A DNA stretch of 60,350 nucleotides from Desulfobacteraceae bacterium (GTDB lineage: Bacteria > Desulfobacterota > Desulfobacteria > Desulfobacterales > Desulfosalsimonadaceae): positions 24,001-84,350 of the forward strand of contig JABZFM010000016.1 in NCBI GenBank assembly GCA_014237465.1. Direction: 5' to 3'. Shown one piece after another: positions 1 to 60,350 of this stretch. The position numbers and the translations under genes are program-made. Under the pieces are notes generated by a model that worked only from the letters and a program-made list of their open reading frames with translations, ran no database searches and was not told where the DNA came from. The number at the start of each line of letters is the position of its first letter. The first letter of the stretch is position 1.

Positions 1-17
1 GGTTTAATAAACTCCAT
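1..17 (-). CDS. secF: SecF protein translocase subunit, first codons only
   Basis: The reverse strand from base 17 reads ATG GAG TTT ATT AAA (MEFIK), a typical SecF beginning, and runs out of the window. An AAGGA ribosome-binding site lies about 8 bases upstream. It sits directly downstream of secD on the same strand, the usual secD-secF order. Only five or six codons are visible, so the call rests on position and the opening residues. Confidence 0.6.
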
Positions 18-31
18 TAACGCATTCCTTT

Positions 32-1612
32 TTAAATACTTAAAGATTTAACTCGAACAGAAATATACAGATAATCAAAAATCAAACGAGAGATAATCAA
101 TGCTGTAAAAAGACTGGCCAGAACCCCCAGGCTCAACGTAACGGCAAACCCTTTGACCGGACCGGTTCCAAACTGGAAAAGAACCAGGGCCGCAATCAAT
201 GTTGTGACATTGGCATCCAATATGGTCAGGCTGGCACGTTCAAAACCTGTGGTAATGGAGGCAATCGGCGTTTTCCCGAGACGCATCTCTTCACGGATAC
301 GCTCAAAAATAATTACATTCGCATCCACCGCCATACCGATGGTTAAAATAATTCCGGCAATACCCGGCAGGGTCAGTGTTGCCTGGAAAGCAGCCAGCCC
401 GCCCGCTATCAGTAATATATTTAAAACCAGCGCAAAATCCGCGATCAGTCCGGCTCCCTTGTAATAAATGAACATGAAAATCAGTACGAGAATACCGCCC
501 ACCACCATGGAATAAAGCCCTTTGCTGATGGAGTCATGGCCCAAGGAAGGACCGACGGTTCTTTCTTCAATAATTTCGACCGGCGCCGGGAGAGAACCGG
601 CCCGCAAAACGATGGCCAGGTCGTGGGCTTCCTGCGCATTAAAGCTTCCGGTAATCCGTGCACTCCCGCCGGGAATTTTTTCCTGGATGGTAGGCGCGGA
701 ATACACTTTATTATCCAAAACAATGGCCATACGTTTTTTGACATTTTCACCCGTGATTCTTTCAAATATCTTGGCGCCTTTTCGGTCAAAATCAATGGAA
801 ACGTACGGTTCGTTAAATTGGGAATCAATCTGAACACGGGCATCCGTCAGGTATGCCCCGGTCATTAACGTACGTGTTTTTACCAGATACGGCTGTTTTT
901 GGGCAGCGGACTGTTCCGTATCGGAATCCGTTGCCTGGTAGAGAATTTCACTTCCCGGCGGAACATTACCGTTTAAAGCAGCCCCTAAATCATGCTCGGC
1001 ATCCAGCAATTTGAATTCCAGTAAAGCAGTTTTTCCGATCAGTTCCTTGGCACGTTCCGTATCCTGAATTCCGGGAAGCTGAATCTGGATACGCCGCTCT
1101 CCCTGTACCCGGATATCCGGTTCACTCACGCCGAACTGATCAATCCGATTTCTGATGGTTTCCAGGGCCTGTTCCGTGGCCTGTTTCTTGATCTGAGCAA
1201 CCCATTCGTCCGTTAATCCGATTTTAACCGTTTTAATTCCATTCTCCAGCGTGCTGGACAGGATCTTGACATCCCCATAATTTTTTCCCAAAAGATCGTC
1301 GACCTTTTCAAGATCATTGGGGTCGGTTAATTTAACGGAAAGCGCCTTTTTGCCGGAATAATCGATCCCTTTATGCCGAATTTTATCATTGCGGAAAAGA
1401 GTTCTCAGTTCGTTTCGAATCCTCTCAAGTGTACTTTCCACCGCTTTTTCGGTTTGTACTTCCAGAACAAGATGCATTCCCCCCTGAAGGTCAAGCCCCA
1501 GGTTAATCTGCTTGTTCGGCCACCACCCCGGTTTAAAAGTCGGGATGACATAAATGACTGCCACAATCAATACCAGTCCAATAACCGGAATTCGCCAGGA
1601 AAAATCTTTCAA
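32..1612 (-). CDS. secD: Protein translocase subunit SecD
   Basis: SecD (526 residues) partners SecF in the inner membrane and uses the proton gradient to help pull proteins through SecYEG. There is an N-terminal membrane helix (about residues 7-27), then the GLDLQGGMHLVLEV motif (about 38-51) that opens the periplasmic P1 domain, and a C-terminal block of five helices with GMAVDANVIIFERIREE. The length is normal for a proteobacterial SecD. The start is a TTG with a purine-rich AAAGGG upstream. yajC lies 138 bases upstream and secF follows, the common yajC-secD-secF order. Family assignment is secure. Confidence 0.97.
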   Translation of the reverse strand: MKDFSWRIPVIGLVLIVAVIYVIPTFKPGWWPNKQINLGLDLQGGMHLVLEVQTEKAVESTLERIRNELRTLFRNDKIRHKGIDYSGKKALSVKLTDPNDLEKVDDLLGKNYGDVKILSSTLENGIKTVKIGLTDEWVAQIKKQATEQALETIRNRIDQFGVSEPDIRVQGERRIQIQLPGIQDTERAKELIGKTALLEFKLLDAEHDLGAALNGNVPPGSEILYQATDSDTEQSAAQKQPYLVKTRTLMTGAYLTDARVQIDSQFNEPYVSIDFDRKGAKIFERITGENVKKRMAIVLDNKVYSAPTIQEKIPGGSARITGSFNAQEAHDLAIVLRAGSLPAPVEIIEERTVGPSLGHDSISKGLYSMVVGGILVLIFMFIYYKGAGLIADFALVLNILLIAGGLAAFQATLTLPGIAGIILTIGMAVDANVIIFERIREEMRLGKTPIASITTGFERASLTILDANVTTLIAALVLFQFGTGPVKGFAVTLSLGVLASLFTALIISRLIFDYLYISVRVKSLSI

Positions 1613-1749
1613 TGCATTTGCCCTTTCTTATGTCTGTTGTTACAGTAGATTCGGGTAACCCAAAATCATCCATATCGCCTTAATGTTATATCCTTTATAT
1701 TAAAGCGATCTTCCTTGTATCATTTTTATTTTTTTAAAATCAAGTGTTC

Positions 1750-2064
1750 TTATTTATTTAGGCCGGCAAGCGTACCGCGGGTGACTTTAATTCTGACTTT
1801 TTCTGCAATCTCAAGGGTTACCGTGGTTTCATCCAATGACGTTATCTGACCATGAATTCCGCCGCTGGTAATCACTCGGTCCCCTTTTTTGAGGTTTGCA
1901 ATTGTTTCCTGGTGTTCTTTGGCTTTTTTTTGCTGGGGCCTGATCAGCAGAAAATAAAAAATAACAAACATTAAAATAATTGGCACAAAGGCGCCGAATC
2001 CGCCGCCGGCTGCCTGTCCGCCGGAACCGCCCATCTGCCCCATTGCATATGCTGTATTTATCAA
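1750..2064 (-). CDS. yajC: Preprotein translocase accessory subunit YajC
   Basis: A 104-residue YajC, a single-pass inner-membrane protein that associates with SecDF. It has a short Gly-rich N-terminus, one hydrophobic helix (about residues 25-44), the typical IRPQQKKAKEH stretch just after it, and a small cytoplasmic domain with GDRVITSGGIHGQI. The start appears to be TTG with a strong AGGAGG five bases upstream; the ATG at codon 8 is possible but lacks such a site. It stands first in the yajC-secD-secF set. Confidence 0.95.
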   Translation of the reverse strand: MINTAYAMGQMGGSGGQAAGGGFGAFVPIILMFVIFYFLLIRPQQKKAKEHQETIANLKKGDRVITSGGIHGQITSLDETTVTLEIAEKVRIKVTRGTLAGLNK

Positions 2065-2384
2065 ACTATACCTCCTGATTTTGTAATTAAACGAAAACCC
2101 ATTGGAACACTTTGTTGGGTTTCGTCTGAGAACCTTAGCTCACTTCAAACTCCTTCAACGATTCTTAGAAAAACGCCCAAAAACTCTGGCCTGATACAAA
2201 AGACCAAGCTTTTCAAAAAAAATAAATTGCTCACTCCATACTTGAAAATAATGATATCGTCAAACAGTTCTTTTTTGAAATTTAGCCGGATATGGAAAAA
2301 ACCACACAGGCCACAGAGAAAAACAATAAAAAATTTTAATCTTAGAGCCAGAGGTCTAACAGGCAACCTTCAGACAAATACCCC
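2065..2384. other. Intergenic gap, no gene recognised
   Basis: About 320 bases between yajC and rng, both on the reverse strand. The stretch is AT-rich with short open frames that match nothing I recognise. It presumably holds the yajC promoter, but I cannot point to a convincing one. Confidence 0.5.
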
Positions 2385-3839
2385 CTATTCTCTGACGATT
2401 TGTCCCTCACCGGGTATCATGGACCTGTCTTCTTCTATGGTAATGGTTACCTCATGCTGGATCTCAATCTCCAGCAGTTCATTTTTCTTTCGGTTCAGCA
2501 AATAAGAGGCAACTTCCTTGGGGACATATCCTTTAACACCGGATACGCCGTTTTTTAAAGTTTCAAGACGCAGGCGCCGAAGAAAATTCAAACCCAGTGA
2601 TTCCACTGTAGGGGTGACCCCTTTCCCCCGGCAGTGCCGGCAGGGCTGGGAATTAATAAACTGAATGGACGGCCGGATCCGCTGACGGGACATTTCCAAC
2701 AATCCAAAAGCCGAAAGCCGCCCGACCTTTGTGCGGGCCTTATCGCTTTTCAGCTCAGCCTTAATTGCCTTTTCAATCTTTGCTCTGTTTTTACGGTCCC
2801 GCATATCGATAAAGTCAATCACAATCAGTCCGCCGAAATCGCGCAGCCTTAACTGACGGGCAACTTCCTCAGCCGCCTCCAGATTGGTCTGTACCGCAGT
2901 CTCCTCCACGGATGTTTTCTGGGTCGCCTTGCCGGAGTTGACATCAATGGAAACAAGTGCTTCCGTTTGTTCAATGACAATGGATCCTCCGGATTTCAGC
3001 TGGACACGGTTTTCAAATATGGATGCGATCTGGTCTTCTAACTGATGTTTTGAAAAAATCGGTTTATCGATTTTATACCGCTTCACAATTTTAAGATGCT
3101 GTGGGGAAATCATTTTAATAAACTCTCTGATTTCATTATAAACCGTTTCATCATCAATAAGAATTTCTGAAATATCCGGGGTAAAATAATCCCGGATCAC
3201 CCGCTGGGCCAGGGTTCTTTCTTTATGCAACAGAACCGGCGCGGAATCATTAACTCCTTTTTTGATATTTTTCCATAACCGCATCAGATAGCGAAATTCC
3301 TTGGAAAGGGTTGTCTTGGTACATTTCTGACCTGCCGTGCGCACAATGACCCCGAATCCCTCAGGGAGCATCTTGCCCATCATTTCCTTGATACGTTTTC
3401 GCTCGACTTCATCTTCGATTTTGCGGGACACACCGACATTCTTGTTCCCCGGCATTAAAACCGTATGACGCCCGGGGATAGAAATGAATGTGGTGAGCAT
3501 TGCTCCTTTTTTCATAAACGGTTCTTTGGTGACCTGAACCATTAATTCCTGACCGGTTTTGATAATCGTCTTAAGGGACTGCCCGCCTGACGGATCATCT
3601 AAAAAATAATCCGGATGGATTTCATGTTTCTGGAGAAAACCGTTTTTTTCAACGCCATAATCTACAAATACCGCCTGCAGGCTGGGCTCAACCCTGGAGA
3701 CAATCGCTTTATAGATGTTGCCCTGGGTAATTTCCCTGGCTGTTGTTTCAATATGAAATTCTTCTAAACGATTATTTTTTACTTTGGCAATTCTGCATTC
3801 TTCAGTATCAACCGCATTGACCAGTATCTTAATACTCAT
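2385..3839 (-). CDS. rng: Ribonuclease G/E family endoribonuclease
   Basis: RNase G/E endonucleases process rRNA and start mRNA decay. This 484-residue protein starts MSIKILVNAVDTEECRIA, has an S1-like RNA-binding region (IYKAIVSRVEPSLQAVFVDYG), the catalytic-domain signature ALVSIDVNSGKATQ with metal-binding Asp, GGLIVIDFIDM, and the zinc-link CRHCRGKG. The C-terminus is short, without the long scaffold of E. coli RNase E, so it is closer to RNase G. The ATG at 3839 has AAGGA upstream; an in-frame codon ten residues earlier is less likely. It is transcribed divergently from leuS. Confidence 0.95.
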   Translation of the reverse strand: MSIKILVNAVDTEECRIAKVKNNRLEEFHIETTAREITQGNIYKAIVSRVEPSLQAVFVDYGVEKNGFLQKHEIHPDYFLDDPSGGQSLKTIIKTGQELMVQVTKEPFMKKGAMLTTFISIPGRHTVLMPGNKNVGVSRKIEDEVERKRIKEMMGKMLPEGFGVIVRTAGQKCTKTTLSKEFRYLMRLWKNIKKGVNDSAPVLLHKERTLAQRVIRDYFTPDISEILIDDETVYNEIREFIKMISPQHLKIVKRYKIDKPIFSKHQLEDQIASIFENRVQLKSGGSIVIEQTEALVSIDVNSGKATQKTSVEETAVQTNLEAAEEVARQLRLRDFGGLIVIDFIDMRDRKNRAKIEKAIKAELKSDKARTKVGRLSAFGLLEMSRQRIRPSIQFINSQPCRHCRGKGVTPTVESLGLNFLRRLRLETLKNGVSGVKGYVPKEVASYLLNRKKNELLEIEIQHEVTITIEEDRSMIPGEGQIVRE

Positions 3840-4151
3840 AAAAATCCTTTTAAATATATAATATAACAAACTATGACGCTTTGTAACGCAGCTTTTTCAC
3901 TGATCCGGCAACCCGTTAAACAACTGATGGCATTTATCAGGTCAAATTATGCATTTTACGACAGGTTCAATGATAAAACAAAAAAACTACGCCCAAAGAT
4001 TGATATGTAAATATGAAATTGAGTGATACAAGTCAAATAATTTTTGATTCAAGCAGGTTGCATGAAAAACCTTCTCCTTGATATTTATCTAATATTATGA
4101 CAATAGAGATCAAAATTCATGTAATATCTTAGAAGGGGTTAAGGCCGGATA
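3840..4151. other. Divergent promoter region between rng and leuS
   Basis: About 310 bases separate two divergent genes and must hold both promoters. I see AT-rich sequence but no clear operator, attenuator or leader peptide. AAGGGG lies just before the leuS start. Confidence 0.5.
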
Positions 4152-6752
4152 ATGGAAAAGCGATACGATCCAAAAGATATAGAACTGAAATGGCAGGCAC
4201 ACTGGGCGGAAAACGATCAATTTACAGTCACGGAGGACTCTTCAAAAAAAAAATATTATCTGCTTGAAATGTTTCCGTATCCGTCCGGAAAAATCCACAT
4301 GGGCCATGTCAGAAATTATACCATCGGCGATGTAATCGCTCGATATAAATCAATGAAAGGCTTCAATGTCCTTCATCCCATGGGATGGGACGCTTTTGGC
4401 ATGCCGGCGGAAAATGCCGCCATTGCAAACAATACCCAGCCGGCTGCCTGGACATACGAAAACATAGAAGCCATGAAGCACCAGTTAAAACAACTGGGCT
4501 TCAGCTACGACTGGGACCGTGAGGTCACCACCTGCACCCCGGATTATTACCGGTGGGAACAGTGGCTTTTTATCCAGATGTTTAAAAAGAAGATGGCATA
4601 TCGTAAAGAGTCCTATGTCAACTGGTGTGATCCATGCCAGACCGTCCTGGCCAATGAACAGGTGGAAAACGGAGACTGCTGGCGTTGCGGCAAACCGGTC
4701 CGCCAAAAAAAATTATCCCAGTGGTTTTTTAAAATTACGGATTACGCACAGGATCTACTGGATTTTTGCGACCAGCTTCCGGGGTGGCCGGATAAAGTCA
4801 CCACCATGCAGAAAAACTGGATTGGGAAAAGCACGGGGGCTGAGATAAATTTTGCTGTTGAAAATTCAGAACTTTCTATAACTGTTTTTACAACCCGCCA
4901 TGATACTGTTTTGGGTGCCACATTCATGTGCCTGGCACCGGAACATCCCATGGTGGAGATCCTGTCCCAAAACACCCCCCAAAAACAGGCTATTGCCGAA
5001 TTTCAGGAGCGGATGTCCAAAGAAAACCGCTCCAGCCAGAATATTGAAGACTATGAAAAAGAAGGCGTTTTCACCGGAGCCTATTGTATCAATCCACTGA
5101 CCGGCAGACAAATGCCTGTTTACGTGGCAAATTTTGCATTAATGGAATATGGAACCGGCGCAGTCATGTCAGTGCCGGCCCATGACCAGAGGGATTTTGA
5201 ATTTGCCAAAAAATACGGCTTAGACATTATTGTGGTCATCAAGCCGGAAGATCAGGATATTTCGGATGTCGCGGTAACAGAAGCCTATACCGGGCCGGGA
5301 ATCATGGTCAACTCCATGCAGTTTGACGGTATCGGTAACAAAGATTCCCAGGAAAAAATTGCCGACTTTCTGGAAAAAGAGAAGCTTGGAAAACGGTCGA
5401 TCAGTTACCGTCTTCGTGACTGGGGGATTTCCAGGCAGCGCTTCTGGGGAACACCGGTCCCGATGATTCATTGTGAGCACTGCGGCATTGTGCCGGTGGC
5501 GGAAGAAGATCTGCCGGTGGTGTTGCCCGAAAATATCGATTTACTGGAAGGCGGAAGCTCTCCGCTGTCCAGGCTGGAGGCATTTATCAACACCACCTGC
5601 CCGGAATGCGGAAAAAGCGCCAAACGGGAAACCGACACCATGGATACATTTGTCGAATCCTCCTGGTATTTTGAACGCTACTGCAGTCCCCACTGTGATT
5701 TTGCCATGTTCGATAAACAGTCGGTGGATTACTGGATGCCGGTGGATCAGTATATCGGCGGCGTTGAACATGCGGTCCTGCACCTGCTTTATTCAAGATA
5801 TTTTACCCGCGTATTAAATGATCTGCAGATGGTAAATTACAAGGAGCCGTTCACGCGCCTGCTCACCCAGGGCATGGTTTGCAAGGAGACGCTGTCCTGT
5901 CCGGAACATGGATTTTTATTTCCCGAGGAAGCCAGGGTTGAAGGAGACAAATATTTCTGCACCAAATGCAGCCGGGAAGTTGCTGTCGGACGTGTGGAAA
6001 AAATGTCCAAATCCAAAAAAAATGTAATTGATCCCAACACGCTTCTTGAAAAATACGGTGCAGACACGGTCCGGCTTTTCTGCCTGTTTGCGGCCCCTCC
6101 TGAAAGGGACCTGGAATGGAGCGAGCAAGGAGTTGACGGCGGATTCCGATTTTTAAACCGTATATGGCGCCTCGTTCAGGATCTGCAGGAGAAAATCAAA
6201 TCCGCATCCCCCTATGATGGTGCCACGAATGAACTGAATGATGATCTGAAAAAGCTTTTCCAGAAAACACATCTGACAATCAAAAAAGTTTCCAAAGATA
6301 TTGAAGAACGGTTTCATTTCAACACGGCCATCAGCGCTGTTATGGAGCTTGTGAACATGATGTACGGCATGGACCTTAACACAACAAGCCGTCCGAATAG
6401 TACCGATGCCGGTGTTATCAGAACCGCCGTTGAATCCATCATTCTCCTGCTGTCTCCCATTGTACCGCACGTTGCCGAAGAACTATGGGAAACCCTGGGC
6501 AATAAGAGAGGAAATCTTGCAGCGACACCATGGCCCTCATTTCGGGAAGATGCATTAATTACCGACACATGCCTCATTGTTGCTCAGGTCAATGGTAAAC
6601 TCAGGGGAAAATTTAATATTGATGCAAATGCGGATGATGAAACGATCAAGGAAAAAGCCCTGGCGGATGAAAACGTCAGGCGGTTCATCAATGACCGGCC
6701 CATCAAAAAAATTATCGTTGTAAAGAAAAAGCTGGTGAATATTGTCATTTAA
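4152..6752 (+). CDS. leuS: Leucine--tRNA ligase
   Basis: A cytosolic class I aminoacyl-tRNA synthetase of 866 residues that charges tRNA-Leu. The HIGH-type motif is [19 protein letters not shown] (about residues 42-60). A CP1 editing domain is present ([19 protein letters not shown] and [15 protein letters not shown]), with zinc-like Cys pairs ([15 protein letters not shown]). The KMSKS motif is present ([12 protein letters not shown]), followed by an anticodon-binding helical domain and a C-terminal domain ending [15 protein letters not shown]. Length is typical. lptE follows after 18 bases and is probably co-transcribed; leuS-lptE adjacency is common in proteobacteria. Confidence 0.98.
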
Positions 6753-6770
6753 CTTAGGAAAGGAAAAAAA

Positions 6771-7286
6771 TTGCCCCGCTTTCACTTAAGCACAGGAATA
6801 TGCTTTGTTTTATGTATGGTTATCGCGTCCTGCGGGTATCGATTTTCAGGCGGCGGGGAATTGCCGCAAGGCATTGAAAAACTCAATATCGGTGTTTTTG
6901 AAAACCGCACCAATGAAAATGGACTTGAAAGCCGGATCGCCAATGACCTGATATACCAGTTCACGAGATTTGACAGCCTGAGACTGACGGATAAGGCAAA
7001 GGCGGACGCCTTTTTGACCGGTACCATAAAATCAGTGAAATCGGTGACGATTTCCCATGAAAGCGCCACTACGTCTACTGAACGGCGGATCCAGGTAACC
7101 ATTGCCCTGAAATTAATGTCATCGGCAGGCAAGCTGTTATGGTCCGACAACGCAATATCCGCGTATGAAACATATGAAGTCAGTTCGGACAAGGCGCAAA
7201 CTGAAAAAAATAAAAAATCCGCTTTAGCAATACTCTCAAGTCGAGTTGCCGAGCGGATTTATTATCGATTAACGGATAATTTTTAA
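6771..7286 (+). CDS. lptE: LPS-assembly lipoprotein LptE-like
   Basis: A 171-residue predicted outer-membrane lipoprotein. The signal peptide ends in a lipobox-like IASC near residue 21, followed by GYRFSGGGELPQGIEKLNIGVFENRT, typical of the LptE/RlpB family (DUF4136-like fold), which plugs the LptD barrel and helps deliver lipopolysaccharide to the cell surface. The start is TTG with AGGAAAGGA just upstream. It follows leuS closely, as in many Gram-negative genomes. LptE is poorly conserved, so the call relies on the lipobox, the N-terminal motif and context. Confidence 0.85.
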   Translation: MPRFHLSTGICFVLCMVIASCGYRFSGGGELPQGIEKLNIGVFENRTNENGLESRIANDLIYQFTRFDSLRLTDKAKADAFLTGTIKSVKSVTISHESATTSTERRIQVTIALKLMSSAGKLLWSDNAISAYETYEVSSDKAQTEKNKKSALAILSSRVAERIYYRLTDNF

Positions 7287-7321
7287 AAATCCGGTTGGAT
7301 GATTCTTCCAATCCCGGAAGA

Positions 7322-7591
7322 TTATGATGCGGTGGCGCTGTTTATCCTTTTTGAAAGCCGGGATATTTTTCTTGCCGCCGTTCGCGGATGGAGAACACCT
7401 TTTTTGGAAGCTTTATCAATAATTGATTTGGCTGTATTTAACTCATCAGCGACGGTGTTTGCATCACTATCTTTTCCAAGAAGACCAGCCTTCTTAACGA
7501 TTCCCTTAATACGGGTTTTAACCGTCCGGTTACGAAGACGTCGTTTTTGATTTTGCAAATTTCGTTTAACTGCGGATTTATGGTTTGCCAA
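7322..7591 (-). CDS. rpsT: 30S ribosomal protein S20
   Basis: An 89-residue, very basic protein starting MANHKSAVKRNLQNQKRRLRN, the standard S20 opening. S20 binds 16S rRNA in the body of the small subunit. It is monocistronic and convergent with lptE, with only 35 bases between their stops. murJ lies upstream on the opposite strand, a frequent rpsT-murJ pairing. Confidence 0.97.
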   Translation of the reverse strand: MANHKSAVKRNLQNQKRRLRNRTVKTRIKGIVKKAGLLGKDSDANTVADELNTAKSIIDKASKKGVLHPRTAARKISRLSKRINSATAS

Positions 7592-7689
7592 TGTTCAAAC
7601 TCCTTTATACGATTTTTTTCAAAAATATAAATGGGATTGATACCTGATTGAACTGACCGTGTCAAGATATTTATATATAAAACCCTCTA

Positions 7690-7799
7690 ACGATTTTCAA
7701 TTTCACCGCACCTACGGCGTCAAATGCCGCCTCGCATAGTTCACTATCACTATAGCGAGGCAGCATTTTCCTTGTATCTGCGACAAACTTGAAAACCGT
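7690..7799. repeat. Hairpin-forming inverted-repeat element with TA flanks
   Basis: A 110-base imperfect palindrome between rpsT and murJ. The ends are ACGATTTTCAA and (on the other strand) ACGGTTTTCAA. The middle pairs ATGCCGCCTCGC with GCGAGGCAGCAT. A TA dinucleotide flanks each end, as for IS630/Tc1-type miniature elements. It may be a MITE, or simply a strong hairpin in the murJ leader. No second copy was seen in this window. Confidence 0.6.
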
Positions 7800-7859
7800 T
7801 AACTCAGGTTGCTTAAAATTTTACCCAAACAGACTTACAGATTAAATTAACGATCAGTT

Positions 7860-9413
7860 ATGCGCAATGAAAAAAAGCAGTTTACAAAAGCCGCCGGCAT
7901 TATCGGTGTCTTTACCCTGATCAGCCGTATTCTCGGGTTTGTAAGGGATATGGTGATCGCCTGGTTTTTCGGAGCCGGTCTCCTGTCTGATGCTTTTTTC
8001 GTCGCTTTCAGACTTCCGAATCTGTTCCGGCGGCTTTTTGGCGAAGGATCTTTAACGGTTGCCTTTATCCCTGTCTTTTCCGAACATATTTCAACATTTG
8101 GAAAAGAAGAAGCCTTTCAAATGGCAAGGTCCGCCGTCCGCATGTTGTCGGTAATACTGGTCTTCATTACCATCATCGGTATTATCACGGCACCGGGAAT
8201 CGTGCGAATCATGGCACCCGGTTTTACCGGGGCAAAATTTTCAATGACCGTTATCTTAACCCGCATCATGTTCCCCTATATATTCTTTATCTGCCTGGTC
8301 GCGCTGAGTATGGGAATTTTGAATGTGCTCGGTCATTTTGCCGCGCCGGCACTGGCACCGGTTTTTTTAAACCTGTCGATTATCGCCTCTGTTTTGTTTA
8401 TTTCACCCAGTCTGCCCGACCCGTCCATCGGACTGGCTATTGGGGTAATCATTGGCGGAATACTTCAGCTCCTGCTGCAACTCCCCTTTCTTGTTCAAAA
8501 AGGATTCTATTTCTGGCAAAAAGCTGACTTTTATCATCCGGGTCTGAAAAAAATCGGGCTTTTAATGCTGCCGGCGGTTTTCGGGGCTGCGGTTTATCAG
8601 ATTAACATGCTTATCGGAACCCTGCTGGCGTCTTTTCTGGCTGAAGGCAGTATCTCTTACCTTTATTATGCGGACCGACTTGTTCAGTTTCCCCTGGGGA
8701 TATTTGCCATCTCCATGTCGGTTGCGATTCTCCCCAGCCTTTCCCGCCAGGCTGCTGCCCGGGATATGCGTGCATTGACCGACACGTTTGCCTATGCCAT
8801 AAAACTCATTTTTTTTATAACCATTCCGGCAATGACCGGCCTGATTGTATTACGCCGCCCCATTATTGCCCTGCTATTTGAAAGAGGCGCCTTTGATCCG
8901 GTCAGCTCTAAACTAACAGCCGATGCACTCCTGTATTTCAGTGTCGGTCTGTGGGCATTTTCCGCGGTCCGCATTGTGGTGCCCACTTTTTATGCGTTGC
9001 AGGACACAAAAACGCCCGTAAAGATAGCAATAATCTCCGTTCTGGCAAATATCGTTTTGTGTCTTACCCTTATGGGGCCGCTTGCCCACGGAGGCCTGGC
9101 TCTTGCCGCCTCCCTTTCCTCCATGCTGAATTTCATCCTTCTGGCAATGGCATTAAGAAAAAAACTGGGTGCCCTGGGCTGTAAAAAGATCATTGAGTCT
9201 ATTGCTAAATCTGTGGTATGCTCAACAGTTATGGGATTAAGCCTGTGGGCATTTGTCTGTTTTCATCAAACAACGGATACATCTTCACATTTCGACCTTC
9301 TGTGGATTGTGACTGCCGGAATTTTCATCGGAATTTTCGTCTACATTCTGTCCGCTTACATCCTGAGGTGCCGGGAACTTGGGGATATTATAAAAATCGT
9401 TAAAAAAGGTTAA
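7860..9413 (+). CDS. murJ: Lipid II flippase MurJ
   Basis: A polytopic membrane protein of 517 residues that flips the peptidoglycan precursor lipid II to the periplasmic side. It has about fourteen hydrophobic segments and MurJ signatures near the N-terminus (GFVRDMVIAWFFGAG, DAFFVAFRLPNLFRRLFGEG), with Arg residues expected to line the cavity. Length matches the family. It is followed 11 bases later by ftsB, so the pair groups cell-wall and division functions. Confidence 0.97.
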   Translation: MRNEKKQFTKAAGIIGVFTLISRILGFVRDMVIAWFFGAGLLSDAFFVAFRLPNLFRRLFGEGSLTVAFIPVFSEHISTFGKEEAFQMARSAVRMLSVILVFITIIGIITAPGIVRIMAPGFTGAKFSMTVILTRIMFPYIFFICLVALSMGILNVLGHFAAPALAPVFLNLSIIASVLFISPSLPDPSIGLAIGVIIGGILQLLLQLPFLVQKGFYFWQKADFYHPGLKKIGLLMLPAVFGAAVYQINMLIGTLLASFLAEGSISYLYYADRLVQFPLGIFAISMSVAILPSLSRQAAARDMRALTDTFAYAIKLIFFITIPAMTGLIVLRRPIIALLFERGAFDPVSSKLTADALLYFSVGLWAFSAVRIVVPTFYALQDTKTPVKIAIISVLANIVLCLTLMGPLAHGGLALAASLSSMLNFILLAMALRKKLGALGCKKIIESIAKSVVCSTVMGLSLWAFVCFHQTTDTSSHFDLLWIVTAGIFIGIFVYILSAYILRCRELGDIIKIVKKG

Positions 9414-9424
9414 ACCATCTTGCT

Positions 9425-9727
9425 GTGAAGCCATCTCATTTAACAATTGCATTTTTTTTTGTCGTACTGGTCTTAGTTTCCTTTTTTGTATCGATCATCA
9501 TGGGGGATAACGGATTTCGTGATTTAAATGCCATGAAACAGGAGTTAAACGCCTTAAAAGCCAAAAACGAAAATCTCCAGCAAAAAAATATTGAAATGCA
9601 CCGAAAAATCAAACGCTTAAAAGAAGACCCGGAATTCATCGAAAATATTGCACGCCAGGAACTCAAAATGATCGGAAAAGATGAAATCGTGTTTAAATTT
9701 AAAGAAAAGGAAGTAAAAGATGAATGA
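9425..9727 (+). CDS. ftsB: Septum formation initiator FtsB/DivIC-like
   Basis: A 100-residue bitopic membrane protein: one N-terminal helix (about residues 7-25), then a leucine-zipper-like coiled coil (about 34-70) and a short extracytoplasmic tail with EDPEFIENIARQELKMI, the FtsB/DivIC signature. FtsB forms the FtsQLB complex that activates septal peptidoglycan synthesis. The start is GTG. Its last codons overlap the next gene by 8 bases, so the two are translationally coupled. Confidence 0.9.
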   Translation: MKPSHLTIAFFFVVLVLVSFFVSIIMGDNGFRDLNAMKQELNALKAKNENLQQKNIEMHRKIKRLKEDPEFIENIARQELKMIGKDEIVFKFKEKEVKDE

Positions 9728-9980
9728 TCCGGCCCACCGATACACCAAAACTCTTGCAAAACTTTACGCGGATCAGGGACACTACGACAAGGCCATTGAA
9801 ATCTATCAGCATCTGGTGAAAAAATACCCTGAACGCGAAGATATTTTAGATGATTTTTCAGATTTAAAAGTCAAAATGCAGCGGATAAAAATATCAAACG
9901 AGCCGGAACTGGCTGTTTTATTTCAGCAGTGGTTCGACCTGCTGGCAAAGTACAGACAGATAAACGCCATACAAAAATAA
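9720..9980 (+). CDS. Small tetratricopeptide-repeat protein, function unknown
   Basis: An 86-residue acidic/basic mixed protein with one clear TPR-like helix pair (KLYADQGHYDKAIEIYQHLV) followed by a longer helix. There is no signal peptide and no catalytic motif. It overlaps ftsB by 8 bases and so is probably made together with it. Single-TPR proteins usually act in protein contacts; any link to division is inferred only from the overlap. Confidence 0.75.
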   Translation: MNDPAHRYTKTLAKLYADQGHYDKAIEIYQHLVKKYPEREDILDDFSDLKVKMQRIKISNEPELAVLFQQWFDLLAKYRQINAIQK

Positions 9981-10002
9981 ACCGGAAAAACTTGATTTTA
10001 AA

Positions 10003-10229
10003 GATGAACATCGAACGTCCAACATCGAATGATGAATCAAAAAACAAATGCTGAACAGCGATTGGTGATTAAAAAAAAAGATGACAAAACAAAGGCATGA
10101 TCTTGAAAAAAGACTGCTTGAATGTTCGGTGTTGACTTTATTTTTGATTTAAAAAAATTTAAGAAGCGGAGCAAAGCGACATCATTATTCGATGTTCAAC
10201 GTTGGACGTTCAATGTTCGATGTTCAATT
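10003..10229. repeat. Intergenic repeat with inverted GAACATCGAAC ends
   Basis: The left end reads GAACATCGAACGTCCAACAT and the right end carries the reverse complement of closely related text (TTGGACGTTCAATGTTCGAT). A third short copy (AACATCGAACATCAAACG) lies near 41770 downstream of rnfB. The middle is AT-rich and has no coding frame. This looks like a dispersed, degenerate repeat made of short CGAAC-type units. Confidence 0.6.
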
Positions 10230-10269
10230 TGTCCGATTTAAACACCTTTTTAATACAATTGCCGGTTCA

Positions 10270-11115
10270 TCACAACTCAATCACCCGATCAATCACCGCC
10301 CTGCCCTTATCTTCCCGGATACTTGCCGCCGCTACAACGGGATCATGTTCAAAGCATAAAACCCAGTTCTCTTCAAGGGCCCGGGATAAAATTTCATCCT
10401 TTTCATCCATGATGTTTAACGGATGATTATCATACCCCATATGCCAGGCAGTGGGAATATGCGCGGATGTCGGGATTAGATCCGCACAGAAAAAAAGGGA
10501 TTTTTTATCACCTTTAATCAGGGGATGCTGCTGCCCCCGGCTGTGTCCGTCGGTGACGATCAGATCAATGCCGTCAAAAAAATTTTCGATCGGCCCGTTG
10601 ATAAGATGTAAAACCTTTTGTTCCAGAAGCGGCATGAAATTGTCCTGGATATAGCTCGAGAGGTCCCGGACAGAAGGGTTACAGGCCAGTTCCCATTGTG
10701 CCTGCTGAATATGGTAAACGGCATTGGGAAATGTCGGAACGACTTTACCATTGGTAATGGTTGTGGACCCGCCGGCATGATCAAAGTGAAGGTGGGTGAG
10801 GATTACATCGGTGAAATCGTCCACGGTCAATTCAAATGGTGCCAGCCGTTCTGCCATTGAATTGGCCGCAGTCTGAATTCCATAAATTTCGTTAAATCTA
10901 GCCGGAAGCTTATCCCCAATTCCGGTATCAACCAGAATAATTCGGCCATTTCCCCGGATGACCAATGATCTGGCCTGCATGGGAATTCTGTTCGAGTCGT
11001 CGGCAGGAATCTTCTTTTCCCAGAGATTTTTCGGCACCACGCCGAACATGGCGCCGCCATCCAGCAGAAATGAATCCATTACCACTGTAAAACAGTCATA
11101 GCTTCCAAATCGCAT
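10270..11115 (-). CDS. Metallo-beta-lactamase-fold hydrolase
   Basis: A 281-residue protein of the MBL fold. The metal motif HLHFDHAGG (HxHxDH) is visible about 100 residues in, followed by downstream His residues (DGHSRGQQHPL; FEHDP). The closest general types are quorum-quenching or glyoxalase-II-like hydrolases of the YtnP/AttM style. The substrate cannot be read from sequence. I chose the ATG at 11115 over an upstream in-frame TTG because the conserved fold begins there. It lies downstream of a ParA pair on the same strand. Confidence 0.85.
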   Translation of the reverse strand: MRFGSYDCFTVVMDSFLLDGGAMFGVVPKNLWEKKIPADDSNRIPMQARSLVIRGNGRIILVDTGIGDKLPARFNEIYGIQTAANSMAERLAPFELTVDDFTDVILTHLHFDHAGGSTTITNGKVVPTFPNAVYHIQQAQWELACNPSVRDLSSYIQDNFMPLLEQKVLHLINGPIENFFDGIDLIVTDGHSRGQQHPLIKGDKKSLFFCADLIPTSAHIPTAWHMGYDNHPLNIMDEKDEILSRALEENWVLCFEHDPVVAAASIREDKGRAVIDRVIEL

Positions 11116-11148
11116 GGTCTCATGGTCTCTACTTCCCAAAAAACATCT

Positions 11149-11532
11149 TTACAGCTTCTTTTCCTTTAAGGAGCTCAAAATATCTTTTATGGATTCCGGA
11201 TAGTCTTCCGCCTGAATATGCTTAACGACTTTTAATGCGGTTTTACCGATCACCGGGATTTTCCATATATACGGAAGTGTAATTTTAAAATTCAACAAGT
11301 TGGATTCTCCGGAACGGAGACCACCTTCTTTGGCGGCCCGGGTATCCTGATCAGAAATTAACGCATCCATTGAAAATCGGAACTGCAGCCCTGACCGTTT
11401 CCCCGTCCGCTCTTTTTTCGAAGCTTTTTGGGAAGACCTTTTTTTAGAGGCTGCCTTTTTTTCATTTTTTTCCAATCGTTCGACTACTTCAAACGCCCGG
11501 TCAACTTTCTTTTCGTTTTTAATTGCTGCCAT
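11149..11532 (-). CDS. Small basic partner of the ParA-like ATPase, unknown
   Basis: 127 residues. The N-terminal 45 are extremely rich in Lys, Ala and Glu and probably helical or DNA-contacting. The rest is a small domain with no family I recognise. It overlaps the end of the upstream ParA-like gene by 14 bases, so the two are translationally coupled. By analogy with ParA systems lacking ParB, it could be the ATPase partner or cargo adaptor. That role is inference from position and charge. Confidence 0.6.
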   Translation of the reverse strand: MAAIKNEKKVDRAFEVVERLEKNEKKAASKKRSSQKASKKERTGKRSGLQFRFSMDALISDQDTRAAKEGGLRSGESNLLNFKITLPYIWKIPVIGKTALKVVKHIQAEDYPESIKDILSSLKEKKL

Positions 11533-12247
11533 AATTCCCTTTCCCGACTTTAATTATGGTTTTGCATATTGTTTCAATATCTTCGATTGCCCTGTCTACC
11601 TGTTGCGTAAATTTTTTATTTGATTGAACCAGTTGTGCGTACTCAGCAAGGTTTAACCCTCTCCGATTATACTTCTCGTACACGGATCGGGTCGGAAATA
11701 CGACGGGCAGGCATGAAACCTGATGCGGAAGGATATCCTCAAAATAATCAAAACAATTCTGCCGATTCAGGCGGGGATGCGTAAACACGGGAAGAATATG
11801 GAATTGTCCTTTTTTTTCCGGAACCGCCCGAAGAATTTCCTTAATAATCGGATACAAATTATTAATAAAAGCAGACTCATCGTTGGTTGACATCCGCATG
11901 GGGATAACCACCAGATCACAATAGGCACAGGCAAAACGGGTATGCAGTTTGCCGGTACCCTCACCGGGAATGTCCATGATCATCAGTTCATTATAATCGG
12001 ATATGGATTTAATGCCCTGCTGAAAAACCTCTTTCTGGGAACTTGAAATGTGATGAAATGACACTTTACCCGGATCATACCCCATCTCATCACGATCTTC
12101 CCACCAGCCTTTTAATGTGCCCTGGGGATCAAGCTCAACCAATGCAATTGAACCAAATTTCCTGTTCATATAACCGGAAAAAGCAGTGTTGACAGCCAGC
12201 GTACTTTTCCCGGTCCCTCCTTTTGTCTGAACAAAACCGATAATCAT
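11519..12247 (-). CDS. ParA/MinD-family ATPase
   Basis: A 242-residue deviant Walker-A ATPase. KGGTGKST sits at residues 9-16, with the signature Lys at 9. A Walker-B-like MDIPGEG follows. There is no N-terminal helix-turn-helix, so it resembles the short ParA type that positions chromosomes, plasmids or protein clusters. No ParB gene or parS-like repeat is visible nearby; the only coupled partner is the small basic protein downstream. A plasmid origin is not supported, since neighbours are chromosomal. Confidence 0.9.
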   Translation of the reverse strand: MIIGFVQTKGGTGKSTLAVNTAFSGYMNRKFGSIALVELDPQGTLKGWWEDRDEMGYDPGKVSFHHISSSQKEVFQQGIKSISDYNELMIMDIPGEGTGKLHTRFACAYCDLVVIPMRMSTNDESAFINNLYPIIKEILRAVPEKKGQFHILPVFTHPRLNRQNCFDYFEDILPHQVSCLPVVFPTRSVYEKYNRRGLNLAEYAQLVQSNKKFTQQVDRAIEDIETICKTIIKVGKGNYGSN

Positions 12248-12296
12248 AGATCATCTCCGAAAACACGCCATGACGTGATTTATTTCAAATATAAAA

Positions 12297-12410
12297 TTGA
12301 TGTCTCCGTAAAAAGACGAATTTGCGGAGAGTCGTTTATTTAACACATTGAATTCATCAATAGCAAGAGTCAATAAACAACCATTTTTTGACTTTTTACG
12401 AATCCATCAA
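12297..12410. repeat. MITE-like element, TTGATGG/TCGTAAAAAG family, copy 1
   Basis: A 114-base element between parA and the acyl-reductase-like gene. The left end TTGATGTCTCCGTAAAAAG and right end CTTTTTACGAATCCATCAA are inverted repeats of each other with few mismatches. The same ends occur at 23136-23289, 49241-49370 and 50823-50975, and in weaker form at 37377-37517. The internal sequence is short and AT-rich and encodes nothing. Confidence 0.65.
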
Positions 12411-12442
12411 AATTCACTTTTTAAACTTTCGGATGAGCTTTT

Positions 12443-12486
12443 CCTTCAGCCTTCAGCCTTCTACCTTCTACCTTCTACCTTCTACC
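12443..12486. repeat. Tandem 7-base repeat (CCTTCAG/CCTTCTA)
   Basis: Two CCTTCAG units are followed by four CCTTCTA units, running into the stop codon of the adjacent reverse-strand gene. Related purine-rich forms (GGTAGAAGG, GGTGGAAGG) occur near 21800, 24435, 26230 and 41715, always just outside genes. This suggests a dispersed low-complexity intergenic motif. Confidence 0.7.
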
Positions 12487-14584
12487 TGGCCGACCGTTTC
12501 TTTTTCGCAGGGCTCTTGGTCTTGCCTTTTCTGGCCTCTTTTGCCAATCGCGCCACTTCGGCAATATCCGCATCAGAATAAACCCCGTTCACCCCGGATA
12601 TAGCCGCCAGCTTCATACCATGCTTGATACCCAGCTGATAGATTTCCTTGACCTTCTGCCATTCGATTTCCCGGCCAATGGTAAAAATCTCATATCGACC
12701 CTCCAGGGCCAGTACAATGGTTTCCGCCAGGCAGGCATACGCCACTTTCGGGGGAAGTCCGATATCCTTCATCTCAACATTCTCACCGGGAAGAAGGATC
12801 TCGCCCGATTCAATGACGAGGACATCCGGCCGCTTGGCGACATCTTCCGCACTCAGGTCAAGGGGTCTTGCCACATCCGTTATAATACACCCCGGTTTGG
12901 CTTTCATAATGTCAATGACGCTTTTCCCGCCGCCGGCGGATGTTGCTGTCACAATGACATCCATGTCCTCCAGGTACTTGTCCGCCCGGGTCGAAATTTC
13001 AATCTTTGTTTCAGGGGTTTCATCCATGATGGATTCTTTCAGCGCAAGAAGCTTTGAATGCCGGACATCGATCATGTACAGATCGGTAAATGCCATGGCC
13101 AGCAGACGGCAGCAGACAGACCCGATGGCGCCAGTGGCACCCACAACCATTGCATTCCCCTTGAGTTTTTTCCCTTTTTCAATCTTGAGCAGGCCCATTC
13201 GCCGACCGGCATCTGCGGCCGCCCATAATGCGCCTGAGGCGCTGTAGCTGTTCCCGGTGGTAATCGGAATATCCGCAAGTTTGGCCACGGTTTTCCCGGC
13301 ATCACCCACGACTTTTGTAAAAGCACCCAGCCCCATGATCTGGGCACCCAGCCGTTTGGCCATTTTCGCGGCCTGCAGAAGTCTCTTATAAGTAAACTCG
13401 GCACTGTGCGCAAGCATCTGTTTGGGAGTTCCGCCTACAGTGATCAGCCAACCTTCTGCCTCAACACCGGTGGGAGATTTGATTCCCGTCATCTTGGAAT
13501 ACACAAACGGCGGAGAATAGGCAATGATCTTCTCCACCGCATCCATAAACCCGGCCGGTGCATATCGGGATGCCAGCTGAATGGTCGGGTCCTTTTTCAA
13601 CTGTTCCTGGGAAAGTGGATGAATGACAAACGCAAAACGGTTCACCCGCCGGAATTCACCCTGGGGATAAATAACTCTGGGATCCAGGTTATGCTCACTG
13701 ATGACTTCAAGCAGATCATCTTCACTGACTTCATCCAGGGAAAGGTCCAGGGCAGCGGAAATCATGGCCTCCAGTACATTAAAACCGACAACCTGCTCCA
13801 GAATTTTCGGGGTACAGTCAATAATAACATCAACCCCACGTTCCTGCAGAAACTGAATGCGGTCTTCATAGACGGTTGCCGTAATAATTGTTTTCCCGCC
13901 CAGTTCCTCAAGACCGCAGCCTTTCAGGTAATCATAAAAATCATAACTCGGCACAACGATAATGTTCGCCTTTTGAATGGCCTTGCGGCGAATATAGTCA
14001 TTCCATTGCCGTAGCGGCATGGCGGATGTGGCTAAACGTTTGCTGGGCACCCACTCCAGGATATCATGGACACCTTTGGCATACATTTTTAGGTCATCAA
14101 TTGAATTTAAAAACTTGGGAATGCCGTTTTCAAATAATGGATCCGCAAACGTCAAATTGTCCGTGTACTCGGAAATAACCTTTGCGATATTATAATTCAG
14201 GAGACCGGACAGGAAGAGTACTTTTGTGTGATTGAAATAATTGTTTCCGAACTTGAATTGCAGGTGGCGAATGGCCCACTCAAAAGATACCCGGCGCAGC
14301 TTCTCTCCAGTGGTTACCGGTGATGTTATCCGGGAGTTCAGCATTTCAACCTTTTTCGCCTGTTTCTCCATGGAACGGCTGGAACCGATCGCGTAGTTAA
14401 AATTCAATCCACCCAGACTGATTGCGTCTGCTTCAGAATTCCACTGTTCCATCAGGTCCGCGGTAACTCCGACATCCCCGTCTGCGCCGACCCGCTTAAC
14501 ATTAAACTCCTGACCCATAAATTCTGCAACAAACTCATAATCATCTTTACTGTTGCCTAGACTGATACTGACAATTTGCTTCAC
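12482..14584 (-). CDS. Two-part protein with a C-terminal acyl-ACP-reductase-like domain
   Basis: 700 residues. Residues about 317-660 resemble the cyanobacterial long-chain acyl-ACP reductase (AAR). They show the opening FAFVIHPLS, TGNSYSASGALWAA, the NAD(P)-binding VVGATGAIGSVCCRLLA (481-497), and YACLAETIVLALEGRYEIF. Cys618 there aligns with the AAR catalytic Cys294. AAR makes fatty aldehydes from acyl-ACP. The N-terminal 310 residues are unfamiliar, and a Lys-rich tail closes the protein. The start is GTG with GGAGGAGG upstream. A short ferredoxin gene lies just upstream on the same strand. The homology is from memory of the family; substrate and direction are inferred. Confidence 0.75.
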   Translation of the reverse strand: MKQIVSISLGNSKDDYEFVAEFMGQEFNVKRVGADGDVGVTADLMEQWNSEADAISLGGLNFNYAIGSSRSMEKQAKKVEMLNSRITSPVTTGEKLRRVSFEWAIRHLQFKFGNNYFNHTKVLFLSGLLNYNIAKVISEYTDNLTFADPLFENGIPKFLNSIDDLKMYAKGVHDILEWVPSKRLATSAMPLRQWNDYIRRKAIQKANIIVVPSYDFYDYLKGCGLEELGGKTIITATVYEDRIQFLQERGVDVIIDCTPKILEQVVGFNVLEAMISAALDLSLDEVSEDDLLEVISEHNLDPRVIYPQGEFRRVNRFAFVIHPLSQEQLKKDPTIQLASRYAPAGFMDAVEKIIAYSPPFVYSKMTGIKSPTGVEAEGWLITVGGTPKQMLAHSAEFTYKRLLQAAKMAKRLGAQIMGLGAFTKVVGDAGKTVAKLADIPITTGNSYSASGALWAAADAGRRMGLLKIEKGKKLKGNAMVVGATGAIGSVCCRLLAMAFTDLYMIDVRHSKLLALKESIMDETPETKIEISTRADKYLEDMDVIVTATSAGGGKSVIDIMKAKPGCIITDVARPLDLSAEDVAKRPDVLVIESGEILLPGENVEMKDIGLPPKVAYACLAETIVLALEGRYEIFTIGREIEWQKVKEIYQLGIKHGMKLAAISGVNGVYSDADIAEVARLAKEARKGKTKSPAKKKRSAR

Positions 14585-14598
14585 GGCCTCCTCCTATG

Positions 14599-14853
14599 CT
14601 AATTACTTGATCCATTATTTCGAATGGCGTCTGCAGGACAAACATCCATTGCTTCTTTACATAATAATTCTTCTGATTCAGTTTCCGGCTGTTTATATAT
14701 ATAATTATGGCCAACAGCCAACTCCTCGTCCGTATTTTCCATGAAATTCTCCGGCGCGATTACGGCACAAAGCGCACACCCGATACAAGACTTTGTTATA
14801 TAATATTTTCCCGGAACATTTTCGGCAAATCCTTCAATCTGATCAGACATCAA
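14599..14853 (-). CDS. Single-cluster [4Fe-4S] ferredoxin
   Basis: 84 residues. CIGCALC (about residues 17-23) and a C-terminal CP in AMDVCPADAI supply four cluster ligands; an extra Cys in LLCKEA may form a disulfide or be unused. It resembles the one-cluster ferredoxins of Desulfovibrio and Thermotoga. The stop lies 14 bases before the acyl-reductase-like gene, so the two are likely co-transcribed. The ferredoxin could serve that enzyme or be a general low-potential carrier. Confidence 0.88.
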   Translation of the reverse strand: MMSDQIEGFAENVPGKYYITKSCIGCALCAVIAPENFMENTDEELAVGHNYIYKQPETESEELLCKEAMDVCPADAIRNNGSSN

Positions 14854-14943
14854 ACCCCTATCTCCAAATTATACCGCCGATGAAATTAACAGATGCGACA
14901 GACCTTGCATCAAAAAAAATCATTTACTTGATAAGTAGTCATC

Positions 14944-14999
14944 CCGGACAAGTAAAACCGGACAAGTAAAACCGGACAAGTAAAATCGGACAAGTAAAA
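14944..14999. repeat. Four tandem 14-base repeats (CCGGACAAGTAAAA)
   Basis: Four head-to-tail units of CCGGACAAGTAAAA, the last with C to T at its first base, lie upstream of the ferredoxin gene in a 290-base gap shared with glpK. The exact iteration could be a set of regulator sites or recent slippage. No promoter was confidently placed next to it. Confidence 0.85.
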
Positions 15000-15145
15000 A
15001 TGGTGTTCACGCCCATGAAAATTGTTTTTGAGCGAACTGCATATATAAAAAATCATATGGAATAAAAAAGTTTAAGTCAATACCACTATTTAGATATCGT
15101 GTCAAATAGAAAAAGTTTACGTTTCCGTTAAGTTTCAAGAAGTTA

Positions 15146-16648
15146 TCAGGAATAACTCCGGTGGACCGCTTTCATCCAACCGTCATAGAGTTCCTGGCGC
15201 TTTTGTTCCGGCATTTTTCCCTCCCATTTTTTATCCACCGCCCAATGCCTTTTCAGTTCAGACTGATCTTTCCAGAACCCCACGGCAAGACCCGCGGCAT
15301 ATGCCGCGCCCAGGACGGATGTTTCACGGTTTTCAGGACAGATCACCGGGATATCGAGAATATCCGCCTGAAATTGCATCAGCAGCTCGTTGCCGACCAT
15401 TCCACCGTCAACTTTCAATGCGGTCAGGTGAATCCCAGAGTCTTTTTCCATAGCCTCAAAAATTTCCCTGGCCTGGTATGCGCTTGCCTCAATTACTGAG
15501 CGGGCGATATGCCCCTTGTGAATGTAGTGTGTCAGGCCGGTAATCAATCCCCTGGCATCGCTGCGCCAGTGGGGGGCAAAAAGACCCGAAAAGGCCGGGA
15601 CAAAATAAATCCCCCCGTTATCTTCAACCGTCATTGCAAGGTCTTCGATATCATGAGATTCCTTTATCAACCCCAGGTTATCCCTAAACCACTGAACAAG
15701 TGACCCGGCAATGGCAATCGATCCTTCCAGGGCATACACGGTCGGCTGATCGCCGATTTTATAGCCAACGGTTGTCAGAAGACCAAATTTTGACTGCACA
15801 CTCTTTTCACCGGTATTTAAAAGCATAAAACAACCGGTGCCATATGTATTCTTTGCTTCTCCGGGGGTAAAACAAGTCTGTCCGAAAAGCGCTGCCTGCT
15901 GATCGCCCAGATCACCGGAAACCGGTATTTCATCTCCGAATACCCCGGTCGACTTGGTATAGCCATAAACTTCACTGGATGATCTGATTTCCGGAAGCAT
16001 CTGCCTGGGGATACCCATGATCTTCAGCATATCCGGGTCCCAGTCAAGCGTTTCAAGATTCATGAGCATGGTCCGGCTGGCATTTGTCACATCCGTTGTA
16101 TGCACACCGCCGTCCGGACCGCCGGTCAGCCACCAGATCAGCCAGGTGTCCATATTGCCGAAAAGTGCCTCTCCTTTTTCGACTGCCTGCTTTACGCCTT
16201 TTATATTTTCAATTATCCATTTGATTTTGGGACCGGAAAAATACGTCGCCAGCGGTAATCCGACTTTCTTACGAAAACAATCCATATTACCGTTAACTGC
16301 AAGATTTTTGCACAGCTCTTCCGTGCGGGTATCCTGCCAGACAATGGCATTATAATAAGGTTGTCCGGTTGCGGGGTTCCAGACAACGGATGTTTCCCGC
16401 TGATTGGTAATCCCGATCCCGGAAAGCTGGTCCCTGTTGATGGCCGCTTTCTGAAGTCCGACTTTGATGACGTCATTGACCCGATCACGGATTTCCATGG
16501 GGTCATGTTCCACCCAGCCGGGTCTGGGATAAATCTGCCGGTGTTCCAGCTGATGCCTGGATACTATATCCCCGTGATAATTAAAGATAAAAAATCGTGA
16601 ACTGGTTGTCCCCTGGTCGATCGCACCAACATATTTCTCAGTTGTCAT
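15146..16648 (-). CDS. glpK: Glycerol kinase
   Basis: A 500-residue FGGY kinase that makes glycerol 3-phosphate from glycerol and ATP. Visible signatures are the start [33 protein letters not shown], and the C-terminal [20 protein letters not shown]. Length matches GlpK. AAGGAGGGG precedes the ATG at 16648. There is no glpF, glpD or glpR next to it, so it appears as a single-gene unit, feeding either glycerol use or lipid synthesis. Confidence 0.97.
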
Positions 16649-16888
16649 GCGCTATCCCCTCCTTTAATCCGTTATTATCAATCTGAAGATTTTTTATTTT
16701 TTCTAACCTCTTAAATTTACATATCAGTTAAAAAGCGTAAAGTTTTTTTGTAACTAATTTTCCCGCACACACGACTTTATAACTTAAAGGGCCTTTTGTG
16801 AACCCTAAAAAATTATTTAGGAATTGTCTGTTTCAAAAATCAGACGAATGATTTATAAATTTTAAAACTAATAATCGGAGATAAAACC

Positions 16889-17509
16889 ATGAAAAAGACC
16901 ATATCAATTTCTTTAATAATGCTGCTGACCTTTATTCTAATCGGCACTACACCGGCTGAAACGCCATTGGGAGTGGATGATGAAGCGCCCAAATATTCAA
17001 ACGGACATTGTCAGGGCATGCGTCATAAAGGTTCCGGAATGTCGAATGGCCCCGAACATTTTACCGGACATCTTAAGGGAATCGGCGGGATCACACTTAA
17101 AAAACTGATGCACATGGATCTTTCAGATGGCCAGAAAAAAGATGTTGCCAATATTCTGGCTGCCTATCGTGATGACAGCCGTAAAATGGCTGACCAGCTG
17201 ATGGAGGCCAAAAAAGCATTTTTTGAGACCATTTCCTCAAAAAAAGCCTATGATGAATCAGCCGTTCGCCAGTCCTTTAAACAAATGTCCGCAATTATGG
17301 AAAACCTTGTGGTCCTGAAAACAAAAATAATGTCCGAACTGAAACCGGTATTGAGCAAGGACCAGTTAAAAAATTTAATGGCGCATCATCCAAAAAAATC
17401 TGATAAAATGGATAAAATGAAGCAAATGAAAAAACAACGCAATGTGAATCGTGCCATGATGGACACCTGGATCAACACGTATGCGGACACCCCAAATAGT
17501 GGCCAGTAA
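16889..17509 (+). CDS. Spy/CpxP-like periplasmic protein
   Basis: A 206-residue exported protein: signal peptide of about 23 residues ending near TPAET, then a His/Met-rich stretch (NGHCQGMRHKGSGM), and a helical core with LTxxQ-like motifs (LSDGQKKDV, LSKDQLKNL). This matches the Spy/CpxP/ZraP group of periplasmic chaperones and metal-responsive proteins. The tail is Lys/Met-rich. It lies 320 bases before the sigma-factor cassette and could be one of its targets; that is inference. The Met/His-rich segments suggest metal contact. Confidence 0.8.
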   Translation: MKKTISISLIMLLTFILIGTTPAETPLGVDDEAPKYSNGHCQGMRHKGSGMSNGPEHFTGHLKGIGGITLKKLMHMDLSDGQKKDVANILAAYRDDSRKMADQLMEAKKAFFETISSKKAYDESAVRQSFKQMSAIMENLVVLKTKIMSELKPVLSKDQLKNLMAHHPKKSDKMDKMKQMKKQRNVNRAMMDTWINTYADTPNSGQ

Positions 17510-17540
17510 ACAACAGGCGAAAGGGCGGTCGCTCTTTTTA

Positions 17541-17722
17541 ATGCGTAGGCCGGAATAACAGGGTCTTGAAAAACGTCATGAGCGCAGGCAAGACAAGGCA
17601 AAATTCAGCGAAAAAACGGAGTTTATGTTTTATAAATAAGAATTTTGAGCCGAATTTTAACGCCGTATGGCCAAGCGCAATAGTTTTTCAACACCCTGTT
17701 AGCTCGTTGAGCATAATCCGGC
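17541..17722. repeat. Palindromic repeat (REP-like) split by an insertion
   Basis: The outer parts, ATGCGTAGGCCGGAA and GCTCGTTGAGCATAATCCGGC, together match the intact palindromic unit at 24493-24532 (ATGCGTAGGCCGGATTAGCT onward). Here the unit is interrupted at its central TA by the 142-base element at 17558-17699, leaving TA on both sides. It gives a filled site and an empty site in one window. Confidence 0.85.
17558..17699. mobile_element. MITE-like insertion with TA target duplication
   Basis: A 142-base element with terminal inverted repeats ACAGGGTCTTGAAAAAC and (other strand) ACAGGGTGTTGAAAAAC, flanked by TA at 17556-17557 and 17700-17701. The host palindrome is otherwise continuous across it. 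It is non-coding, so it would need a transposase acting in trans. The TA duplication fits the IS630/Tc1-mariner group. Confidence 0.85.
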
Positions 17723-17828
17723 TTATGTCAGGTGTCATCGGATGTCGCTTCGCTCCGATAAATTTAATATTTTTTGTCTGAGCCGAAGGCGAATACCTTA
17801 ATTCTTAATTTTCAATTCCTAATTCTTA

Positions 17829-18419
17829 ATGCCGAGTTCGACCCATAAAATCAATGACTCAGACATTATTCATCGAATTATCGGCGGAAATGTTAATGCG
17901 TTTGAAATTATATTGGATAAATATAAAAAATATGTTTTTACAATTGTAAAGCGTCATGTTCCCGAAGCGTATATTGAAGACACTGTACAGGATGTTTTTA
18001 TCAGAGTATATAAAGCATTGCCGGGATTTGACAACCGGAGCAGTTTTAAACACTGGATGACGTCAATCACCATCAGAACCTGTTATGATCTTTTACGGAA
18101 AAAATACAGGTCAAAAGAAATCACCATCAGTTCCCTGGCAGGCAATGATCAGGAAGCATTTGAAAAAAAGTTATCCGAACAGGCAAAAGCTGATTATTAC
18201 GGGAACCACGCCCAAAAAGAGACAAAAGAGATGCTGGCATGGGCGCTGGCCCGGTTAACCCCGGAGAACAAAATGCTGATTGAGCTGATTTACCTTGAAG
18301 GGTATACAATCAAAGAAGCCGCTGAACTGCTGGGATGGAGCGTGGCAAATGTTAAAGTCCGCACCTTCAGGTGCCGGAAACAACTCAACACCATTTTAAC
18401 TAATTTAATTGAAGCCTGA
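17829..18419 (+). CDS. ECF-type RNA polymerase sigma factor
   Basis: 196 residues with sigma region 2 (AFEIILDKYKKYVFTIVKRHV ... EDTVQDVFIRVYKALPGF) and region 4 (ALARLTPENKMLIELIYLEGYTIKEAAELLGWSVANVKVRTFRCRKQL, split here by function). There is no N-terminal region 1, as expected for an extracytoplasmic-function sigma factor. The next gene, a single-pass membrane protein, starts at or just after the stop, and a periplasmic sensor-like protein follows: a sigma/anti-sigma/sensor arrangement like the cnr metal-resistance set. Confidence 0.92.
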   Translation: MPSSTHKINDSDIIHRIIGGNVNAFEIILDKYKKYVFTIVKRHVPEAYIEDTVQDVFIRVYKALPGFDNRSSFKHWMTSITIRTCYDLLRKKYRSKEITISSLAGNDQEAFEKKLSEQAKADYYGNHAQKETKEMLAWALARLTPENKMLIELIYLEGYTIKEAAELLGWSVANVKVRTFRCRKQLNTILTNLIEA

Positions 18420-18426
18420 ATTTAAC

Positions 18427-18744
18427 ATGAAGCCTTTAGACGACAACAAACTAAAGCAAAAACTTATTGACGCCTACTGGAGTGATCCTGAGATTGATAT
18501 AAATCCCGTTTGGCAGCAGAACATGATGCGCAAAATTCGTGGAATCGGACCGTTGAAACAGGATATATCCACTGGCCTTTCCTTCCAGGAGCTGGTTTGG
18601 AAAATAGCTCCCGCCCTGTGTCTTTTACTGGTTATTCTCATCACCGGGATGTTCTCAATGGATTTATCCTTTGAAACCCTTATAAATGAGTCTTTCATCG
18701 ATGACCCGGTGGTCATCATCTATAATGGCATCTTCTGGGGGTAA
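18427..18744 (+). CDS. Putative anti-sigma factor, single-pass membrane protein
   Basis: 105 residues from the ATG at 18427. An in-frame TTG at 18409 overlapping the sigma stop would add six. A cytoplasmic N-terminal part of about 60 residues is followed by one membrane helix (IAPALCLLLVILITGMFSM) and a short outer tail. No classical zinc anti-sigma motif is visible. The role as anti-sigma factor is inferred from its place between the sigma factor and the sensor-like gene and from its topology, as for CnrY-like proteins. Confidence 0.65.
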   Translation: MKPLDDNKLKQKLIDAYWSDPEIDINPVWQQNMMRKIRGIGPLKQDISTGLSFQELVWKIAPALCLLLVILITGMFSMDLSFETLINESFIDDPVVIIYNGIFWG

Positions 18745-18756
18745 CCCGAACTTCTC

Positions 18757-19512
18757 ATGAATAAAATGAATATAATTAAAAGAAATATGAATAAATTTAA
18801 ACTGATTGCCGGGGTTCTGCTGATTTTATTGACCGGTATTGCGGCCGGACATTTGGGAACTGTTTTTTATTTTAAAAATAAAATTTATAAACAAGGGCCG
18901 CCGGCGCTTCATCATTTAATTAAGAAAAAAATCAGCCATGAACTCCGTCTCACACAACAGCAGCAAATAAAATTCGACAGGATCATCGAGCAGACGGAAA
19001 AGGATTTTGATGCCTTCAGGCAAAAGCACCATCCCGAAGTTGAACTGATACTCACTGACTGCTTTCTGAAAATCAATGAAATATTAACTCCTGGACAACT
19101 GAAAAAATTTGAAAAAATAAAAAATCGGTTTAAACGCGGATTTCCTGGCTCAAAAGGATTTTCACCACGTCGCCATTCCAGGGGGCAGCTTTTTCCACTG
19201 CCTGAAGAATTAAAAGATCAATTAGACTTGACGGAAAATCAGGTGAAAAACATCCGGCCGATTATCCGTCAATTTAATCAGGATGTAAAAAGTATCTTTA
19301 TGGATGCTCGTGTCCATATGGATGATCGTGATCAGGACATGCACAACCCCCAGGACCTCAGGGATAAAAAAGACCTCAGAGATAAAATAAAACAGGTCGA
19401 AGATGATGTGATGGCGCAGATCAAACCCTATCTGAATGATGATCAAAACAATAAATTTCAAGAAATCATAGAAAACCGGCGACCGCCTCATGCAGATGAT
19501 CGGCAAAAGTAA
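18757..19512 (+). CDS. Periplasmic Spy/CnrX-like sensor protein
   Basis: 251 residues anchored by an N-terminal helix (FKLIAGVLLILLTGIAAGHL), then a long helical periplasmic domain. LRLTQQQQIKFDRIIEQ and LDLTENQVKNIRPIIRQF are two LTxxQ-type repeats of the heavy-metal sensor/Spy family. Asp/His-rich segments (HMDDRDQDMHN) near residues 186-200 could bind metal. It is third in the sigma cassette and could release the sigma factor on envelope or metal stress; the signal itself is not readable. Confidence 0.8.
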   Translation: MNKMNIIKRNMNKFKLIAGVLLILLTGIAAGHLGTVFYFKNKIYKQGPPALHHLIKKKISHELRLTQQQQIKFDRIIEQTEKDFDAFRQKHHPEVELILTDCFLKINEILTPGQLKKFEKIKNRFKRGFPGSKGFSPRRHSRGQLFPLPEELKDQLDLTENQVKNIRPIIRQFNQDVKSIFMDARVHMDDRDQDMHNPQDLRDKKDLRDKIKQVEDDVMAQIKPYLNDDQNNKFQEIIENRRPPHADDRQK

Positions 19513-19978
19513 AACAATCTAATCTTTACGTAAAGGTTAATTGTGTTGTTCCAGCACCTCCGGATTCATGATCTTATTTTATCAAAAAAATTATTTTTCA
19601 AATAAATACATAATACTGCACAGCCGGAACCGGATACATTTTCCCACCTGTTTTTCCCCGAAGCCAGAAAATTCAGTTCAGAGCTTAACACGAATCCCCC
19701 ATTGGCAACCATCAGATCCAAACCATTGAAAACCTCATAATTTCAAATAAATATCTTTATTTTTGCCCGGACCTGAAACAATAACATTTTGAATCAATAT
19801 TGGAAATTGCGATTATACTTAACGCTGAATGTAATTTTTTGTATATCAATATTGCTTTCTGACAAAGATACTGATAAAATAAATAAGTTAAACAAAGACA
19901 CATAAAAATATTTAATTATATTTTAAACGCTTATAAAAAACATCCGCGGAATTCCGCTAATCATATAAGGAAGCTTAC
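19513..19978. other. AT-rich intergenic region, no gene recognised
   Basis: About 465 bases after the sigma cassette. The right half is very AT-rich and presumably contains the promoter of the hydrolase gene. AAGGAAG precedes its ATG. No open frame, repeat or RNA fold that I can support. Confidence 0.5.
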
Positions 19979-21796
19979 ATGAATGAGGCGAAAACCTTAG
20001 CAGACGAGAAACAGCTGGACAAAACCCTATCGTTTGTTCCGCGATTCCGGTGGCATTTTGCCTCAAATGCAATTGAACACTTCAAGTCAGCCGGTAAAAA
20101 TTCGATCCGTTTTGTCACAAATGATCTGATCACCCGCTGGTTCAATGCCACTTACAACTCCTACAGCCGGTTTTACAAAGGTCAATTGCGATTGGGTCTG
20201 CCGGTTTCAAAAGAACTGATCAAAACTCAGGAGGAGATGCGTTCCGTTGCCGCCGGCAAACTGACCCTGACACTCTATCACATCTTCCTTCGTGTTACCG
20301 GAACCCGGATTCCTAGAAAGCATATCAAATATATCCTTATCGGCGACATTGAGGCTGGAAATATTAAATTAACTGAGAATGTGGTTATTCTAACCAGAAA
20401 ACAGCTCAAATATCTCACCATCAGCCGCTTAAAAATTCCCGCGTATTTCTTCACCGATATTTTAGAAGAGGCCACCCGGCGAAGGATACTAATCGAAACC
20501 TTAAAGAGCAATCGCCTCCCGTCATACTTTGACAGTGAGATTGAAGAAAACACGCAAAACGGCCGTGGGGATTATGAAATCGTTTATTACCGGGATTACA
20601 CGGATGAAGGAAAGGAAATCAAATTCCGCCGTCTGGTCAGCATTGAGGATGTAACCTCCGGAGACAACCGCCCATCATTACTCCTTGTCCCCGGCTTTTC
20701 CAACAACAGCAACTGCTATGACCTGACCAACCAGCAGTCCATGGCCAAGGACTTTGCAGACAAGGGGCACTGGGTGTATCTCTTTGATCCCAGAGGAATG
20801 GGTATTAACGAGGGCAAGTTCGATCCCCTGTACACGGTGGATACCCTGATTGACCATGATCTGCCGACAGTTCTGAATTTTATCCACACCAGAAGCAAAA
20901 GCAAACCGTCCATTCTGATCGGGCACAGTATGGGGGGCATCGTTTCTGAAAATATGGTGCTCATCTGGAATGTCAGGCAGCACTTAAACGGGCTCAAAGA
21001 CTTAACCAGTCAACAAAAAGCCTATATGGACCAGATACTGCCGTCTGACGATGTTGCCGCTCAAAATTTAAAACAGGTCAAGGCAGTCATCTCTATGGGA
21101 GCTCCCAAATTCTTCAATAGAACGACACATGCCATTTTCCCGGCCATGCTCTGGCTCAACCATCTGGCCAGGATTTTCAACCTCCAGCATGTACCGATCA
21201 AGAATTTCCTTCAGTTTATGATGCAGTTTCCGGTCTTAAGCGATATGACCCAGGCATTGCTCAACAGTAATATTGGTGATTTAAATTTCATTTTGTGTCC
21301 TGAAAACCATCGTTCCAATAAAGTATTTACCAAACGCTATGTAAACAAAGTCCTTGAATCAGTTCCCTTAGGCCTTGGGTTTCAGTTTTTAAAAGCGATT
21401 TATAACGGTGAAGGGTTCAAACGAATGGACCAGAGCCGTTTTAACTATTCGGGCCATGTTCATTTGATGCCCAAAGACATTCCTGTTTTTCACTTCTGGG
21501 GCACTAAAGATCCGCTGGCACCGCCGGACAATCTGCAATTCAGCAAACATTATCCCCACCGGTCCAAAAAAATATATTATATCGAAAAACCGGAAGATGC
21601 GGCGAAAATAGAAATCTCCTCCAGAAAAAGCCAGGTAGTTGATTTTGTCATAGAAGGCGCCAATCACCTGGACCTGCTCTATGGAAAACTGGCAGAAGAA
21701 ATTGTAAACCCCCTGGTTATGCAGATCATCGAAAGCTCCTGGGATAACTGGTCATATGAGAATATCGATAAAACAAAAAAAAGCAAAGCGGATTAG
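19979..21796 (+). CDS. Large alpha/beta-hydrolase, possible esterase or lipase
   Basis: 605 residues. The first 200 are a mostly helical domain I do not recognise. The alpha/beta-hydrolase core begins with LLLVPGFSNNS (about 235-245), has DPRGMG, the nucleophile elbow GHSMGG with Ser317, and a late acid/His pair (FHFWGTKDPLAPP; GANHLDLL). There is no signal peptide. The PHA depolymerase/lipase type is the nearest general resemblance. It is followed by DUF2804 and SMP-30-like genes on the same strand, each with its own gap, so an operon is unlikely. Confidence 0.8.
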   Translation: MNEAKTLADEKQLDKTLSFVPRFRWHFASNAIEHFKSAGKNSIRFVTNDLITRWFNATYNSYSRFYKGQLRLGLPVSKELIKTQEEMRSVAAGKLTLTLYHIFLRVTGTRIPRKHIKYILIGDIEAGNIKLTENVVILTRKQLKYLTISRLKIPAYFFTDILEEATRRRILIETLKSNRLPSYFDSEIEENTQNGRGDYEIVYYRDYTDEGKEIKFRRLVSIEDVTSGDNRPSLLLVPGFSNNSNCYDLTNQQSMAKDFADKGHWVYLFDPRGMGINEGKFDPLYTVDTLIDHDLPTVLNFIHTRSKSKPSILIGHSMGGIVSENMVLIWNVRQHLNGLKDLTSQQKAYMDQILPSDDVAAQNLKQVKAVISMGAPKFFNRTTHAIFPAMLWLNHLARIFNLQHVPIKNFLQFMMQFPVLSDMTQALLNSNIGDLNFILCPENHRSNKVFTKRYVNKVLESVPLGLGFQFLKAIYNGEGFKRMDQSRFNYSGHVHLMPKDIPVFHFWGTKDPLAPPDNLQFSKHYPHRSKKIYYIEKPEDAAKIEISSRKSQVVDFVIEGANHLDLLYGKLAEEIVNPLVMQIIESSWDNWSYENIDKTKKSKAD

Positions 21797-21927
21797 GCGG
21801 AGAAGGTGGAAGGTGGAAGGGAAAAAACATCTGATATCTTCCGAATCCGGCCATTAGAGGGTTTGGCAATGGCCACAGGTTTTTAACCCGGTTTTCAGTA
21901 ACTTTTCAATAAGTCCGGGCTATATAT

Positions 21928-22055
21928 AACCCAATGTAGCGAAAGGCTTTAGCCTTCCATAAGTCAGTAAAAAATGGAGGTCTAAAGACCTCCGCTACAT
22001 AGTTGTACGATAAATATCGTTGTGGCGGTGTTTTTCCCCGCCAGATACTGGGTTA
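21928..22055. repeat. Nested inverted repeats upstream of the DUF2804 gene
   Basis: Outer ends TAACCCA and TGGGTTA enclose a palindrome pairing ATGTAGCGAAAGG with CCTCCGCTACAT (21934-22000) and a smaller hairpin (TGGCGG/CCGCCA). Flanking and internal symmetry suggest another miniature inverted-repeat element or a strong transcript hairpin. No coding potential. Confidence 0.6.
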
Positions 22056-22136
22056 ACGTTTTGCCCAGGTTTATTGTGAGTGTACGATTTTCACCCTATT
22101 CATCTAACTTATACCACCCACAGGGAGAATCACTTC

Positions 22137-23132
22137 ATGAACCGTTTAATCAATGATCAGGGCAATGTAAAACTTGGCATATTTGAATCTCCAATAGATG
22201 AAATCAATTTTAAAGACTACCGACTGACAACCCCGATGGGATTCAACCGGACGGGATTATTTAAAAAGTTATTATTCAATCAGTTTGTCTTTTTCGGCCT
22301 GACCGGTCCGGACATGATTATCGGGATGGCGGTGGTTGATTTAAAATACCTGTCCAACGGATTTTTATATATTTACGACAGGAAAGACGGCACCGTCTCT
22401 GAAGCCAATAAGACCATCGTGCCCATTAGCAGTAAAATATTTATTTCCCCGACCCCGGAAAATGTTTCCTGCGGATTTAAGTTCGGCAGCCTGTCCATAT
22501 CCATGAAAAACACTAAAATCTCCGCAAAAGCCAAAGATATCACGATAGACCTGGAATTTGACACGTCCCAAACCTCTCCTTTGCGCATCTGCACCAAAGC
22601 CGGGTATAAAGGCTGGGTCTATACCCAGAAAACATCTCCGATCAACGTGACCGGAAAAGTGATCCACAAAGACCGTCAGATAGACATATCATCACCAACC
22701 TATATGGGACTGATGGACTGGACAGCCGGTTATATGCGGCGGGAAACTTTCTGGAACTGGGCGGCAACCGCCTCAACCCTTGCCGACAGCAGGTCACTGG
22801 GACTGAACCTGTCCTGCGGGGTCAATGAAACCAGTTTTACCGAAAACGCATTCTGGATTGACGGTAAAATGACCAAGGTGGATATGCTTCATTTCGAATT
22901 TAATCCGGACGACTTTTATGACCAGTGGAAAATTAAATCCCTGGACGGAAAAGTTGATCTGGTCTTTGACGGGAAACAACACCGGAAGGAAAACATCAAT
23001 GCCGGCGTCGTTGCCACACGTTTCACACAACTGATGGGAGACTTTAAAGGTTCTTTAAAAACCGATGATGGTGAAGTGATAAAAATCAAGGACTGCCCCG
23101 GCTGGGCAGAGGATCATTATGCCAAATGGTAA
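22137..23132 (+). CDS. DUF2804 family protein
   Basis: 331 residues. The start MNRLINDQGNVKLGIFESP and mid-protein WNWAATASTLADSRSLGLNLS are characteristic, to my recognition, of the DUF2804 family, a beta-rich fold without known biochemical function. The ATG at 22137 has AGGGAG upstream; an earlier GTG at 22080 would add 19 poorly fitting residues. There is no signal peptide or membrane segment. It lies between two hydrolase-like genes, which hints at lipid or secondary metabolism but proves nothing. Confidence 0.75.
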   Translation: MNRLINDQGNVKLGIFESPIDEINFKDYRLTTPMGFNRTGLFKKLLFNQFVFFGLTGPDMIIGMAVVDLKYLSNGFLYIYDRKDGTVSEANKTIVPISSKIFISPTPENVSCGFKFGSLSISMKNTKISAKAKDITIDLEFDTSQTSPLRICTKAGYKGWVYTQKTSPINVTGKVIHKDRQIDISSPTYMGLMDWTAGYMRRETFWNWAATASTLADSRSLGLNLSCGVNETSFTENAFWIDGKMTKVDMLHFEFNPDDFYDQWKIKSLDGKVDLVFDGKQHRKENINAGVVATRFTQLMGDFKGSLKTDDGEVIKIKDCPGWAEDHYAKW

Positions 23133-23135
23133 ATT

Positions 23136-23289
23136 TTGATGGCGTCGTTAAAAGTCCCATCTACTGCGTTGTAGCGGTTTTTCAGACTTTCAATATACTA
23201 CATGTATTATTACAATCCTGAAAAACCGATACGCCTTGTATATGGAACTTTTAGCTTAACCATCCAGCTACTTTTTACGAATCCATCAA
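23136..23289. repeat. MITE-like element, TTGATGG/TCGTAAAAAG family, copy 2
   Basis: A 154-base element starting 4 bases after the DUF2804 stop. The left end is TTGATGGCGTCGTTAAAAGT and the right end ACTTTTTACGAATCCATCAA. Its first 48 or so bases are identical, in reverse orientation, to the right part of the copy at 50928-50975, and both share an inner pair of tracts ending in AAAAACCG. This near-identity indicates recent or conserved mobility. Confidence 0.8.
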
Positions 23290-23334
23290 TTTTATTTTAT
23301 TTATTTTAAAAAAATCGGAAGGAAGCATAATAAA

Positions 23335-24426
23335 ATGAAAAAGCTTACCGGTACCCTGATCACTATCGTCATTTTTTTCATTATTTATTTACTTACATGG
23401 CCGGTACCCATCGACCCTGTCTCATGGGAATCACCCCCGAATCCCGGATATACCGGCCCATTTGAGGTCAACACCCGGCTTGCCGCCATTGAAAAACTGC
23501 CCCTTAAAGAGGCTCACGGCCCGGAAGACATCGCCCTGGATGCCGACGGCCGGATTTATGCCGCTACCCATGAAGGTTTTATTGTTCGCCTGGAAAACAG
23601 CAATGCCGAACCTGAAAAATGGGTGAATACCGGCGGCCGTCCTCTGGGCATTGACTTTGATGGAAATGGAAACCTGATTGTGGCCGATGGCTATATCGGA
23701 CTGTTATCCATTGCACCGGATGGAAAAATTACCAATCTGGTGACCAGCGCTGATGGTGTTGCTTTGGGATTTACCGATGATGTTGACGTGGCTGCTGATG
23801 GAAAAATTTACTTTTCAGATGCTTCTACCAAATTCAAAGCCAAAACATACGGCCCCATGGCTGCCAGTCTGCTGGATCTGATGGAGCATGGCGGGCATGG
23901 CAGACTGATCGTTTACGACCCAAAAACCGACAAGGCGTCCACCCTGATCAGCGGCTTGAGCTTTGCCAACGGGGTTGCAGTGAGTCCGGATCAATCCTAT
24001 GTGCTGGTCAATGAAACCGGCAATTATCGGGTGCTTCGCTACTGGATCACCGGCCCCCAAAAAGGGACATGGGAGCCGCTGATTGAAGCCCTTCCCGCTT
24101 TTCCGGATAACATTTCCACCGGATATGACGGCCGTTTCTGGGTGGCGCTGGTCGCCCCTCGAAATCCGTTGCTTGACAGTCTTGCCGGCAAGCCGTTTAT
24201 ACGCAAAATGATCCAGCGGCTTCCTGAAGCGTTCAAACCCAAAGCCGCCCACTATGGCCATATCATTGCTATCAATGAAAACGGTGAAGTGGTTGTCGAC
24301 CTCCAGGACCCGAATGCTGCATGTCCGGTCAATACCGGTGTGACGGAAACCAGTCAATATCTGTACATCGGCAGTCTTGTTACAGACTTTATCGCGCGTT
24401 TGCCAAAGTCTGAAGCGGGTTTATAA
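23335..24426 (+). CDS. SMP-30/strictosidine-synthase-like beta-propeller
   Basis: 363 residues with an N-terminal membrane anchor (about 5-22) and then a six-bladed-propeller-like domain: GPEDIALDADGRIYAA, GRPLGIDFDGNGNLIVAD, FTDDVDVAADGKIYFSDAS, LSFANGVAVSPDQSYVLVNE. This is the SMP-30/gluconolactonase/APMAP group, whose members are lactonases, arylesterases or non-catalytic. The anchor suggests a periplasm-facing enzyme. Substrate unknown. It is preceded by an inverted-repeat element and has GGAAGG ahead of its ATG. Confidence 0.85.
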   Translation: MKKLTGTLITIVIFFIIYLLTWPVPIDPVSWESPPNPGYTGPFEVNTRLAAIEKLPLKEAHGPEDIALDADGRIYAATHEGFIVRLENSNAEPEKWVNTGGRPLGIDFDGNGNLIVADGYIGLLSIAPDGKITNLVTSADGVALGFTDDVDVAADGKIYFSDASTKFKAKTYGPMAASLLDLMEHGGHGRLIVYDPKTDKASTLISGLSFANGVAVSPDQSYVLVNETGNYRVLRYWITGPQKGTWEPLIEALPAFPDNISTGYDGRFWVALVAPRNPLLDSLAGKPFIRKMIQRLPEAFKPKAAHYGHIIAINENGEVVVDLQDPNAACPVNTGVTETSQYLYIGSLVTDFIARLPKSEAGL

Positions 24427-24736
24427 AAAAACAGGTAGAAGGCGGAAGACTGAAGGTAGAAGGATAAAAACCCATCGTTAACATTCATTTAAATGCGTAG
24501 GCCGGATTAGCTCGTAGAGCGTAATCCGGCATTTGTGGATGGTGGAATCGATTTTGCTAAATTTCCTCGTTCCCACGTTCCTCTGTGGGAACCAATAAAA
24601 ATTTGTATTTTTTCATTCTCCAAGCCCTTGCTTTTTTTAAGATCGTTTTTATTTTATTTGCTGACAAGAAAATAGCCATTATACACTGAAACATAACTCA
24701 ACGACCGCTAATAAACAGAAAACAGGAGCAAATAAA
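24427..24736. other. Intergenic gap holding several short repeats
   Basis: After the SMP-30-like gene come purine-rich GGTAGAAGG units, the palindrome at 24493-24532, and a hairpin-forming TCCTCGTTCCCACG...GTGGGAACC unit at 24564-24592. The last is of a type that recurs at 35485-35622. The AT-rich right end probably carries the htpX promoter; AGGAG lies before its ATG. Confidence 0.6.
24493..24532. repeat. Intact palindromic (REP-like) unit
   Basis: A 40-base palindrome, ATGCGTAGGCCGGATTAGCT continuing to GTAATCCGGCAT. It is the uninterrupted counterpart of the split copy at 17541-17722. Its arms pair GCCGGATTA with TAATCCGGC around a short centre. Confidence 0.8.
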
Positions 24737-25660
24737 ATGAGCAATCAAATCCGGACAACCGTCCTTTTGGCCATAATGACGGCCGTTATCATGTGGGTAG
24801 GAAAAATGCTCGGCGGAACCGGCGGCATGATGATCGCACTGATCTTTGCCGGCGCGATGAACTTTTTTTCCTACTGGTTTTCGGATAAAATTGTCCTGAA
24901 AATGTACAAGGCTCAGGAAGCCACCGAGGAAGAAGCATCCCTGGCTTACCGCATGGTGGAGGTCCTTTCCAAAGAAGCCGGTCTTCCCATGCCCAAGGTT
25001 TATATTATTCCCCAGGATGCCCCCAACGCCTTTGCCACCGGCCGCAATCCGGAAAATGCGGTGGTCGCGGTGACACAAGGGCTTCTCAAAACAATGAACC
25101 CGGATGAACTGGCCGGTGTACTGGCCCATGAACTGGGTCACATTAAAAACCGGGACATCCTGATCGGCACTATTGCCGCCACCATGGCCGGCGCGATCAT
25201 GATGATCGCCAACCTGGCCAAGTGGTCGGCTATTTTCGGCGGGTTCCGGAGCGATGATGACGACGGCGGCGGATTTGTCGGATTGATCGCCATGGCGATT
25301 ATTGCACCCATTGCCGCTATGCTGATCCAAATGGCCATTTCCCGATCCAGGGAATACCTGGCAGACGCAACCGCCGCAAAAATCACCGGCAACAGTGAAG
25401 GACTTGCCAGCGCCCTTGAAAAACTCGACGCCTATTCCCGACAGATCCCTATGCAGGCTGAACCGGCCACCGCCCATATGTTTATTACCAATCCCCTGGC
25501 CGGACGCAACATGATGAAATTTTTCTCAACCCATCCGCCCATTGAAGAACGGGTGGCAAGACTGCGCGACACAAAAATCGTCCGATCGGATAATGATTCA
25601 ACGCCGAAGCCCGGCAACATGTCCGATCAGGCCAGAAATTTCTGGAATAACCTTTCATAA
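24737..25660 (+). CDS. htpX: Membrane zinc metalloprotease HtpX
   Basis: 307 residues, M48 family. Two N-terminal helices are followed by the zinc motif HELGH (His131-His135) with NRDILIGT after it, two more helices, and the third-ligand region [11 protein letters not shown]. HtpX degrades misfolded membrane proteins together with FtsH. The active site faces the cytoplasm. The long Gly/Asp-rich loop (RSDDDDGGG) between the later helices is a common variable region. A thioesterase gene follows after 15 bases. Confidence 0.96.
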
Positions 25661-25675
25661 AACAAAGGCAGATCC

Positions 25676-26101
25676 ATGGACGAAAACCTGAAAAAAGCCA
25701 TATTCAACGCAGTTGAAAACGAACCGTTTGCACAAAAAATGGGCATGAAACTGGTTGCACTGGCACTCGGATATTCAAAAGTGGAGATGGATTATCTGCC
25801 GGAATCCATGGATAACATTTATCAGCGGGCCCACGGGGGAGTCATTTATTCTTTAATTGATGAAGCCTTTGAGACTTCCTGCCAGACACACGGCACCGTT
25901 GCCGTGGCGTTAAATGTCAATGTCTCCTACATCGAAAGCCCGGAACCCGGCGCACGCCTGACCGCAGAGGCAAAAGAAATCACCCGATCCAAAAAAATCG
26001 CCCACTATGATATTTCCATCACCGACGACGGCGGCAGGCTGATCGCCTCCAGCAAAACCATTGCCTATCGAACCGGCAAGCCCATTCCTTTCTATAAATA
26101 A
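25676..26101 (+). CDS. PaaI-family hotdog thioesterase
   Basis: 141 residues with the hotdog-fold thioesterase pattern: GMKLVALALGYSKVEMD, then RAHGGVIYSLIDEAFETSC (active-site region with the HGG turn and the acidic residue of the central helix), and NVSYIESPEPGARL. PaaI-type enzymes cleave aryl- or acyl-CoA thioesters. It follows htpX by 15 bases and is closed by a bidirectional terminator. The acyl group is unknown. Confidence 0.88.
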   Translation: MDENLKKAIFNAVENEPFAQKMGMKLVALALGYSKVEMDYLPESMDNIYQRAHGGVIYSLIDEAFETSCQTHGTVAVALNVNVSYIESPEPGARLTAEAKEITRSKKIAHYDISITDDGGRLIASSKTIAYRTGKPIPFYK

Positions 26102-26266
26102 TTTCAATCCCGAACGGGATTATTTTTCTTTACAAATGAAATTTATATGATATTATTCCCGTAAAGGAATATTTTTAACAAGGAACTCTCATGCAACACA
26201 AAAAATTAAAACCTGCTTTAATTGTTTCTCCTGCCTTCGGCCTTCTACCTAAACACCTAAAAAAAG

Positions 26267-26304
26267 CGGCCTGTAAAACATAATTATTTACAGGCCGTTT
26301 TTTT
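26267..26304. terminator. Bidirectional rho-independent terminator
   Basis: An 11-base stem, CGGCCTGTAAA with TTTACAGGCCG, around a short AT loop, followed by seven T on the forward strand and preceded by an A tract for the reverse strand. It sits between the convergent thioesterase and nfnB genes and fits both. Confidence 0.92.
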
Positions 26305-26337
26305 AGTTTTATTGACTTTATGAAAAAGACTTAAACC

Positions 26338-27750
26338 TTACCACCCCCAGGTCAGATACTCGTGAATCGAATCAGCGGCAATTCGCCCGGCGCCCATGGC
26401 CAGGATAACGGTTGCCGAACCGGTGACAATGTCACCCCCGGCCCAGACACCTTTTTTGGTGGTCTTGCCGGTTTGTGGATCCGCCTCAATATATCCCCAT
26501 TTGTTTAGGGTGATTTCCTGATCCGACTGGGTCAGCAACGGGTTGGCATTGGCACCAATGGCCACCACCGCAAGATCGCAGTCCAACATAAATTCAGAGC
26601 CTTCAATGGGAACCGGCCGACGACGGCCCGAGTCATCCGGCTCTCCCAGTTCCATCTTCAAACCTTCCATCTGGAGAAGCCGGCCGTTTTCATCCCCGAC
26701 AAACCGGACCGGTGCCGTCAGAAGATGAAATTCGATCCCTTCTTCTTCCGCATGATGGATTTCAGCGGCCCTGGCCGGCATTTCCTCCCTGGACCGTCGA
26801 TAGACGACTCGGACTCTGTCCGCCCCAAGCCGCATGGCGGTACGGGCGGAATCCATGGTAACATTCCCGGCGCCGAAAACAACCACATTTTTGCCTCGGA
26901 TAATCGGGGTGTCATATTCCGGAAAAAGATATCCCTTCATCAAATTAGCGCGGGTCAGATATTCATTGGCAGAGTATATTCCGATCAAATCTTCGCCCGG
27001 AACATTTAAAAACCGGGGGAGTCCTGCGCCCACACCGATAAAAACGGCATCATAGCCTTCTTCAAACAACTCTTCAATGCTGACGATGCTGCCAACCACC
27101 ATATTGCACTCAATGTTTAATCCAATTTTTTCAAGCGTTTCAACTTCAGAAGCCACAATGTCTTTTGGCAGTCTGAACTCCGGAATGCCATAAACCAGAA
27201 CACCGCCGGTTTTATGAAACGCTTCAAACATAGTGACATCATGCCCTTTAAGCAAAAGATCCCCGGCAACCGTTAAACCGGCCGGGCCGGAACCCACTAC
27301 TGCTACTTTCTTGCCGGTAGGAGCCGCCTTAGCCGGGAGTTCCCCTTCGCCGGAATTACGCGCCATGTCGGCGACAAAACGTTCCAGGTTGCCGATGGCA
27401 ACTGGCTCGCCTTTTTTGCCCACAATACATAGGCCTTCGCACTGAATTTCCTGGGGGCATACCCGGCCGCACACCGCAGGCAGGCTGTTTTTTTTCCAAA
27501 TTTTCTGAATCGCGCCCTTAAAATCTTTTTCAGCAATGTGTTTGATGAATCCCGGGATATCCACCTCAACCGGGCATCCGGCCACACATGCCGGCTTTTT
27601 GCACTGAAGACATCGCTGGGCTTCCAATACTGCTGTTTCTTCACTATATCCTGTGGGAACTTCTTCAAAGTTCCGTCGTCTGACATCCGCAGCCTGTTCC
27701 GGCATGGGCTGCCTTGCGATCTTTTCCTTTTTTGCACTCTTTTCAGCCAT
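26338..27750 (-). CDS. nfnB: NfnB: large subunit of ferredoxin:NADP oxidoreductase (GltA-like)
   Basis: 470 residues of the glutamate-synthase small-chain type. Two N-terminal [4Fe-4S] motifs are visible (CLQCKKPACVAGCPV; CGRVCPQEIQCEGLC), then an FAD-binding GSGPAGLTVAGDLL and a second dinucleotide motif GAGNVTMDSARTA. Paired with NfnA it forms the electron-bifurcating enzyme that couples ferredoxin and NADH to NADP. The ATG at 27750 has GGAGG five bases upstream; an earlier in-frame ATG is less likely. It follows nfnA by 41 bases. Confidence 0.93.
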   Translation of the reverse strand: MAEKSAKKEKIARQPMPEQAADVRRRNFEEVPTGYSEETAVLEAQRCLQCKKPACVAGCPVEVDIPGFIKHIAEKDFKGAIQKIWKKNSLPAVCGRVCPQEIQCEGLCIVGKKGEPVAIGNLERFVADMARNSGEGELPAKAAPTGKKVAVVGSGPAGLTVAGDLLLKGHDVTMFEAFHKTGGVLVYGIPEFRLPKDIVASEVETLEKIGLNIECNMVVGSIVSIEELFEEGYDAVFIGVGAGLPRFLNVPGEDLIGIYSANEYLTRANLMKGYLFPEYDTPIIRGKNVVVFGAGNVTMDSARTAMRLGADRVRVVYRRSREEMPARAAEIHHAEEEGIEFHLLTAPVRFVGDENGRLLQMEGLKMELGEPDDSGRRRPVPIEGSEFMLDCDLAVVAIGANANPLLTQSDQEITLNKWGYIEADPQTGKTTKKGVWAGGDIVTGSATVILAMGAGRIAADSIHEYLTWGW

Positions 27751-27791
27751 TTCATCCTCCATCAGCAAATTCCACTTTCATTTTTACGGCG

Positions 27792-28628
27792 CTATTTGTC
27801 TCCAAAAACCTTGCAATGTTCTTCGTACGCCATTTTCTCATCTTCCTCATAAGCCCGAAGACGTTTCATCAATCCGTCAAAATCCACCTGGTGACCGTCG
27901 AACTCCGGTCCGTCCACACATGCGAATTGCGTTTTACCTTCCACAATCACCCGGCAGCCGCCGCACATGCCCGTGCCGTCAATCATGATCGGGTTCAGAC
28001 TGACAAGGGTCTTCACATTGTATGTTTTTGTGATTTTCGAAACAAACTTCATCATGGGAACCGGTCCGATGGCAACAACCAGATCAATTTTATTGTTGTC
28101 CAGAACATCTTTTAACACCTCCGTGACAAACCCTTTATTACCGTAAGATCCATCATCCGTACATACATGAAATTCAGTTGACGCGCTTTTCATTTTATCT
28201 TCCAGTATCAGCAGATCTTTATTCCGGGCACCGATAATACTGATCACCTTGTTTCCCGCATTTTTAAACCCTCGGGTAATGGGAAACAACACCGCCACAC
28301 CGGTTCCGCCGCCGACACATACCACATTACCCAGTTTTTCAATATGTGTGGGTTTACCCAAAGGTCCGATAACATCCTGAAACGCGTCTCCGACCGGCAA
28401 TGTTTTGAATAGCGCCGTGGATTTCCCCACCACCATATAAATTATGGTAATGGTGCCGTTTCCCACATCAATATCTGAAATGGTCAGAGGGATGCGCTCC
28501 CCGGTTTCATTGGCCTTTATAATAACAAACTGTCCCGGCCGTGCCTTTGCCGCAATCCGGGGCGCCTCAATTTCATTCATGATGACCGTTCCCTGGGCCA
28601 TCTCTTCCCGTTTAACGATTTTAAACAT
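27792..28628 (-). CDS. nfnA: NfnA: small FAD/[2Fe-2S] subunit (PyrK-like)
   Basis: 278 residues. The ferredoxin-reductase FAD domain carries ERIPLTISD, then the NAD domain GGGTGVAVLFPI, and a C-terminal [2Fe-2S] site GTGMCGGCRVIVEGKTQFACVDG with CxxC spacing. It is the NfnA/SudB partner of the adjacent GltA-like subunit. The complex balances NADH, NADPH and reduced ferredoxin in the cytoplasm and complements Rnf encoded about 8 kb away. Confidence 0.93.
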   Translation of the reverse strand: MFKIVKREEMAQGTVIMNEIEAPRIAAKARPGQFVIIKANETGERIPLTISDIDVGNGTITIIYMVVGKSTALFKTLPVGDAFQDVIGPLGKPTHIEKLGNVVCVGGGTGVAVLFPITRGFKNAGNKVISIIGARNKDLLILEDKMKSASTEFHVCTDDGSYGNKGFVTEVLKDVLDNNKIDLVVAIGPVPMMKFVSKITKTYNVKTLVSLNPIMIDGTGMCGGCRVIVEGKTQFACVDGPEFDGHQVDFDGLMKRLRAYEEDEKMAYEEHCKVFGDK

Positions 28629-28933
28629 CCCACACCTCCGCTAATATTTTTTTTATGCAATAACCAACTGCATTTTTGAGCAAATGCCAAAAAAAATAAT
28701 TTTATACACTCTTTTGGCTGAAAAAATCAACAATAAAATAACCGGCAGACTCTTTAAGCAACTTTAAATAATACCATAAATCGTCAGATTCATTAACACG
28801 CGAATTGACGCATACAGATTATCCTTTATTTTATAATATAATTTAGATAATCCTGTAAAAAGTGAAATTCAGATGGACAAAAAAAACGCCAAATGGCTAA
28901 CTCCATTCCTTAAATCTTCAACACTGCGGGGGC
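28629..28933. other. Divergent promoter region, nfnAB and the histidine kinase
   Basis: About 305 AT-rich bases between divergent transcripts. I see no clear sigma-54 or palindromic operator. It must contain the nfn and kinase promoters. Confidence 0.5.
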
Positions 28934-30379
28934 ATGCGGATGAACGTAGCAATTGTCGGCGGCGGGTCAAAATGTTTATATTTATTAAATTTTATTGAAC
29001 AACACATTTTTCAAATCATCTCGCCAAAAATCATCGCGGTCGCCGACACTAACACGGATGCTGTCGGATTTGTTAAAGCAAGGAATCAAGGTCTTTTCGT
29101 CACTCAGGATTATAATGATTTTTTTGATCGGAACGATGTTGACCTGATCATCGAACTGACCGGCGATCTTGACATCTATAACGATATTCTACGCAAAAAG
29201 AAAAAAAACGTTCGTGCCATCGCGCATACAACCGCCATTCTTTTCTGGGAAATTTCACGTATTGCCAGAAAGGAGCAGGACACCCGCCTGAAACTGCATG
29301 AAGCCAAAACAATATATGAGGTCATGATCAATGAACTCATAGAAGAAGATGTCATGGTGATTGATACGGATTACTGTATTACCGACATCAACGATACCAT
29401 GCTGAACAAACTGGGACTTAAAAGGGAAAAAACGATTGGACATTTCTGCTACGAAATAACCCATCATCGCAACACCCCCTGTTCCGGAAATAATCATCCC
29501 TGCCCGTTGACGCAATCACTTGAAACACACAAACCATCTAAAACAACCCACATCCATTTAGACAAAAGCGGAAATGAACTTTATTATTCTATCTCCTGTT
29601 ACCCGATTAAGGAAAAAGGCGAAGTAACCGGCGTCATCGAAATTTCCAGCGACATCACAAAAGATATCAAAAGACAGAAAAATATGATGCAGCAGGAAAA
29701 ACTGATGTCCATCGGCCGACTGTCCGCCGGCATCGCCCACGAAATTAATAATCCCCTGACTACGATCATGACATCCTCCATGCTGCTGCAGGAAGATACT
29801 GATCCGGATGATCCCATATACGGTGAACTTGAAACCATATCCAAAGAAGCACTCAGATGCCGTAATATTGTCAAAAGTCTTCTCGATTTTGCCCGGCAAA
29901 GCAAGCCGGTCAGAAAATCATTAAACTTCAATCAAATCATCATGGACACTATCTTCCTGGTCCAAAAACAGGCTGGATTTAATGACATTAAAATTAGCAC
30001 AAATCTCTCTGATAATCTCCCGATGACATATCTTGATAAGGATCAGATTCAGCAAACTCTCATCAATCTGGCATTAAATGCGATTGAAGCCACTGATCCG
30101 GGAGGAAATGTTAAATTTTCAACTGAAACAAATCCAGAAACCGGTATGATCCATATTGATATCAGTGATACAGGATGCGGTATTCCCAAAGAAAACCTGG
30201 ATAAAATTTTTGACCCGTTTTTTACAACCCGTGAAACCGGAACTGGACTGGGACTGGCAATTACCCATGGAATTATTGAACAGCATGGGGGAACAATAGA
30301 AGTCGAAAGTACACCCGGAAAAGGCACATGCTTTACAATCATGCTACCTGTAAAACAGGGAGAGAAACATGGCGCCTGA
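28934..30379 (+). CDS. Histidine kinase with N-terminal Rossmann domain and PAS
   Basis: 481 residues, apparently soluble. Residues 1-110 form a NAD(P)-type Rossmann domain (MNVAIVGGGSKCLYLLNF; ADTNTDAVGF; LIIELTGD) like homoserine-dehydrogenase-type oxidoreductases. A PAS domain (about 120-245) carries Cys residues (HFCYEITHHRNTPCSGNN, CPL). HisKA follows with phospho-His269 (GIAHEINNPL), then HATPase (DTGCGIPKENL; GTGLGLAITHG). The protein may sense dinucleotide or redox state. It overlaps the next response-regulator gene by 11 bases, so the pair is one two-component system. Confidence 0.9.
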   Translation: MRMNVAIVGGGSKCLYLLNFIEQHIFQIISPKIIAVADTNTDAVGFVKARNQGLFVTQDYNDFFDRNDVDLIIELTGDLDIYNDILRKKKKNVRAIAHTTAILFWEISRIARKEQDTRLKLHEAKTIYEVMINELIEEDVMVIDTDYCITDINDTMLNKLGLKREKTIGHFCYEITHHRNTPCSGNNHPCPLTQSLETHKPSKTTHIHLDKSGNELYYSISCYPIKEKGEVTGVIEISSDITKDIKRQKNMMQQEKLMSIGRLSAGIAHEINNPLTTIMTSSMLLQEDTDPDDPIYGELETISKEALRCRNIVKSLLDFARQSKPVRKSLNFNQIIMDTIFLVQKQAGFNDIKISTNLSDNLPMTYLDKDQIQQTLINLALNAIEATDPGGNVKFSTETNPETGMIHIDISDTGCGIPKENLDKIFDPFFTTRETGTGLGLAITHGIIEQHGGTIEVESTPGKGTCFTIMLPVKQGEKHGA

Positions 30380-31784
30380 AAACGTCCCGAAAATTCTGAT
30401 CATTGATGATGAACTGCCCATCTGCAAAAATTGCATCAAAATTTTATCCGGGTCTGCAGACGAAATCGATTATGCGTTAAACGGCTATGATGCGCTGAAA
30501 CTGCTTGAAAGAAAGCCGTATCATGTTGTCATTACGGATTTAAAAATGAGCCGTATGGGAGGGATGGAAGTCCTTAGCCGCATCAAAAAAAATTATCCGG
30601 ATATAATGGTCATTGTCATCACCGGATTTGCCAGTGTTTCATCAGCCGTTGAAGTGATGAAAAAGGGAGCCTATGACTACCTCCCCAAACCATTTACACC
30701 CCATGAACTCCGGGCCGTTGTGGCCCAGGCAATGAATCATCATAAAATTAAAATGAAGAATAAACAGCTGATGTCTGATCAGAAAAAATTTCCCGTATTG
30801 TCTCATCAGCTGATCGGCAGCAGTCCCCAGATCAAAAAGGTGGTCTCCATGATCAAGAAAGTGGCACATACCGAGTCCACTGTCCTGATCCACGGAAACA
30901 GCGGAACCGGTAAGGAACTTGTTGCCAGAGCCCTGCATGCCAACAGTACCCGAAAGGATAAGGTTTTTTTTGCCGTGGACTGCGGCACCCTGACCGGCAA
31001 CCTCCTGGAGAGCGAACTATTCGGCCATCGAAAAGGCGCATTTACCGATGCGCACAGGGATAAAGACGGCATATTCCAGATAGCCAACCATGGGACTATA
31101 TTTCTTGATGAAATCAGCAACATCAGCATCGAGGTTCAGGGTAAGCTTCTCCGGTTTCTGGATTCCAGGGAATTTATGCCCGTGGGTGACACAAAATATC
31201 GAAAGGTCGATATCCGTTTGATTTTTGCAACAAACAGGGAACTTAAACAAATGGTCAAAGATGGCACCTTCCGGAATGATTTTTATTACCGAATCGCTGT
31301 ATATCCGATATGGATTCCCCCGTTAAAAGAAAGAAAATCAGACATATTGCCCATTGCATATTATTTTCTTGAACAGTTTAACCGAAGCATGGGTAAATCC
31401 ATCAGCGGCTATGATGACAATGCCGTAAACCGCTTAACCGGATATGACTGGCCGGGCAATGTACGACAATTGCGAAACATTATTGAACGGGCGGTTATTT
31501 TATGTGAGGGCGACCATATTTCTTTAAACAACCTTCCTCACCTGAACGACATCGGCGATATTGAAAAATTAATTGAACATGTTCCCTCCACCAGTGATGA
31601 ACTCAAGCAAATCAAAAAAGAAGTCCGCCAAAAATCGGTTCACAAAGTTGAAAAAAATTTTATCTTAAATGCGCTTAAGAAAAATAAGTGGAATATCACC
31701 CGGGCTGCCCGCACCACCGGGATGCAGCGGCCCAACTTTCAGAACATGATGAAAAAACACGGCATCAAACTTCCCGGGAAATAG
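30369..31784 (+). CDS. Sigma-54-dependent response regulator
   Basis: 471 residues: receiver domain (about 8-125; IIDDELPICK, phospho-Asp in VITDLKMSRMGG, Lys in DYLPKPF), AAA+ domain with Walker A GNSGTGKE and Walker B GTIFLDEIS, and a Fis-type helix-turn-helix at the C-terminus (WNITRAARTTGMQRPNFQNMM). The sigma-54 contact loop reads GAFTDA rather than the consensus GAFTGA. It overlaps the kinase gene. A sigma-54 promoter at 33508 in front of the double-receiver gene is a plausible target. Confidence 0.94.
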   Translation: MAPENVPKILIIDDELPICKNCIKILSGSADEIDYALNGYDALKLLERKPYHVVITDLKMSRMGGMEVLSRIKKNYPDIMVIVITGFASVSSAVEVMKKGAYDYLPKPFTPHELRAVVAQAMNHHKIKMKNKQLMSDQKKFPVLSHQLIGSSPQIKKVVSMIKKVAHTESTVLIHGNSGTGKELVARALHANSTRKDKVFFAVDCGTLTGNLLESELFGHRKGAFTDAHRDKDGIFQIANHGTIFLDEISNISIEVQGKLLRFLDSREFMPVGDTKYRKVDIRLIFATNRELKQMVKDGTFRNDFYYRIAVYPIWIPPLKERKSDILPIAYYFLEQFNRSMGKSISGYDDNAVNRLTGYDWPGNVRQLRNIIERAVILCEGDHISLNNLPHLNDIGDIEKLIEHVPSTSDELKQIKKEVRQKSVHKVEKNFILNALKKNKWNITRAARTTGMQRPNFQNMMKKHGIKLPGK

Positions 31785-31794
31785 GTTATGGGCT

Positions 31795-33159
31795 TTAAAA
31801 TAACGCGGAAGGGCCGATTTTCATCATATGCCACATATTACTGAAATTGAGTGATCTGCCAAGAAGGCCACTCATGGGGTATTTTATTTCATCACCCAGG
31901 GCCCACAATAATTTTTCAAGCAGGAAATGCGTGGTTCCGCCATGAAATAAATGTGTTGTAAAATAACAGCCGTAACAATATGAAACAATATGCTCCTTTT
32001 CACTCTTTTTTAAGTCCTGTTTCTTGACACCCTTGACATCTAAAATATCCCAGAAATTCCCTTTCCTGTAATAACCGCCCATGCCGCAGCACGCATTATT
32101 TTCCCCGGTATGCGCCAACTCCGCACAGTCAAATCCGACCTGCCGGTACAATCTCTTGAGGCTCTCTAAATAATCATCTCCGAACTCACATGCAAAACAT
32201 GAATGGGAAATGCACGCATCCCCTTTTATCTCATCAGAAACCTGCCTTTTGATGTGGGCTTTTCCTTTTTGCATCTGCTCTTCAATATATTGATAAACCG
32301 ATATCACCTCAAACGGAAACTCCTGACCAAAATACGTTGGTGTCGACATTTGAAACATTTCCTGGCAGGATCCGCACATCACAACCAGTCTTTTGAACCG
32401 GCACTCTGAAAGCCGGTCAATAAGATTGTTGGTCAAATATCTTGAAACATCATAAAGTCCGCTACGAAATGCCGCAAGGCCGCAGCAGTCTGATTTTCCG
32501 CCGAACTTTTGTAAATCGGCCAGGACTTGAGAGTGTTCAATGTCGTAAGGGAAAATTCGAACCGCGCAACTGCACCACAGCAGATCACCATCGCCGCAAT
32601 CCTTTGGTTCCGACCATTTTTCAAGTATTTTTTGTTCTTCTTCGTTATGGTCGGTATATAAATCCCGAAACAGATTCTGGTCCCATCCTTTGCTTTCCAT
32701 GCCATTAATAAAGTAACGCATTGAAAGGGGAACCCCGTTTTCTCTGTTTCTTCTGTCATGAAGGCGCTCCAGCATTAACGCGGCCGGTCGTGCATCTACA
32801 GGGCACCTATGATCACATTTATAGCAAAGGGCGCATTGATCCAGCATTTCTTCACATACATCCACGTCCCCTTCACGCATTTTCACGATATTTTCGATTG
32901 CCTGTTCTTCGTCCAAGTCTTTGTAGATGCACCCATGCAGGCATTCACCACATTCAATGCAATTATCAAAATCATATGCATCGAGATAACTCTGATTGAT
33001 TGCCATTCGATCGTGGTTCCGGTCAATTTCCGCCAGTTCTGATTTTAAATCCACCCTTGCCCCGGCACATCCCCCGGCCACTGAAAGCGGTGAAACAGCC
33101 AGTGCGCCGACAAGACTATTTTTAATAAAATGTCGTCGCGTCATTCCATTATCAGTCAT
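31795..33159 (-). CDS. Tat-exported [4Fe-4S] protein with HdrD-like CCG domains
   Basis: 454 residues. The N-terminus has a twin-arginine signal (TRRHFIKNSLVGALAVSPLS). A ferredoxin domain with two Cys groups follows (CIECGECLHGCI; CALCYKCDHRCP), then two Cys-rich segments (CCGLAAFRSGLYDVSR; NNACCGMGGYYRKGNF) of the heterodisulfide-reductase CCG type. The protein should work in the periplasm, perhaps membrane-held, passing electrons in a redox complex. The ATG at 33159 is chosen because GGAGGG lies just before it. It is convergent with the sigma-54 regulator and divergent from the double-receiver gene. The acceptor is unknown. Confidence 0.8.
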   Translation of the reverse strand: MTDNGMTRRHFIKNSLVGALAVSPLSVAGGCAGARVDLKSELAEIDRNHDRMAINQSYLDAYDFDNCIECGECLHGCIYKDLDEEQAIENIVKMREGDVDVCEEMLDQCALCYKCDHRCPVDARPAALMLERLHDRRNRENGVPLSMRYFINGMESKGWDQNLFRDLYTDHNEEEQKILEKWSEPKDCGDGDLLWCSCAVRIFPYDIEHSQVLADLQKFGGKSDCCGLAAFRSGLYDVSRYLTNNLIDRLSECRFKRLVVMCGSCQEMFQMSTPTYFGQEFPFEVISVYQYIEEQMQKGKAHIKRQVSDEIKGDACISHSCFACEFGDDYLESLKRLYRQVGFDCAELAHTGENNACCGMGGYYRKGNFWDILDVKGVKKQDLKKSEKEHIVSYCYGCYFTTHLFHGGTTHFLLEKLLWALGDEIKYPMSGLLGRSLNFSNMWHMMKIGPSALF

Positions 33160-33507
33160 CAGTCCCTCCATCGTTTTTTTCATGATTCAGAAATATCCGG
33201 ATAACCATCTTGAAATATAGTTATACTTGAATATAAAACGCCGGTAAATAAATTCTGCATACACTGTATATTTTATTTATACACCGACGATGCGCCTCTA
33301 TTAATCTCTGACGGACACCGATAGCCATTGCCGCATCCTCATGCACCTGCAGTTATATTGTCACCATCACTGCCGCTGCTGTCAAATGGATATCATATAT
33401 AACTATAAAACGGGAGTGTATATTTATTTCATACACTCCCTAAGGGTCACGAAACCACCATATGCTAAATTATAATTATTTTCAACGAGTTAAAAAAAAG
33501 CAATATT

Positions 33508-33523
33508 TGGCACGCAAACTGCA
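33508..33523 (+). promoter_or_regulatory. Sigma-54 (-24/-12) promoter
   Basis: TGGCACGCAAACTGCA matches the sigma-54 consensus TGGCACG-N4-TTGCA at every position but one. It lies 55 bases before the double-receiver regulator's ATG, with GGAGG just before the start. The remaining 33160-33507 stretch shows no other gene; it could hold enhancer sites for an activator such as the 30369-31784 product. Confidence 0.85.
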
Positions 33524-33577
33524 TAATCAGTAATAAAAAGATAATAAATCATAAAGACACAAATCAAGGAGGATATC

Positions 33578-35266
33578 ATGAAATCAGGAACAAAAGTACT
33601 GGTCGTTGATGATGAAAAAAGAATCTGTCATAATGTCAAAAAAATCCTGTCTAAAAACAATTTTGAAGTAACAGAAGCTTTAAACGCCGCCGACGCACTG
33701 GACAAGATGGCAAAAGAGTCTTTTTCACTTCTGATCTCTGATATTGTGATGCCGGACATGAACGGCCTGGAACTTCTTAAGCTTGTCAAAAATGAATGGC
33801 CCCTGACCAAAGCCGTTATGATGACGGCCTATGCCTCCACAGAAACAGCTGTAAAAGCCATCCGGCTGGGTGCTTTAGATTATATTCCGAAGCCGTTTAC
33901 CCCGGATGAATTAAGGACAACCATCGATCGCGCATTAAGCGACGAACTCGTGGAATGTAAAACCCCGCCTGAAGAAAAAGACAGTATCAATATTATCGAT
34001 GTTGACATCCCGTTTGACCAGGATGAAGTGGCAAAATATACCGGCAAGGAATATGCGAAAACCATTGGCCCCTCAGATATACCGGTAATTGAGGTAAAGA
34101 TGCCGGAGCCGTTGGAAAATTTCTGTGAAATGGGCAAAATGGTCTGCGATATTTTCAAAAAACTGGGCACCACCTGTAAAGTCGGTGTCAAAAAAAGCGT
34201 CTGCCCCCAAAAAAAATCAAAAAAAGGCCAAAAGGCAAAAAAGGGCAAAACCGCGAAAGGTCCGGATGTTAAAACCCTCATCGGCATCGACATGCCGTTC
34301 AGTTACAAGGAAATAGTTTCAGTAACCGGCCCCGAATATGTGGATACCCTTCAAAGCGAGGGGGCGGTTTTTATTCCCTATGAAACACTCAAGCAGAATG
34401 TTAACGAAATGCTTGCCAGGGACAATAAAAATATAGATGTGGACATCCCTTTTGATCAGGATGAAGTCGCGAAATATACCGGCGATGCCTATGCGAAAAC
34501 CATTGGCCCGTCTGATATGCCGGTAATTGAGGTAAAGGTGCCCGAACCCCTGGAAAATTTCTGTGAAATGGGCAATATGGTCTGCGATATTTTCAAAAAA
34601 CTGGGCACCACCTGTAAAGTCGGTGTCAAAAAAAGCCTCTGCCCCCAAAAATCAAATGGCAAAAAGGCAAAAAAGGGCAAAACCGCGAAAGGACCGGATG
34701 TCCGAACCCTGATCGGAATTGACATGCCGTTTGATTACACAGAAGTGGCGGCTGTAACCAGCCCTGAGTATGTCCGGAATCTGCACCATAGTGAAGTTAT
34801 TATCAGGCCCTATGAAGAACTTAAAAAAGAATTTACCCGGCAGACGAAACAAAAATCCGAACAATCAAAGGTTTCCTATGAACTCATGAAAGAACCGGTA
34901 CACAAAAACATACTGGTGATTGACGACGAAGTGTCCGTAAATAATAATATCCGGAAAATCTTAAATAAAAAAGGATATCATGTGGATCAGGCAGTCACCA
35001 AATCCGAAGCCCTTGAAAAAATTCACTCCGCTTCATATCATCTGATTCTGCTCGACCTGCGGATCCCGGAAGTCAAGGGGCTGGAACTGTTAAAATCCAT
35101 TCATGATCATCGCCCGGAAGCCAAGGTCATCATCATCACCGGCTATGCCAGTATTGAAACGGCAGTGGAGACCGCCCGCATGGGTGCCGTGGATTATCTG
35201 AACAAGCCGTTTACCCCGAATGAAATCCGCCATGCCACGGAAAACGCCCTGCGCTTTGCAGCATAA
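33578..35266 (+). CDS. Double-receiver protein with duplicated Cys-rich core
   Basis: 562 residues. Receiver 1 spans about 5-122 (phospho-Asp55, Lys105) and receiver 2 about 443-560 (Asp493, Lys543). Between them lie two nearly identical 146-residue units starting at 141 and 287. Each has a DVDIPFDQDE repeat, a four-Cys segment (CEMGKMVC, TTCKV, CPQ), a Lys-rich linker and a second, diverged IDMPF repeat. There is no DNA-binding or enzyme output domain. The four Cys per unit may bind metal or respond to redox. Transcription probably depends on the sigma-54 promoter upstream. Function unknown. Confidence 0.9.
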   Translation: MKSGTKVLVVDDEKRICHNVKKILSKNNFEVTEALNAADALDKMAKESFSLLISDIVMPDMNGLELLKLVKNEWPLTKAVMMTAYASTETAVKAIRLGALDYIPKPFTPDELRTTIDRALSDELVECKTPPEEKDSINIIDVDIPFDQDEVAKYTGKEYAKTIGPSDIPVIEVKMPEPLENFCEMGKMVCDIFKKLGTTCKVGVKKSVCPQKKSKKGQKAKKGKTAKGPDVKTLIGIDMPFSYKEIVSVTGPEYVDTLQSEGAVFIPYETLKQNVNEMLARDNKNIDVDIPFDQDEVAKYTGDAYAKTIGPSDMPVIEVKVPEPLENFCEMGNMVCDIFKKLGTTCKVGVKKSLCPQKSNGKKAKKGKTAKGPDVRTLIGIDMPFDYTEVAAVTSPEYVRNLHHSEVIIRPYEELKKEFTRQTKQKSEQSKVSYELMKEPVHKNILVIDDEVSVNNNIRKILNKKGYHVDQAVTKSEALEKIHSASYHLILLDLRIPEVKGLELLKSIHDHRPEAKVIIITGYASIETAVETARMGAVDYLNKPFTPNEIRHATENALRFAA

Positions 35267-35282
35267 TCACTCCTAACACGGT

Positions 35283-35313
35283 CCCCCGGCTGACACCCTA
35301 ATTCAGCCGGGGG
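35283..35313 (+). terminator. Strong hairpin after the double-receiver gene
   Basis: CCCCCGGCTGA pairs perfectly with TCAGCCGGGGG around a nine-base loop, 17 bases after the stop codon. No long T run follows, so it may be a rho-aided terminator or a 3-prime stabilising hairpin. Confidence 0.7.
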
Positions 35314-35484
35314 AATTAATAAATCCTTTGAACATTTTCCTTTCTTCCTTTTCCGAACCCGCCATTTTTATTCAAACAACCCGCATACCTCATTGCCTGT
35401 GATTTCAACTATGTTGTGATCAATCTGATTAAAAATCCGTCATGTTTTCAAAATACTTTATGATCCTGTAAAAATTCAAATTCT

Positions 35485-35622
35485 CCTCGTTCCCACGGTC
35501 CTCCGTTGGAATGCATGTCCGTGTGTCAAATAATGACGGCGCAATCCCCGACTGCCCAATTTACCATGTACCGGAAACAAGCGACCTGTGGCATGGGTTC
35601 CCACGGGGAAGCGTAGGAACCA
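35485..35622. repeat. GTTCCCACG-type repeat
   Basis: The left arm TCGTTCCCACGGTCCTCCG and right arm GGGTTCCCACGGGGAAGCG...GGAACC belong to a hairpin-prone dispersed repeat; a short relative lies at 24564-24592. Similar GTTCCCACGCTCC-type repeats are known from many bacterial genomes. Non-coding. Confidence 0.6.
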
Positions 35623-35633
35623 AAAAAATAGCC

Positions 35634-35660
35634 AAAGCCGGGCTCTTTGGTCCCGGCTTT
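35634..35660 (+). terminator. Terminator-like hairpin
   Basis: AAAGCCGGG pairs with CCCGGCTTT around a nine-base loop and runs into TTTTT. It is about 370 bases past the nearest upstream gene, so it either ends a long transcript or belongs to the adjacent repeat. Confidence 0.7.
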
Positions 35661-35837
35661 TTCACATGACTGACATTTTTTTCAAGTAATTATAAAAAAA
35701 TTGTTGAAGAAAATTAAATTATGTTCTTATATAGAAGTTTTTCAAAAAATTAAAAAAATTTCCGATTATTTTTCCGGAAATTGATTATAAAAAATTTTCC
35801 CGAATCATCTGTTAACAACTATGGATAAACGGATCAA

Positions 35838-36002
35838 CTAGTGTCTCGTCAAGGATGAAATGGCGCAAGATTGTGCCGTAATTTTTTGTACCTGCAAGGC
35901 GCGACTTGGGGAGCATAGTGGGCTACGCGACTCAAGTCGTAACGACGCAGGTGCGAAAAAGGACAAGCAATATGCGTCAGTTCAGAGTTGACGAGACACT
36001 AG
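35838..36002. mobile_element. 165-base MITE-like element abutting the rnfC start region
   Basis: Perfect 15-base terminal inverted repeats, CTAGTGTCTCGTCAA and TTGACGAGACACTAG. The interior is itself partly palindromic (GCGACTTGG/CTCAAGTCG region). A second copy lies at 60040-60206. TA is present at both ends, consistent with TA-targeting IS630-type transposition. The right end is about 3 bases before the rnfC ribosome-binding site, so it forms the rnf 5-prime leader or separates promoter from gene. Confidence 0.85.
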
Positions 36003-36017
36003 ATTAAAGGAGTCCTT

Positions 36018-37379
36018 TTGGCTTTAAAATTAGAACAATTTGAAGGCAACGGCACCTTCCATCGGGGGGTACATCCGCCGGAACGAAAACATTTTTCAGC
36101 TGATGCCCCCATTGAAGTAATACCCACGCCTAAGGAAGTCATCATTCCGCTTCAGCAGCACATTGGGGCGCCTAGCAAACCGCTGGTCAAACCAAAACAG
36201 GAGGTTGCCTACGGCGACCTCATCGGGGATAATGAGGCGTTTATTTCCGCAAAATTGCATTCCCCTATTTTCGGTGTGGTTCAGAAAATGGCGGTAACCA
36301 CCCTGCCGAACGGTCGTCATGTTCCGGCCATCCGTATCAAAGCGAAAGGCCGGCAGTTCACTGATGAAGAGAATTATCGGGAACTGATGGGCGGCCGATG
36401 GTCTAAAAGTGTTGTCGGTTATGACCCGGATGAAGTGACACGGGCCATCAATGACGCCGGTATTGTCGGGTTGGGCGGCGCAGCCTTTCCGACCCATGTA
36501 AAAATAGGACCCGGGAAAAAACCGGTGGACACTTTGCTGGTAAACGGCTGTGAATGCGAACCTTACCTAACGGCCGACGACCGCTTGATGCGTGACATCC
36601 CGGACACGGTCATCAGCGGTTCGCTTTTGTCCCGCTTCGCCATGGGCATCAGGGACATCATCATCGGCATTGAAGAAAACAAACCCCAAGCCATTGCGTC
36701 GATTCGCAAGGCAGCTGCCGGTACGGATATCAAAATTGCTATCCTGAAAACAAAATATCCCCAGGGCAGTGAAAAACATTTGATCAAAGCGGTCTTAAAC
36801 CGTGTGGTTCCCATGGGTGGCCTTCCCGCGGATGTCGGGGTTGCCGTGAGCAATGTCACCACAATGACAGCGGTTGCCCGGGCGGTCATCAGAAGTATGC
36901 CGCTGACCCATCGCGTGGTTTGTGTAACCGGCGCCGGAATTGTTCAACCCAAAAATCTCCTGGTCCCTCTTGGCATCTCATACCGGGAATTGATTAAATT
37001 CTGCGGCGGCCTGACCAAAGATGCCGCCAGAATTCTTTCCGGCGGTCCAATGATGGGGTTTTCCTTTTCTGACCTGGATATGCCGTTGACCAAGGGCACC
37101 GGCGGTGTTACTGTGCTGACCCATGATGACATCAAAAAAGAAAAAGAAACCGCCTGCCTCCGGTGTGGACGCTGCGTGGATGTGTGCCCGATGAACCTGG
37201 TTCCGGCCCGCCTGGCAGTCGCTTCAAAACATCAGGATTTGACAATGGCTGAAAAATATAAAATCCGCGGATGTGTGGAATGCGGATGCTGCGCATATGT
37301 CTGCCCGGCAAGCCTCCCGCTGGTGCAGCACATTCGGGTGGGCAAGGCGTTGATAATGGCAAGCAAAACCAACAAATGA
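36018..37379 (+). CDS. rnfC: Rnf complex subunit RnfC
   Basis: 453 residues. RnfC is the peripheral NADH/FMN and Fe-S subunit of the membrane Rnf complex, which couples ferredoxin oxidation with NAD reduction to ion export. Visible are the NuoF-like GLGGAAFPTHVKIG segment, NGCECEPYLTADDRLM, and two C-terminal [4Fe-4S] motifs (CLRCGRCVDVCP, CVECGCCAYVCP). The start is TTG with AAAGGAG six bases upstream; there is no nearby in-frame ATG. First gene of rnfCDGEAB. Its stop codon lies at the edge of a repeat element. Confidence 0.97.
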   Translation: MALKLEQFEGNGTFHRGVHPPERKHFSADAPIEVIPTPKEVIIPLQQHIGAPSKPLVKPKQEVAYGDLIGDNEAFISAKLHSPIFGVVQKMAVTTLPNGRHVPAIRIKAKGRQFTDEENYRELMGGRWSKSVVGYDPDEVTRAINDAGIVGLGGAAFPTHVKIGPGKKPVDTLLVNGCECEPYLTADDRLMRDIPDTVISGSLLSRFAMGIRDIIIGIEENKPQAIASIRKAAAGTDIKIAILKTKYPQGSEKHLIKAVLNRVVPMGGLPADVGVAVSNVTTMTAVARAVIRSMPLTHRVVCVTGAGIVQPKNLLVPLGISYRELIKFCGGLTKDAARILSGGPMMGFSFSDLDMPLTKGTGGVTVLTHDDIKKEKETACLRCGRCVDVCPMNLVPARLAVASKHQDLTMAEKYKIRGCVECGCCAYVCPASLPLVQHIRVGKALIMASKTNK

Positions 37380-37517
37380 TGGCTTCGCAAAAAGTCCAAA
37401 TTCTGTGTTGCGCTGCATTCTTCGTTTTTCATAGTACGCTAAGTACGAATCATCACTCAGAATTTGCGCGCCTTGCCAGTTTTATTAGATTGGTGAACTT
37501 TTATACTTTGCCATCGA
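37377..37517. repeat. MITE-like element between rnfC and rnfD, copy 3 (diverged)
   Basis: A roughly 140-base element beginning at the rnfC stop. Its ends (TGATGGCTTCGCAAAAAGT and ACTTTTATACTTTGCCATCG) are inverted relatives of the TTGATGG family. Its interior matches the reverse complement of 49241-49370 closely, including GTTGCGCTGCAT and TTTGCGCGCCTT. It makes the rnfC-rnfD gap about 200 bases, unusual for this operon. Confidence 0.7.
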
Positions 37518-37578
37518 AATAAAACTTTTTACAGAACTATCTAAAATAACAAATAAAAACTCGGACTAAAGAATCTCC

Positions 37579-38589
37579 ATGAGTGATACAAACCTAAAAA
37601 AACAATCCCTGCCGAATAAAATCAAACCGGATGAAACCGGAGAAGCCCCTGTCATCCAGGTGGGTCATTCGCCGCATTTATCCAATGAATCATTCACAAC
37701 CCGCCGTATGATGATCGATGTCCTGATCGCTCTGCTGCCGGTTGTCGGTATGTCGGTTTATATATTCCAGCTATATGCCGTCAAACAGATGGTCATCTGC
37801 CTGGTGGCCTGCCTGGCGGCGGAAGCGGCTTTCATAAAAATGCGCAACAAATCTTTTTCACTATCAGATTGCTCCGCTGCAGTCACAGGTATCATACTCG
37901 GCCTTTCACTTCCGGCAACCGCTCCCTGGTACGTCGGCGTGATCGCATCGGTGGTTGCCATCGGCATCGGGAAGGTCATTTTTGGCGGCCTGGGCATGAA
38001 CCTGTTTAACCCGGCAATGGTCGGACGGGCATTTGTTATGATTGCATTTGCCGGGCTTATGGCCGCTTCCGGGTACGAAAGCCTTCATACCGGCATCGAC
38101 GCTATCACCCAGGCAACTCCCTTAAATGCATTCAAGCAGATGGGGATATCCACTTCCATCAAGGACCTGTTTTTCGGATTAACCAACGGCAGCCCGGGTG
38201 AAACCAGTGCACTGGCCTGCCTGGTCGGTGGAATTTACCTTTGTATCCGGCGAACAGCTTCCTGGGAAATACCGGCCGGAATTATTGCAATCGTTTTGAT
38301 CATGGGCGGCCTGGCCGACTTAATGGGAAGTGCTTCTGACTGGACGGTGCTTCATCACCTTTTCTCCGGTTCACTGTTATTCGGCGCATTTTTTATTGCG
38401 ACCGACCCGGTTTCCAGTCCCCTGACGGCAAAAGGAAAATTCATTTTCGGGGCAGGAATTGGTTTTTTTATTATGATTCTGCGTTTTTTCAGCGGATATC
38501 CCGAAGGGGTGATGTTTGCCGTTCTGCTTATGAATGCACTCACCCCGCTACTGAATCGCTGGACAATTCCGGCCGCCATGGGGGAATAA
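37579..38589 (+). CDS. rnfD: Rnf complex subunit RnfD
   Basis: 336 residues, integral membrane, about nine or ten hydrophobic segments. RnfD carries a covalent FMN on a Thr; the region PGETSALACLVGG corresponds to that site. It resembles NqrB. An N-terminal cytoplasmic stretch of about 45 residues precedes the first helix (LIALLPVVGMSVYIF). It lies after rnfC and a repeat element, and 51 bases before rnfG. Confidence 0.96.
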   Translation: MSDTNLKKQSLPNKIKPDETGEAPVIQVGHSPHLSNESFTTRRMMIDVLIALLPVVGMSVYIFQLYAVKQMVICLVACLAAEAAFIKMRNKSFSLSDCSAAVTGIILGLSLPATAPWYVGVIASVVAIGIGKVIFGGLGMNLFNPAMVGRAFVMIAFAGLMAASGYESLHTGIDAITQATPLNAFKQMGISTSIKDLFFGLTNGSPGETSALACLVGGIYLCIRRTASWEIPAGIIAIVLIMGGLADLMGSASDWTVLHHLFSGSLLFGAFFIATDPVSSPLTAKGKFIFGAGIGFFIMILRFFSGYPEGVMFAVLLMNALTPLLNRWTIPAAMGE

Positions 38590-38640
38590 ATATGAAATCT
38601 ATCGAATTTTAAATTTTGAATTTTTACGAGACGATAAATT

Positions 38641-39342
38641 ATGAACACATCACAGCAAACCGTGCCGGACAGTAAAAACCGGTTGAAAGATTTATTTATT
38701 TTTCAGGCATGGCTGGTCCTGCTGCTGGCATCCTTTTTTGGTGCCGCCCTGGCCGGCATCCAGCTGACACTTTCCCCAAAAATTGAAGCCAACAAACTTA
38801 ACGAAACTCTTGAAAAGGTACCGGAACTGATCCTGGGCGCCGATGCCGCGCAAGCATTTATCGATAAGAACCGGCAAATGGAAATTGACCGGCAATTCAT
38901 TGAAGCCGGCAAAAAAATATACAGTGTTTTTCAAGCCAAAACAAACGGACAAACCGCCGGGTGGGTCGTCAAATCATCCGGTCAGGGGTATGCGGGCAAA
39001 ATCGAATTACTGATCGGAGTGGACGCAAAATCGGAAGAAATTACCGGCCTGTTCATTCTGGATCAAAAGGAAACCCCGGGACTGGGAAACAAAATCATGG
39101 AATCGGTCTGGCGGAAACAGTTTATCAATAAATCGACACAGCAGCAGTTGACAGCGGTTAAGACAAAAGCCGCCGCACCCAATGAAATCAATGCCATTAC
39201 CGGCGCTACCATTTCATCAAAAAGCGTTTGTGGCATTGTTAATCAAAGCCTGGAGAACCTCCGGCAACCATTGGCAAGTGCCGCTTTAAACAATCAGAAC
39301 CCTTCTGACAATCAACCGAATAATAATCAGGAGAAAAAATAA
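38641..39342 (+). CDS. rnfG: Rnf complex subunit RnfG
   Basis: 233 residues with one N-terminal membrane helix (WLVLLLASFFGAALAGIQL) and a periplasmic FMN-binding domain. The covalent-flavin motif is ITGATISSKSV, with the Thr in the SGAT-type context, and DQKETPGLGNKI is also typical. The tail is Asn/Gln-rich. rnfE begins 4 bases after its stop. Confidence 0.96.
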   Translation: MNTSQQTVPDSKNRLKDLFIFQAWLVLLLASFFGAALAGIQLTLSPKIEANKLNETLEKVPELILGADAAQAFIDKNRQMEIDRQFIEAGKKIYSVFQAKTNGQTAGWVVKSSGQGYAGKIELLIGVDAKSEEITGLFILDQKETPGLGNKIMESVWRKQFINKSTQQQLTAVKTKAAAPNEINAITGATISSKSVCGIVNQSLENLRQPLASAALNNQNPSDNQPNNNQEKK

Positions 39343-39346
39343 GAAT

Positions 39347-39961
39347 ATGACAGATCAACCAACCGCCTTTGAACGATTCACACAGGGCATCTTGCCGGAA
39401 AATCCGGTTTACCGCCAATTGCTTGGCCTCTGTCCGGTACTGGCAGTGACTAACAGCATGCAGGGGGCAATGACTATGGCCGGCGCCGTGCTTTTTGTAT
39501 TGTTATGCGCCAATGTCATCATCAGCCTGATACGTGACCTGCTCAAACCCCATTTACGCATTGTTATTTTTACGTTGACCATTGCCACATTTGTGACCAT
39601 TGTGGACCGGTTTTTGGCCGCATACATGTATCAGATGAGTAAAAGTCTGGGGCCTTATATTCCCCTGATTATCGTCAACTGCATTATTATCTGCCGCTGC
39701 GAAGTCTGCGCATCCAAACAGTCGGTTTTAACCGCTGCTTCCGATGCCATCGGCCAGTCACTGGGTTTCGCTCTGGCCCTGGCCAGCATTGCATCTGTGC
39801 GTGAAATCCTGGGCACCGGCATGTTTTTCGGATTCCGGGTGCTTCCGAAAATGTGGCCGGACTGGGTCATCATGGTGCTACCGCCCGGCGCGTTTCTCAC
39901 ATTCGGACTCCTTTTGGGAGCGGTAAACTGGGTAGTTGCCAAAAAGAAGGCTAACGGTTGA
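39347..39961 (+). CDS. rnfE: Rnf complex subunit RnfE
   Basis: 204 residues, six membrane helices, homologous to NqrD. It carries conserved membrane Cys residues (CRCEVCASK region) that help hold a cluster shared with RnfA. The opening FTQGILPENPVYRQLLGLCPVLAVT is characteristic. It is tightly packed between rnfG and rnfA. Confidence 0.96.
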   Translation: MTDQPTAFERFTQGILPENPVYRQLLGLCPVLAVTNSMQGAMTMAGAVLFVLLCANVIISLIRDLLKPHLRIVIFTLTIATFVTIVDRFLAAYMYQMSKSLGPYIPLIIVNCIIICRCEVCASKQSVLTAASDAIGQSLGFALALASIASVREILGTGMFFGFRVLPKMWPDWVIMVLPPGAFLTFGLLLGAVNWVVAKKKANG

Positions 39962-39995
39962 AGGCCTAAACCCCTGATTTTTTTAAGGTGAAAAT

Positions 39996-40817
39996 ATGAA
40001 TTACCTGATTGACATCATGCTGATTGCCGTCAGCGCTGCTTTGATCAACAACTTCGTGTTGTATTATTTTGTCGGCATCTGCCCTTTCATCGGCGTATCC
40101 CGCCAGATCGACATGGCGGTCGGTATGGGCCTTGCGGTGACGTTTGTCATTTCCATTGCCGCATTCTTAAGCTGGACCATTACAACCATGGTGCTCATTC
40201 CCGGGGCTCCCCTGACCACATGGATCGGTGGGTTTTTCATGCCGCCGGATTCCGCCGCCCGGATTGATCTGACAATTTTAAGCTATATTGTTTATATTTT
40301 CGCTATTTCATCATCCGTGCAATTTGTTGAAATGTATGTCCGTAAATTTTTTCCCGCACTGTACAAATCGTTCGGTGTTTTCCTGCCGCTGATCACCACC
40401 AACTGTGCGATCCTGTTTGCCTGCTTAACGATTATGAGCCATGTAGCCGGAGTTGACAACCCGGCGGATGCCTGGGATCTGGGACGCTCCCTGACACTGG
40501 CCTTTTTCGGCGGGATCGGGTTTACCATAGCGATTGTCATTATGGCCGGTATTCGGGAAGAACTGGATTTCTGCGATATCCCCGAAGCATTAAAAGGGGC
40601 CGCGATTACACTGATCGTTGCCGGCATCTTATCCATGGCGTTTATGGGATTTACCGGTGTGGACACGGGCTTGAAAAAAGCGCTGAAAAAAAATTCCGTG
40701 AAACAGGTTTCCTTAAAGTCCGGCCCGAATAACGGCTATTTTTTACCGGACAGACAGGATATCGCCGCTGATACGTTGAATATTTGCTTACCTGGCAGCA
40801 GAGAGGAGTTGTCATGA
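39996..40817 (+). CDS. rnfA: Rnf complex subunit RnfA with C-terminal extension
   Basis: 273 residues. The core (about 1-220) is the six-helix RnfA/NqrE protein ([31 protein letters not shown]). Usual RnfA proteins end near residue 190-200, with AFMGFTG; here about 55 extra hydrophilic residues follow, rich in Lys, Ser and Asn. The last codons overlap the rnfB ATG (ATGA overlap), so translation is coupled. The extension has no motif I know. Confidence 0.94.
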
Positions 40818-41710
40818 TTTTTGTAACCATCGGACTGGCTGCAGGCACCATGCTGGTCATGGCCCTTGTTTTTTCATATGTGCTGGGATGGGCGAATACC
40901 GCTTTCCATGTAGAGGTGGACACCCGAATTGAGGCCATCATGGATGCGCTGCCGGGTGCCAATTGCGGCGGCTGCGGATTTATTGGCTGCGGGGAATATG
41001 CCGAGGCCGTGGTGGATGGGACAGCGGTCGATAAATGTACTGTCGGTGGCGAAAGCTGTACGGTGGACCTGGCCCAGATCATGGGGGTTGAAATCGGCGC
41101 CGCCCTGCCGTTTCGACCGGTTGTCCATTGCGGAGCGCATTATGAAGAACGCCTGGGCCGAACGGAGTATCATGGCGAACAGCGTTGCGTGTCCGCCAAT
41201 ATTGTGGCTGATGTACAGGGATGCACATACGGATGTCTTGGTTTTGGAGATTGTGCCAGTGTCTGCAATTATGACGCCCTTCATGTAATTGACGGCCTGG
41301 CGACGATTGATTATGAAAAATGCATCGGTTGCGGGGCCTGTGCCAGGGTCTGTCCCAGAAACATTATCACCATCACCCCGTTTAAAGCGGAACGGATTCT
41401 TGCGGTCACCTGCTCTAACAAAGACAAGGGCAAGGATATCACAAAGGTATGCACCGTGGGATGCATCGGATGCGGGGCCTGCGCTCGGGCGTCCGAGCTG
41501 TTTACCATTGAGGACAATCTTTCAACTATCAATTATGATGCGTATGAACCGGTATACGGACTTGACGTCATGAAAGCCTGCGAAAAATGCCCGCGAAAAC
41601 GTATTATTTTTGTCGGAAAATCAACTACCGATGATGTTGAAGAGTTCTCCGGTGAAGTGGTTGAGCCGGAATTCAAAACAACGGTGGATGATACGGAATG
41701 GCGGGGATAA
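40814..41710 (+). CDS. rnfB: Rnf complex subunit RnfB
   Basis: 298 residues: one N-terminal helix, then a Cys-rich cluster domain ([20 protein letters not shown]), which is the ferredoxin entry point, and further [4Fe-4S] motifs ([42 protein letters not shown]). The ATG at 40814 has GAGAGGAG upstream and overlaps the rnfA stop. It closes the rnfCDGEAB operon, the order seen in many anaerobes. The acidic C-terminus is about 40 residues past the last cluster. Confidence 0.96.
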
Positions 41711-41905
41711 AGGGAAAGGTGGAAGCAATCAGAGCCGCGACCGTGAGGGAGTGAAAAATGAAAGGCTATAAACATCGAACATCAAACGCCCAACGTCGAA
41801 TTTTGAATAAGGTATTCTGCCTGTTTTTAATTAAAATGATCGCGCGATAGCGCAATCCATAACTTTAGTCACTTCAAACTTTAGTCACTTAAGATCACTC
41901 TTTAT

Positions 41906-42850
41906 TTAAGCTCCAACCGTATCACCGTTTAAAAAATGTCTCACTGCTGCCATAATCTCATCCACATCACCCGGTGATTTCCATATCATCTCCTTATCCT
42001 TCCGGAACCAGGTCAGCTGACGCTTGGCAAAATGCCGGGTATCCCGCTTTAACGTGTATATAGTATCATCCCAGGTGCTTTTTCCGTTAATATAATCCAC
42101 CATATGCCGGTAACCGATAGATTGCATGGATTTCAGATCTCCGGGATACCCTTTTTGCAAAAGTGCCTTTACTTCGTCGATCAATCCGTTTTCGATCATT
42201 TGATCGACACGCCGGTTAATCCGCTCATACAGCGCTTCGCGTTCCATGTTCAGGCAAAACTTTAAAGTCTCAAACGGATTTTCCATGAAGCCATGCTGGT
42301 TCTGATACTCCGACATGGGATATCCCGTGATTTCGAAGATTTCCAGGGCCCGGATCACCCGGTAAGTGTCATTGGGATGGATGCGGGATGCCGCCTCAGG
42401 ATCACATGAACCGAGCCTGTCATAAAGCCAGTCCCGGTCATGATGCTGTAAGTCCGCTTTTATTTTTCGACGAATTGCCGGATCAACCGGACTGGCAGGA
42501 AACAGGCCGTGCAGAATGGCTTTCACATAGAAACCGGTCCCGCCGACAATAAAAGGGACAAATCCCCTGGCGCAAATCTCAGAAACAGCCGCACGTCCCT
42601 CTCTGGCATATCTGGCGGCATCAAATTCTTCATCCGGGTCCGCCACGTCAATCAGATAATGCGGGGCGGCCGATAATTCCCCGGCATCCGGTTTTGCCGT
42701 CCCGATATCCATATACCGGTAGATCTGCATGGAATCCGCCCCGACAATGCAGCCGTTAAACTCTTTGGCAAGCAATAATGACAATGATGTCTTGCCGATC
42801 CCTGTAGGACCGCAAATCACAATCAGTTTCTGTTTACCGCTGTTTATCAT
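41906..42850 (-). CDS. miaA: tRNA dimethylallyltransferase MiaA
   Basis: 314 residues. The P-loop GPTGIGKTS (about 14-22), DSMQIYRYMDIGTAKP, and the RVIRALEIFEITG segment are MiaA signatures. The enzyme adds a dimethylallyl group to A37 of tRNAs reading UNN codons. It is single on the reverse strand, divergent from the Hdr/Flx locus and convergent with rnf. Confidence 0.97.
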   Translation of the reverse strand: MINSGKQKLIVICGPTGIGKTSLSLLLAKEFNGCIVGADSMQIYRYMDIGTAKPDAGELSAAPHYLIDVADPDEEFDAARYAREGRAAVSEICARGFVPFIVGGTGFYVKAILHGLFPASPVDPAIRRKIKADLQHHDRDWLYDRLGSCDPEAASRIHPNDTYRVIRALEIFEITGYPMSEYQNQHGFMENPFETLKFCLNMEREALYERINRRVDQMIENGLIDEVKALLQKGYPGDLKSMQSIGYRHMVDYINGKSTWDDTIYTLKRDTRHFAKRQLTWFRKDKEMIWKSPGDVDEIMAAVRHFLNGDTVGA

Positions 42851-42926
42851 GGTTTAATCTGTAACATTATTTATCAATTTTCATTTCAATAACCATCACA
42901 TTGATGAGAGATTGCTCAAAATTTTA

Positions 42927-42955
42927 TTGACATCATAACTAATTAAGGATATCAA
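42927..42955 (+). promoter_or_regulatory. Candidate sigma-70 promoter for the Hdr/Flx locus
   Basis: TTGACA (42927-42932) and TATCAA (42950-42955) are spaced by 17 bases, about 130 bases before the first gene. A short inverted repeat, TTTACA...TGTAAA (42966-42983), lies just downstream and could be an operator. Placement is by consensus only. Confidence 0.5.
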
Positions 42956-43082
42956 GAAAAATTGATTTACACTATTATGTAAACACTTACCCTTTGATTT
43001 TATATAGTTTTCTGCTAACAATGTCGGATCAGGCAATGTTAAATGCCTGGTCCCACAATTATTTAACAGGAGTAAACTGACT

Positions 43083-43469
43083 ATGACCAATGATGTTATC
43101 GGATCGGTAATGGTGGTCGGTGGCGGAATCGCCGGTATGCAATCCGCCCTTGATCTGGCGGATTCCGGCTATTATGTTTACCTAGTTGAAAAAGAGCCAT
43201 CCATCGGCGGCGTCATGTCGCAGCTGGATAAAACGTTTCCCACCAACGACTGTGCCATGTGAATTATCTCACCTAAACTGGTCGAGGTCGGCCGGAACTT
43301 AAACATCGAACTAATCACATACGCAGATATTGATTCTGTTGAAGGATCTCCGGGTAAATTCAAGGTTAAAGTTAAAAAACGTGCACGAAGTATTATTGAA
43401 GACCGTTGTACGGGATGCGGTGCATGTGTTGAAAACTGCCCGGTGACCCAGATGGTTGCACCGGAATGA
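43083..43469 (+). CDS. hdrA: Selenoprotein: stand-alone N-terminal domain of HdrA (Sec at codon 60)
   Basis: The frame from ATG 43083 reads the HdrA flavin motif ([20 protein letters not shown]), [24 protein letters not shown], then TGA at 43260, then [17 protein letters not shown], and a [4Fe-4S] motif [13 protein letters not shown] before the real stop at 43467. In HdrA proteins a Cys or Sec sits exactly at this UGA position (second residue of CxxC), so it is read as Sec60. The product (128 residues) stops where normal HdrA continues. AGGAG precedes the ATG. The missing remainder resembles residues 204-510 of the 1085-residue protein four genes on. Confidence 0.85.
43260..43295 (+). promoter_or_regulatory. 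UGA codon and candidate bacterial SECIS hairpin (HdrA)
   Basis: After the UGA at 43260-43262, CTGGTC (43278-43283) can pair with GGCCGG (43290-43295) in six pairs, two of them G-U, around the loop GAGGTC. The loop starts 21 bases after UGA and has G first. Both features fit the bacterial SECIS pattern for SelB recruitment. Confidence 0.65.
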
Positions 43470-43529
43470 TTTATATCTGTTTGCCCTTTTAACTTATTCA
43501 GATTATTATAATTTTTTGGAGATTTGCGC

Positions 43530-44027
43530 ATGAGTGAGGCAGCCATGATGGAAAAAGTTGATGCTGTTGATATTGACTACATGGAACTGGATGACATCAT
43601 TGAAAAGGACTTTGGCCAGGACAAAGAGAACCTGATCATGATTCTTCAGGCAATCCAGAGACGTTACAACTACCTTCCCCCGCCTGCACTGAATTACCTT
43701 TCCACCAAAATCGGTATTCCCATGAGCCAGATATATGGTGTCGCCACTTTTTACAGCACATTCAGCCTGGAACCGAGAGGCCGGAATATCATATCCATCT
43801 GCCTTGGTACGGCCTGCCATGTCCGTGGCGGGGCTAGAGTAAATGATAAGCTAGAAGAACTGCTCAACATAAGCGATGGCCAGACCACTGATGATAAGCG
43901 ATTTACACTCGAGTCTGTCCGTTGTATCGGTTGCTGCAGCCTCGGACCGGTTGTAAAAATCAATGAAGACATGCATGGCCGGATCGGATCGGATGAAATA
44001 GAAAAAGTGTTGGATCAATATGAATAA
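43530..44027 (+). CDS. nuoE: NuoE/HndA-like [2Fe-2S] subunit
   Basis: 165 residues. The helical N-terminal part (LIMILQAIQRRYNYLPPPAL) and thioredoxin-fold [2Fe-2S] part (CLGTACHVRGG; SVRCIGCCSLGPV) define a NuoE/HoxE/HndA-type protein. It passes electrons with the NuoF partner encoded next. The ATG at 43530 has GGAG upstream. It lies 60 bases after the HdrA-N selenoprotein gene and 21 before nuoF, clearly co-transcribed. Confidence 0.93.
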   Translation: MSEAAMMEKVDAVDIDYMELDDIIEKDFGQDKENLIMILQAIQRRYNYLPPPALNYLSTKIGIPMSQIYGVATFYSTFSLEPRGRNIISICLGTACHVRGGARVNDKLEELLNISDGQTTDDKRFTLESVRCIGCCSLGPVVKINEDMHGRIGSDEIEKVLDQYE

Positions 44028-44048
44028 TACAGGTAAGAGGCAGCGATT

Positions 44049-45956
44049 ATGAAAATCCAGTCTTTAAAAGACTTAAAAAAAATAAGTCAAGCTTACGAAA
44101 AACAAATATACGCACCGGAAGGCATCAAAGTCAATATCGGCATGGCTTCATGCGGCATTGCCGCCGGTGCCCAGGCAGCCATGGATAAAGCCCTTGAAAC
44201 CTACAGGGACAATAAGAATGTTGAAATCTGCCAGACCGGCTGCATCGGCTTTTGTGAACAGGAACCATTAGTTGAGATTCTGGCTGTAAATAAGCCGCGG
44301 GTACTTTACCAGAATATCACTGAAGACAAAATTATTGATGCCATTGAAGGCTATATGGCCGGCGAGTTTAATAAAAATAAAAAATCGATACTGGGCCAGT
44401 TACGAGACCCCAGAAGTCTGTTAGACGATGATATCGAAAACCCGCTGGATGGGGTGGAACCCATTGACGACATCCCCTTTATGGAAGACATCCCTTTTTA
44501 CAGCGCTCAGGTCAAGGTGGCCATGCGAAACTGTGGGTACATTGATCCTGACTGTATCGAAGAATATTTTGCCAAAAAAGGATATATCGCCTTTCTGGAG
44601 GCGCTGAAAAAAAACAAACCCGCCGAAGTCATTGAAACCGTTAAGGCATCCGGCCTGAGAGGACGAGGCGGCGGCGGTTTTCCGGCTGGGATCAAGTGGG
44701 CCACATGTGCCAAGCACCATGGTGATCGCTACATTATCTGCAACGCGGATGAGGGTGATCCCGGCGCATACATGGATAGAAGTATTCTGGAAGGCGATCC
44801 TCACAGCGTTTTAGAGGGTATGCTGATTGCGGCACTGGGAATCGGTTCAAGCCAGGGGTACCTCTATGTACGCAATGAATATCCTCTGGCTGTGAAGCGT
44901 CTGGTGACTGCCATCAAACAGGCTGAAGCCTATGGACTTCTGGGTAAAAATATCGCCGGGACTGATTTTTCGTTTAAAATTAATATCTCCACCGGTGCCG
45001 GCGCTTTTGTATGCGGTGAATCCACTGCACTTATGGCCTCACTTGAAGGAAAAGTCGGTCGCCCGCGTGCCAAATATGTTCATACGGTTGAAAAGGGATT
45101 CCGCGAAAGTCCCACCAATCTGAACAATGTGGAAACATATGCCAATGTCCCGGCCATTCTGCTTAAAGGCGCAGACTGGTATACCGGCATGGGAACCGAA
45201 CACAGCAAAGGCACCAAGGTTTTCAGCCTGGTAGGTAAAATTAATAACACCGGCCTGGTGGAAGTCCCCATGGGCATCTCCCTGCGAGATATTATTTACG
45301 ATATCGGCGGCGGGATTCCCAAAAAGAAAAATTTCAAGGCCGTTCAAACCGGCGGCCCGTCCGGTGGATGTATTCCGGAACAGTTTCTGGATCTGTCGGT
45401 TGATTTTGATGAACTGGCCAAGGTGGGGTCCATCATGGGATCCGGCGGCATGATTGTCATGGATCAGGATACCTGCATGGTCGATGTGGCCCGTTACTTT
45501 GTTGACTTTCTCAGGGATGAATCATGCGGCCAGTGTAATCCCTGCCGTGAAGGCCTGAAACAGATGCTCGACATACTCACCGATATCTGTGACGGAAACG
45601 GCAAGAAAGGAGATATTGAATTTCTTGAAGAGATCGGGGCCATGATGCAGAAATTCTCCTTGTGTGGCCTGGGAACATCCGCTCCCAACCCTGTCTTAAC
45701 CAGCATTCTTTTTTTCCGGGATGAATATGAGGCCCATATCCGTGACAAAAAATGTTCAGCAGGCGTTTGTAAGCCCCTGTTCCATTATGAAATCGATCCG
45801 GATGCATGTAATGGCTGTACATTATGCGCAAAAAAATGTCCGCAAAACGCCGTTGCCGGTAAGAAAAAAGAACCTCATGTCATTGACCAGGAAAACTGTA
45901 TAAAATGTGGTATTTGTTACGAAAAATGTAAATTTGATGCCATCAAGATCTGCTAA
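44049..45956 (+). CDS. nuoF: NuoF/HndC-like NADH-binding subunit with ferredoxin tail
   Basis: 635 residues. The N-terminus is a [2Fe-2S] thioredoxin-like domain (Cys35, Cys61, Cys65, Cys69). The NuoF core has the NADH/FMN sites (GLRGRGGGGFPAGIKW; CNADEGDPGAYMDRS) and the [4Fe-4S] motif CGQCNPCREG. The C-terminus adds two ferredoxin motifs (CNGCTLCAKKCP; CIKCGICYEKC). This is the arrangement of NAD-dependent bifurcating hydrogenase and formate dehydrogenase subunits (HndC/HydB). No hydrogenase subunit follows; the partner is the HdrA fusion. Confidence 0.95.
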   Translation: MKIQSLKDLKKISQAYEKQIYAPEGIKVNIGMASCGIAAGAQAAMDKALETYRDNKNVEICQTGCIGFCEQEPLVEILAVNKPRVLYQNITEDKIIDAIEGYMAGEFNKNKKSILGQLRDPRSLLDDDIENPLDGVEPIDDIPFMEDIPFYSAQVKVAMRNCGYIDPDCIEEYFAKKGYIAFLEALKKNKPAEVIETVKASGLRGRGGGGFPAGIKWATCAKHHGDRYIICNADEGDPGAYMDRSILEGDPHSVLEGMLIAALGIGSSQGYLYVRNEYPLAVKRLVTAIKQAEAYGLLGKNIAGTDFSFKINISTGAGAFVCGESTALMASLEGKVGRPRAKYVHTVEKGFRESPTNLNNVETYANVPAILLKGADWYTGMGTEHSKGTKVFSLVGKINNTGLVEVPMGISLRDIIYDIGGGIPKKKNFKAVQTGGPSGGCIPEQFLDLSVDFDELAKVGSIMGSGGMIVMDQDTCMVDVARYFVDFLRDESCGQCNPCREGLKQMLDILTDICDGNGKKGDIEFLEEIGAMMQKFSLCGLGTSAPNPVLTSILFFRDEYEAHIRDKKCSAGVCKPLFHYEIDPDACNGCTLCAKKCPQNAVAGKKKEPHVIDQENCIKCGICYEKCKFDAIKIC

Positions 45957-45974
45957 TAAAAGGAAAGACTATTC

Positions 45975-48900
45975 ATGATTACTTTCAAGCTTAACGGACA
46001 AACAGTTCAAGGCGAGGAAGGCCAATACATTATCCATGTGGCTGAAAAATACGGGGTTGATATCCCGACCCTTTGCAATCACAAGGCTCTTGAACCGGCT
46101 GGCATGTGCCGGATATGTACGGTGGAACTTTTTGACGGACGACGATCCCGTTTCGTCACTTCATGTAATTATCCCATCTGGGAAGGCATGGAAGTCACGA
46201 CCGATTCGGAACTGGTTCGCGAAGGCCGGAAACTGATTGTTGAAATGCTGCTGGCCCGTTGCCCGGAAGTACCTGCCGTACAGAAACTGGCAGATGATTA
46301 TGGAATTAAAGAGATACGTTTTAAAAAAGGCGATGACACCTGTATTCTATGTGGTCTCTGCACACGTGTCTGTGAAAAAATGGGCGCCAAGGCCATCAGC
46401 CTGACCGGCCGCGGTGTGGACATGAAAGTCGACACCCCCTATCACCTGATCACGGACGCCTGTATCGGTTGCGGTGCCTGTGCATCGCTCTGTCCGACGG
46501 GACACATTACATTAGACAAGATTAATACCGAGCACACCAATTTAAATACGCAACTAATCCCTTCGGAATACGAAATGGGACTCAAAGGACGCAAACCGAT
46601 TTATGTCCCGTATGCCCAGGCAGTACCGAACACGCCGGCAATTGATCGGGATGTGTGCGTGCACTTTAAAACCGGCGGCTGTCAAATCTGTACGGAATTC
46701 TGCGGTGTTGACGCTATCAATCACGACATGGAAGACGAGATTGTGGAACTGGAAGTGGGATCCATTATTCTGGCACCGGGATTCAAACCATTTGATCCTT
46801 CCCAGTTTGACGTATATGGTTATTCAAAACACCCGAATGTCATTACCTCTATGGAAATGGAACGGTATTTGTCCGCTTCCGGTCCCACCGGCGGCCATCT
46901 GATTCGTCCTTCCGATCATCAGGAACCTAAAAAAATCGCGTGGTTTCAGTGTGTCGGTTCCCGGGATTTAAACCGGTGCGACAATTCTTACTGTTCTTCC
47001 GTCTGCTGCATGTACGCGATAAAGGAAGCAACCATTGCCAAGGAACATGCGGGTGAAAATCTGGACTGTGCCATCTTTTTCATGGACATGAGAACGCCGG
47101 GCAAGGAATTCGAACGATTTTATGAAAATGCGAAGGAAAAACACGGGGTACGTTTTGTGCGAAGCCGGGTACACACCATTGATCCGCTTCCCGGCGGCAA
47201 TGAGCTCTCCCTCCGGTATGTAACGGAAGACGGAAAAGCGATAACAGAAGAATTTGACATGATTGTCCTTTCCATCGGCCTTGAGACACCACCGGAACTC
47301 GTTGATCTTGCCGGCCGACTGAATATTGAGCTGACGCCCGGCAACTTTGCTAAAACCGATTCATTTAATCCGGTTGCCACTTCCCGGGATGGAATTTTTG
47401 TCTGTGGCGCATTCCAGGGCCCCAAGGATATCCCCCAGTCGGTTATTGATGCCAGTGCGGCTGCCGCGGCTGCCGGTGAAATGCTCACCATCGCCAGAAA
47501 CACCATGACCAAAAAGAAAGACATTGTCCCGGAAACCAACATTGTGGGTGAACGTCCGAAAATCGGTGTTTTTGTATGTAAATGCGGCACCAACATCGCC
47601 GGTGTCGTCGATGTTCCGGCTGTTCGCGATTATGCCGCCAACCTCCCCTATGTGGAATATGTTAACGACAACCTGTATTCATGTTCCCAGGACACCCAGG
47701 AAACAATGGCCCAGATTATTCAGCAGAAAAATCTGAATCGGGTGGTTGTTGCCGCCTGTACCCCCAAAACTCACGAACCGTTGTTCCAGGAAACCCTGAT
47801 TAATGCGGGTCTGAATAAATACCTCTTTGAAATGACGAATATCCGTAATCACGATTCATGGGTGCATAAAAACAATCCGGAGCTGGCGACCGAAAAGGCC
47901 AAGGACCTGGTTCGGATGGCCGTGGCCAAGGTCGCTCTTATGGAACCGCTTATAGAGACGGAATTAACAGTCAACCAGACGGCGATGGTCATCGGCGGCG
48001 GCATTTCAGGATTAACCGCTTCGAAAAGCCTTGCTGACCAGGGATATGAAACCCATTTGATTGAGCAGAATTCCCAGTTAGGCGGTCAGGCGGTCAACCT
48101 TTTTCATACCGCCCAGGGAGATAATATCCAGCAGAGACTGTCGGAACTGATCAATTCCGTTGAAAAAAACGATAATGTCAAAATTCATTTGGACACGAAA
48201 ATATCGAATGTGGACGGCTTTGTCGGCAACTTTACCTCTACTTTATCATCCAACGGCAGTACACAGGAACTTGAACACGGCATTGCAGTTCTGGCGACCG
48301 GCGCCGCTCCCTATACCCCGACGGAATATGATTATGGAAAAAACCCGAAAATTCTGACCACCCTTGAGCTGGACCAGAAATTGATTGCCGATGATCCCAT
48401 GCTCAAAAAATTGAATTCAGCAGTATTTATCCAGTGTGTCGGGTCAAGGGAACCGGAACGACAATACTGTTCACGGGTCTGCTGTACCCATTCCATTGAA
48501 AATGCCCTGGAACTCAAAAAACTGAATCCGGACATGAACGTCTATATCCTTTATCGTGATATCCGGACTTATGGTGAAAAAGAATACCTGTACCGTCAGG
48601 CAAGGGAAACGGGGGTGATCTTTATCCGCTATTCTCTGGATGATAAACCGCTGGTTGCTGCCAAAGACGGCAATATTACCGTAACCGTCACAGATCATGT
48701 ACTGGGTCGCCCCATGGAACTTGATGTGGATATGGTCGCTCTTGCAACCGCCATTATACCGTATGGTGATGAAAAGCTGGCCAATTTCTTTAAGGTTCCC
48801 ATGAACGAAGACGGCTTTTTTATTGAAAAACACGCAAAACTCGGACCTTCGGAATTTGCAACAGATGGTACGTTCCTCTGCGGGATGGCGCACTATCCCA

Positions 48901-49232
48901 AACCGATTGACGAATCCATCGCCCAGGCAAAAGCGGCATCCTCACGCGCCGTAACCCTTCTGTCTCAAAAAACCATTTTCAGCAGTGGTACCATCGCTGA
49001 AGTGGAACCGATGAAATGCGCGGCCTGCGGTGTTTGCGTATCCGTCTGTCCATACAGCGCACCTGCTTTTAATGAAGAAGGCCGTTTTGCCGGAAAAGCA
49101 GAGATCAACCCGGTGCTTTGCAAGGGCTGCGGTCTCTGCGTCGCTTCCTGCCGATCCGGTGCAATTCATTTGAAAGGATTTGACACAGACCAGATCTTTT
49201 CCCAGATTTTTGAACTTGAAGAAGCGATTTGA
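45975..49232 (+). CDS. hdrA: NuoG-head/HdrA-part/HdrA fusion protein
   Basis: 1085 residues. The head has a [2Fe-2S] site (Cys34, 45, 48, 64) and two [4Fe-4S] motifs (CILCGLCTRVC at 123-133; [12 protein letters not shown] at 163-174). HdrA module I (about 204-510) starts at RKPIYVPYAQAVPN and has CQICTEFCGVDA and SYCSSVCCMYAIK, but lacks the FAD-GGG and CxxC/U part. Module II (about 529-1000) is a fuller HdrA with VFVCKCG, VIGGGISGL and YCSRVCC, without the CxxC/U insert. Two [4Fe-4S] motifs close it (1015-1025; 1049-1059). It is probably the flavin hub of the complex. Confidence 0.92.
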   Translation: MITFKLNGQTVQGEEGQYIIHVAEKYGVDIPTLCNHKALEPAGMCRICTVELFDGRRSRFVTSCNYPIWEGMEVTTDSELVREGRKLIVEMLLARCPEVPAVQKLADDYGIKEIRFKKGDDTCILCGLCTRVCEKMGAKAISLTGRGVDMKVDTPYHLITDACIGCGACASLCPTGHITLDKINTEHTNLNTQLIPSEYEMGLKGRKPIYVPYAQAVPNTPAIDRDVCVHFKTGGCQICTEFCGVDAINHDMEDEIVELEVGSIILAPGFKPFDPSQFDVYGYSKHPNVITSMEMERYLSASGPTGGHLIRPSDHQEPKKIAWFQCVGSRDLNRCDNSYCSSVCCMYAIKEATIAKEHAGENLDCAIFFMDMRTPGKEFERFYENAKEKHGVRFVRSRVHTIDPLPGGNELSLRYVTEDGKAITEEFDMIVLSIGLETPPELVDLAGRLNIELTPGNFAKTDSFNPVATSRDGIFVCGAFQGPKDIPQSVIDASAAAAAAGEMLTIARNTMTKKKDIVPETNIVGERPKIGVFVCKCGTNIAGVVDVPAVRDYAANLPYVEYVNDNLYSCSQDTQETMAQIIQQKNLNRVVVAACTPKTHEPLFQETLINAGLNKYLFEMTNIRNHDSWVHKNNPELATEKAKDLVRMAVAKVALMEPLIETELTVNQTAMVIGGGISGLTASKSLADQGYETHLIEQNSQLGGQAVNLFHTAQGDNIQQRLSELINSVEKNDNVKIHLDTKISNVDGFVGNFTSTLSSNGSTQELEHGIAVLATGAAPYTPTEYDYGKNPKILTTLELDQKLIADDPMLKKLNSAVFIQCVGSREPERQYCSRVCCTHSIENALELKKLNPDMNVYILYRDIRTYGEKEYLYRQARETGVIFIRYSLDDKPLVAAKDGNITVTVTDHVLGRPMELDVDMVALATAIIPYGDEKLANFFKVPMNEDGFFIEKHAKLGPSEFATDGTFLCGMAHYPKPIDESIAQAKAASSRAVTLLSQKTIFSSGTIAEVEPMKCAACGVCVSVCPYSAPAFNEEGRFAGKAEINPVLCKGCGLCVASCRSGAIHLKGFDTDQIFSQIFELEEAI

Positions 49233-49240
49233 TAAATAAA

Positions 49241-49370
49241 TTAGATGGCAAAGAAAAAAGCTTCAAATTTAAGGCGCGCAAAACCTGAGTAATGATTAGT
49301 ACTTTTCGTACTTTGAAGCAGCGAAGGATGCAGCGCAACGCAGAAGTTGAGCTTTTTACGAAGCTGTCAA
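49241..49370. repeat. MITE-like element between the HdrA fusion and flxD, copy 4
   Basis: A roughly 130-base element with a right end CTTTTTACGAAGCTGTCAA and a left end ATGGCAAAGAAAAAAGC; the interior matches the rnfC-rnfD copy in reverse orientation. It starts about 9 bases after the fusion gene's stop, inside what otherwise looks like one operon. Confidence 0.7.
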
Positions 49371-49400
49371 GGATAGACGTAAATAAGGAGACATATTGAA

Positions 49401-49835
49401 ATGGCCAAAAATGAACCGAAAATACTAAGCTTTCTCTGCAATTGGTGCAGCTATGGCGCTGCCGATTTAGCCGGCGTCAGCCGGATGGAATATCCGCCCA
49501 ATATTCGCGTGATCCGAATACCGTGCACCGGGCGGATGAGTCCTAAATTTATTCTGGCAGGATTAAGGCAGGGGGCCGACGCTGTCTGGGTCTCCGGCTG
49601 ACATCCCGGCGAATGCTATTACCTGGAAGGTAATTATTACGCACGTCGGAAATTTGCATTAATGAAAAACATGCTGGAACATACGGGTATTGAACCGGGC
49701 CGACTTCATTTTTCATGGATATCATCAGCTGAGTCCACCAAATTTGTGGATGTTGTAACAAAAATTACGGATGAAGTAAAAGCGCTGGATCCGGCAAATA
49801 AAAAATATGTCAAAACCGAACCTAAGGTTGATTAA
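49401..49835 (+). CDS. flxD: Selenoprotein MvhD/FlxD-like [2Fe-2S] subunit (Sec at codon 67)
   Basis: The frame from ATG 49401 (GGAG upstream) reads CNWCSYGAADLAGVSR, RIPCTGRMSPKF, VSG, TGA at 49599, then HPGECYYLEGNYYARRK and ends at TAA 49833. In MvhD proteins this position is Cys (or Sec in some) in the motif xHPGxC, so the product is a 144-residue selenoprotein with likely cluster ligands Cys13, Cys16, Cys42, Sec67 and Cys72. MvhD links an electron donor module to HdrA. The stop overlaps no gene; flxC starts 2 bases later. Confidence 0.9.
49599..49634 (+). promoter_or_regulatory. UGA codon and candidate bacterial SECIS hairpin (FlxD)
   Basis: ATTACC (49618-49623) pairs perfectly with GGTAAT (49629-49634) around loop TGGAA. 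The loop starts 22 bases after the UGA and has G as its second base, both matching the bacterial SECIS pattern. Confidence 0.75.
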
Positions 49836-49836
49836 A

Positions 49837-50784
49837 ATGACGGAATATACGGATAAAATAAAAGAAATCGCAAAACGCGTACTAACTGAAGGCAAAGTTG
49901 AAATGGTCATCGGGTTTCGTGAAGGAAGCGTTCCCATGATGAACCAGCCCCATTATGCCACATCCGCCGAATCAGTTGACGAACTGGTATGGGACTGCAA
50001 TTGCGGCCTCAATCTTGCCAACTATATTACTGATAAAAAAGGGAACATCGGAATCATTGCCAAAGGTTGTGATTCCAGAAATATTGTCACCCATGTGATC
50101 GAAAATAAAATCAAGCGGGATCAGTTATATATTATTGGTGTCCCCTGTACCGGAATGATTGATCATCAAAAAATCAATGCCATGTTCGACCAGGAAATCT
50201 TAACAGTCGAAGAATCCGGTGACAAGATTACAATTACAGGCAACGGGTTTTCTAAAACAATGAGCAAGCAAGAGCTCCTTACCGAAAATTGCGCTGTTTG
50301 CACCCATCGAAACCCGATTGAATATGATGAACTGGCGGGCGACCTTGTTGAAGAGCAAAAAGATGTGGATCCTTACGCATCGGTTACAAAAGTCGAATCC
50401 ATGTCTGCGGATGAAAAATGGAATTATTTTGAGGACCTGCTTTCTCCCTGCATTCGGTGTTACGCATGTCGTAATGCATGTCCGTTGTGCTACTGCCCCA
50501 CCTGTTTTGTGGATGAATCAAGACCCCAGTGGGTGGGAAAAAGCCAGGATCCTACAGATGTGAGAACATTTCATCTGCTAAGGGCATATCATTGTGCCGG
50601 CCGATGTACGGATTGCGGCGCTTGTGAGAGAGTCTGCCCCATGGGGATCAAGATCAGGGAATTTACTAAAAAATTAAACAAAGACTGCCTGGAACTCTAT
50701 GGCTGGGAAGCCGGTCTGTCGCTTGACGAACGCCCGCCTCTGGATACATTTAAAACAGATGACCCGGATGAATTTATTAAGTAA
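49837..50784 (+). CDS. flxC: FlxC-like Fe-S subunit
   Basis: 315 residues. The N-terminal half resembles the F420-hydrogenase beta/FrhB-type fold (GIIAKGCDSRNIV; IIGVPCTGMI; ENCAVCTHRNP). The C-terminal half has ferredoxin-like Cys groups (CIRCYACRNACPLCYCPTC; CTDCGACERVCPMG). This is the pattern of the iron-sulfur subunits of the Flx NADH dehydrogenase that feeds HdrABC. The ATG at 49837, after AAGG, is preferred to an earlier ATG inside flxD. The naming as FlxC rather than FlxB is by general resemblance. Confidence 0.75.
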   Translation: MTEYTDKIKEIAKRVLTEGKVEMVIGFREGSVPMMNQPHYATSAESVDELVWDCNCGLNLANYITDKKGNIGIIAKGCDSRNIVTHVIENKIKRDQLYIIGVPCTGMIDHQKINAMFDQEILTVEESGDKITITGNGFSKTMSKQELLTENCAVCTHRNPIEYDELAGDLVEEQKDVDPYASVTKVESMSADEKWNYFEDLLSPCIRCYACRNACPLCYCPTCFVDESRPQWVGKSQDPTDVRTFHLLRAYHCAGRCTDCGACERVCPMGIKIREFTKKLNKDCLELYGWEAGLSLDERPPLDTFKTDDPDEFIK

Positions 50785-50822
50785 TCATTGATGATAAAAA
50801 TATTTTTCACACAATTTTTAAT

Positions 50823-50975
50823 TTGACGATTTCGTAAAAAGTAACCGATGGCTAAGTTAAAAGTTCCATATACAAGGCGTAGCGATTTTTCAGAATTGAA
50901 ATAATACATGCAGTATATTGAAAGACTGAAAAACCGCTACAACGCAGTAGATGGGACTTTTAACGACGCCATCAA
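50823..50975. repeat. MITE-like element between flxC and flxB, copy 5
   Basis: A 153-base element with left end TTGACGATTTCGTAAAAAGT and right end ACTTTTAACGACGCCATCAA. Its right 48 bases are the exact reverse complement of the left 48 bases of the copy at 23136-23289. It opens a 212-base gap in the middle of the flx genes. Confidence 0.8.
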
Positions 50976-50996
50976 ATATTGATAAGGGCAAAACTT

Positions 50997-52070
50997 ATGA
51001 AGCTCATCAAAATTGACCAACAAAGCTGGGCCGCCGGAATCGAGAAAGTAAAATCCGATTATCGCGTTTTTGGTCCTGTTAAAGAAAAAAACGATCATGA
51101 GTTTAAATTATTGGAACAAAATGAAATGCCGGATGTAAATTGTCAGAACACACGGCTTTCACCCAAATCCATCATATATCCACAGTCCCAGGTGATGTTT
51201 ACCTACAGTCTTGATGAAAGTAAAGATGACTGCCGCATCATGAAGGAAGTGGAAAATGTCAAATCGCCCATGGCGATCATTGGTGTACGGCCCTGTGATG
51301 CACTGGCATTTCCCATTGTCCGCCGGAACTTTGACTCACCGGAATACCAGGACACCTATTGGATCAAGGCGTATGAAGCGACCACATTTGTCGGCCTTGC
51401 CTGCAATTCGGCCTGCGGCACCTGCTTCTGTACATCCGCCGGCACCGGACCGTTCGGTGAAGAAGGCCTGGACGTTCTAATGATTGCCGACGGTGATGAC
51501 TTGTATGCAAAGTCCATTACTGCCAAAGGTGAGTCGTTTATCCAGGCAGCCGGATGGACAACGGAAGCCGAATCCGCTGTTGATTCAAAAATTGATGAAC
51601 TGAAAACAGCTGCGGAATCCAGCATCAATTCTTCAGTCGCGACAGATAAGATTAAAAACAAAACAATCCTTGAACTCTATGATGCCCCTTTCTGGGAAGA
51701 AGAAGCGTTTGCCTGCATTAATTGCGGCACATGCACGTATGTCTGCCCGACGTGCTGGTGCTTTGATGTTCAGGATGAAACCCATGGGAAATCCGGAATC
51801 CGGATGCGAAACTGGGACAGTTGTATGTTCCCTTTGTTTACGCACCACGCATCCGGGCATAACCCGAGAAATGTTAAGTATGAACGGCTCCGGCAGCGTT
51901 TCATGCACAAATTGAAATACTACGTGGATAAATACGATAACGGCATTCAATGTGTTGGGTGTGGACGATGTATTCGCCTCTGTCCGGTCAATATTGATAT
52001 ACGAAAAATATGCTACAAAATGAACAGCTTTGACGCCGAAAGCTGCGTCTGCGAAGCAACATCGTCTTAG
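50997..52070 (+). CDS. flxB: FlxB-like [4Fe-4S] subunit (AsrA-type)
   Basis: 357 residues. IIGVRPCDALAF and GLACNSACGTCFCTSAG in the first half, then two ferredoxin motifs (CINCGTCTYVCPTC; CVGCGRCIRLCP) at the C-terminal side. This is the AsrA/sulfhydrogenase-beta type found in FlxB. It probably shuttles electrons from FlxA toward FlxD and HdrA. The ATG at 50997 is preferred to an upstream in-frame ATG that lies close to the repeat element. flxA follows after 16 bases. Confidence 0.8.
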   Translation: MKLIKIDQQSWAAGIEKVKSDYRVFGPVKEKNDHEFKLLEQNEMPDVNCQNTRLSPKSIIYPQSQVMFTYSLDESKDDCRIMKEVENVKSPMAIIGVRPCDALAFPIVRRNFDSPEYQDTYWIKAYEATTFVGLACNSACGTCFCTSAGTGPFGEEGLDVLMIADGDDLYAKSITAKGESFIQAAGWTTEAESAVDSKIDELKTAAESSINSSVATDKIKNKTILELYDAPFWEEEAFACINCGTCTYVCPTCWCFDVQDETHGKSGIRMRNWDSCMFPLFTHHASGHNPRNVKYERLRQRFMHKLKYYVDKYDNGIQCVGCGRCIRLCPVNIDIRKICYKMNSFDAESCVCEATSS

Positions 52071-52086
52071 CAAAGGGGGGTTATAA

Positions 52087-52932
52087 GTGCAAAATCCATA
52101 TTTACCATATCCGGTTCGCATTGATGAAATTATTACCGAAACCGAGGATAAAAGTTTAAAAACATTTAAATTTGTCTTTCTGAATCCAGCGGATGAAGAA
52201 AAATTTGTTTATGAATCCGGCCAGTTTGGAGAGCTTTCGATTCCCGGCCAGGGTGAAATCCCCATCGGTATTGCTTCATCTCCTGCGGAAAAAGGATTTA
52301 TCAAATTTACCGTATTCAAGACCGGAAAAGTCACCTCTTACCTTCATGCCATGAAGGAAGGTGAAATTATGGGTGTCCGGGGACCTTTGGGACATCCTTT
52401 TCCATGGAAAACCTTAGAAGGCAAAAATATTGTCATCATCGGCGGCGGATTTGCTTTTACCACCCTGCGATCATCGATTATAAGTATTCTGGATCCGGCG
52501 AATCGTTCCAAATTTAAGGACATTCATGTAATTTACGGTGCCCGTTCCCCCGGCATGCTCTTATACAAGGATGAACTTTCCGCATGGGCCCAACGGGATG
52601 ATATCAATATGCATATCACTGTTGACGGAACAGATGACCCGGACTGGAAATACCTGACCGGTTTTGTTCCCACGATCACGGAACAAAAAGCGCCTCCGGG
52701 AAGCGACGACACATATGCAATCATTTGCGGTCCCCCGATCATGATCAAATTTACCCAGCCGGTGTTAGACAACCTGGGATACAGTTATGACAATATCATC
52801 ATGTCACTGGAAAACAGAATGAAATGCGGTATCGGTATCTGCGGCCGATGCAATATCGGAAAAGAGTTTGTCTGCAAAGACGGACCTGTGTTTACCCTTT
52901 CGCAACTCAACGAGATGCCGAAAGAATATTAA
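52087..52932 (+). CDS. flxA: FlxA-like FAD/NAD(P)H-binding subunit (AsrB/HydG-type)
   Basis: 281 residues of the ferredoxin-reductase fold. The FAD region has IPIGIASSP; the NAD(P) domain has VIIGGGFAFTTLRSS; and a C-terminal [2Fe-2S] site reads MKCGIGICGRCNIG with a later Cys (FVCKDGPVF). It is the pyridine-nucleotide entry subunit of the Flx module and resembles AsrB and sulfhydrogenase gamma. The start is GTG, preceded by AAAGGGGGG. It is the last gene before the dsrC promoter region. Confidence 0.82.
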   Translation: MQNPYLPYPVRIDEIITETEDKSLKTFKFVFLNPADEEKFVYESGQFGELSIPGQGEIPIGIASSPAEKGFIKFTVFKTGKVTSYLHAMKEGEIMGVRGPLGHPFPWKTLEGKNIVIIGGGFAFTTLRSSIISILDPANRSKFKDIHVIYGARSPGMLLYKDELSAWAQRDDINMHITVDGTDDPDWKYLTGFVPTITEQKAPPGSDDTYAIICGPPIMIKFTQPVLDNLGYSYDNIIMSLENRMKCGIGICGRCNIGKEFVCKDGPVFTLSQLNEMPKEY

Positions 52933-52964
52933 TTTTATATTTGTTATTATAATAAGGCATTATA

Positions 52965-53006
52965 CAATATCAAAATTATGAGATGAATTTCATAATTTTG
53001 ATATTG
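52965..53006. promoter_or_regulatory. 16-base inverted repeat before dsrC
   Basis: CAATATCAAAATTATG (52965-52980) and CATAATTTTGATATTG (52991-53006) are perfect inverted repeats with a 10-base spacer. The right arm overlaps the TTGACA at 53004. It could be an operator for dsrC or the end hairpin of the flx transcript; there is no T tract, which favours an operator. Confidence 0.7.
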
Positions 53007-53030
53007 ACAATAAATTTGTTTTCATATATC
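53004..53030 (+). promoter_or_regulatory. Candidate sigma-70 promoter of dsrC
   Basis: TTGACA (53004-53009) with an AT-rich spacer and TATATC (53025-53030) at a 15-base spacing, slightly short. It lies about 85 bases before the dsrC ATG, in a 180-base gap after flxA. Together with the palindrome it suggests dsrC has its own controlled promoter. Confidence 0.5.
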
Positions 53031-53112
53031 TGGTTTATTTACTCTAATATCTACAAATAGAAGGCAAGAGATAAGCCAAATAATATATTAATTTTTAAAG
53101 GAGGAATATTCC

Positions 53113-53430
53113 ATGGCATTAGTAGAATTTGAAGGTAGCTCATTTAATGTAGACGAAGATGGATTCATTGAAGATTTCGCAGCATATAACGAATCTTGGG
53201 TACAATTGGTAAAAAAAGAAGAAGGTATTGATGAATTAAATGAAGAACACTGGAAAGTCATCAATGTTTTACAGGATTACTACAAGAAAAACGGTATTGC
53301 ACCGATGGTTCGAATTCTGTCCAAGCTGACCGGTTTCAAACTGAAACACATCTATGAACTGTTTCCGTCAGGCCCGGGCAAAGGAGCTTGTAAAATGGCC
53401 GGATTACCGAAACCGACCGGCTGTGTATAA
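53113..53430 (+). CDS. dsrC: DsrC sulfur-carrier protein
   Basis: 105 residues. DsrC carries sulfur from dissimilatory sulfite reductase as a trisulfide on two conserved C-terminal Cys. Both are present: GACKMAGLPKPTGCV, with the penultimate Cys in the swinging arm. AAAGGAGG precedes the ATG. Codon use looks A/T-rich, as is common for highly expressed small proteins. It is monocistronic, between its own promoter and a strong terminator, immediately downstream of the Hdr/Flx genes. Its heterodisulfide is a known type of Hdr substrate. Confidence 0.97.
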   Translation: MALVEFEGSSFNVDEDGFIEDFAAYNESWVQLVKKEEGIDELNEEHWKVINVLQDYYKKNGIAPMVRILSKLTGFKLKHIYELFPSGPGKGACKMAGLPKPTGCV

Positions 53431-53460
53431 TTAGATTTCTCTACTTATGATTATGTATAA

Positions 53461-53488
53461 AGCCCTGCTGTTACAGCAGGGCTTTTTG
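53461..53488 (+). terminator. Rho-independent terminator of dsrC
   Basis: AGCCCTGCTG pairs perfectly with CAGCAGGGCT around a three-base loop and is followed by TTTTT, 30 bases after the dsrC stop. Confidence 0.95.
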
Positions 53489-53626
53489 CATTTGATGCAC
53501 CCCTTCACAGAATCGCTTCTTTTGGGAATTTTATTTAAATGGTGATCCTATCCTGCTGCAAATTTCTCCTATAACCCCATACCATATCACTGATATTTCC
53601 TACAATAAATTGATCGGGAGACAATG

Positions 53627-54019
53627 ATGAAGCTGACTGTTACCTCACGGAACAAAACACAATTCATCGATATTACATCTGATATTCAGAATAAAATCAA
53701 AGCCCATGGAATTGAAAACGGACTATGCTTCGTGTTTGTTCCACACACAACTGCCGGAATAACCATCAACGAGAATGCCGACCCGTCAGTCCAATCCGAT
53801 ATGTTAAACGTATTTAACACAATTATTCCCTGGAAACTGGATTACAGACATCTGGAAGGCAACTCTCCGGCCCATGTTAAATCATCACTTGTGGGGGCTT
53901 CTGAAATAATCGCCATCGAAAACGGACAGCTTGTTCTGGGCACATGGCAGGGAGTCTATTTCTGTGAATTTGACGGCCCGCGCACAAGATATGTTAACAT
54001 CAAATTTATAAAAGAATAA
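53627..54019 (+). CDS. yjbQ: YjbQ/UPF0047 family protein
   Basis: 130 residues with the UPF0047 signature: HTTAGITINENADPSVQSD and the closing FCEFDGPRTRYVNIKF. Members have been linked to secondary thiamine-phosphate synthase activity, but the true role is unsettled. The second of two adjacent ATGs has the better spacing from GGGAG. Its stop overlaps the next gene's ATG by one base, giving an operon yjbQ-ahb-nitrilase. Confidence 0.92.
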   Translation: MKLTVTSRNKTQFIDITSDIQNKIKAHGIENGLCFVFVPHTTAGITINENADPSVQSDMLNVFNTIIPWKLDYRHLEGNSPAHVKSSLVGASEIIAIENGQLVLGTWQGVYFCEFDGPRTRYVNIKFIKE

Positions 54020-54465
54020 TGGACGATACAGATAAAGCGATACTCAATCGAATACAATCAGACTTTCCCGTGTCTTCCCGGCCATATGCTGTTATTGCCG
54101 ATGAATTCGGCATTTCCGAAGATGAAGTGATCAACCGGGTTCAACAGTTGAAATTAACCGGTATCATCCGGCGAATCGGCGGCAATTTTGTCCCGGGAAA
54201 ACTTGGCTATGTCAGTACCCTGTGCGCCGGAAAAGTTCCAAAAAACAAAATCGAAACCTTTGCCAAAGAGGTCAACCAATACACCGGGGTAACGCATAAT
54301 TATGTCCGGGAAAACGATTATAATGTGTGGTTCACCTTTATTGCCCCATCAATGGAATTAATTAAAAAATACCTGGCGGAAATCTCTTTAAAAACAGGCG
54401 TCACTGATATCATCAATCTTCCGGCGACCCATGTTTTTAAAATAAAAGCCCATTTTAATTTATAA
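54019..54465 (+). CDS. ahbA: Siroheme decarboxylase subunit (AhbA/AhbB, Lrp-like)
   Basis: 148 residues with an N-terminal Lrp/AsnC-type helix-turn-helix (about 1-55; IADEFGISEDEVINRVQQLK) and an effector-like domain carrying IIRRIGGNFVPGKLGYVSTLCAG and VTHNYVRENDYNVWFTFIAP. Ahb proteins decarboxylate siroheme to didecarboxysiroheme in the heme route of sulfate reducers. The Tyr/His-containing HNY...YNVWFT region suits that. AhbA is the more likely of the two subunits, judged from memory. Its partner gene is not in this window. Confidence 0.82.
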   Translation: MDDTDKAILNRIQSDFPVSSRPYAVIADEFGISEDEVINRVQQLKLTGIIRRIGGNFVPGKLGYVSTLCAGKVPKNKIETFAKEVNQYTGVTHNYVRENDYNVWFTFIAPSMELIKKYLAEISLKTGVTDIINLPATHVFKIKAHFNL

Positions 54466-54469
54466 GCCA

Positions 54470-55279
54470 ATGAAAAATATTCGTATTGCGGCAGTGGTTT
54501 CCAATTCCGGCTTCGGAAAAACCGCCGACAATCTTGACCGGATGAAAACATGGATTAAAAAAGCATCTGAAAACAAAGCAGCCATTGTCTGTTTTCCGGA
54601 ATTGTCGATCACCGGCTATCATGTCCGAAAAGAAATCATCAACGCGGCAGAACCCATCCCCGGGCCCTCAACCGATTACCTTGCAACTCTTGCTGAAATT
54701 GATAACATCACCATACTGGCCGGCATGGCGGAAACAGATTCAAACGGGCGCATATATGCCACTCATGTGGTCATTACACCGGAAGGGATTAAAGGAGTAT
54801 ACCGGAAAGTACATTTAGGCCCTTCTGAAAAAGAACTCTTCATTTCAAGTGATACCATCCCGGTATTTGAGGATAACGGCATTAAATTCGGCATTCAACT
54901 CTGCTATGATGCTCATTTCCCGGATCTTTCAACCGCAATGGCGCTCAAGGGCGCAGATGTGATTTTTATTCCCCATGCGTCTCCGCGAACCACCCCGGAC
55001 GAAAAAATCAAATCATGGATGCGTCATCTCCCGGCAAGGGCATATGACAACGGCCTGTTTATCATTGCATGCAACCAATGCGGGAAAAACGGAAAAGGTC
55101 TTATATTTCCAGGTGTGGGCGTTGTCTTCAATCCTGCCGGGGAAGTTATCCAATCATATACTGGCACGGATGAACATATGATCTTTGCAGATTTAAAAGC
55201 ACAGGACCTGAAAAAAATACGGTCCCATAAAATGAGATATTTTCTGCCAAACCGAAGGCCTGAAATTTATCTAAAATAG
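54470..55279 (+). CDS. Carbon-nitrogen hydrolase (nitrilase superfamily)
   Basis: 269 residues with the catalytic triad in order: Glu in CFPELSITGYH, Lys in YRKVHLGPSE, Cys in GIQLCYDAHFPDL. Such enzymes hydrolyse amides (omega-amidase, N-carbamoyl or similar) or nitriles. It starts 4 bases after the ahb stop and closes a three-gene unit. The substrate cannot be deduced; the operon might relate to cofactor salvage, but that is speculative. Confidence 0.9.
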   Translation: MKNIRIAAVVSNSGFGKTADNLDRMKTWIKKASENKAAIVCFPELSITGYHVRKEIINAAEPIPGPSTDYLATLAEIDNITILAGMAETDSNGRIYATHVVITPEGIKGVYRKVHLGPSEKELFISSDTIPVFEDNGIKFGIQLCYDAHFPDLSTAMALKGADVIFIPHASPRTTPDEKIKSWMRHLPARAYDNGLFIIACNQCGKNGKGLIFPGVGVVFNPAGEVIQSYTGTDEHMIFADLKAQDLKKIRSHKMRYFLPNRRPEIYLK

Positions 55280-55345
55280 AATCCATGTTTAACTACCCTA
55301 TTACCAGATTGCAACATGAAGACCGTGGATTGTCACTTGGTAAAG

Positions 55346-55464
55346 TGCCGAATCGTTGAGAGCCGCAATACTGTCGCGGAAGGCAAGCTATCTTGAACCG
55401 GTCGCTTGAAGGTGGTGAATGATTGAAACGAAACGAGCATCCTGCTCAAATCTGAGATTCGGCA
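55346..55464. ncRNA. Possible structured RNA or intron remnant
   Basis: TGCCGAATC (55346-55354) and GATTCGGCA (55456-55464) would close a 119-base fold that contains a GAGCATCCTGCTC hairpin and several GAA-type loops. The text between (GCGGAAGGCAAGC, TTGAACCGGTCGC) recalls, from memory only, segments of bacterial group II intron RNA. There is no reverse transcriptase nearby, so it would be a fragment. Strand favoured: forward. Confidence 0.35.
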
Positions 55465-55474
55465 TAGGCCATTT

Positions 55475-55855
55475 TTAAACCAGCAACTGAAGTTCAAGAA
55501 TGTCTTTCATGAGTTTAAAATGGGTATCAAGTGAATAAATTTCACATCGATTTTGTTTCGCGTTTTGGGCAAGTATTAGATCAGGAATACCAATTCCATT
55601 TAAACCATTTTCCAAACATTTGAATTGAAAATCAATAATTTGATCCCAATTGATAAGCAGACGTAGCCTTTTAATATTTTTCAGCAATTTAACAATTTTT
55701 CGTTGGTTGCGAACTTTTAAAGAGGGAACCAATTCTGCAAGTATAAGATCGTTAATAACAATGAGATTTTCATCAATTAAGAAATCAAGTTTTTCAGAAT
55801 TATTACCACTCCTGAAATACTCTATCCAAATAGATGTATCTACTAATACCGACAT
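55475..55855 (-). CDS. vapC: VapC-family PIN-domain toxin
   Basis: 126 residues with the PIN RNase acidic residues: Asp in VLVDTSIWIEYFR, Glu in LILAELVPSL, and Asp in GIPDLILAQNA and IYSLDTHF. VapC toxins cut RNA and are neutralised by VapB. It overlaps the upstream vapB by 13 bases. Both lie downstream of the possible intron fragment and upstream of a gene remnant, a patch with signs of turnover. Confidence 0.92.
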   Translation of the reverse strand: MSVLVDTSIWIEYFRSGNNSEKLDFLIDENLIVINDLILAELVPSLKVRNQRKIVKLLKNIKRLRLLINWDQIIDFQFKCLENGLNGIGIPDLILAQNAKQNRCEIYSLDTHFKLMKDILELQLLV

Positions 55856-56046
55856 TGACGATCTCTAATGGCGTTCATGTCAATGCCTAAATCAACTTTG
55901 CCCTTAAATTTTTTCAAGTCAGAAATCTTTGATTTTCTAACCAAATCTTCTAAGGCGGTGATGATGACTTTGGTTTTTGTATTAATATGAGTAGCCTTCA
56001 TAGCTTCATTAATTAAATCTTCTGGTAAATCAAGTGTCGTTCTCAT
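55843..56046 (-). CDS. vapB: VapB-type antitoxin
   Basis: 67 residues from the ATG at 56046, which has AAGGAGG upstream. MRTTLDLPEDLINEAMKATH is the ribbon-helix-helix-like DNA-binding start typical of VapB proteins paired with PIN toxins. The tail (KGKVDLGIDMNAIRDR) would bind VapC. It overlaps vapC by 13 bases, so the two are coupled and probably self-repressed. Confidence 0.9.
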   Translation of the reverse strand: MRTTLDLPEDLINEAMKATHINTKTKVIITALEDLVRKSKISDLKKFKGKVDLGIDMNAIRDRQCRY

Positions 56047-56250
56047 GATTGGCCTCCTTATCTTATGCATACAAATAACATTTCATGCATAAAATGTCAA
56101 ATTGTAAATAAAGAGTTTTCATCGTTGAATTTGATAATTCGGCTTTTGCAAAAAAACGAGTTGTGGGGATTGTGTCTTTTCAGAAGCATGGTGCTGGTTT
56201 TGGAGACTGCAGAAATAGTGAATGTCCTGGCAATCTGTACGTTGGGGTTT

Positions 56251-56493
56251 TTAACAATTAAAATAAGTGGCGGGCCATTCCTTAGTGCCGTCCTCTCCAT
56301 CCGGCGCCGTAGCAGCCGCCCACATGCGGTTGGTGTGCGCGTCGATCGAGAACATGTTTGCCACTTCAACATTGTTTCCCAACATAGTGGACACAAAATA
56401 ATCAATAATCCATACGGCAGGTTTACGAACTGCTGGAACTTTAATTCTAAAAAATGCAAGGTAAATTTTTATCCGACTTTTTTTCGAAGGATA
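56251..56493 (-). pseudogene. Gene remnant with no start codon
   Basis: In the reverse frame continuing past the tetR stop, about 80 codons remain open: PAVWIIDYFVSTMLGNN, then NVEVANMFSIDAHTNRMW and GEDGTKEWPATYFNC before a TAA at 56251. There is no start codon or ribosome-binding site before the first half. The text looks like a natural protein end but I do not recognise the family. It is best read as the 3-prime scrap of a lost gene. Confidence 0.5.
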
Positions 56494-57075
56494 TCATTCA
56501 ATGGCGGACTTCAGCCCTTTCCATGAGAATTCATAGGCTTCTTTAAAAAGTTCAATAATCGCCTGTTCTGAGTTTAATGACCTGACATTGGTACTGATCC
56601 CGCTGTTTAAAAGACTCGCAAACCCATGACTGAACAAAAATCCATGAAAAAGTATTTTTTCAGCGGTTGCCTTTGATAGATTTTTTAACATCGGATTTTC
56701 AGCCAACATTTTTAAATTGATTTCAAAATTCCTCTTGCTGAATAATGTATTGATCTCTTCATAGGATTCATCATGGATGCATTTAAAAAGATATTTTTCC
56801 TCTTTTGAGAACAGCACATATCCCAGTCCCATGTCAATGAAGGCATCCCCGCTCCAGGACCTGGCCTGGTAGTTCTGCAAAACCCGCCACGCCCGTTTCA
56901 CCACCGCTTCTTCCACTTCCCTAATTGAATTCACGCACGTATAAATGGGCATGGTGGATGATTTTAATTCCTGGGCAATGGCCCGGGCTGTCAGATTTTC
57001 AATGCCGCTTTTGCAGACAATTTGAAAAGCCGCCTCAAAGATATCATCAATTGAAAATTTTTTGCGTCTTGCCAT
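56494..57075 (-). CDS. TetR/AcrR-family transcriptional regulator
   Basis: 193 residues from the ATG at 57075. The N-terminal helix-turn-helix reads IFEAAFQIVCKSGIENLTARAIAQELKSS (split as helices) followed by TMPIYTCVNSIREVEEAV, typical of TetR proteins. The C-terminal domain would bind an effector. It starts 43 bases after dctM on the same strand and probably controls the TRAP transporter or a linked pathway. An upstream in-frame ATG at 57111 would run into the dctM end and is less likely. Confidence 0.88.
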   Translation of the reverse strand: MARRKKFSIDDIFEAAFQIVCKSGIENLTARAIAQELKSSTMPIYTCVNSIREVEEAVVKRAWRVLQNYQARSWSGDAFIDMGLGYVLFSKEEKYLFKCIHDESYEEINTLFSKRNFEINLKMLAENPMLKNLSKATAEKILFHGFLFSHGFASLLNSGISTNVRSLNSEQAIIELFKEAYEFSWKGLKSAIE

Positions 57076-57118
57076 AACAAAAAAACGATCAGCTATGTCT
57101 TTTCTGAACACATGAAGG

Positions 57119-58396
57119 CTATTGAATGCCGAGTATAGATATTAGGCCGAGACTCAACTGAGGGATATACGTAATCAGCATTAACCCGATCAATAATATA
57201 ATAATAAACGGTATGGCGGCGCGATAAAGTTCTATCACGTGTTTGTTGAACCTGAAGCACGAAATAAACAGATTCATACCCACCGGTGGCGTCGAGTATC
57301 CGATTTCCAGATTGGTTAAAAATATGATTCCCAGATGAACGGGGTCAATACCGTAACTGATGGCGATCGGCAGTATCAGCGGAACAACCACCAGCAATGC
57401 GGAATAAATATCCATTATACATCCCACAAGAAGCAGAAAAATATTAAGCCCGATTAAAAAGGCCCACTTTGATGTGATTAGCTTCTGCATTTCTTCGAGG
57501 ATGACCATCGGCACCTGGGCGTCAATCATATAGTTCGTCAATGCCATGGATGATCCCAGTATGATCAGAATTCCACCAACGAGAACCATGCTCTGGTTCA
57601 TGATCAACGGAAGATTGCGAATTTTTATCTCTCTGTGTATCACTACTTCGACGATGAATGCATAGACCACTATCAGGGTGGCCATTTCTCCCAGCGTTAC
57701 ATAACCGCCGTAAATTCCGACAACGACAATGGCAGGGATAAACAGTTCCCACTTGGCATCAAATGTGGTTTTTATTATTCGCCGAAGCGATATTTTCTCT
57801 TTTACAACATCGGACCGGATTCCCGTGAAAGTGCTGTACATGGAGAGCAGCAGAATCAAAAGTAAGCCGGGAATCAGGCCTGCGACAAATAATTGATTGA
57901 TGCTTGTCTCAGCAACTACACCGAAAATGATAATCGGAAGGCTTGGCGGAAACAGGAGCCCCAGGCTCCCGGATGATGTTAAAAGCCCTAAGGAAAACTT
58001 TTCCGGATATCTTTCTTTGATAAGAGCGGGATACAGCAGACCGCCAAGGGCGATAATCGTCACACCGGATGCGCCGGTAAACGCGGTAAAAAATGCACAC
58101 ACACACAGTGCCACGATGGCAAATCCACCCGGAAGCCATCCCAGGACCGCCCGTGAAAAATTAACGATACGAACAGAAGCCCTGCTCTCAGCCAAAATAA
58201 ACCCGGCAAACGTAAATAAAGGAATCGTATACAATATGGGATTATTGGCAAACTTGTTGTAAGTATCGACGACCAGCGCTGCAGACGGAATATCCGTCGC
58301 ATAGAATCCGACCATGGCAAAAGCGGATATTACGACAAATATCGGCGCGCCGAGAAGGGCCATTAATATAATGAATACAATAACCGCTGCAATCAA
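57119..58396 (-). CDS. dctM: TRAP transporter large permease DctM
   Basis: 425 residues, about twelve membrane segments, the usual DctM length. Signatures are LPGGFAIVALCVCAFFTAFTGASGVT and LLFPPSLPIIIFGVVAE. It transports an organic anion with Na+ in the TRAP system. I chose the TTG at 58396, one base after the dctQ stop and with GGGAG seven bases upstream. A longer in-frame reading begins at 58447 inside dctQ. tetR follows. Confidence 0.95.
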   Translation of the reverse strand: MIAAVIVFIILMALLGAPIFVVISAFAMVGFYATDIPSAALVVDTYNKFANNPILYTIPLFTFAGFILAESRASVRIVNFSRAVLGWLPGGFAIVALCVCAFFTAFTGASGVTIIALGGLLYPALIKERYPEKFSLGLLTSSGSLGLLFPPSLPIIIFGVVAETSINQLFVAGLIPGLLLILLLSMYSTFTGIRSDVVKEKISLRRIIKTTFDAKWELFIPAIVVVGIYGGYVTLGEMATLIVVYAFIVEVVIHREIKIRNLPLIMNQSMVLVGGILIILGSSMALTNYMIDAQVPMVILEEMQKLITSKWAFLIGLNIFLLLVGCIMDIYSALLVVVPLILPIAISYGIDPVHLGIIFLTNLEIGYSTPPVGMNLFISCFRFNKHVIELYRAAIPFIIILLIGLMLITYIPQLSLGLISILGIQ

Positions 58397-58397
58397 C

Positions 58398-58955
58398 TTA
58401 TGTCTCCCTGAATATAGCGAGTAAACTTGAAAAACCGTTACGGGCAAATCTCAAAGCGATGATGAGATATCCTGCCGGAAGGATAATTTCCATCATCCAT
58501 ACCGGAAGGTTTAAAAAAGTCGAATGCGCCTGTACCTGGTATTCAATATAAACGAATTGACAGGATGCATATACAAGCACGCCGCAGACAATACATGAAA
58601 AAAGACTGACAACCACATCTGAGAAAGGTTTCCAGCGATCCGGTATTATATTTTTAACCGCATCAATTTTGACATGCGCACGGCTCCGTGTGGCAATCCC
58701 GGCGCCGAAAAAAGCGATCCATAAAACCAGATGCCTGACCAATTCATCCCCGCCCAAAATCCCGGACTGATATATATTTCTCAACAGAATCTGGGCCAAA
58801 ACAATGATGACCATCACGCCCAAAAATAATTCGATGAGAAAATCTTCAATCCGTGTGATAATCTGATTAAATTTCCCGCTTTTTCGCCAGACTTCAGAAC
58901 AAAGCGGACATTGATCCAGATCACCAAAATCATTACCGCATTTTATGCACTGCAT
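58398..58955 (-). CDS. dctQ: TRAP transporter small permease DctQ with zinc-ribbon-like N-terminus
   Basis: 185 residues. Four membrane helices (about residues 40-60, 75-95, 120-140 and 155-175) and LVLWIAFFGAGIATRSRAHVKID are typical of DctQ. The N-terminus is unusual: Cys3, Cys6, Cys16 and Cys19 (CIKCG ... CPLC) form a zinc-ribbon-like or rubredoxin-like knuckle facing the cytoplasm. The ATG at 58955 fits; a longer in-frame reading overlaps dctP. dctP ends 10 bases upstream. Confidence 0.92.
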   Translation of the reverse strand: MQCIKCGNDFGDLDQCPLCSEVWRKSGKFNQIITRIEDFLIELFLGVMVIIVLAQILLRNIYQSGILGGDELVRHLVLWIAFFGAGIATRSRAHVKIDAVKNIIPDRWKPFSDVVVSLFSCIVCGVLVYASCQFVYIEYQVQAHSTFLNLPVWMMEIILPAGYLIIALRFARNGFSSLLAIFRET

Positions 58956-58965
58956 ATTACACGTC

Positions 58966-60024
58966 CTATCTAATCTTTTCAACATTGCTTTCAGGATGAA
59001 TTTTCCGATATTCCTCCAGAAGTGAAAGGGTCTCATCAAGAAGCTCTCGTGAATAAAGCTTTCCGACCAGGCTCTCCCTGGCCTTTTTGGAAGTATCAAA
59101 TATAAATTGAAGCCGTTCCCGATCTTCTTTTATTTCGAAATCAAACGTTACAATTTGAATCCCGGACTTTTTCAGTACCTCAACCGATTTTCGATCCTGT
59201 TCTCTTGAATGGCGACTGATGCTGTCAAAATAAGGCTGACAGATATTTAAAATCTTCTCCTGGCTCTTTTGAGAAATTTTATTCCATATCCGCTTGGACA
59301 CGATGGTTGCGCCGACCACATTCGTTGTGGGATATTCGTTCATATACTTAAATCTCGTATCCCAGCGGTACGCCACGGCGCCATAAGGGGTGATGCTGGC
59401 GGTATCAATGAGTTTGGTTGAAAGCGATGTCATAACATCCGTAAATGACAGAGGAACCGGTGTAATTCCAAACGCATCAAACATTGCCTGACTTAATGGA
59501 TCGCCCGCCCACATCCACCACTTCTGATTTCTGGCTATTTCAAGGGAAAGAATAGGGACTTTGGAAAAATTGTATACAAAGCCGATTTCATTCCATCCAA
59601 GAACAATATATCCTTTTTCATTTAAAAATTGTTCCATCTTTTTCCGAAGACGTGTTCTCACATATTCCACTTCATCGTAATTACGGAATACGTATGGCAG
59701 TTCTATCACTCTGATCTGGGATGCGATCCGCCCCAGACCGTTTCCTGTGAACATTCCCCCATGAAGCTGCCCCAGTCTGATTTTTCTCAACACATCACTT
59801 TCGTCCCCCTGCACCGCGCCGTAATATAACTTGATGCCCACCTCATTGTTTGTTTGTTCTCTGATTGCGGCATCAATCTCATTTATCGCCTCCTGAATGA
59901 AGGACCCTCGCGGGGCGATGGTCGCCATCTTTATCATAATTTCAGGAGCATTCCCGGCATACACCCCGGTGGACAAAAATATAGCAGAAATAAAAATGAT
60001 TGATAACCATATGCTTTTTTTCAT
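58966..60024 (-). CDS. dctP: TRAP transporter periplasmic binding protein DctP
   Basis: 352 residues. The signal peptide (MKKSIWLSIIFISAIFL, cleavage after VYA) is followed by the DctP fold: KMATIAPRGSF, LPYVFRNYDEVEYV, WWMWAGDPLSQAMFDAFG and LSFTDVMTSL. The Arg that usually binds a carboxylate is not obvious in the WAGDP region, so the ligand may be atypical. Starts at the ATG at 60024 ahead of dctQ and dctM, giving the order dctPQM-tetR. Confidence 0.92.
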   Translation of the reverse strand: MKKSIWLSIIFISAIFLSTGVYAGNAPEIMIKMATIAPRGSFIQEAINEIDAAIREQTNNEVGIKLYYGAVQGDESDVLRKIRLGQLHGGMFTGNGLGRIASQIRVIELPYVFRNYDEVEYVRTRLRKKMEQFLNEKGYIVLGWNEIGFVYNFSKVPILSLEIARNQKWWMWAGDPLSQAMFDAFGITPVPLSFTDVMTSLSTKLIDTASITPYGAVAYRWDTRFKYMNEYPTTNVVGATIVSKRIWNKISQKSQEKILNICQPYFDSISRHSREQDRKSVEVLKKSGIQIVTFDFEIKEDRERLQFIFDTSKKARESLVGKLYSRELLDETLSLLEEYRKIHPESNVEKIR

Positions 60025-60039
60025 ATCGGCCCGCCTTTC

Positions 60040-60206
60040 CTGGTGTCGCGTCAAGGATAAAATTTCGCAGGATTGCGCTGCTATTTTTTTGTGTCTGCAA
60101 GGCACGACTTGAGGAGCATAGTGGTGCTATGTGACTCAAGTTGTAACGACGCAGACGCGAAAAAGAGCAAGCAAGATGCGTCAATTTTGAGTTGACGTGA
60201 CACTAG
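60040..60206. mobile_element. MITE-like element, second copy of the rnf-leader family
   Basis: A 167-base relative of 35838-36002: ends CTGGTGTCGCGTCAAGGAT and TTGACGTGACACTAG, with the same internal palindrome (GACTTGAGGAGCATAGTGG...CTCAAGTTGTAACGACGCA, in parts). It lies between dctP's start region and the end of an IS630-type transposase, sharing TA with the latter. Confidence 0.82.
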
Positions 60207-60219
60207 TGCATTGTACAAG

Positions 60220-60350
60220 CTAAAACTTCGGATAAAGTCGTTTAAGTTTAATACGAGCATTTTTCGCGGTAAATTGCCAATCAACTTTAGCTTGTCGGTT
60301 ATTTCGATCTATATTCCACGCTGACACTTTATTACGCATTTTCTCGATAC
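60220..60350 (-). mobile_element. C-terminal end of an IS630-family transposase (partial)
   Basis: The reverse frame ending at TAG 60220 reads KVSAWNIDRNN, KVDWQFTAKNARIKLKRLYP, matching the usual IS630 transposase ending (W..RRN...V.W.FTT..AR.KL.RLYP). The gene continues beyond the window. Only 14 bases separate its stop from the MITE-like element at 60040-60206. IS630 enzymes target TA. Confidence 0.75.

Follow-up and report, generated by a model that had tools for sequence, protein, structure and literature searches.

The genes discussed here, HdrA-N, NuoE, NuoF, a double HdrA, FlxD, FlxC, FlxB, FlxA and dsrC, lie in this order on the forward strand, and raise the question of whether they encode one electron-bifurcating complex or several enzymes that share a locus. 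The window, i.e. the whole stretch of DNA that was analysed, is 60,350 nt long, and the features are collected in Table 1.

Table 1. Features of the operon, with positions in the window
Feature	Position	Strand	Basis or remark
HdrA-N	43083..43469	+	128 aa with Sec; N-terminal half of first HdrA
In-frame UGA of hdrA-N	43260..43262	+	Predicted Sec60, position of Cys197 in 5odc HdrA; 90 distinct sequences
SECIS-like hairpin of hdrA-N	43278..43295	+	Loop AGGU; fold and third-position conservation
NuoE / BfuC-type [2Fe-2S] subunit	43530..44027	+	PF01257, E 5.8e-48
NuoF / BfuB (HydB)-type FMN subunit	44049..45956	+	Pfam, PDB, ligand conservation
NuoG-N (BfuA-type) domain, rest of HdrA-1, HdrA-2	45975..49232	+	Pfam, NCBIfam, PDB, one-piece mapping
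FlxD / MvhD [2Fe-2S] subunit with Sec67	49401..49835	+	PF02662, E 9.8e-51, UGA taken as Cys
In-frame UGA of flxD	49599..49601	+	Read as selenocysteine, Sec67 (predicted)
SECIS-like hairpin of flxD	49618..49634	+	Loop GGA; fold and conservation
FlxC, 4Fe-4S dicluster subunit	49837..50784	+	
Palindromic dispersed repeat of 127 bp in the flxC-flxB gap, MITE-like	50847..50973	+	
FlxB, sulfhydrogenase-beta / AsrA-like 4Fe-4S subunit	50997..52070	+	
FlxA, FAD/NAD(P)H subunit (sulfhydrogenase-gamma-like)	52087..52932	+	
20-nt inverted repeat upstream of dsrC	52965..53006	+	Adjoins promoter-like site 52941-52968
dsrC	53113..53430	+	PF04358; both C-terminal cysteines (ACKMAGLPKPTGCV)
Intrinsic-terminator-like hairpin after dsrC	53459..53485	+	12 pairs, 7 G-C; best such site

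Gene order and conservation

The earlier note had listed these genes without HdrB and HdrC, and all nine were confirmed at their places. Pfam family matches were obtained for NuoE, NuoF, FlxA, DsrC and FlxD, and the same profile search gave no match to the CCG (HdrB) family among the nine proteins. Partners encoded elsewhere had been suggested, and hdrBC-like genes are indeed present in the genome outside the operon.

Conservation was evaluated on the best 80 loci in GTDB genomes, where upstream genes were counted only with more than 3.8 kb of sequence available and downstream genes only with more than 4.5 kb. HdrA-N, NuoE and NuoF precede the HdrA fusion in 50/50 loci, and on the other side (n=44) it is followed by FlxD in 42/44, by FlxC, FlxB and FlxA in 39/44 each, and by DsrC in 34/44. 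This profile bears out the gene set as a real cluster, the order being conserved and not due to chance.

A split HdrA with NuoEF inside it

The five best PDB matches of HdrA-N are all HdrA chains, and the protein is 70% identical to residues 1-120 of the one-piece HdrA in locus L065. Its translation holds the FAD Rossmann motif, Sec60 and the first motif of the inserted ferredoxin domain. The fusion protein of 1085 aa has a NuoG-type domain (Fer2_4 plus 4Fe-4S) at its N-terminus and maps to residues 101-1013 of the same one-piece HdrA, its first HdrA being without the part that HdrA-N provides. This mapping makes HdrA-N the half that the first HdrA lacks. The cut lies within the inserted ferredoxin domain and is now occupied by nuoE, nuoF and the NuoG-type domain. 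The earlier note had NuoEF standing beside Hdr-Flx; their presence holds, but they are nested inside HdrA and are not its neighbours. The FAD motif, the inserted ferredoxin domain, the N-terminal cluster domain and the Cys197 ligand site (here Sec) of HdrA were all found, distributed among two polypeptides as well as two HdrA units. Against the NCBIfam HdrA2 model the double HdrA scores 797 bits, which is under the model cut-off of 1100.

Selenocysteine sites

The HdrA-N and FlxD frames contain one in-frame TGA each. Residue 60 of HdrA-N aligns to 5odc position 145+52, i.e. Cys197, a cluster ligand of HdrA with which the Sec site coincides; the HdrA chain of 9sfi shows X there. Taken mechanically, both frames are broken, and the UGA codons would be genuine stops in decayed genes. 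We find this reading hardly credible and rejected it on the conservation of the hairpins across relatives. In the hdrA-N hairpin six third codon positions are 0.98-1.00 one base (n=90 distinct sequences), and in the flxD hairpin six are invariant (n=74 distinct sequences). The third positions of the control codons, 5 before and 8 after the hdrA-N hairpin, are at 0.39-0.90, and those of codons near both hairpins mostly at 0.35-0.9. The position of the UGA at the Cys197 site also speaks against decay, as do the tRNA-Sec and SelB of the genome, both found over cut-off. Because the hairpins after the UGA are frozen at synonymous sites, HdrA-N and FlxD are predicted selenoproteins. The folding energies of the hairpins, calculated for single sequences, show nothing unusual.

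The NuoEF module

NuoF carries a 2x[4Fe-4S] domain at its C-terminus, and a stretch at its N-terminus resembles a [2Fe-2S] domain. Its nine best PDB chains are HydB-type and kin with 586-712 bits, compared with at most 357 bits for complex I. The five B2-cluster ligands of BfuB named in PMC9304861 are all present, including the histidine (C476, C514, H563, C569 and C574, counted by hand on the alignment with 7t2r_B). Among 107 NuoF rows, in which some genomes are present twice, C476, H563, C569 and C574 are kept in 107/107 and C514 in 99/107, being replaced in 8. The BfuB domain set was found as Pfam equivalents of the InterPro domains, the BfuA feature ([2Fe-2S] plus 4Fe-4S domains) as Fer2_4 plus Fer4_7, and the BfuC feature as PF01257. 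The ligands place NuoF in the bifurcating Bfu (HydB) type, a build that some non-bifurcating homologs share, e.g. in the HydABC of S. wolfei (PMC5861303). A complex that has two pyridine-nucleotide sites (NuoF and FlxA) together with Hdr flavins, as proposed in the earlier note, is predicted from the sequences.

Three forms of the operon

The operon occurs in three forms, with a Bfu insert (type a), with no insert (type b) or with a GltD insert, HdrL-like (type c). All three were found among relatives, even inside one genus, and FlxDCBA comes after HdrA in each of them. In L067 the GltD insert takes the place of residues 152-186 of the one-piece HdrA of L065. A GltD/NfnB insert in HdrA was matched in G007, G010, G019, G049 and G051, with the site mapped in G010; this domain is absent from HdrA in the operon under study. 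On the FlxCBA tree of 37 loci the three types need 15 changes, a number as low being reached in 113/200 label shuffles, and on the HdrA-tail tree (37 loci) they need 8 changes, reached in 0/200 shuffles.

FlxD/MvhD was matched in 32/37 type a loci, and three of the five misses are loci that are cut off. Two exceptions of type a, L133 and L134, carry NuoF and the fusion without HdrA-N, NuoE, FlxD and FlxCBA despite sufficient space, and therefore the module can exist without these. In other lineages the NuoEF-HdrA core was found without FlxCBA. Around the 20 type a loci that bear Flx, several of which end early, a neighbour search limited to the same strand and to 8 kb, with a threshold of 60 bits, gave no match to HdrB or HdrC.

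dsrC and transcription signals

The C-terminus of DsrC is identical in 64/65 rows, the remaining row being one residue shorter. The dsrC of the operon is the only DsrC match in the genome that extends to the model end, and dsrA is present in the same genome. An association of dsrC with the NuoEF-bearing operon had been proposed, and dsrC is indeed the usual neighbour. The link is not peculiar to NuoEF, as dsrC is also the last gene of the NuoEF-free form of the operon (and follows both types b and c), nor is it universal, because four Flx loci with space after flxA (L220, L221, L227, L237) have none.

Intergenic gaps of 168 bp, 212 bp and 180 bp follow the hdrA fusion, flxC and flxA, respectively. 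The last of these, the dsrC leader, is AT-rich and carries a palindrome and a promoter-like site, which together are possibly a promoter or operator of its own, and dsrC may be transcribed alone. Promoter-like sites found by consensus match number 27 in the region, little above shuffles (20.9, sd 5.0). Before flxD, the end of the hdrA fusion holds a weaker terminator-like site (49172-49201; 11 pairs, 3 G-C).

Comparison with known systems

Sec-containing HdrA, HdrL with its GltD insert and the pairing of Hdr with Bfu in benzoyl-CoA reductase are already known. FlxABCD-HdrABC of Desulfovibrio vulgaris has HdrA and the four Flx subunits (A to D) in common with the operon, and an interaction of DsrC with it is stated in PMC10504309; unlike it, the operon has no HdrB/HdrC, a tandem HdrA with one unit split, an inserted Bfu module with NuoG domain, and Sec at two sites. 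The Bfu (HydABC-type) enzymes including Stn share the BfuB ligands and domain order, BfuC and a minimal BfuA, whereas their third partner is a hydrogenase, formate dehydrogenase or GltD and here it is HdrA. BamF is an MvhD-type subunit. Bam-Bfu (class II benzoyl-CoA reductase, BamB-I) shares HdrA, MvhD-type and BfuABC-type subunits, joined in one complex (PMC9304861), but its Bfu subunits are separate proteins (G, H, I), whereas here they are nested in and fused to HdrA.

In Desulfobacterium autotrophicum, HdrL is an HdrA-type fusion that includes a nucleotide-binding module, with mvhD downstream; Sec is present in HdrL1 and HdrL3, and HdrL1 precedes dsrABC (PMC2702500). Type c resembles HdrL, by its description in that source only; HdrL is described there as a glutamate-synthase fusion in one polypeptide, in contrast to the NuoEFG of this operon. 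Two bifurcation sites have been suggested for the ANME-1 form of HdrA 9-11 / type III HdrA (PMC9012536, PMC12054007), and the complementary N-domain and Cys197 of tandem HdrA in ANME were read as a heterodimer rule (PMC9012536). These proteins are archaeal and carry an NfnB/GltD insert, and the portions of the two papers that treat them describe no split by other genes. Putative transcription units of Desulfotignum phosphitoxidans share NuoEFG, HdrA and MvhD in other gene orders, with no split HdrA, Flx or dsrC described in the passages of PMC4046663 on these units. Text queries of an open-access library found no account of the arrangement of split HdrA, Bfu insert, Flx and dsrC.

Proposed complex and alternatives

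In methanogen HdrA the inserted ferredoxin domain is taken as the exit toward free ferredoxin. We tentatively favour, at slightly less than an even chance, that the operon encodes one soluble cytoplasmic bifurcating complex with the Bfu module at this ferredoxin port, the port being exchangeable, and with a DsrC-linked high-potential branch. Its core would be an asymmetric HdrA pair, in which HdrA-N and the first half of the fusion together form HdrA-1, with Sec at the Cys197 site, and HdrA-2 bears the N-terminal cluster domain. FlxA-FlxB-FlxC would give or take NAD(P)H electrons via the Sec-containing FlxD, in exchange with the HdrA flavins. The ferredoxin domain would be opened and wired to NuoG-N, NuoE and NuoF, so that, at the bifurcating FMN site, NADH plus ferredoxin give electrons to the port or take them from it; in the same operon the port module would be swappable between Bfu (a), GltD (c) and nothing (b). 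Sulfur chemistry at DsrC, via a thiol/disulfide reductase encoded elsewhere, is the most likely end of the high-potential branch. We infer the assembly, the electron path and the DsrC link from these parts. HdrBC is the known disulfide-reducing part of Flx-Hdr, and its lack in the operon counts against a single complex, as do the 127-bp repeat, the three gaps, the terminator-like site before flxD, the possible separate transcription of dsrC, the Flx loci that lack dsrC, and L133 and L134.

The lack of HdrBC would also suit a ferredoxin-dependent transhydrogenase, in which FlxA, using NAD(P)H, and Bfu, using NADH plus ferredoxin, exchange electrons via the HdrA flavins, without disulfide acceptor and with dsrC as a mere neighbour. 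The two nucleotide sites fit this, four Flx loci have space after flxA and no dsrC, and Bfu-like transhydrogenases (Stn) exist (PMC10482914). However, an NfnA-NfnB-like pair is already present in the window (26338-28628), and the one-piece type b retains FlxA and dsrC with no second nucleotide site. Both observations weaken the pure transhydrogenase raised in the earlier note, and we consider it rather unlikely. Still less probable in our view are two separate enzymes at one locus, NuoEF-HdrA and Flx, with dsrC expressed from its own promoter. The gaps, the terminator-like site before flxD, the repeat between flxC and flxB and the promoter-like site ahead of dsrC would agree with this, as would the NuoEF-HdrA core without FlxCBA elsewhere and L133 and L134, which lack FlxD too. 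Against it, FlxD/MvhD, the HdrA-binding subunit of characterised Hdr complexes, sits between both parts in most type a loci, and FlxDCBA keeps its place after HdrA whatever the insert. Finally, Bfu could confurcate NADH and reduced ferredoxin into HdrA and yield electrons of very low potential for a difficult reduction, as in the model proposed for Bam-Bfu, where Bfu is likewise paired with HdrA (PMC9304861). This is improbable for the present operon, as neither BamB (tungsten AOR-type) nor BamC families were found among its nine proteins, which include FlxCBA and DsrC instead.

Returning to the single complex, it is conceivable, and for now speculative, that it is a two-stage machine, in which Hdr-FAD and Bfu-FMN/FeS are coupled head to tail by way of the HdrA ferredoxin domain, and this domain is a general plug whose modules are swapped by recombination. 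If so, Bfu (NADH plus ferredoxin), GltD (NAD(P)H) and free ferredoxin are exchanged between close species, and the swaps retune one dsrC-linked respiratory complex to the cellular redox pool. Four kinds of bifurcating flavoenzymes have been described as independently evolved (PMC5861303), and two of them would be physically merged at this locus. Since one genus holds matched operons that have the merger, a different module or no module at all, it can be tested on close relatives at which point ferredoxin meets HdrA and by what means an enzyme is retuned to NADH, NADPH or ferredoxin. The locus could in this way reveal how electron-splitting enzymes of sulfate-reducing bacteria switch fuel. The picture of energy metabolism in sulfate reducers would gain a conserved position at which Sec is expected to be a ligand of an iron-sulfur cluster, and an NAD(P)H enzyme that mostly adjoins dsrC.

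Start codons and minor similarities

The start codons of two genes were read from the sequence, for NuoE as ATG 43530 (TTG 43524 in the ORF list) and for FlxB as ATG 50997 (TTG 50979 in the ORF list). The C-terminal part of FlxC is similar to the F420-formate dehydrogenase subunit FdhB (69-76 bits).

Gene content and surroundings of the operon

All nine genes claimed earlier for the plus strand of the operon were recovered in the same order: HdrA-N, NuoE, NuoF, a fusion of 1085 aa (NuoG-N, the rest of HdrA-1, and HdrA-2), FlxD, FlxC, FlxB, FlxA and DsrC. The claimed absence of HdrB and HdrC likewise stands, no HdrB-type CCG domain being found among the nine proteins. Both hdrA-N and flxD carry one in-frame TGA and are therefore missed by an ordinary ORF list. 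An Rfam search of the operon gave two matches, both below their gathering scores. The genome holding the window (5.09 Mb, 99.96% complete; the window lies on contig C24) also encodes dsrA, which scores 615 bits, well above the cut-off.

Coordinates of the features discussed in the text
Feature	Sequence	Positions	Strand
NfnB and NfnA-like pair	Window	26338-28628	-
462-aa 4Fe-4S/CCG protein	Window	31795-33183	-
Rnf gene cluster (C, D, G, two RnfA/E-type subunits, B)	Window	36018-41710	+
Hdr operon (nine genes)	Window	43083-53430	+
127-bp imperfect palindrome between flxC and flxB	Window	50847-50973	
Proteins with tandem DsrC-like domains (loci L085, L088)	Contig C20 of genome G000	35897-37301 and 51429-52052	

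The Rnf gene cluster lies directly upstream of the Hdr operon, with miaA on the opposite strand separating the two. Elsewhere in the window, the NfnB and NfnA-like pair (GltA-type and PRK06222-type, both over the cut-off) is a candidate ferredoxin-dependent transhydrogenase. The 462-aa protein, which combines 4Fe-4S with CCG of modest score and has no NCBIfam match at 1e-20, is a possible thiol/disulfide or DsrK/GlpC-like partner. The 127-bp palindrome is a dispersed, MITE-like element: with 40 of 83 candidate places scored, 39 others were found in the genome, 80-94% identical and spread over many contigs. Our guess is that it is one of the two internal repeats mentioned in the earlier note, and that the other may be the stretch 49233-49400.

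A Bfu-type NuoEF module nested in a split HdrA

We used a one-piece HdrA of 1013 aa from a related locus (L065) as reference. Its residues 1-120 are covered by HdrA-N and residues 101-1013 by the fusion, and on this ground the idea that HdrA-N is a spare subunit was rejected. At the start of the fusion stands a NuoG-type [2Fe-2S] and 4Fe-4S region; together with the coverage of the reference, this shows that the inserted ferredoxin domain of HdrA-1 encloses nuoE, nuoF and the NuoG domain. The insertion point is the first CxxCxxC motif of the ferredoxin domain, a motif found in both halves. HdrA-1 carries selenocysteine (Sec) at the Cys197 position and no N-terminal cluster domain, and HdrA-2 has the N-terminal domain and a Rossmann part that shows no Cys equivalent to Cys197. 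This complementarity matches a pattern from which HdrA heterodimers were proposed in ANME (PMC9012536, excerpt).

The NuoEF part might be regarded as a leftover of complex I. This was ruled out by the PDB matches of NuoF: the nine top-scoring chains, at 586-712 bits, belong to HydB-type proteins and their kin, with HydB, HoxF and NfnB among the names, and the best complex I chain reaches 357 bits. In the NiFe-Bfu enzyme the B2 cluster has five ligands, and non-bifurcating homologs are described as being without the His (PMC9304861, excerpt). All five ligands were found in NuoF (C476, C514, H563, C569 and C574, counted by hand in an alignment with chain 7t2r_B). Among 107 NuoF rows from Hdr loci, in which some genomes are counted twice because named and unnamed records overlap, four ligands are kept in 107/107 and C514 in 99/107. 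The three other NuoF homologs of the genome all retain the His, and C514 is replaced by T in two of them. Judged by its sequence, the NuoEF module belongs to the Bfu family.

Selenocysteine codons and hairpins

The TGA of hdrA-N is codon 60 (context DCAM-U-IISPK) and aligns to residue 145+52 = 197 of the HdrA in PDB entry 5odc, that is, the cluster ligand named Cys197 (PMC9012536, excerpt). The HdrA chain of entry 9sfi has an X in this column, which is probably Sec. The TGA of flxD is codon 67 (context VSG-U-HPGECYY); read with Cys at this codon, FlxD matches MvhD (PF02662) with an E-value of 9.8e-51. Furthermore, tRNA-Sec and SelB score above their cut-offs, and Sec is already known in HdrA, HdrL and MvhD of D. 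autotrophicum (PMC2702500, excerpt).

Conservation of the hairpins was evaluated on motif-verified relatives (90 distinct hdrA-N and 74 distinct flxD sequences), with third-base percentages computed among the sequences sharing the commonest residue at each codon. At six hairpin codons one third base is kept in 98-100%, in hdrA-N and flxD alike. In the hdrA-N flanks the values are 46-90% for the five codons between TGA and hairpin and 39-67% for the eight after it. In flxD they are 42-86% for the five codons before the hairpin, one Glu codon at 100% excepted, and 35-82% for the 13 codons past it. As read from these alignments, the frozen third bases are the mark of an RNA element, and their conservation across relatives rules out that the UGA codons are real stops. 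Single-sequence folds show both hairpins with unremarkable energies (z -0.3 to -1.8), and the case for the hairpins rests on the third bases. The stems are 99% paired with zero double changes, as follows from their being invariant.

Distribution and exceptions

Of 60 close genomes, at least 20 carry the fusion at full length; of 395 genomes sampled from the phylum, at least 20 match it as one stretch. The window's own genome is included in both counts. From the GTDB genome contigs we used the best 80 of at least 546 confirmed stretches. Their titles name Desulfobacterota or are unspecific (e.g. Proteobacteria bacterium), and one, locus L175 on NZ_JALJRB010000040.1, is from the cultured Desulfatitalea alkaliphila M08but. 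Among these 80, all 50 loci with enough upstream DNA have HdrA-N, NuoE and NuoF ahead of the fusion. The HdrA-N match is stop-interrupted in 49 of the 50 by a loose flag that counts any stop within a match (e.g. FlxD of locus L135); the motif-based count is that of the 90 and 74 sequences. Downstream of the fusion, the 44 loci with enough DNA there gave FlxD in 42, FlxC, FlxB and FlxA in 39 each, and DsrC in 34. Of the ten loci without DsrC, four (L220, L221, L227, L237) show FlxA with 2 kb or more of sequence beyond it, and five are without a FlxA match.

Two loci, L133 (genome G424) and L134 (G095), depart from this pattern as a reduced or rearranged form. These keep NuoF and the NuoG-HdrA-HdrA fusion, with HdrA-N, NuoE, FlxD and FlxCBA absent nearby. 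In one NuoEF-split locus, L132 (G190), a second HdrA-N with UGA and a double HdrA come after the first, ahead of FlxD.

Three operon forms and their proposed exchange

Relatives carry the operon in three forms: (a) with HdrA split by NuoEF, (b) with a one-piece HdrA-HdrA, and (c) with a longer HdrA bearing a GltD/NfnB-like insert. In the form c HdrA of locus L067 (1482 aa) the insert replaces residues 152-186 of the one-piece reference. Among the 11 genomes searched in the window's genus, leaving out G001 and G008, form a is found in G000, G002, G004 and G005, form b in G003, G006 and G009, and form c in G007 and G010. Beside the operon, miaA was matched in 29 and rnfB in 7 of 61 loci, including all three forms of the window's genus. 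Many farther loci have room and no miaA, so the shared genomic place is best shown within genus and family. Compared with the window, the form b locus L065 is 73% identical in the HdrA tail, 94% in FlxD, 88% in FlxC, 83% in FlxB, 92% in FlxA and 94% in DsrC.

Trees were built from the 37 of 61 loci (18 a, 14 b, 5 c) whose FlxC, FlxB and FlxA matches were above set identities, L154 being treated as form b by coverage. The combined FlxC, FlxB and FlxA tree needs 15 form changes, where shuffled labels need 15.2 on average and 113 out of 200 shuffles need no more. The HdrA-tail tree needs 8, and 0 of 200 shuffles are as low; the trees are quick ones from draft genomes with SH-aLRT support only, and insert and tail belong to one gene or cluster. 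The simplest reading is that hdrA and its plug have been exchanged as a unit within a resident operon. In addition, loci L061 and L129 have sister HdrA tails and NuoF proteins in two different subclades of a NuoF tree in which long branches meet, hinting that the NuoEF part alone was exchanged.

Proposed mechanism

NAD(P)H would be oxidised or reduced at FlxA, with FlxB, FlxC and FlxD relaying the electrons to the flavins of HdrA. In methanogen HdrA, the low-potential arm uses an N-domain cluster with Cys197 as ligand and exits via the inserted ferredoxin domain (PMC9012536, excerpt). Here this arm would meet NuoG-N and the FMN site of Bfu, and hence NAD(H) and ferredoxin. Modelling of archaeal type III HdrA suggested that a GltD insert located at the inserted ferredoxin domain may block ferredoxin (PMC12054007, excerpt). 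As the operon is without HdrBC, the high-potential arm may have a CCG protein in trans as acceptor, or none. We regard the anatomy of the operon as well supported and the mechanism as moderately supported.

Parts of the arrangement have precedents in excerpts of earlier work. HdrA is already paired with Bfu in Bam-Bfu, for which two-step bifurcation was proposed (PMC9304861); inserts or fusions in HdrA were shown for HdrL and archaeal type III HdrA (PMC2702500, PMC9012536, PMC12054007); and nuoEFG occur together with hdrA and mvhD in D. phosphitoxidans (PMC4046663). In one open-access library we found no account of a split HdrA enclosing NuoEF, of the Flx/dsrC form, or of exchange within a genus.

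Other partners, DsrC and HdrBC

Of 37 form a loci, FlxC is present in 20 and HdrB or HdrC nearby in 7, with no locus in both groups and 10 in neither; contig ends limit these counts. In distant loci MvhD is followed by [NiFe]-hydrogenase subunits (L140), by the large subunit (L147) or by a MetV-like protein (PF12225; L145); no metF was seen near the latter, the next gene scanned being ComA. Three loci (L141, L143, L147) have HdrA-N, NuoE, NuoF, then a GltD-like domain, and last NuoG-HdrA, which amounts to a Stn-like set inside HdrA. Given these varied partners, the core looks like a hub whose partners can be swapped at FlxD/MvhD as well.

DsrC accompanies all three forms, yet is sometimes absent: among loci with FlxC it was found in 14/20 of a, 11/17 of b and 5/5 of c, and of the misses in a and b only L131 has ample room past flxA. 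The operon dsrC may be transcribed from its own promoter. Of the copies in the genome, it alone extends to where the DsrC model ends, and its C-terminus carries both conserved cysteines, as read directly from the sequence ends; this makes it the natural acceptor candidate. The earlier note had looked to partners encoded elsewhere, and a CCG protein (HdrB) was indeed found in a separate cluster on contig C65 (locus L072), where its neighbours resemble MvhD, HdrC and HdrA by position and motif.

Contig C20 encodes three proteins of 215-234 aa, each with two tandem DsrC-like domains that end before the C-terminal end of the model. The first two lie downstream of a gene resembling, by eye, an Ech/NuoD-type hydrogenase large subunit.
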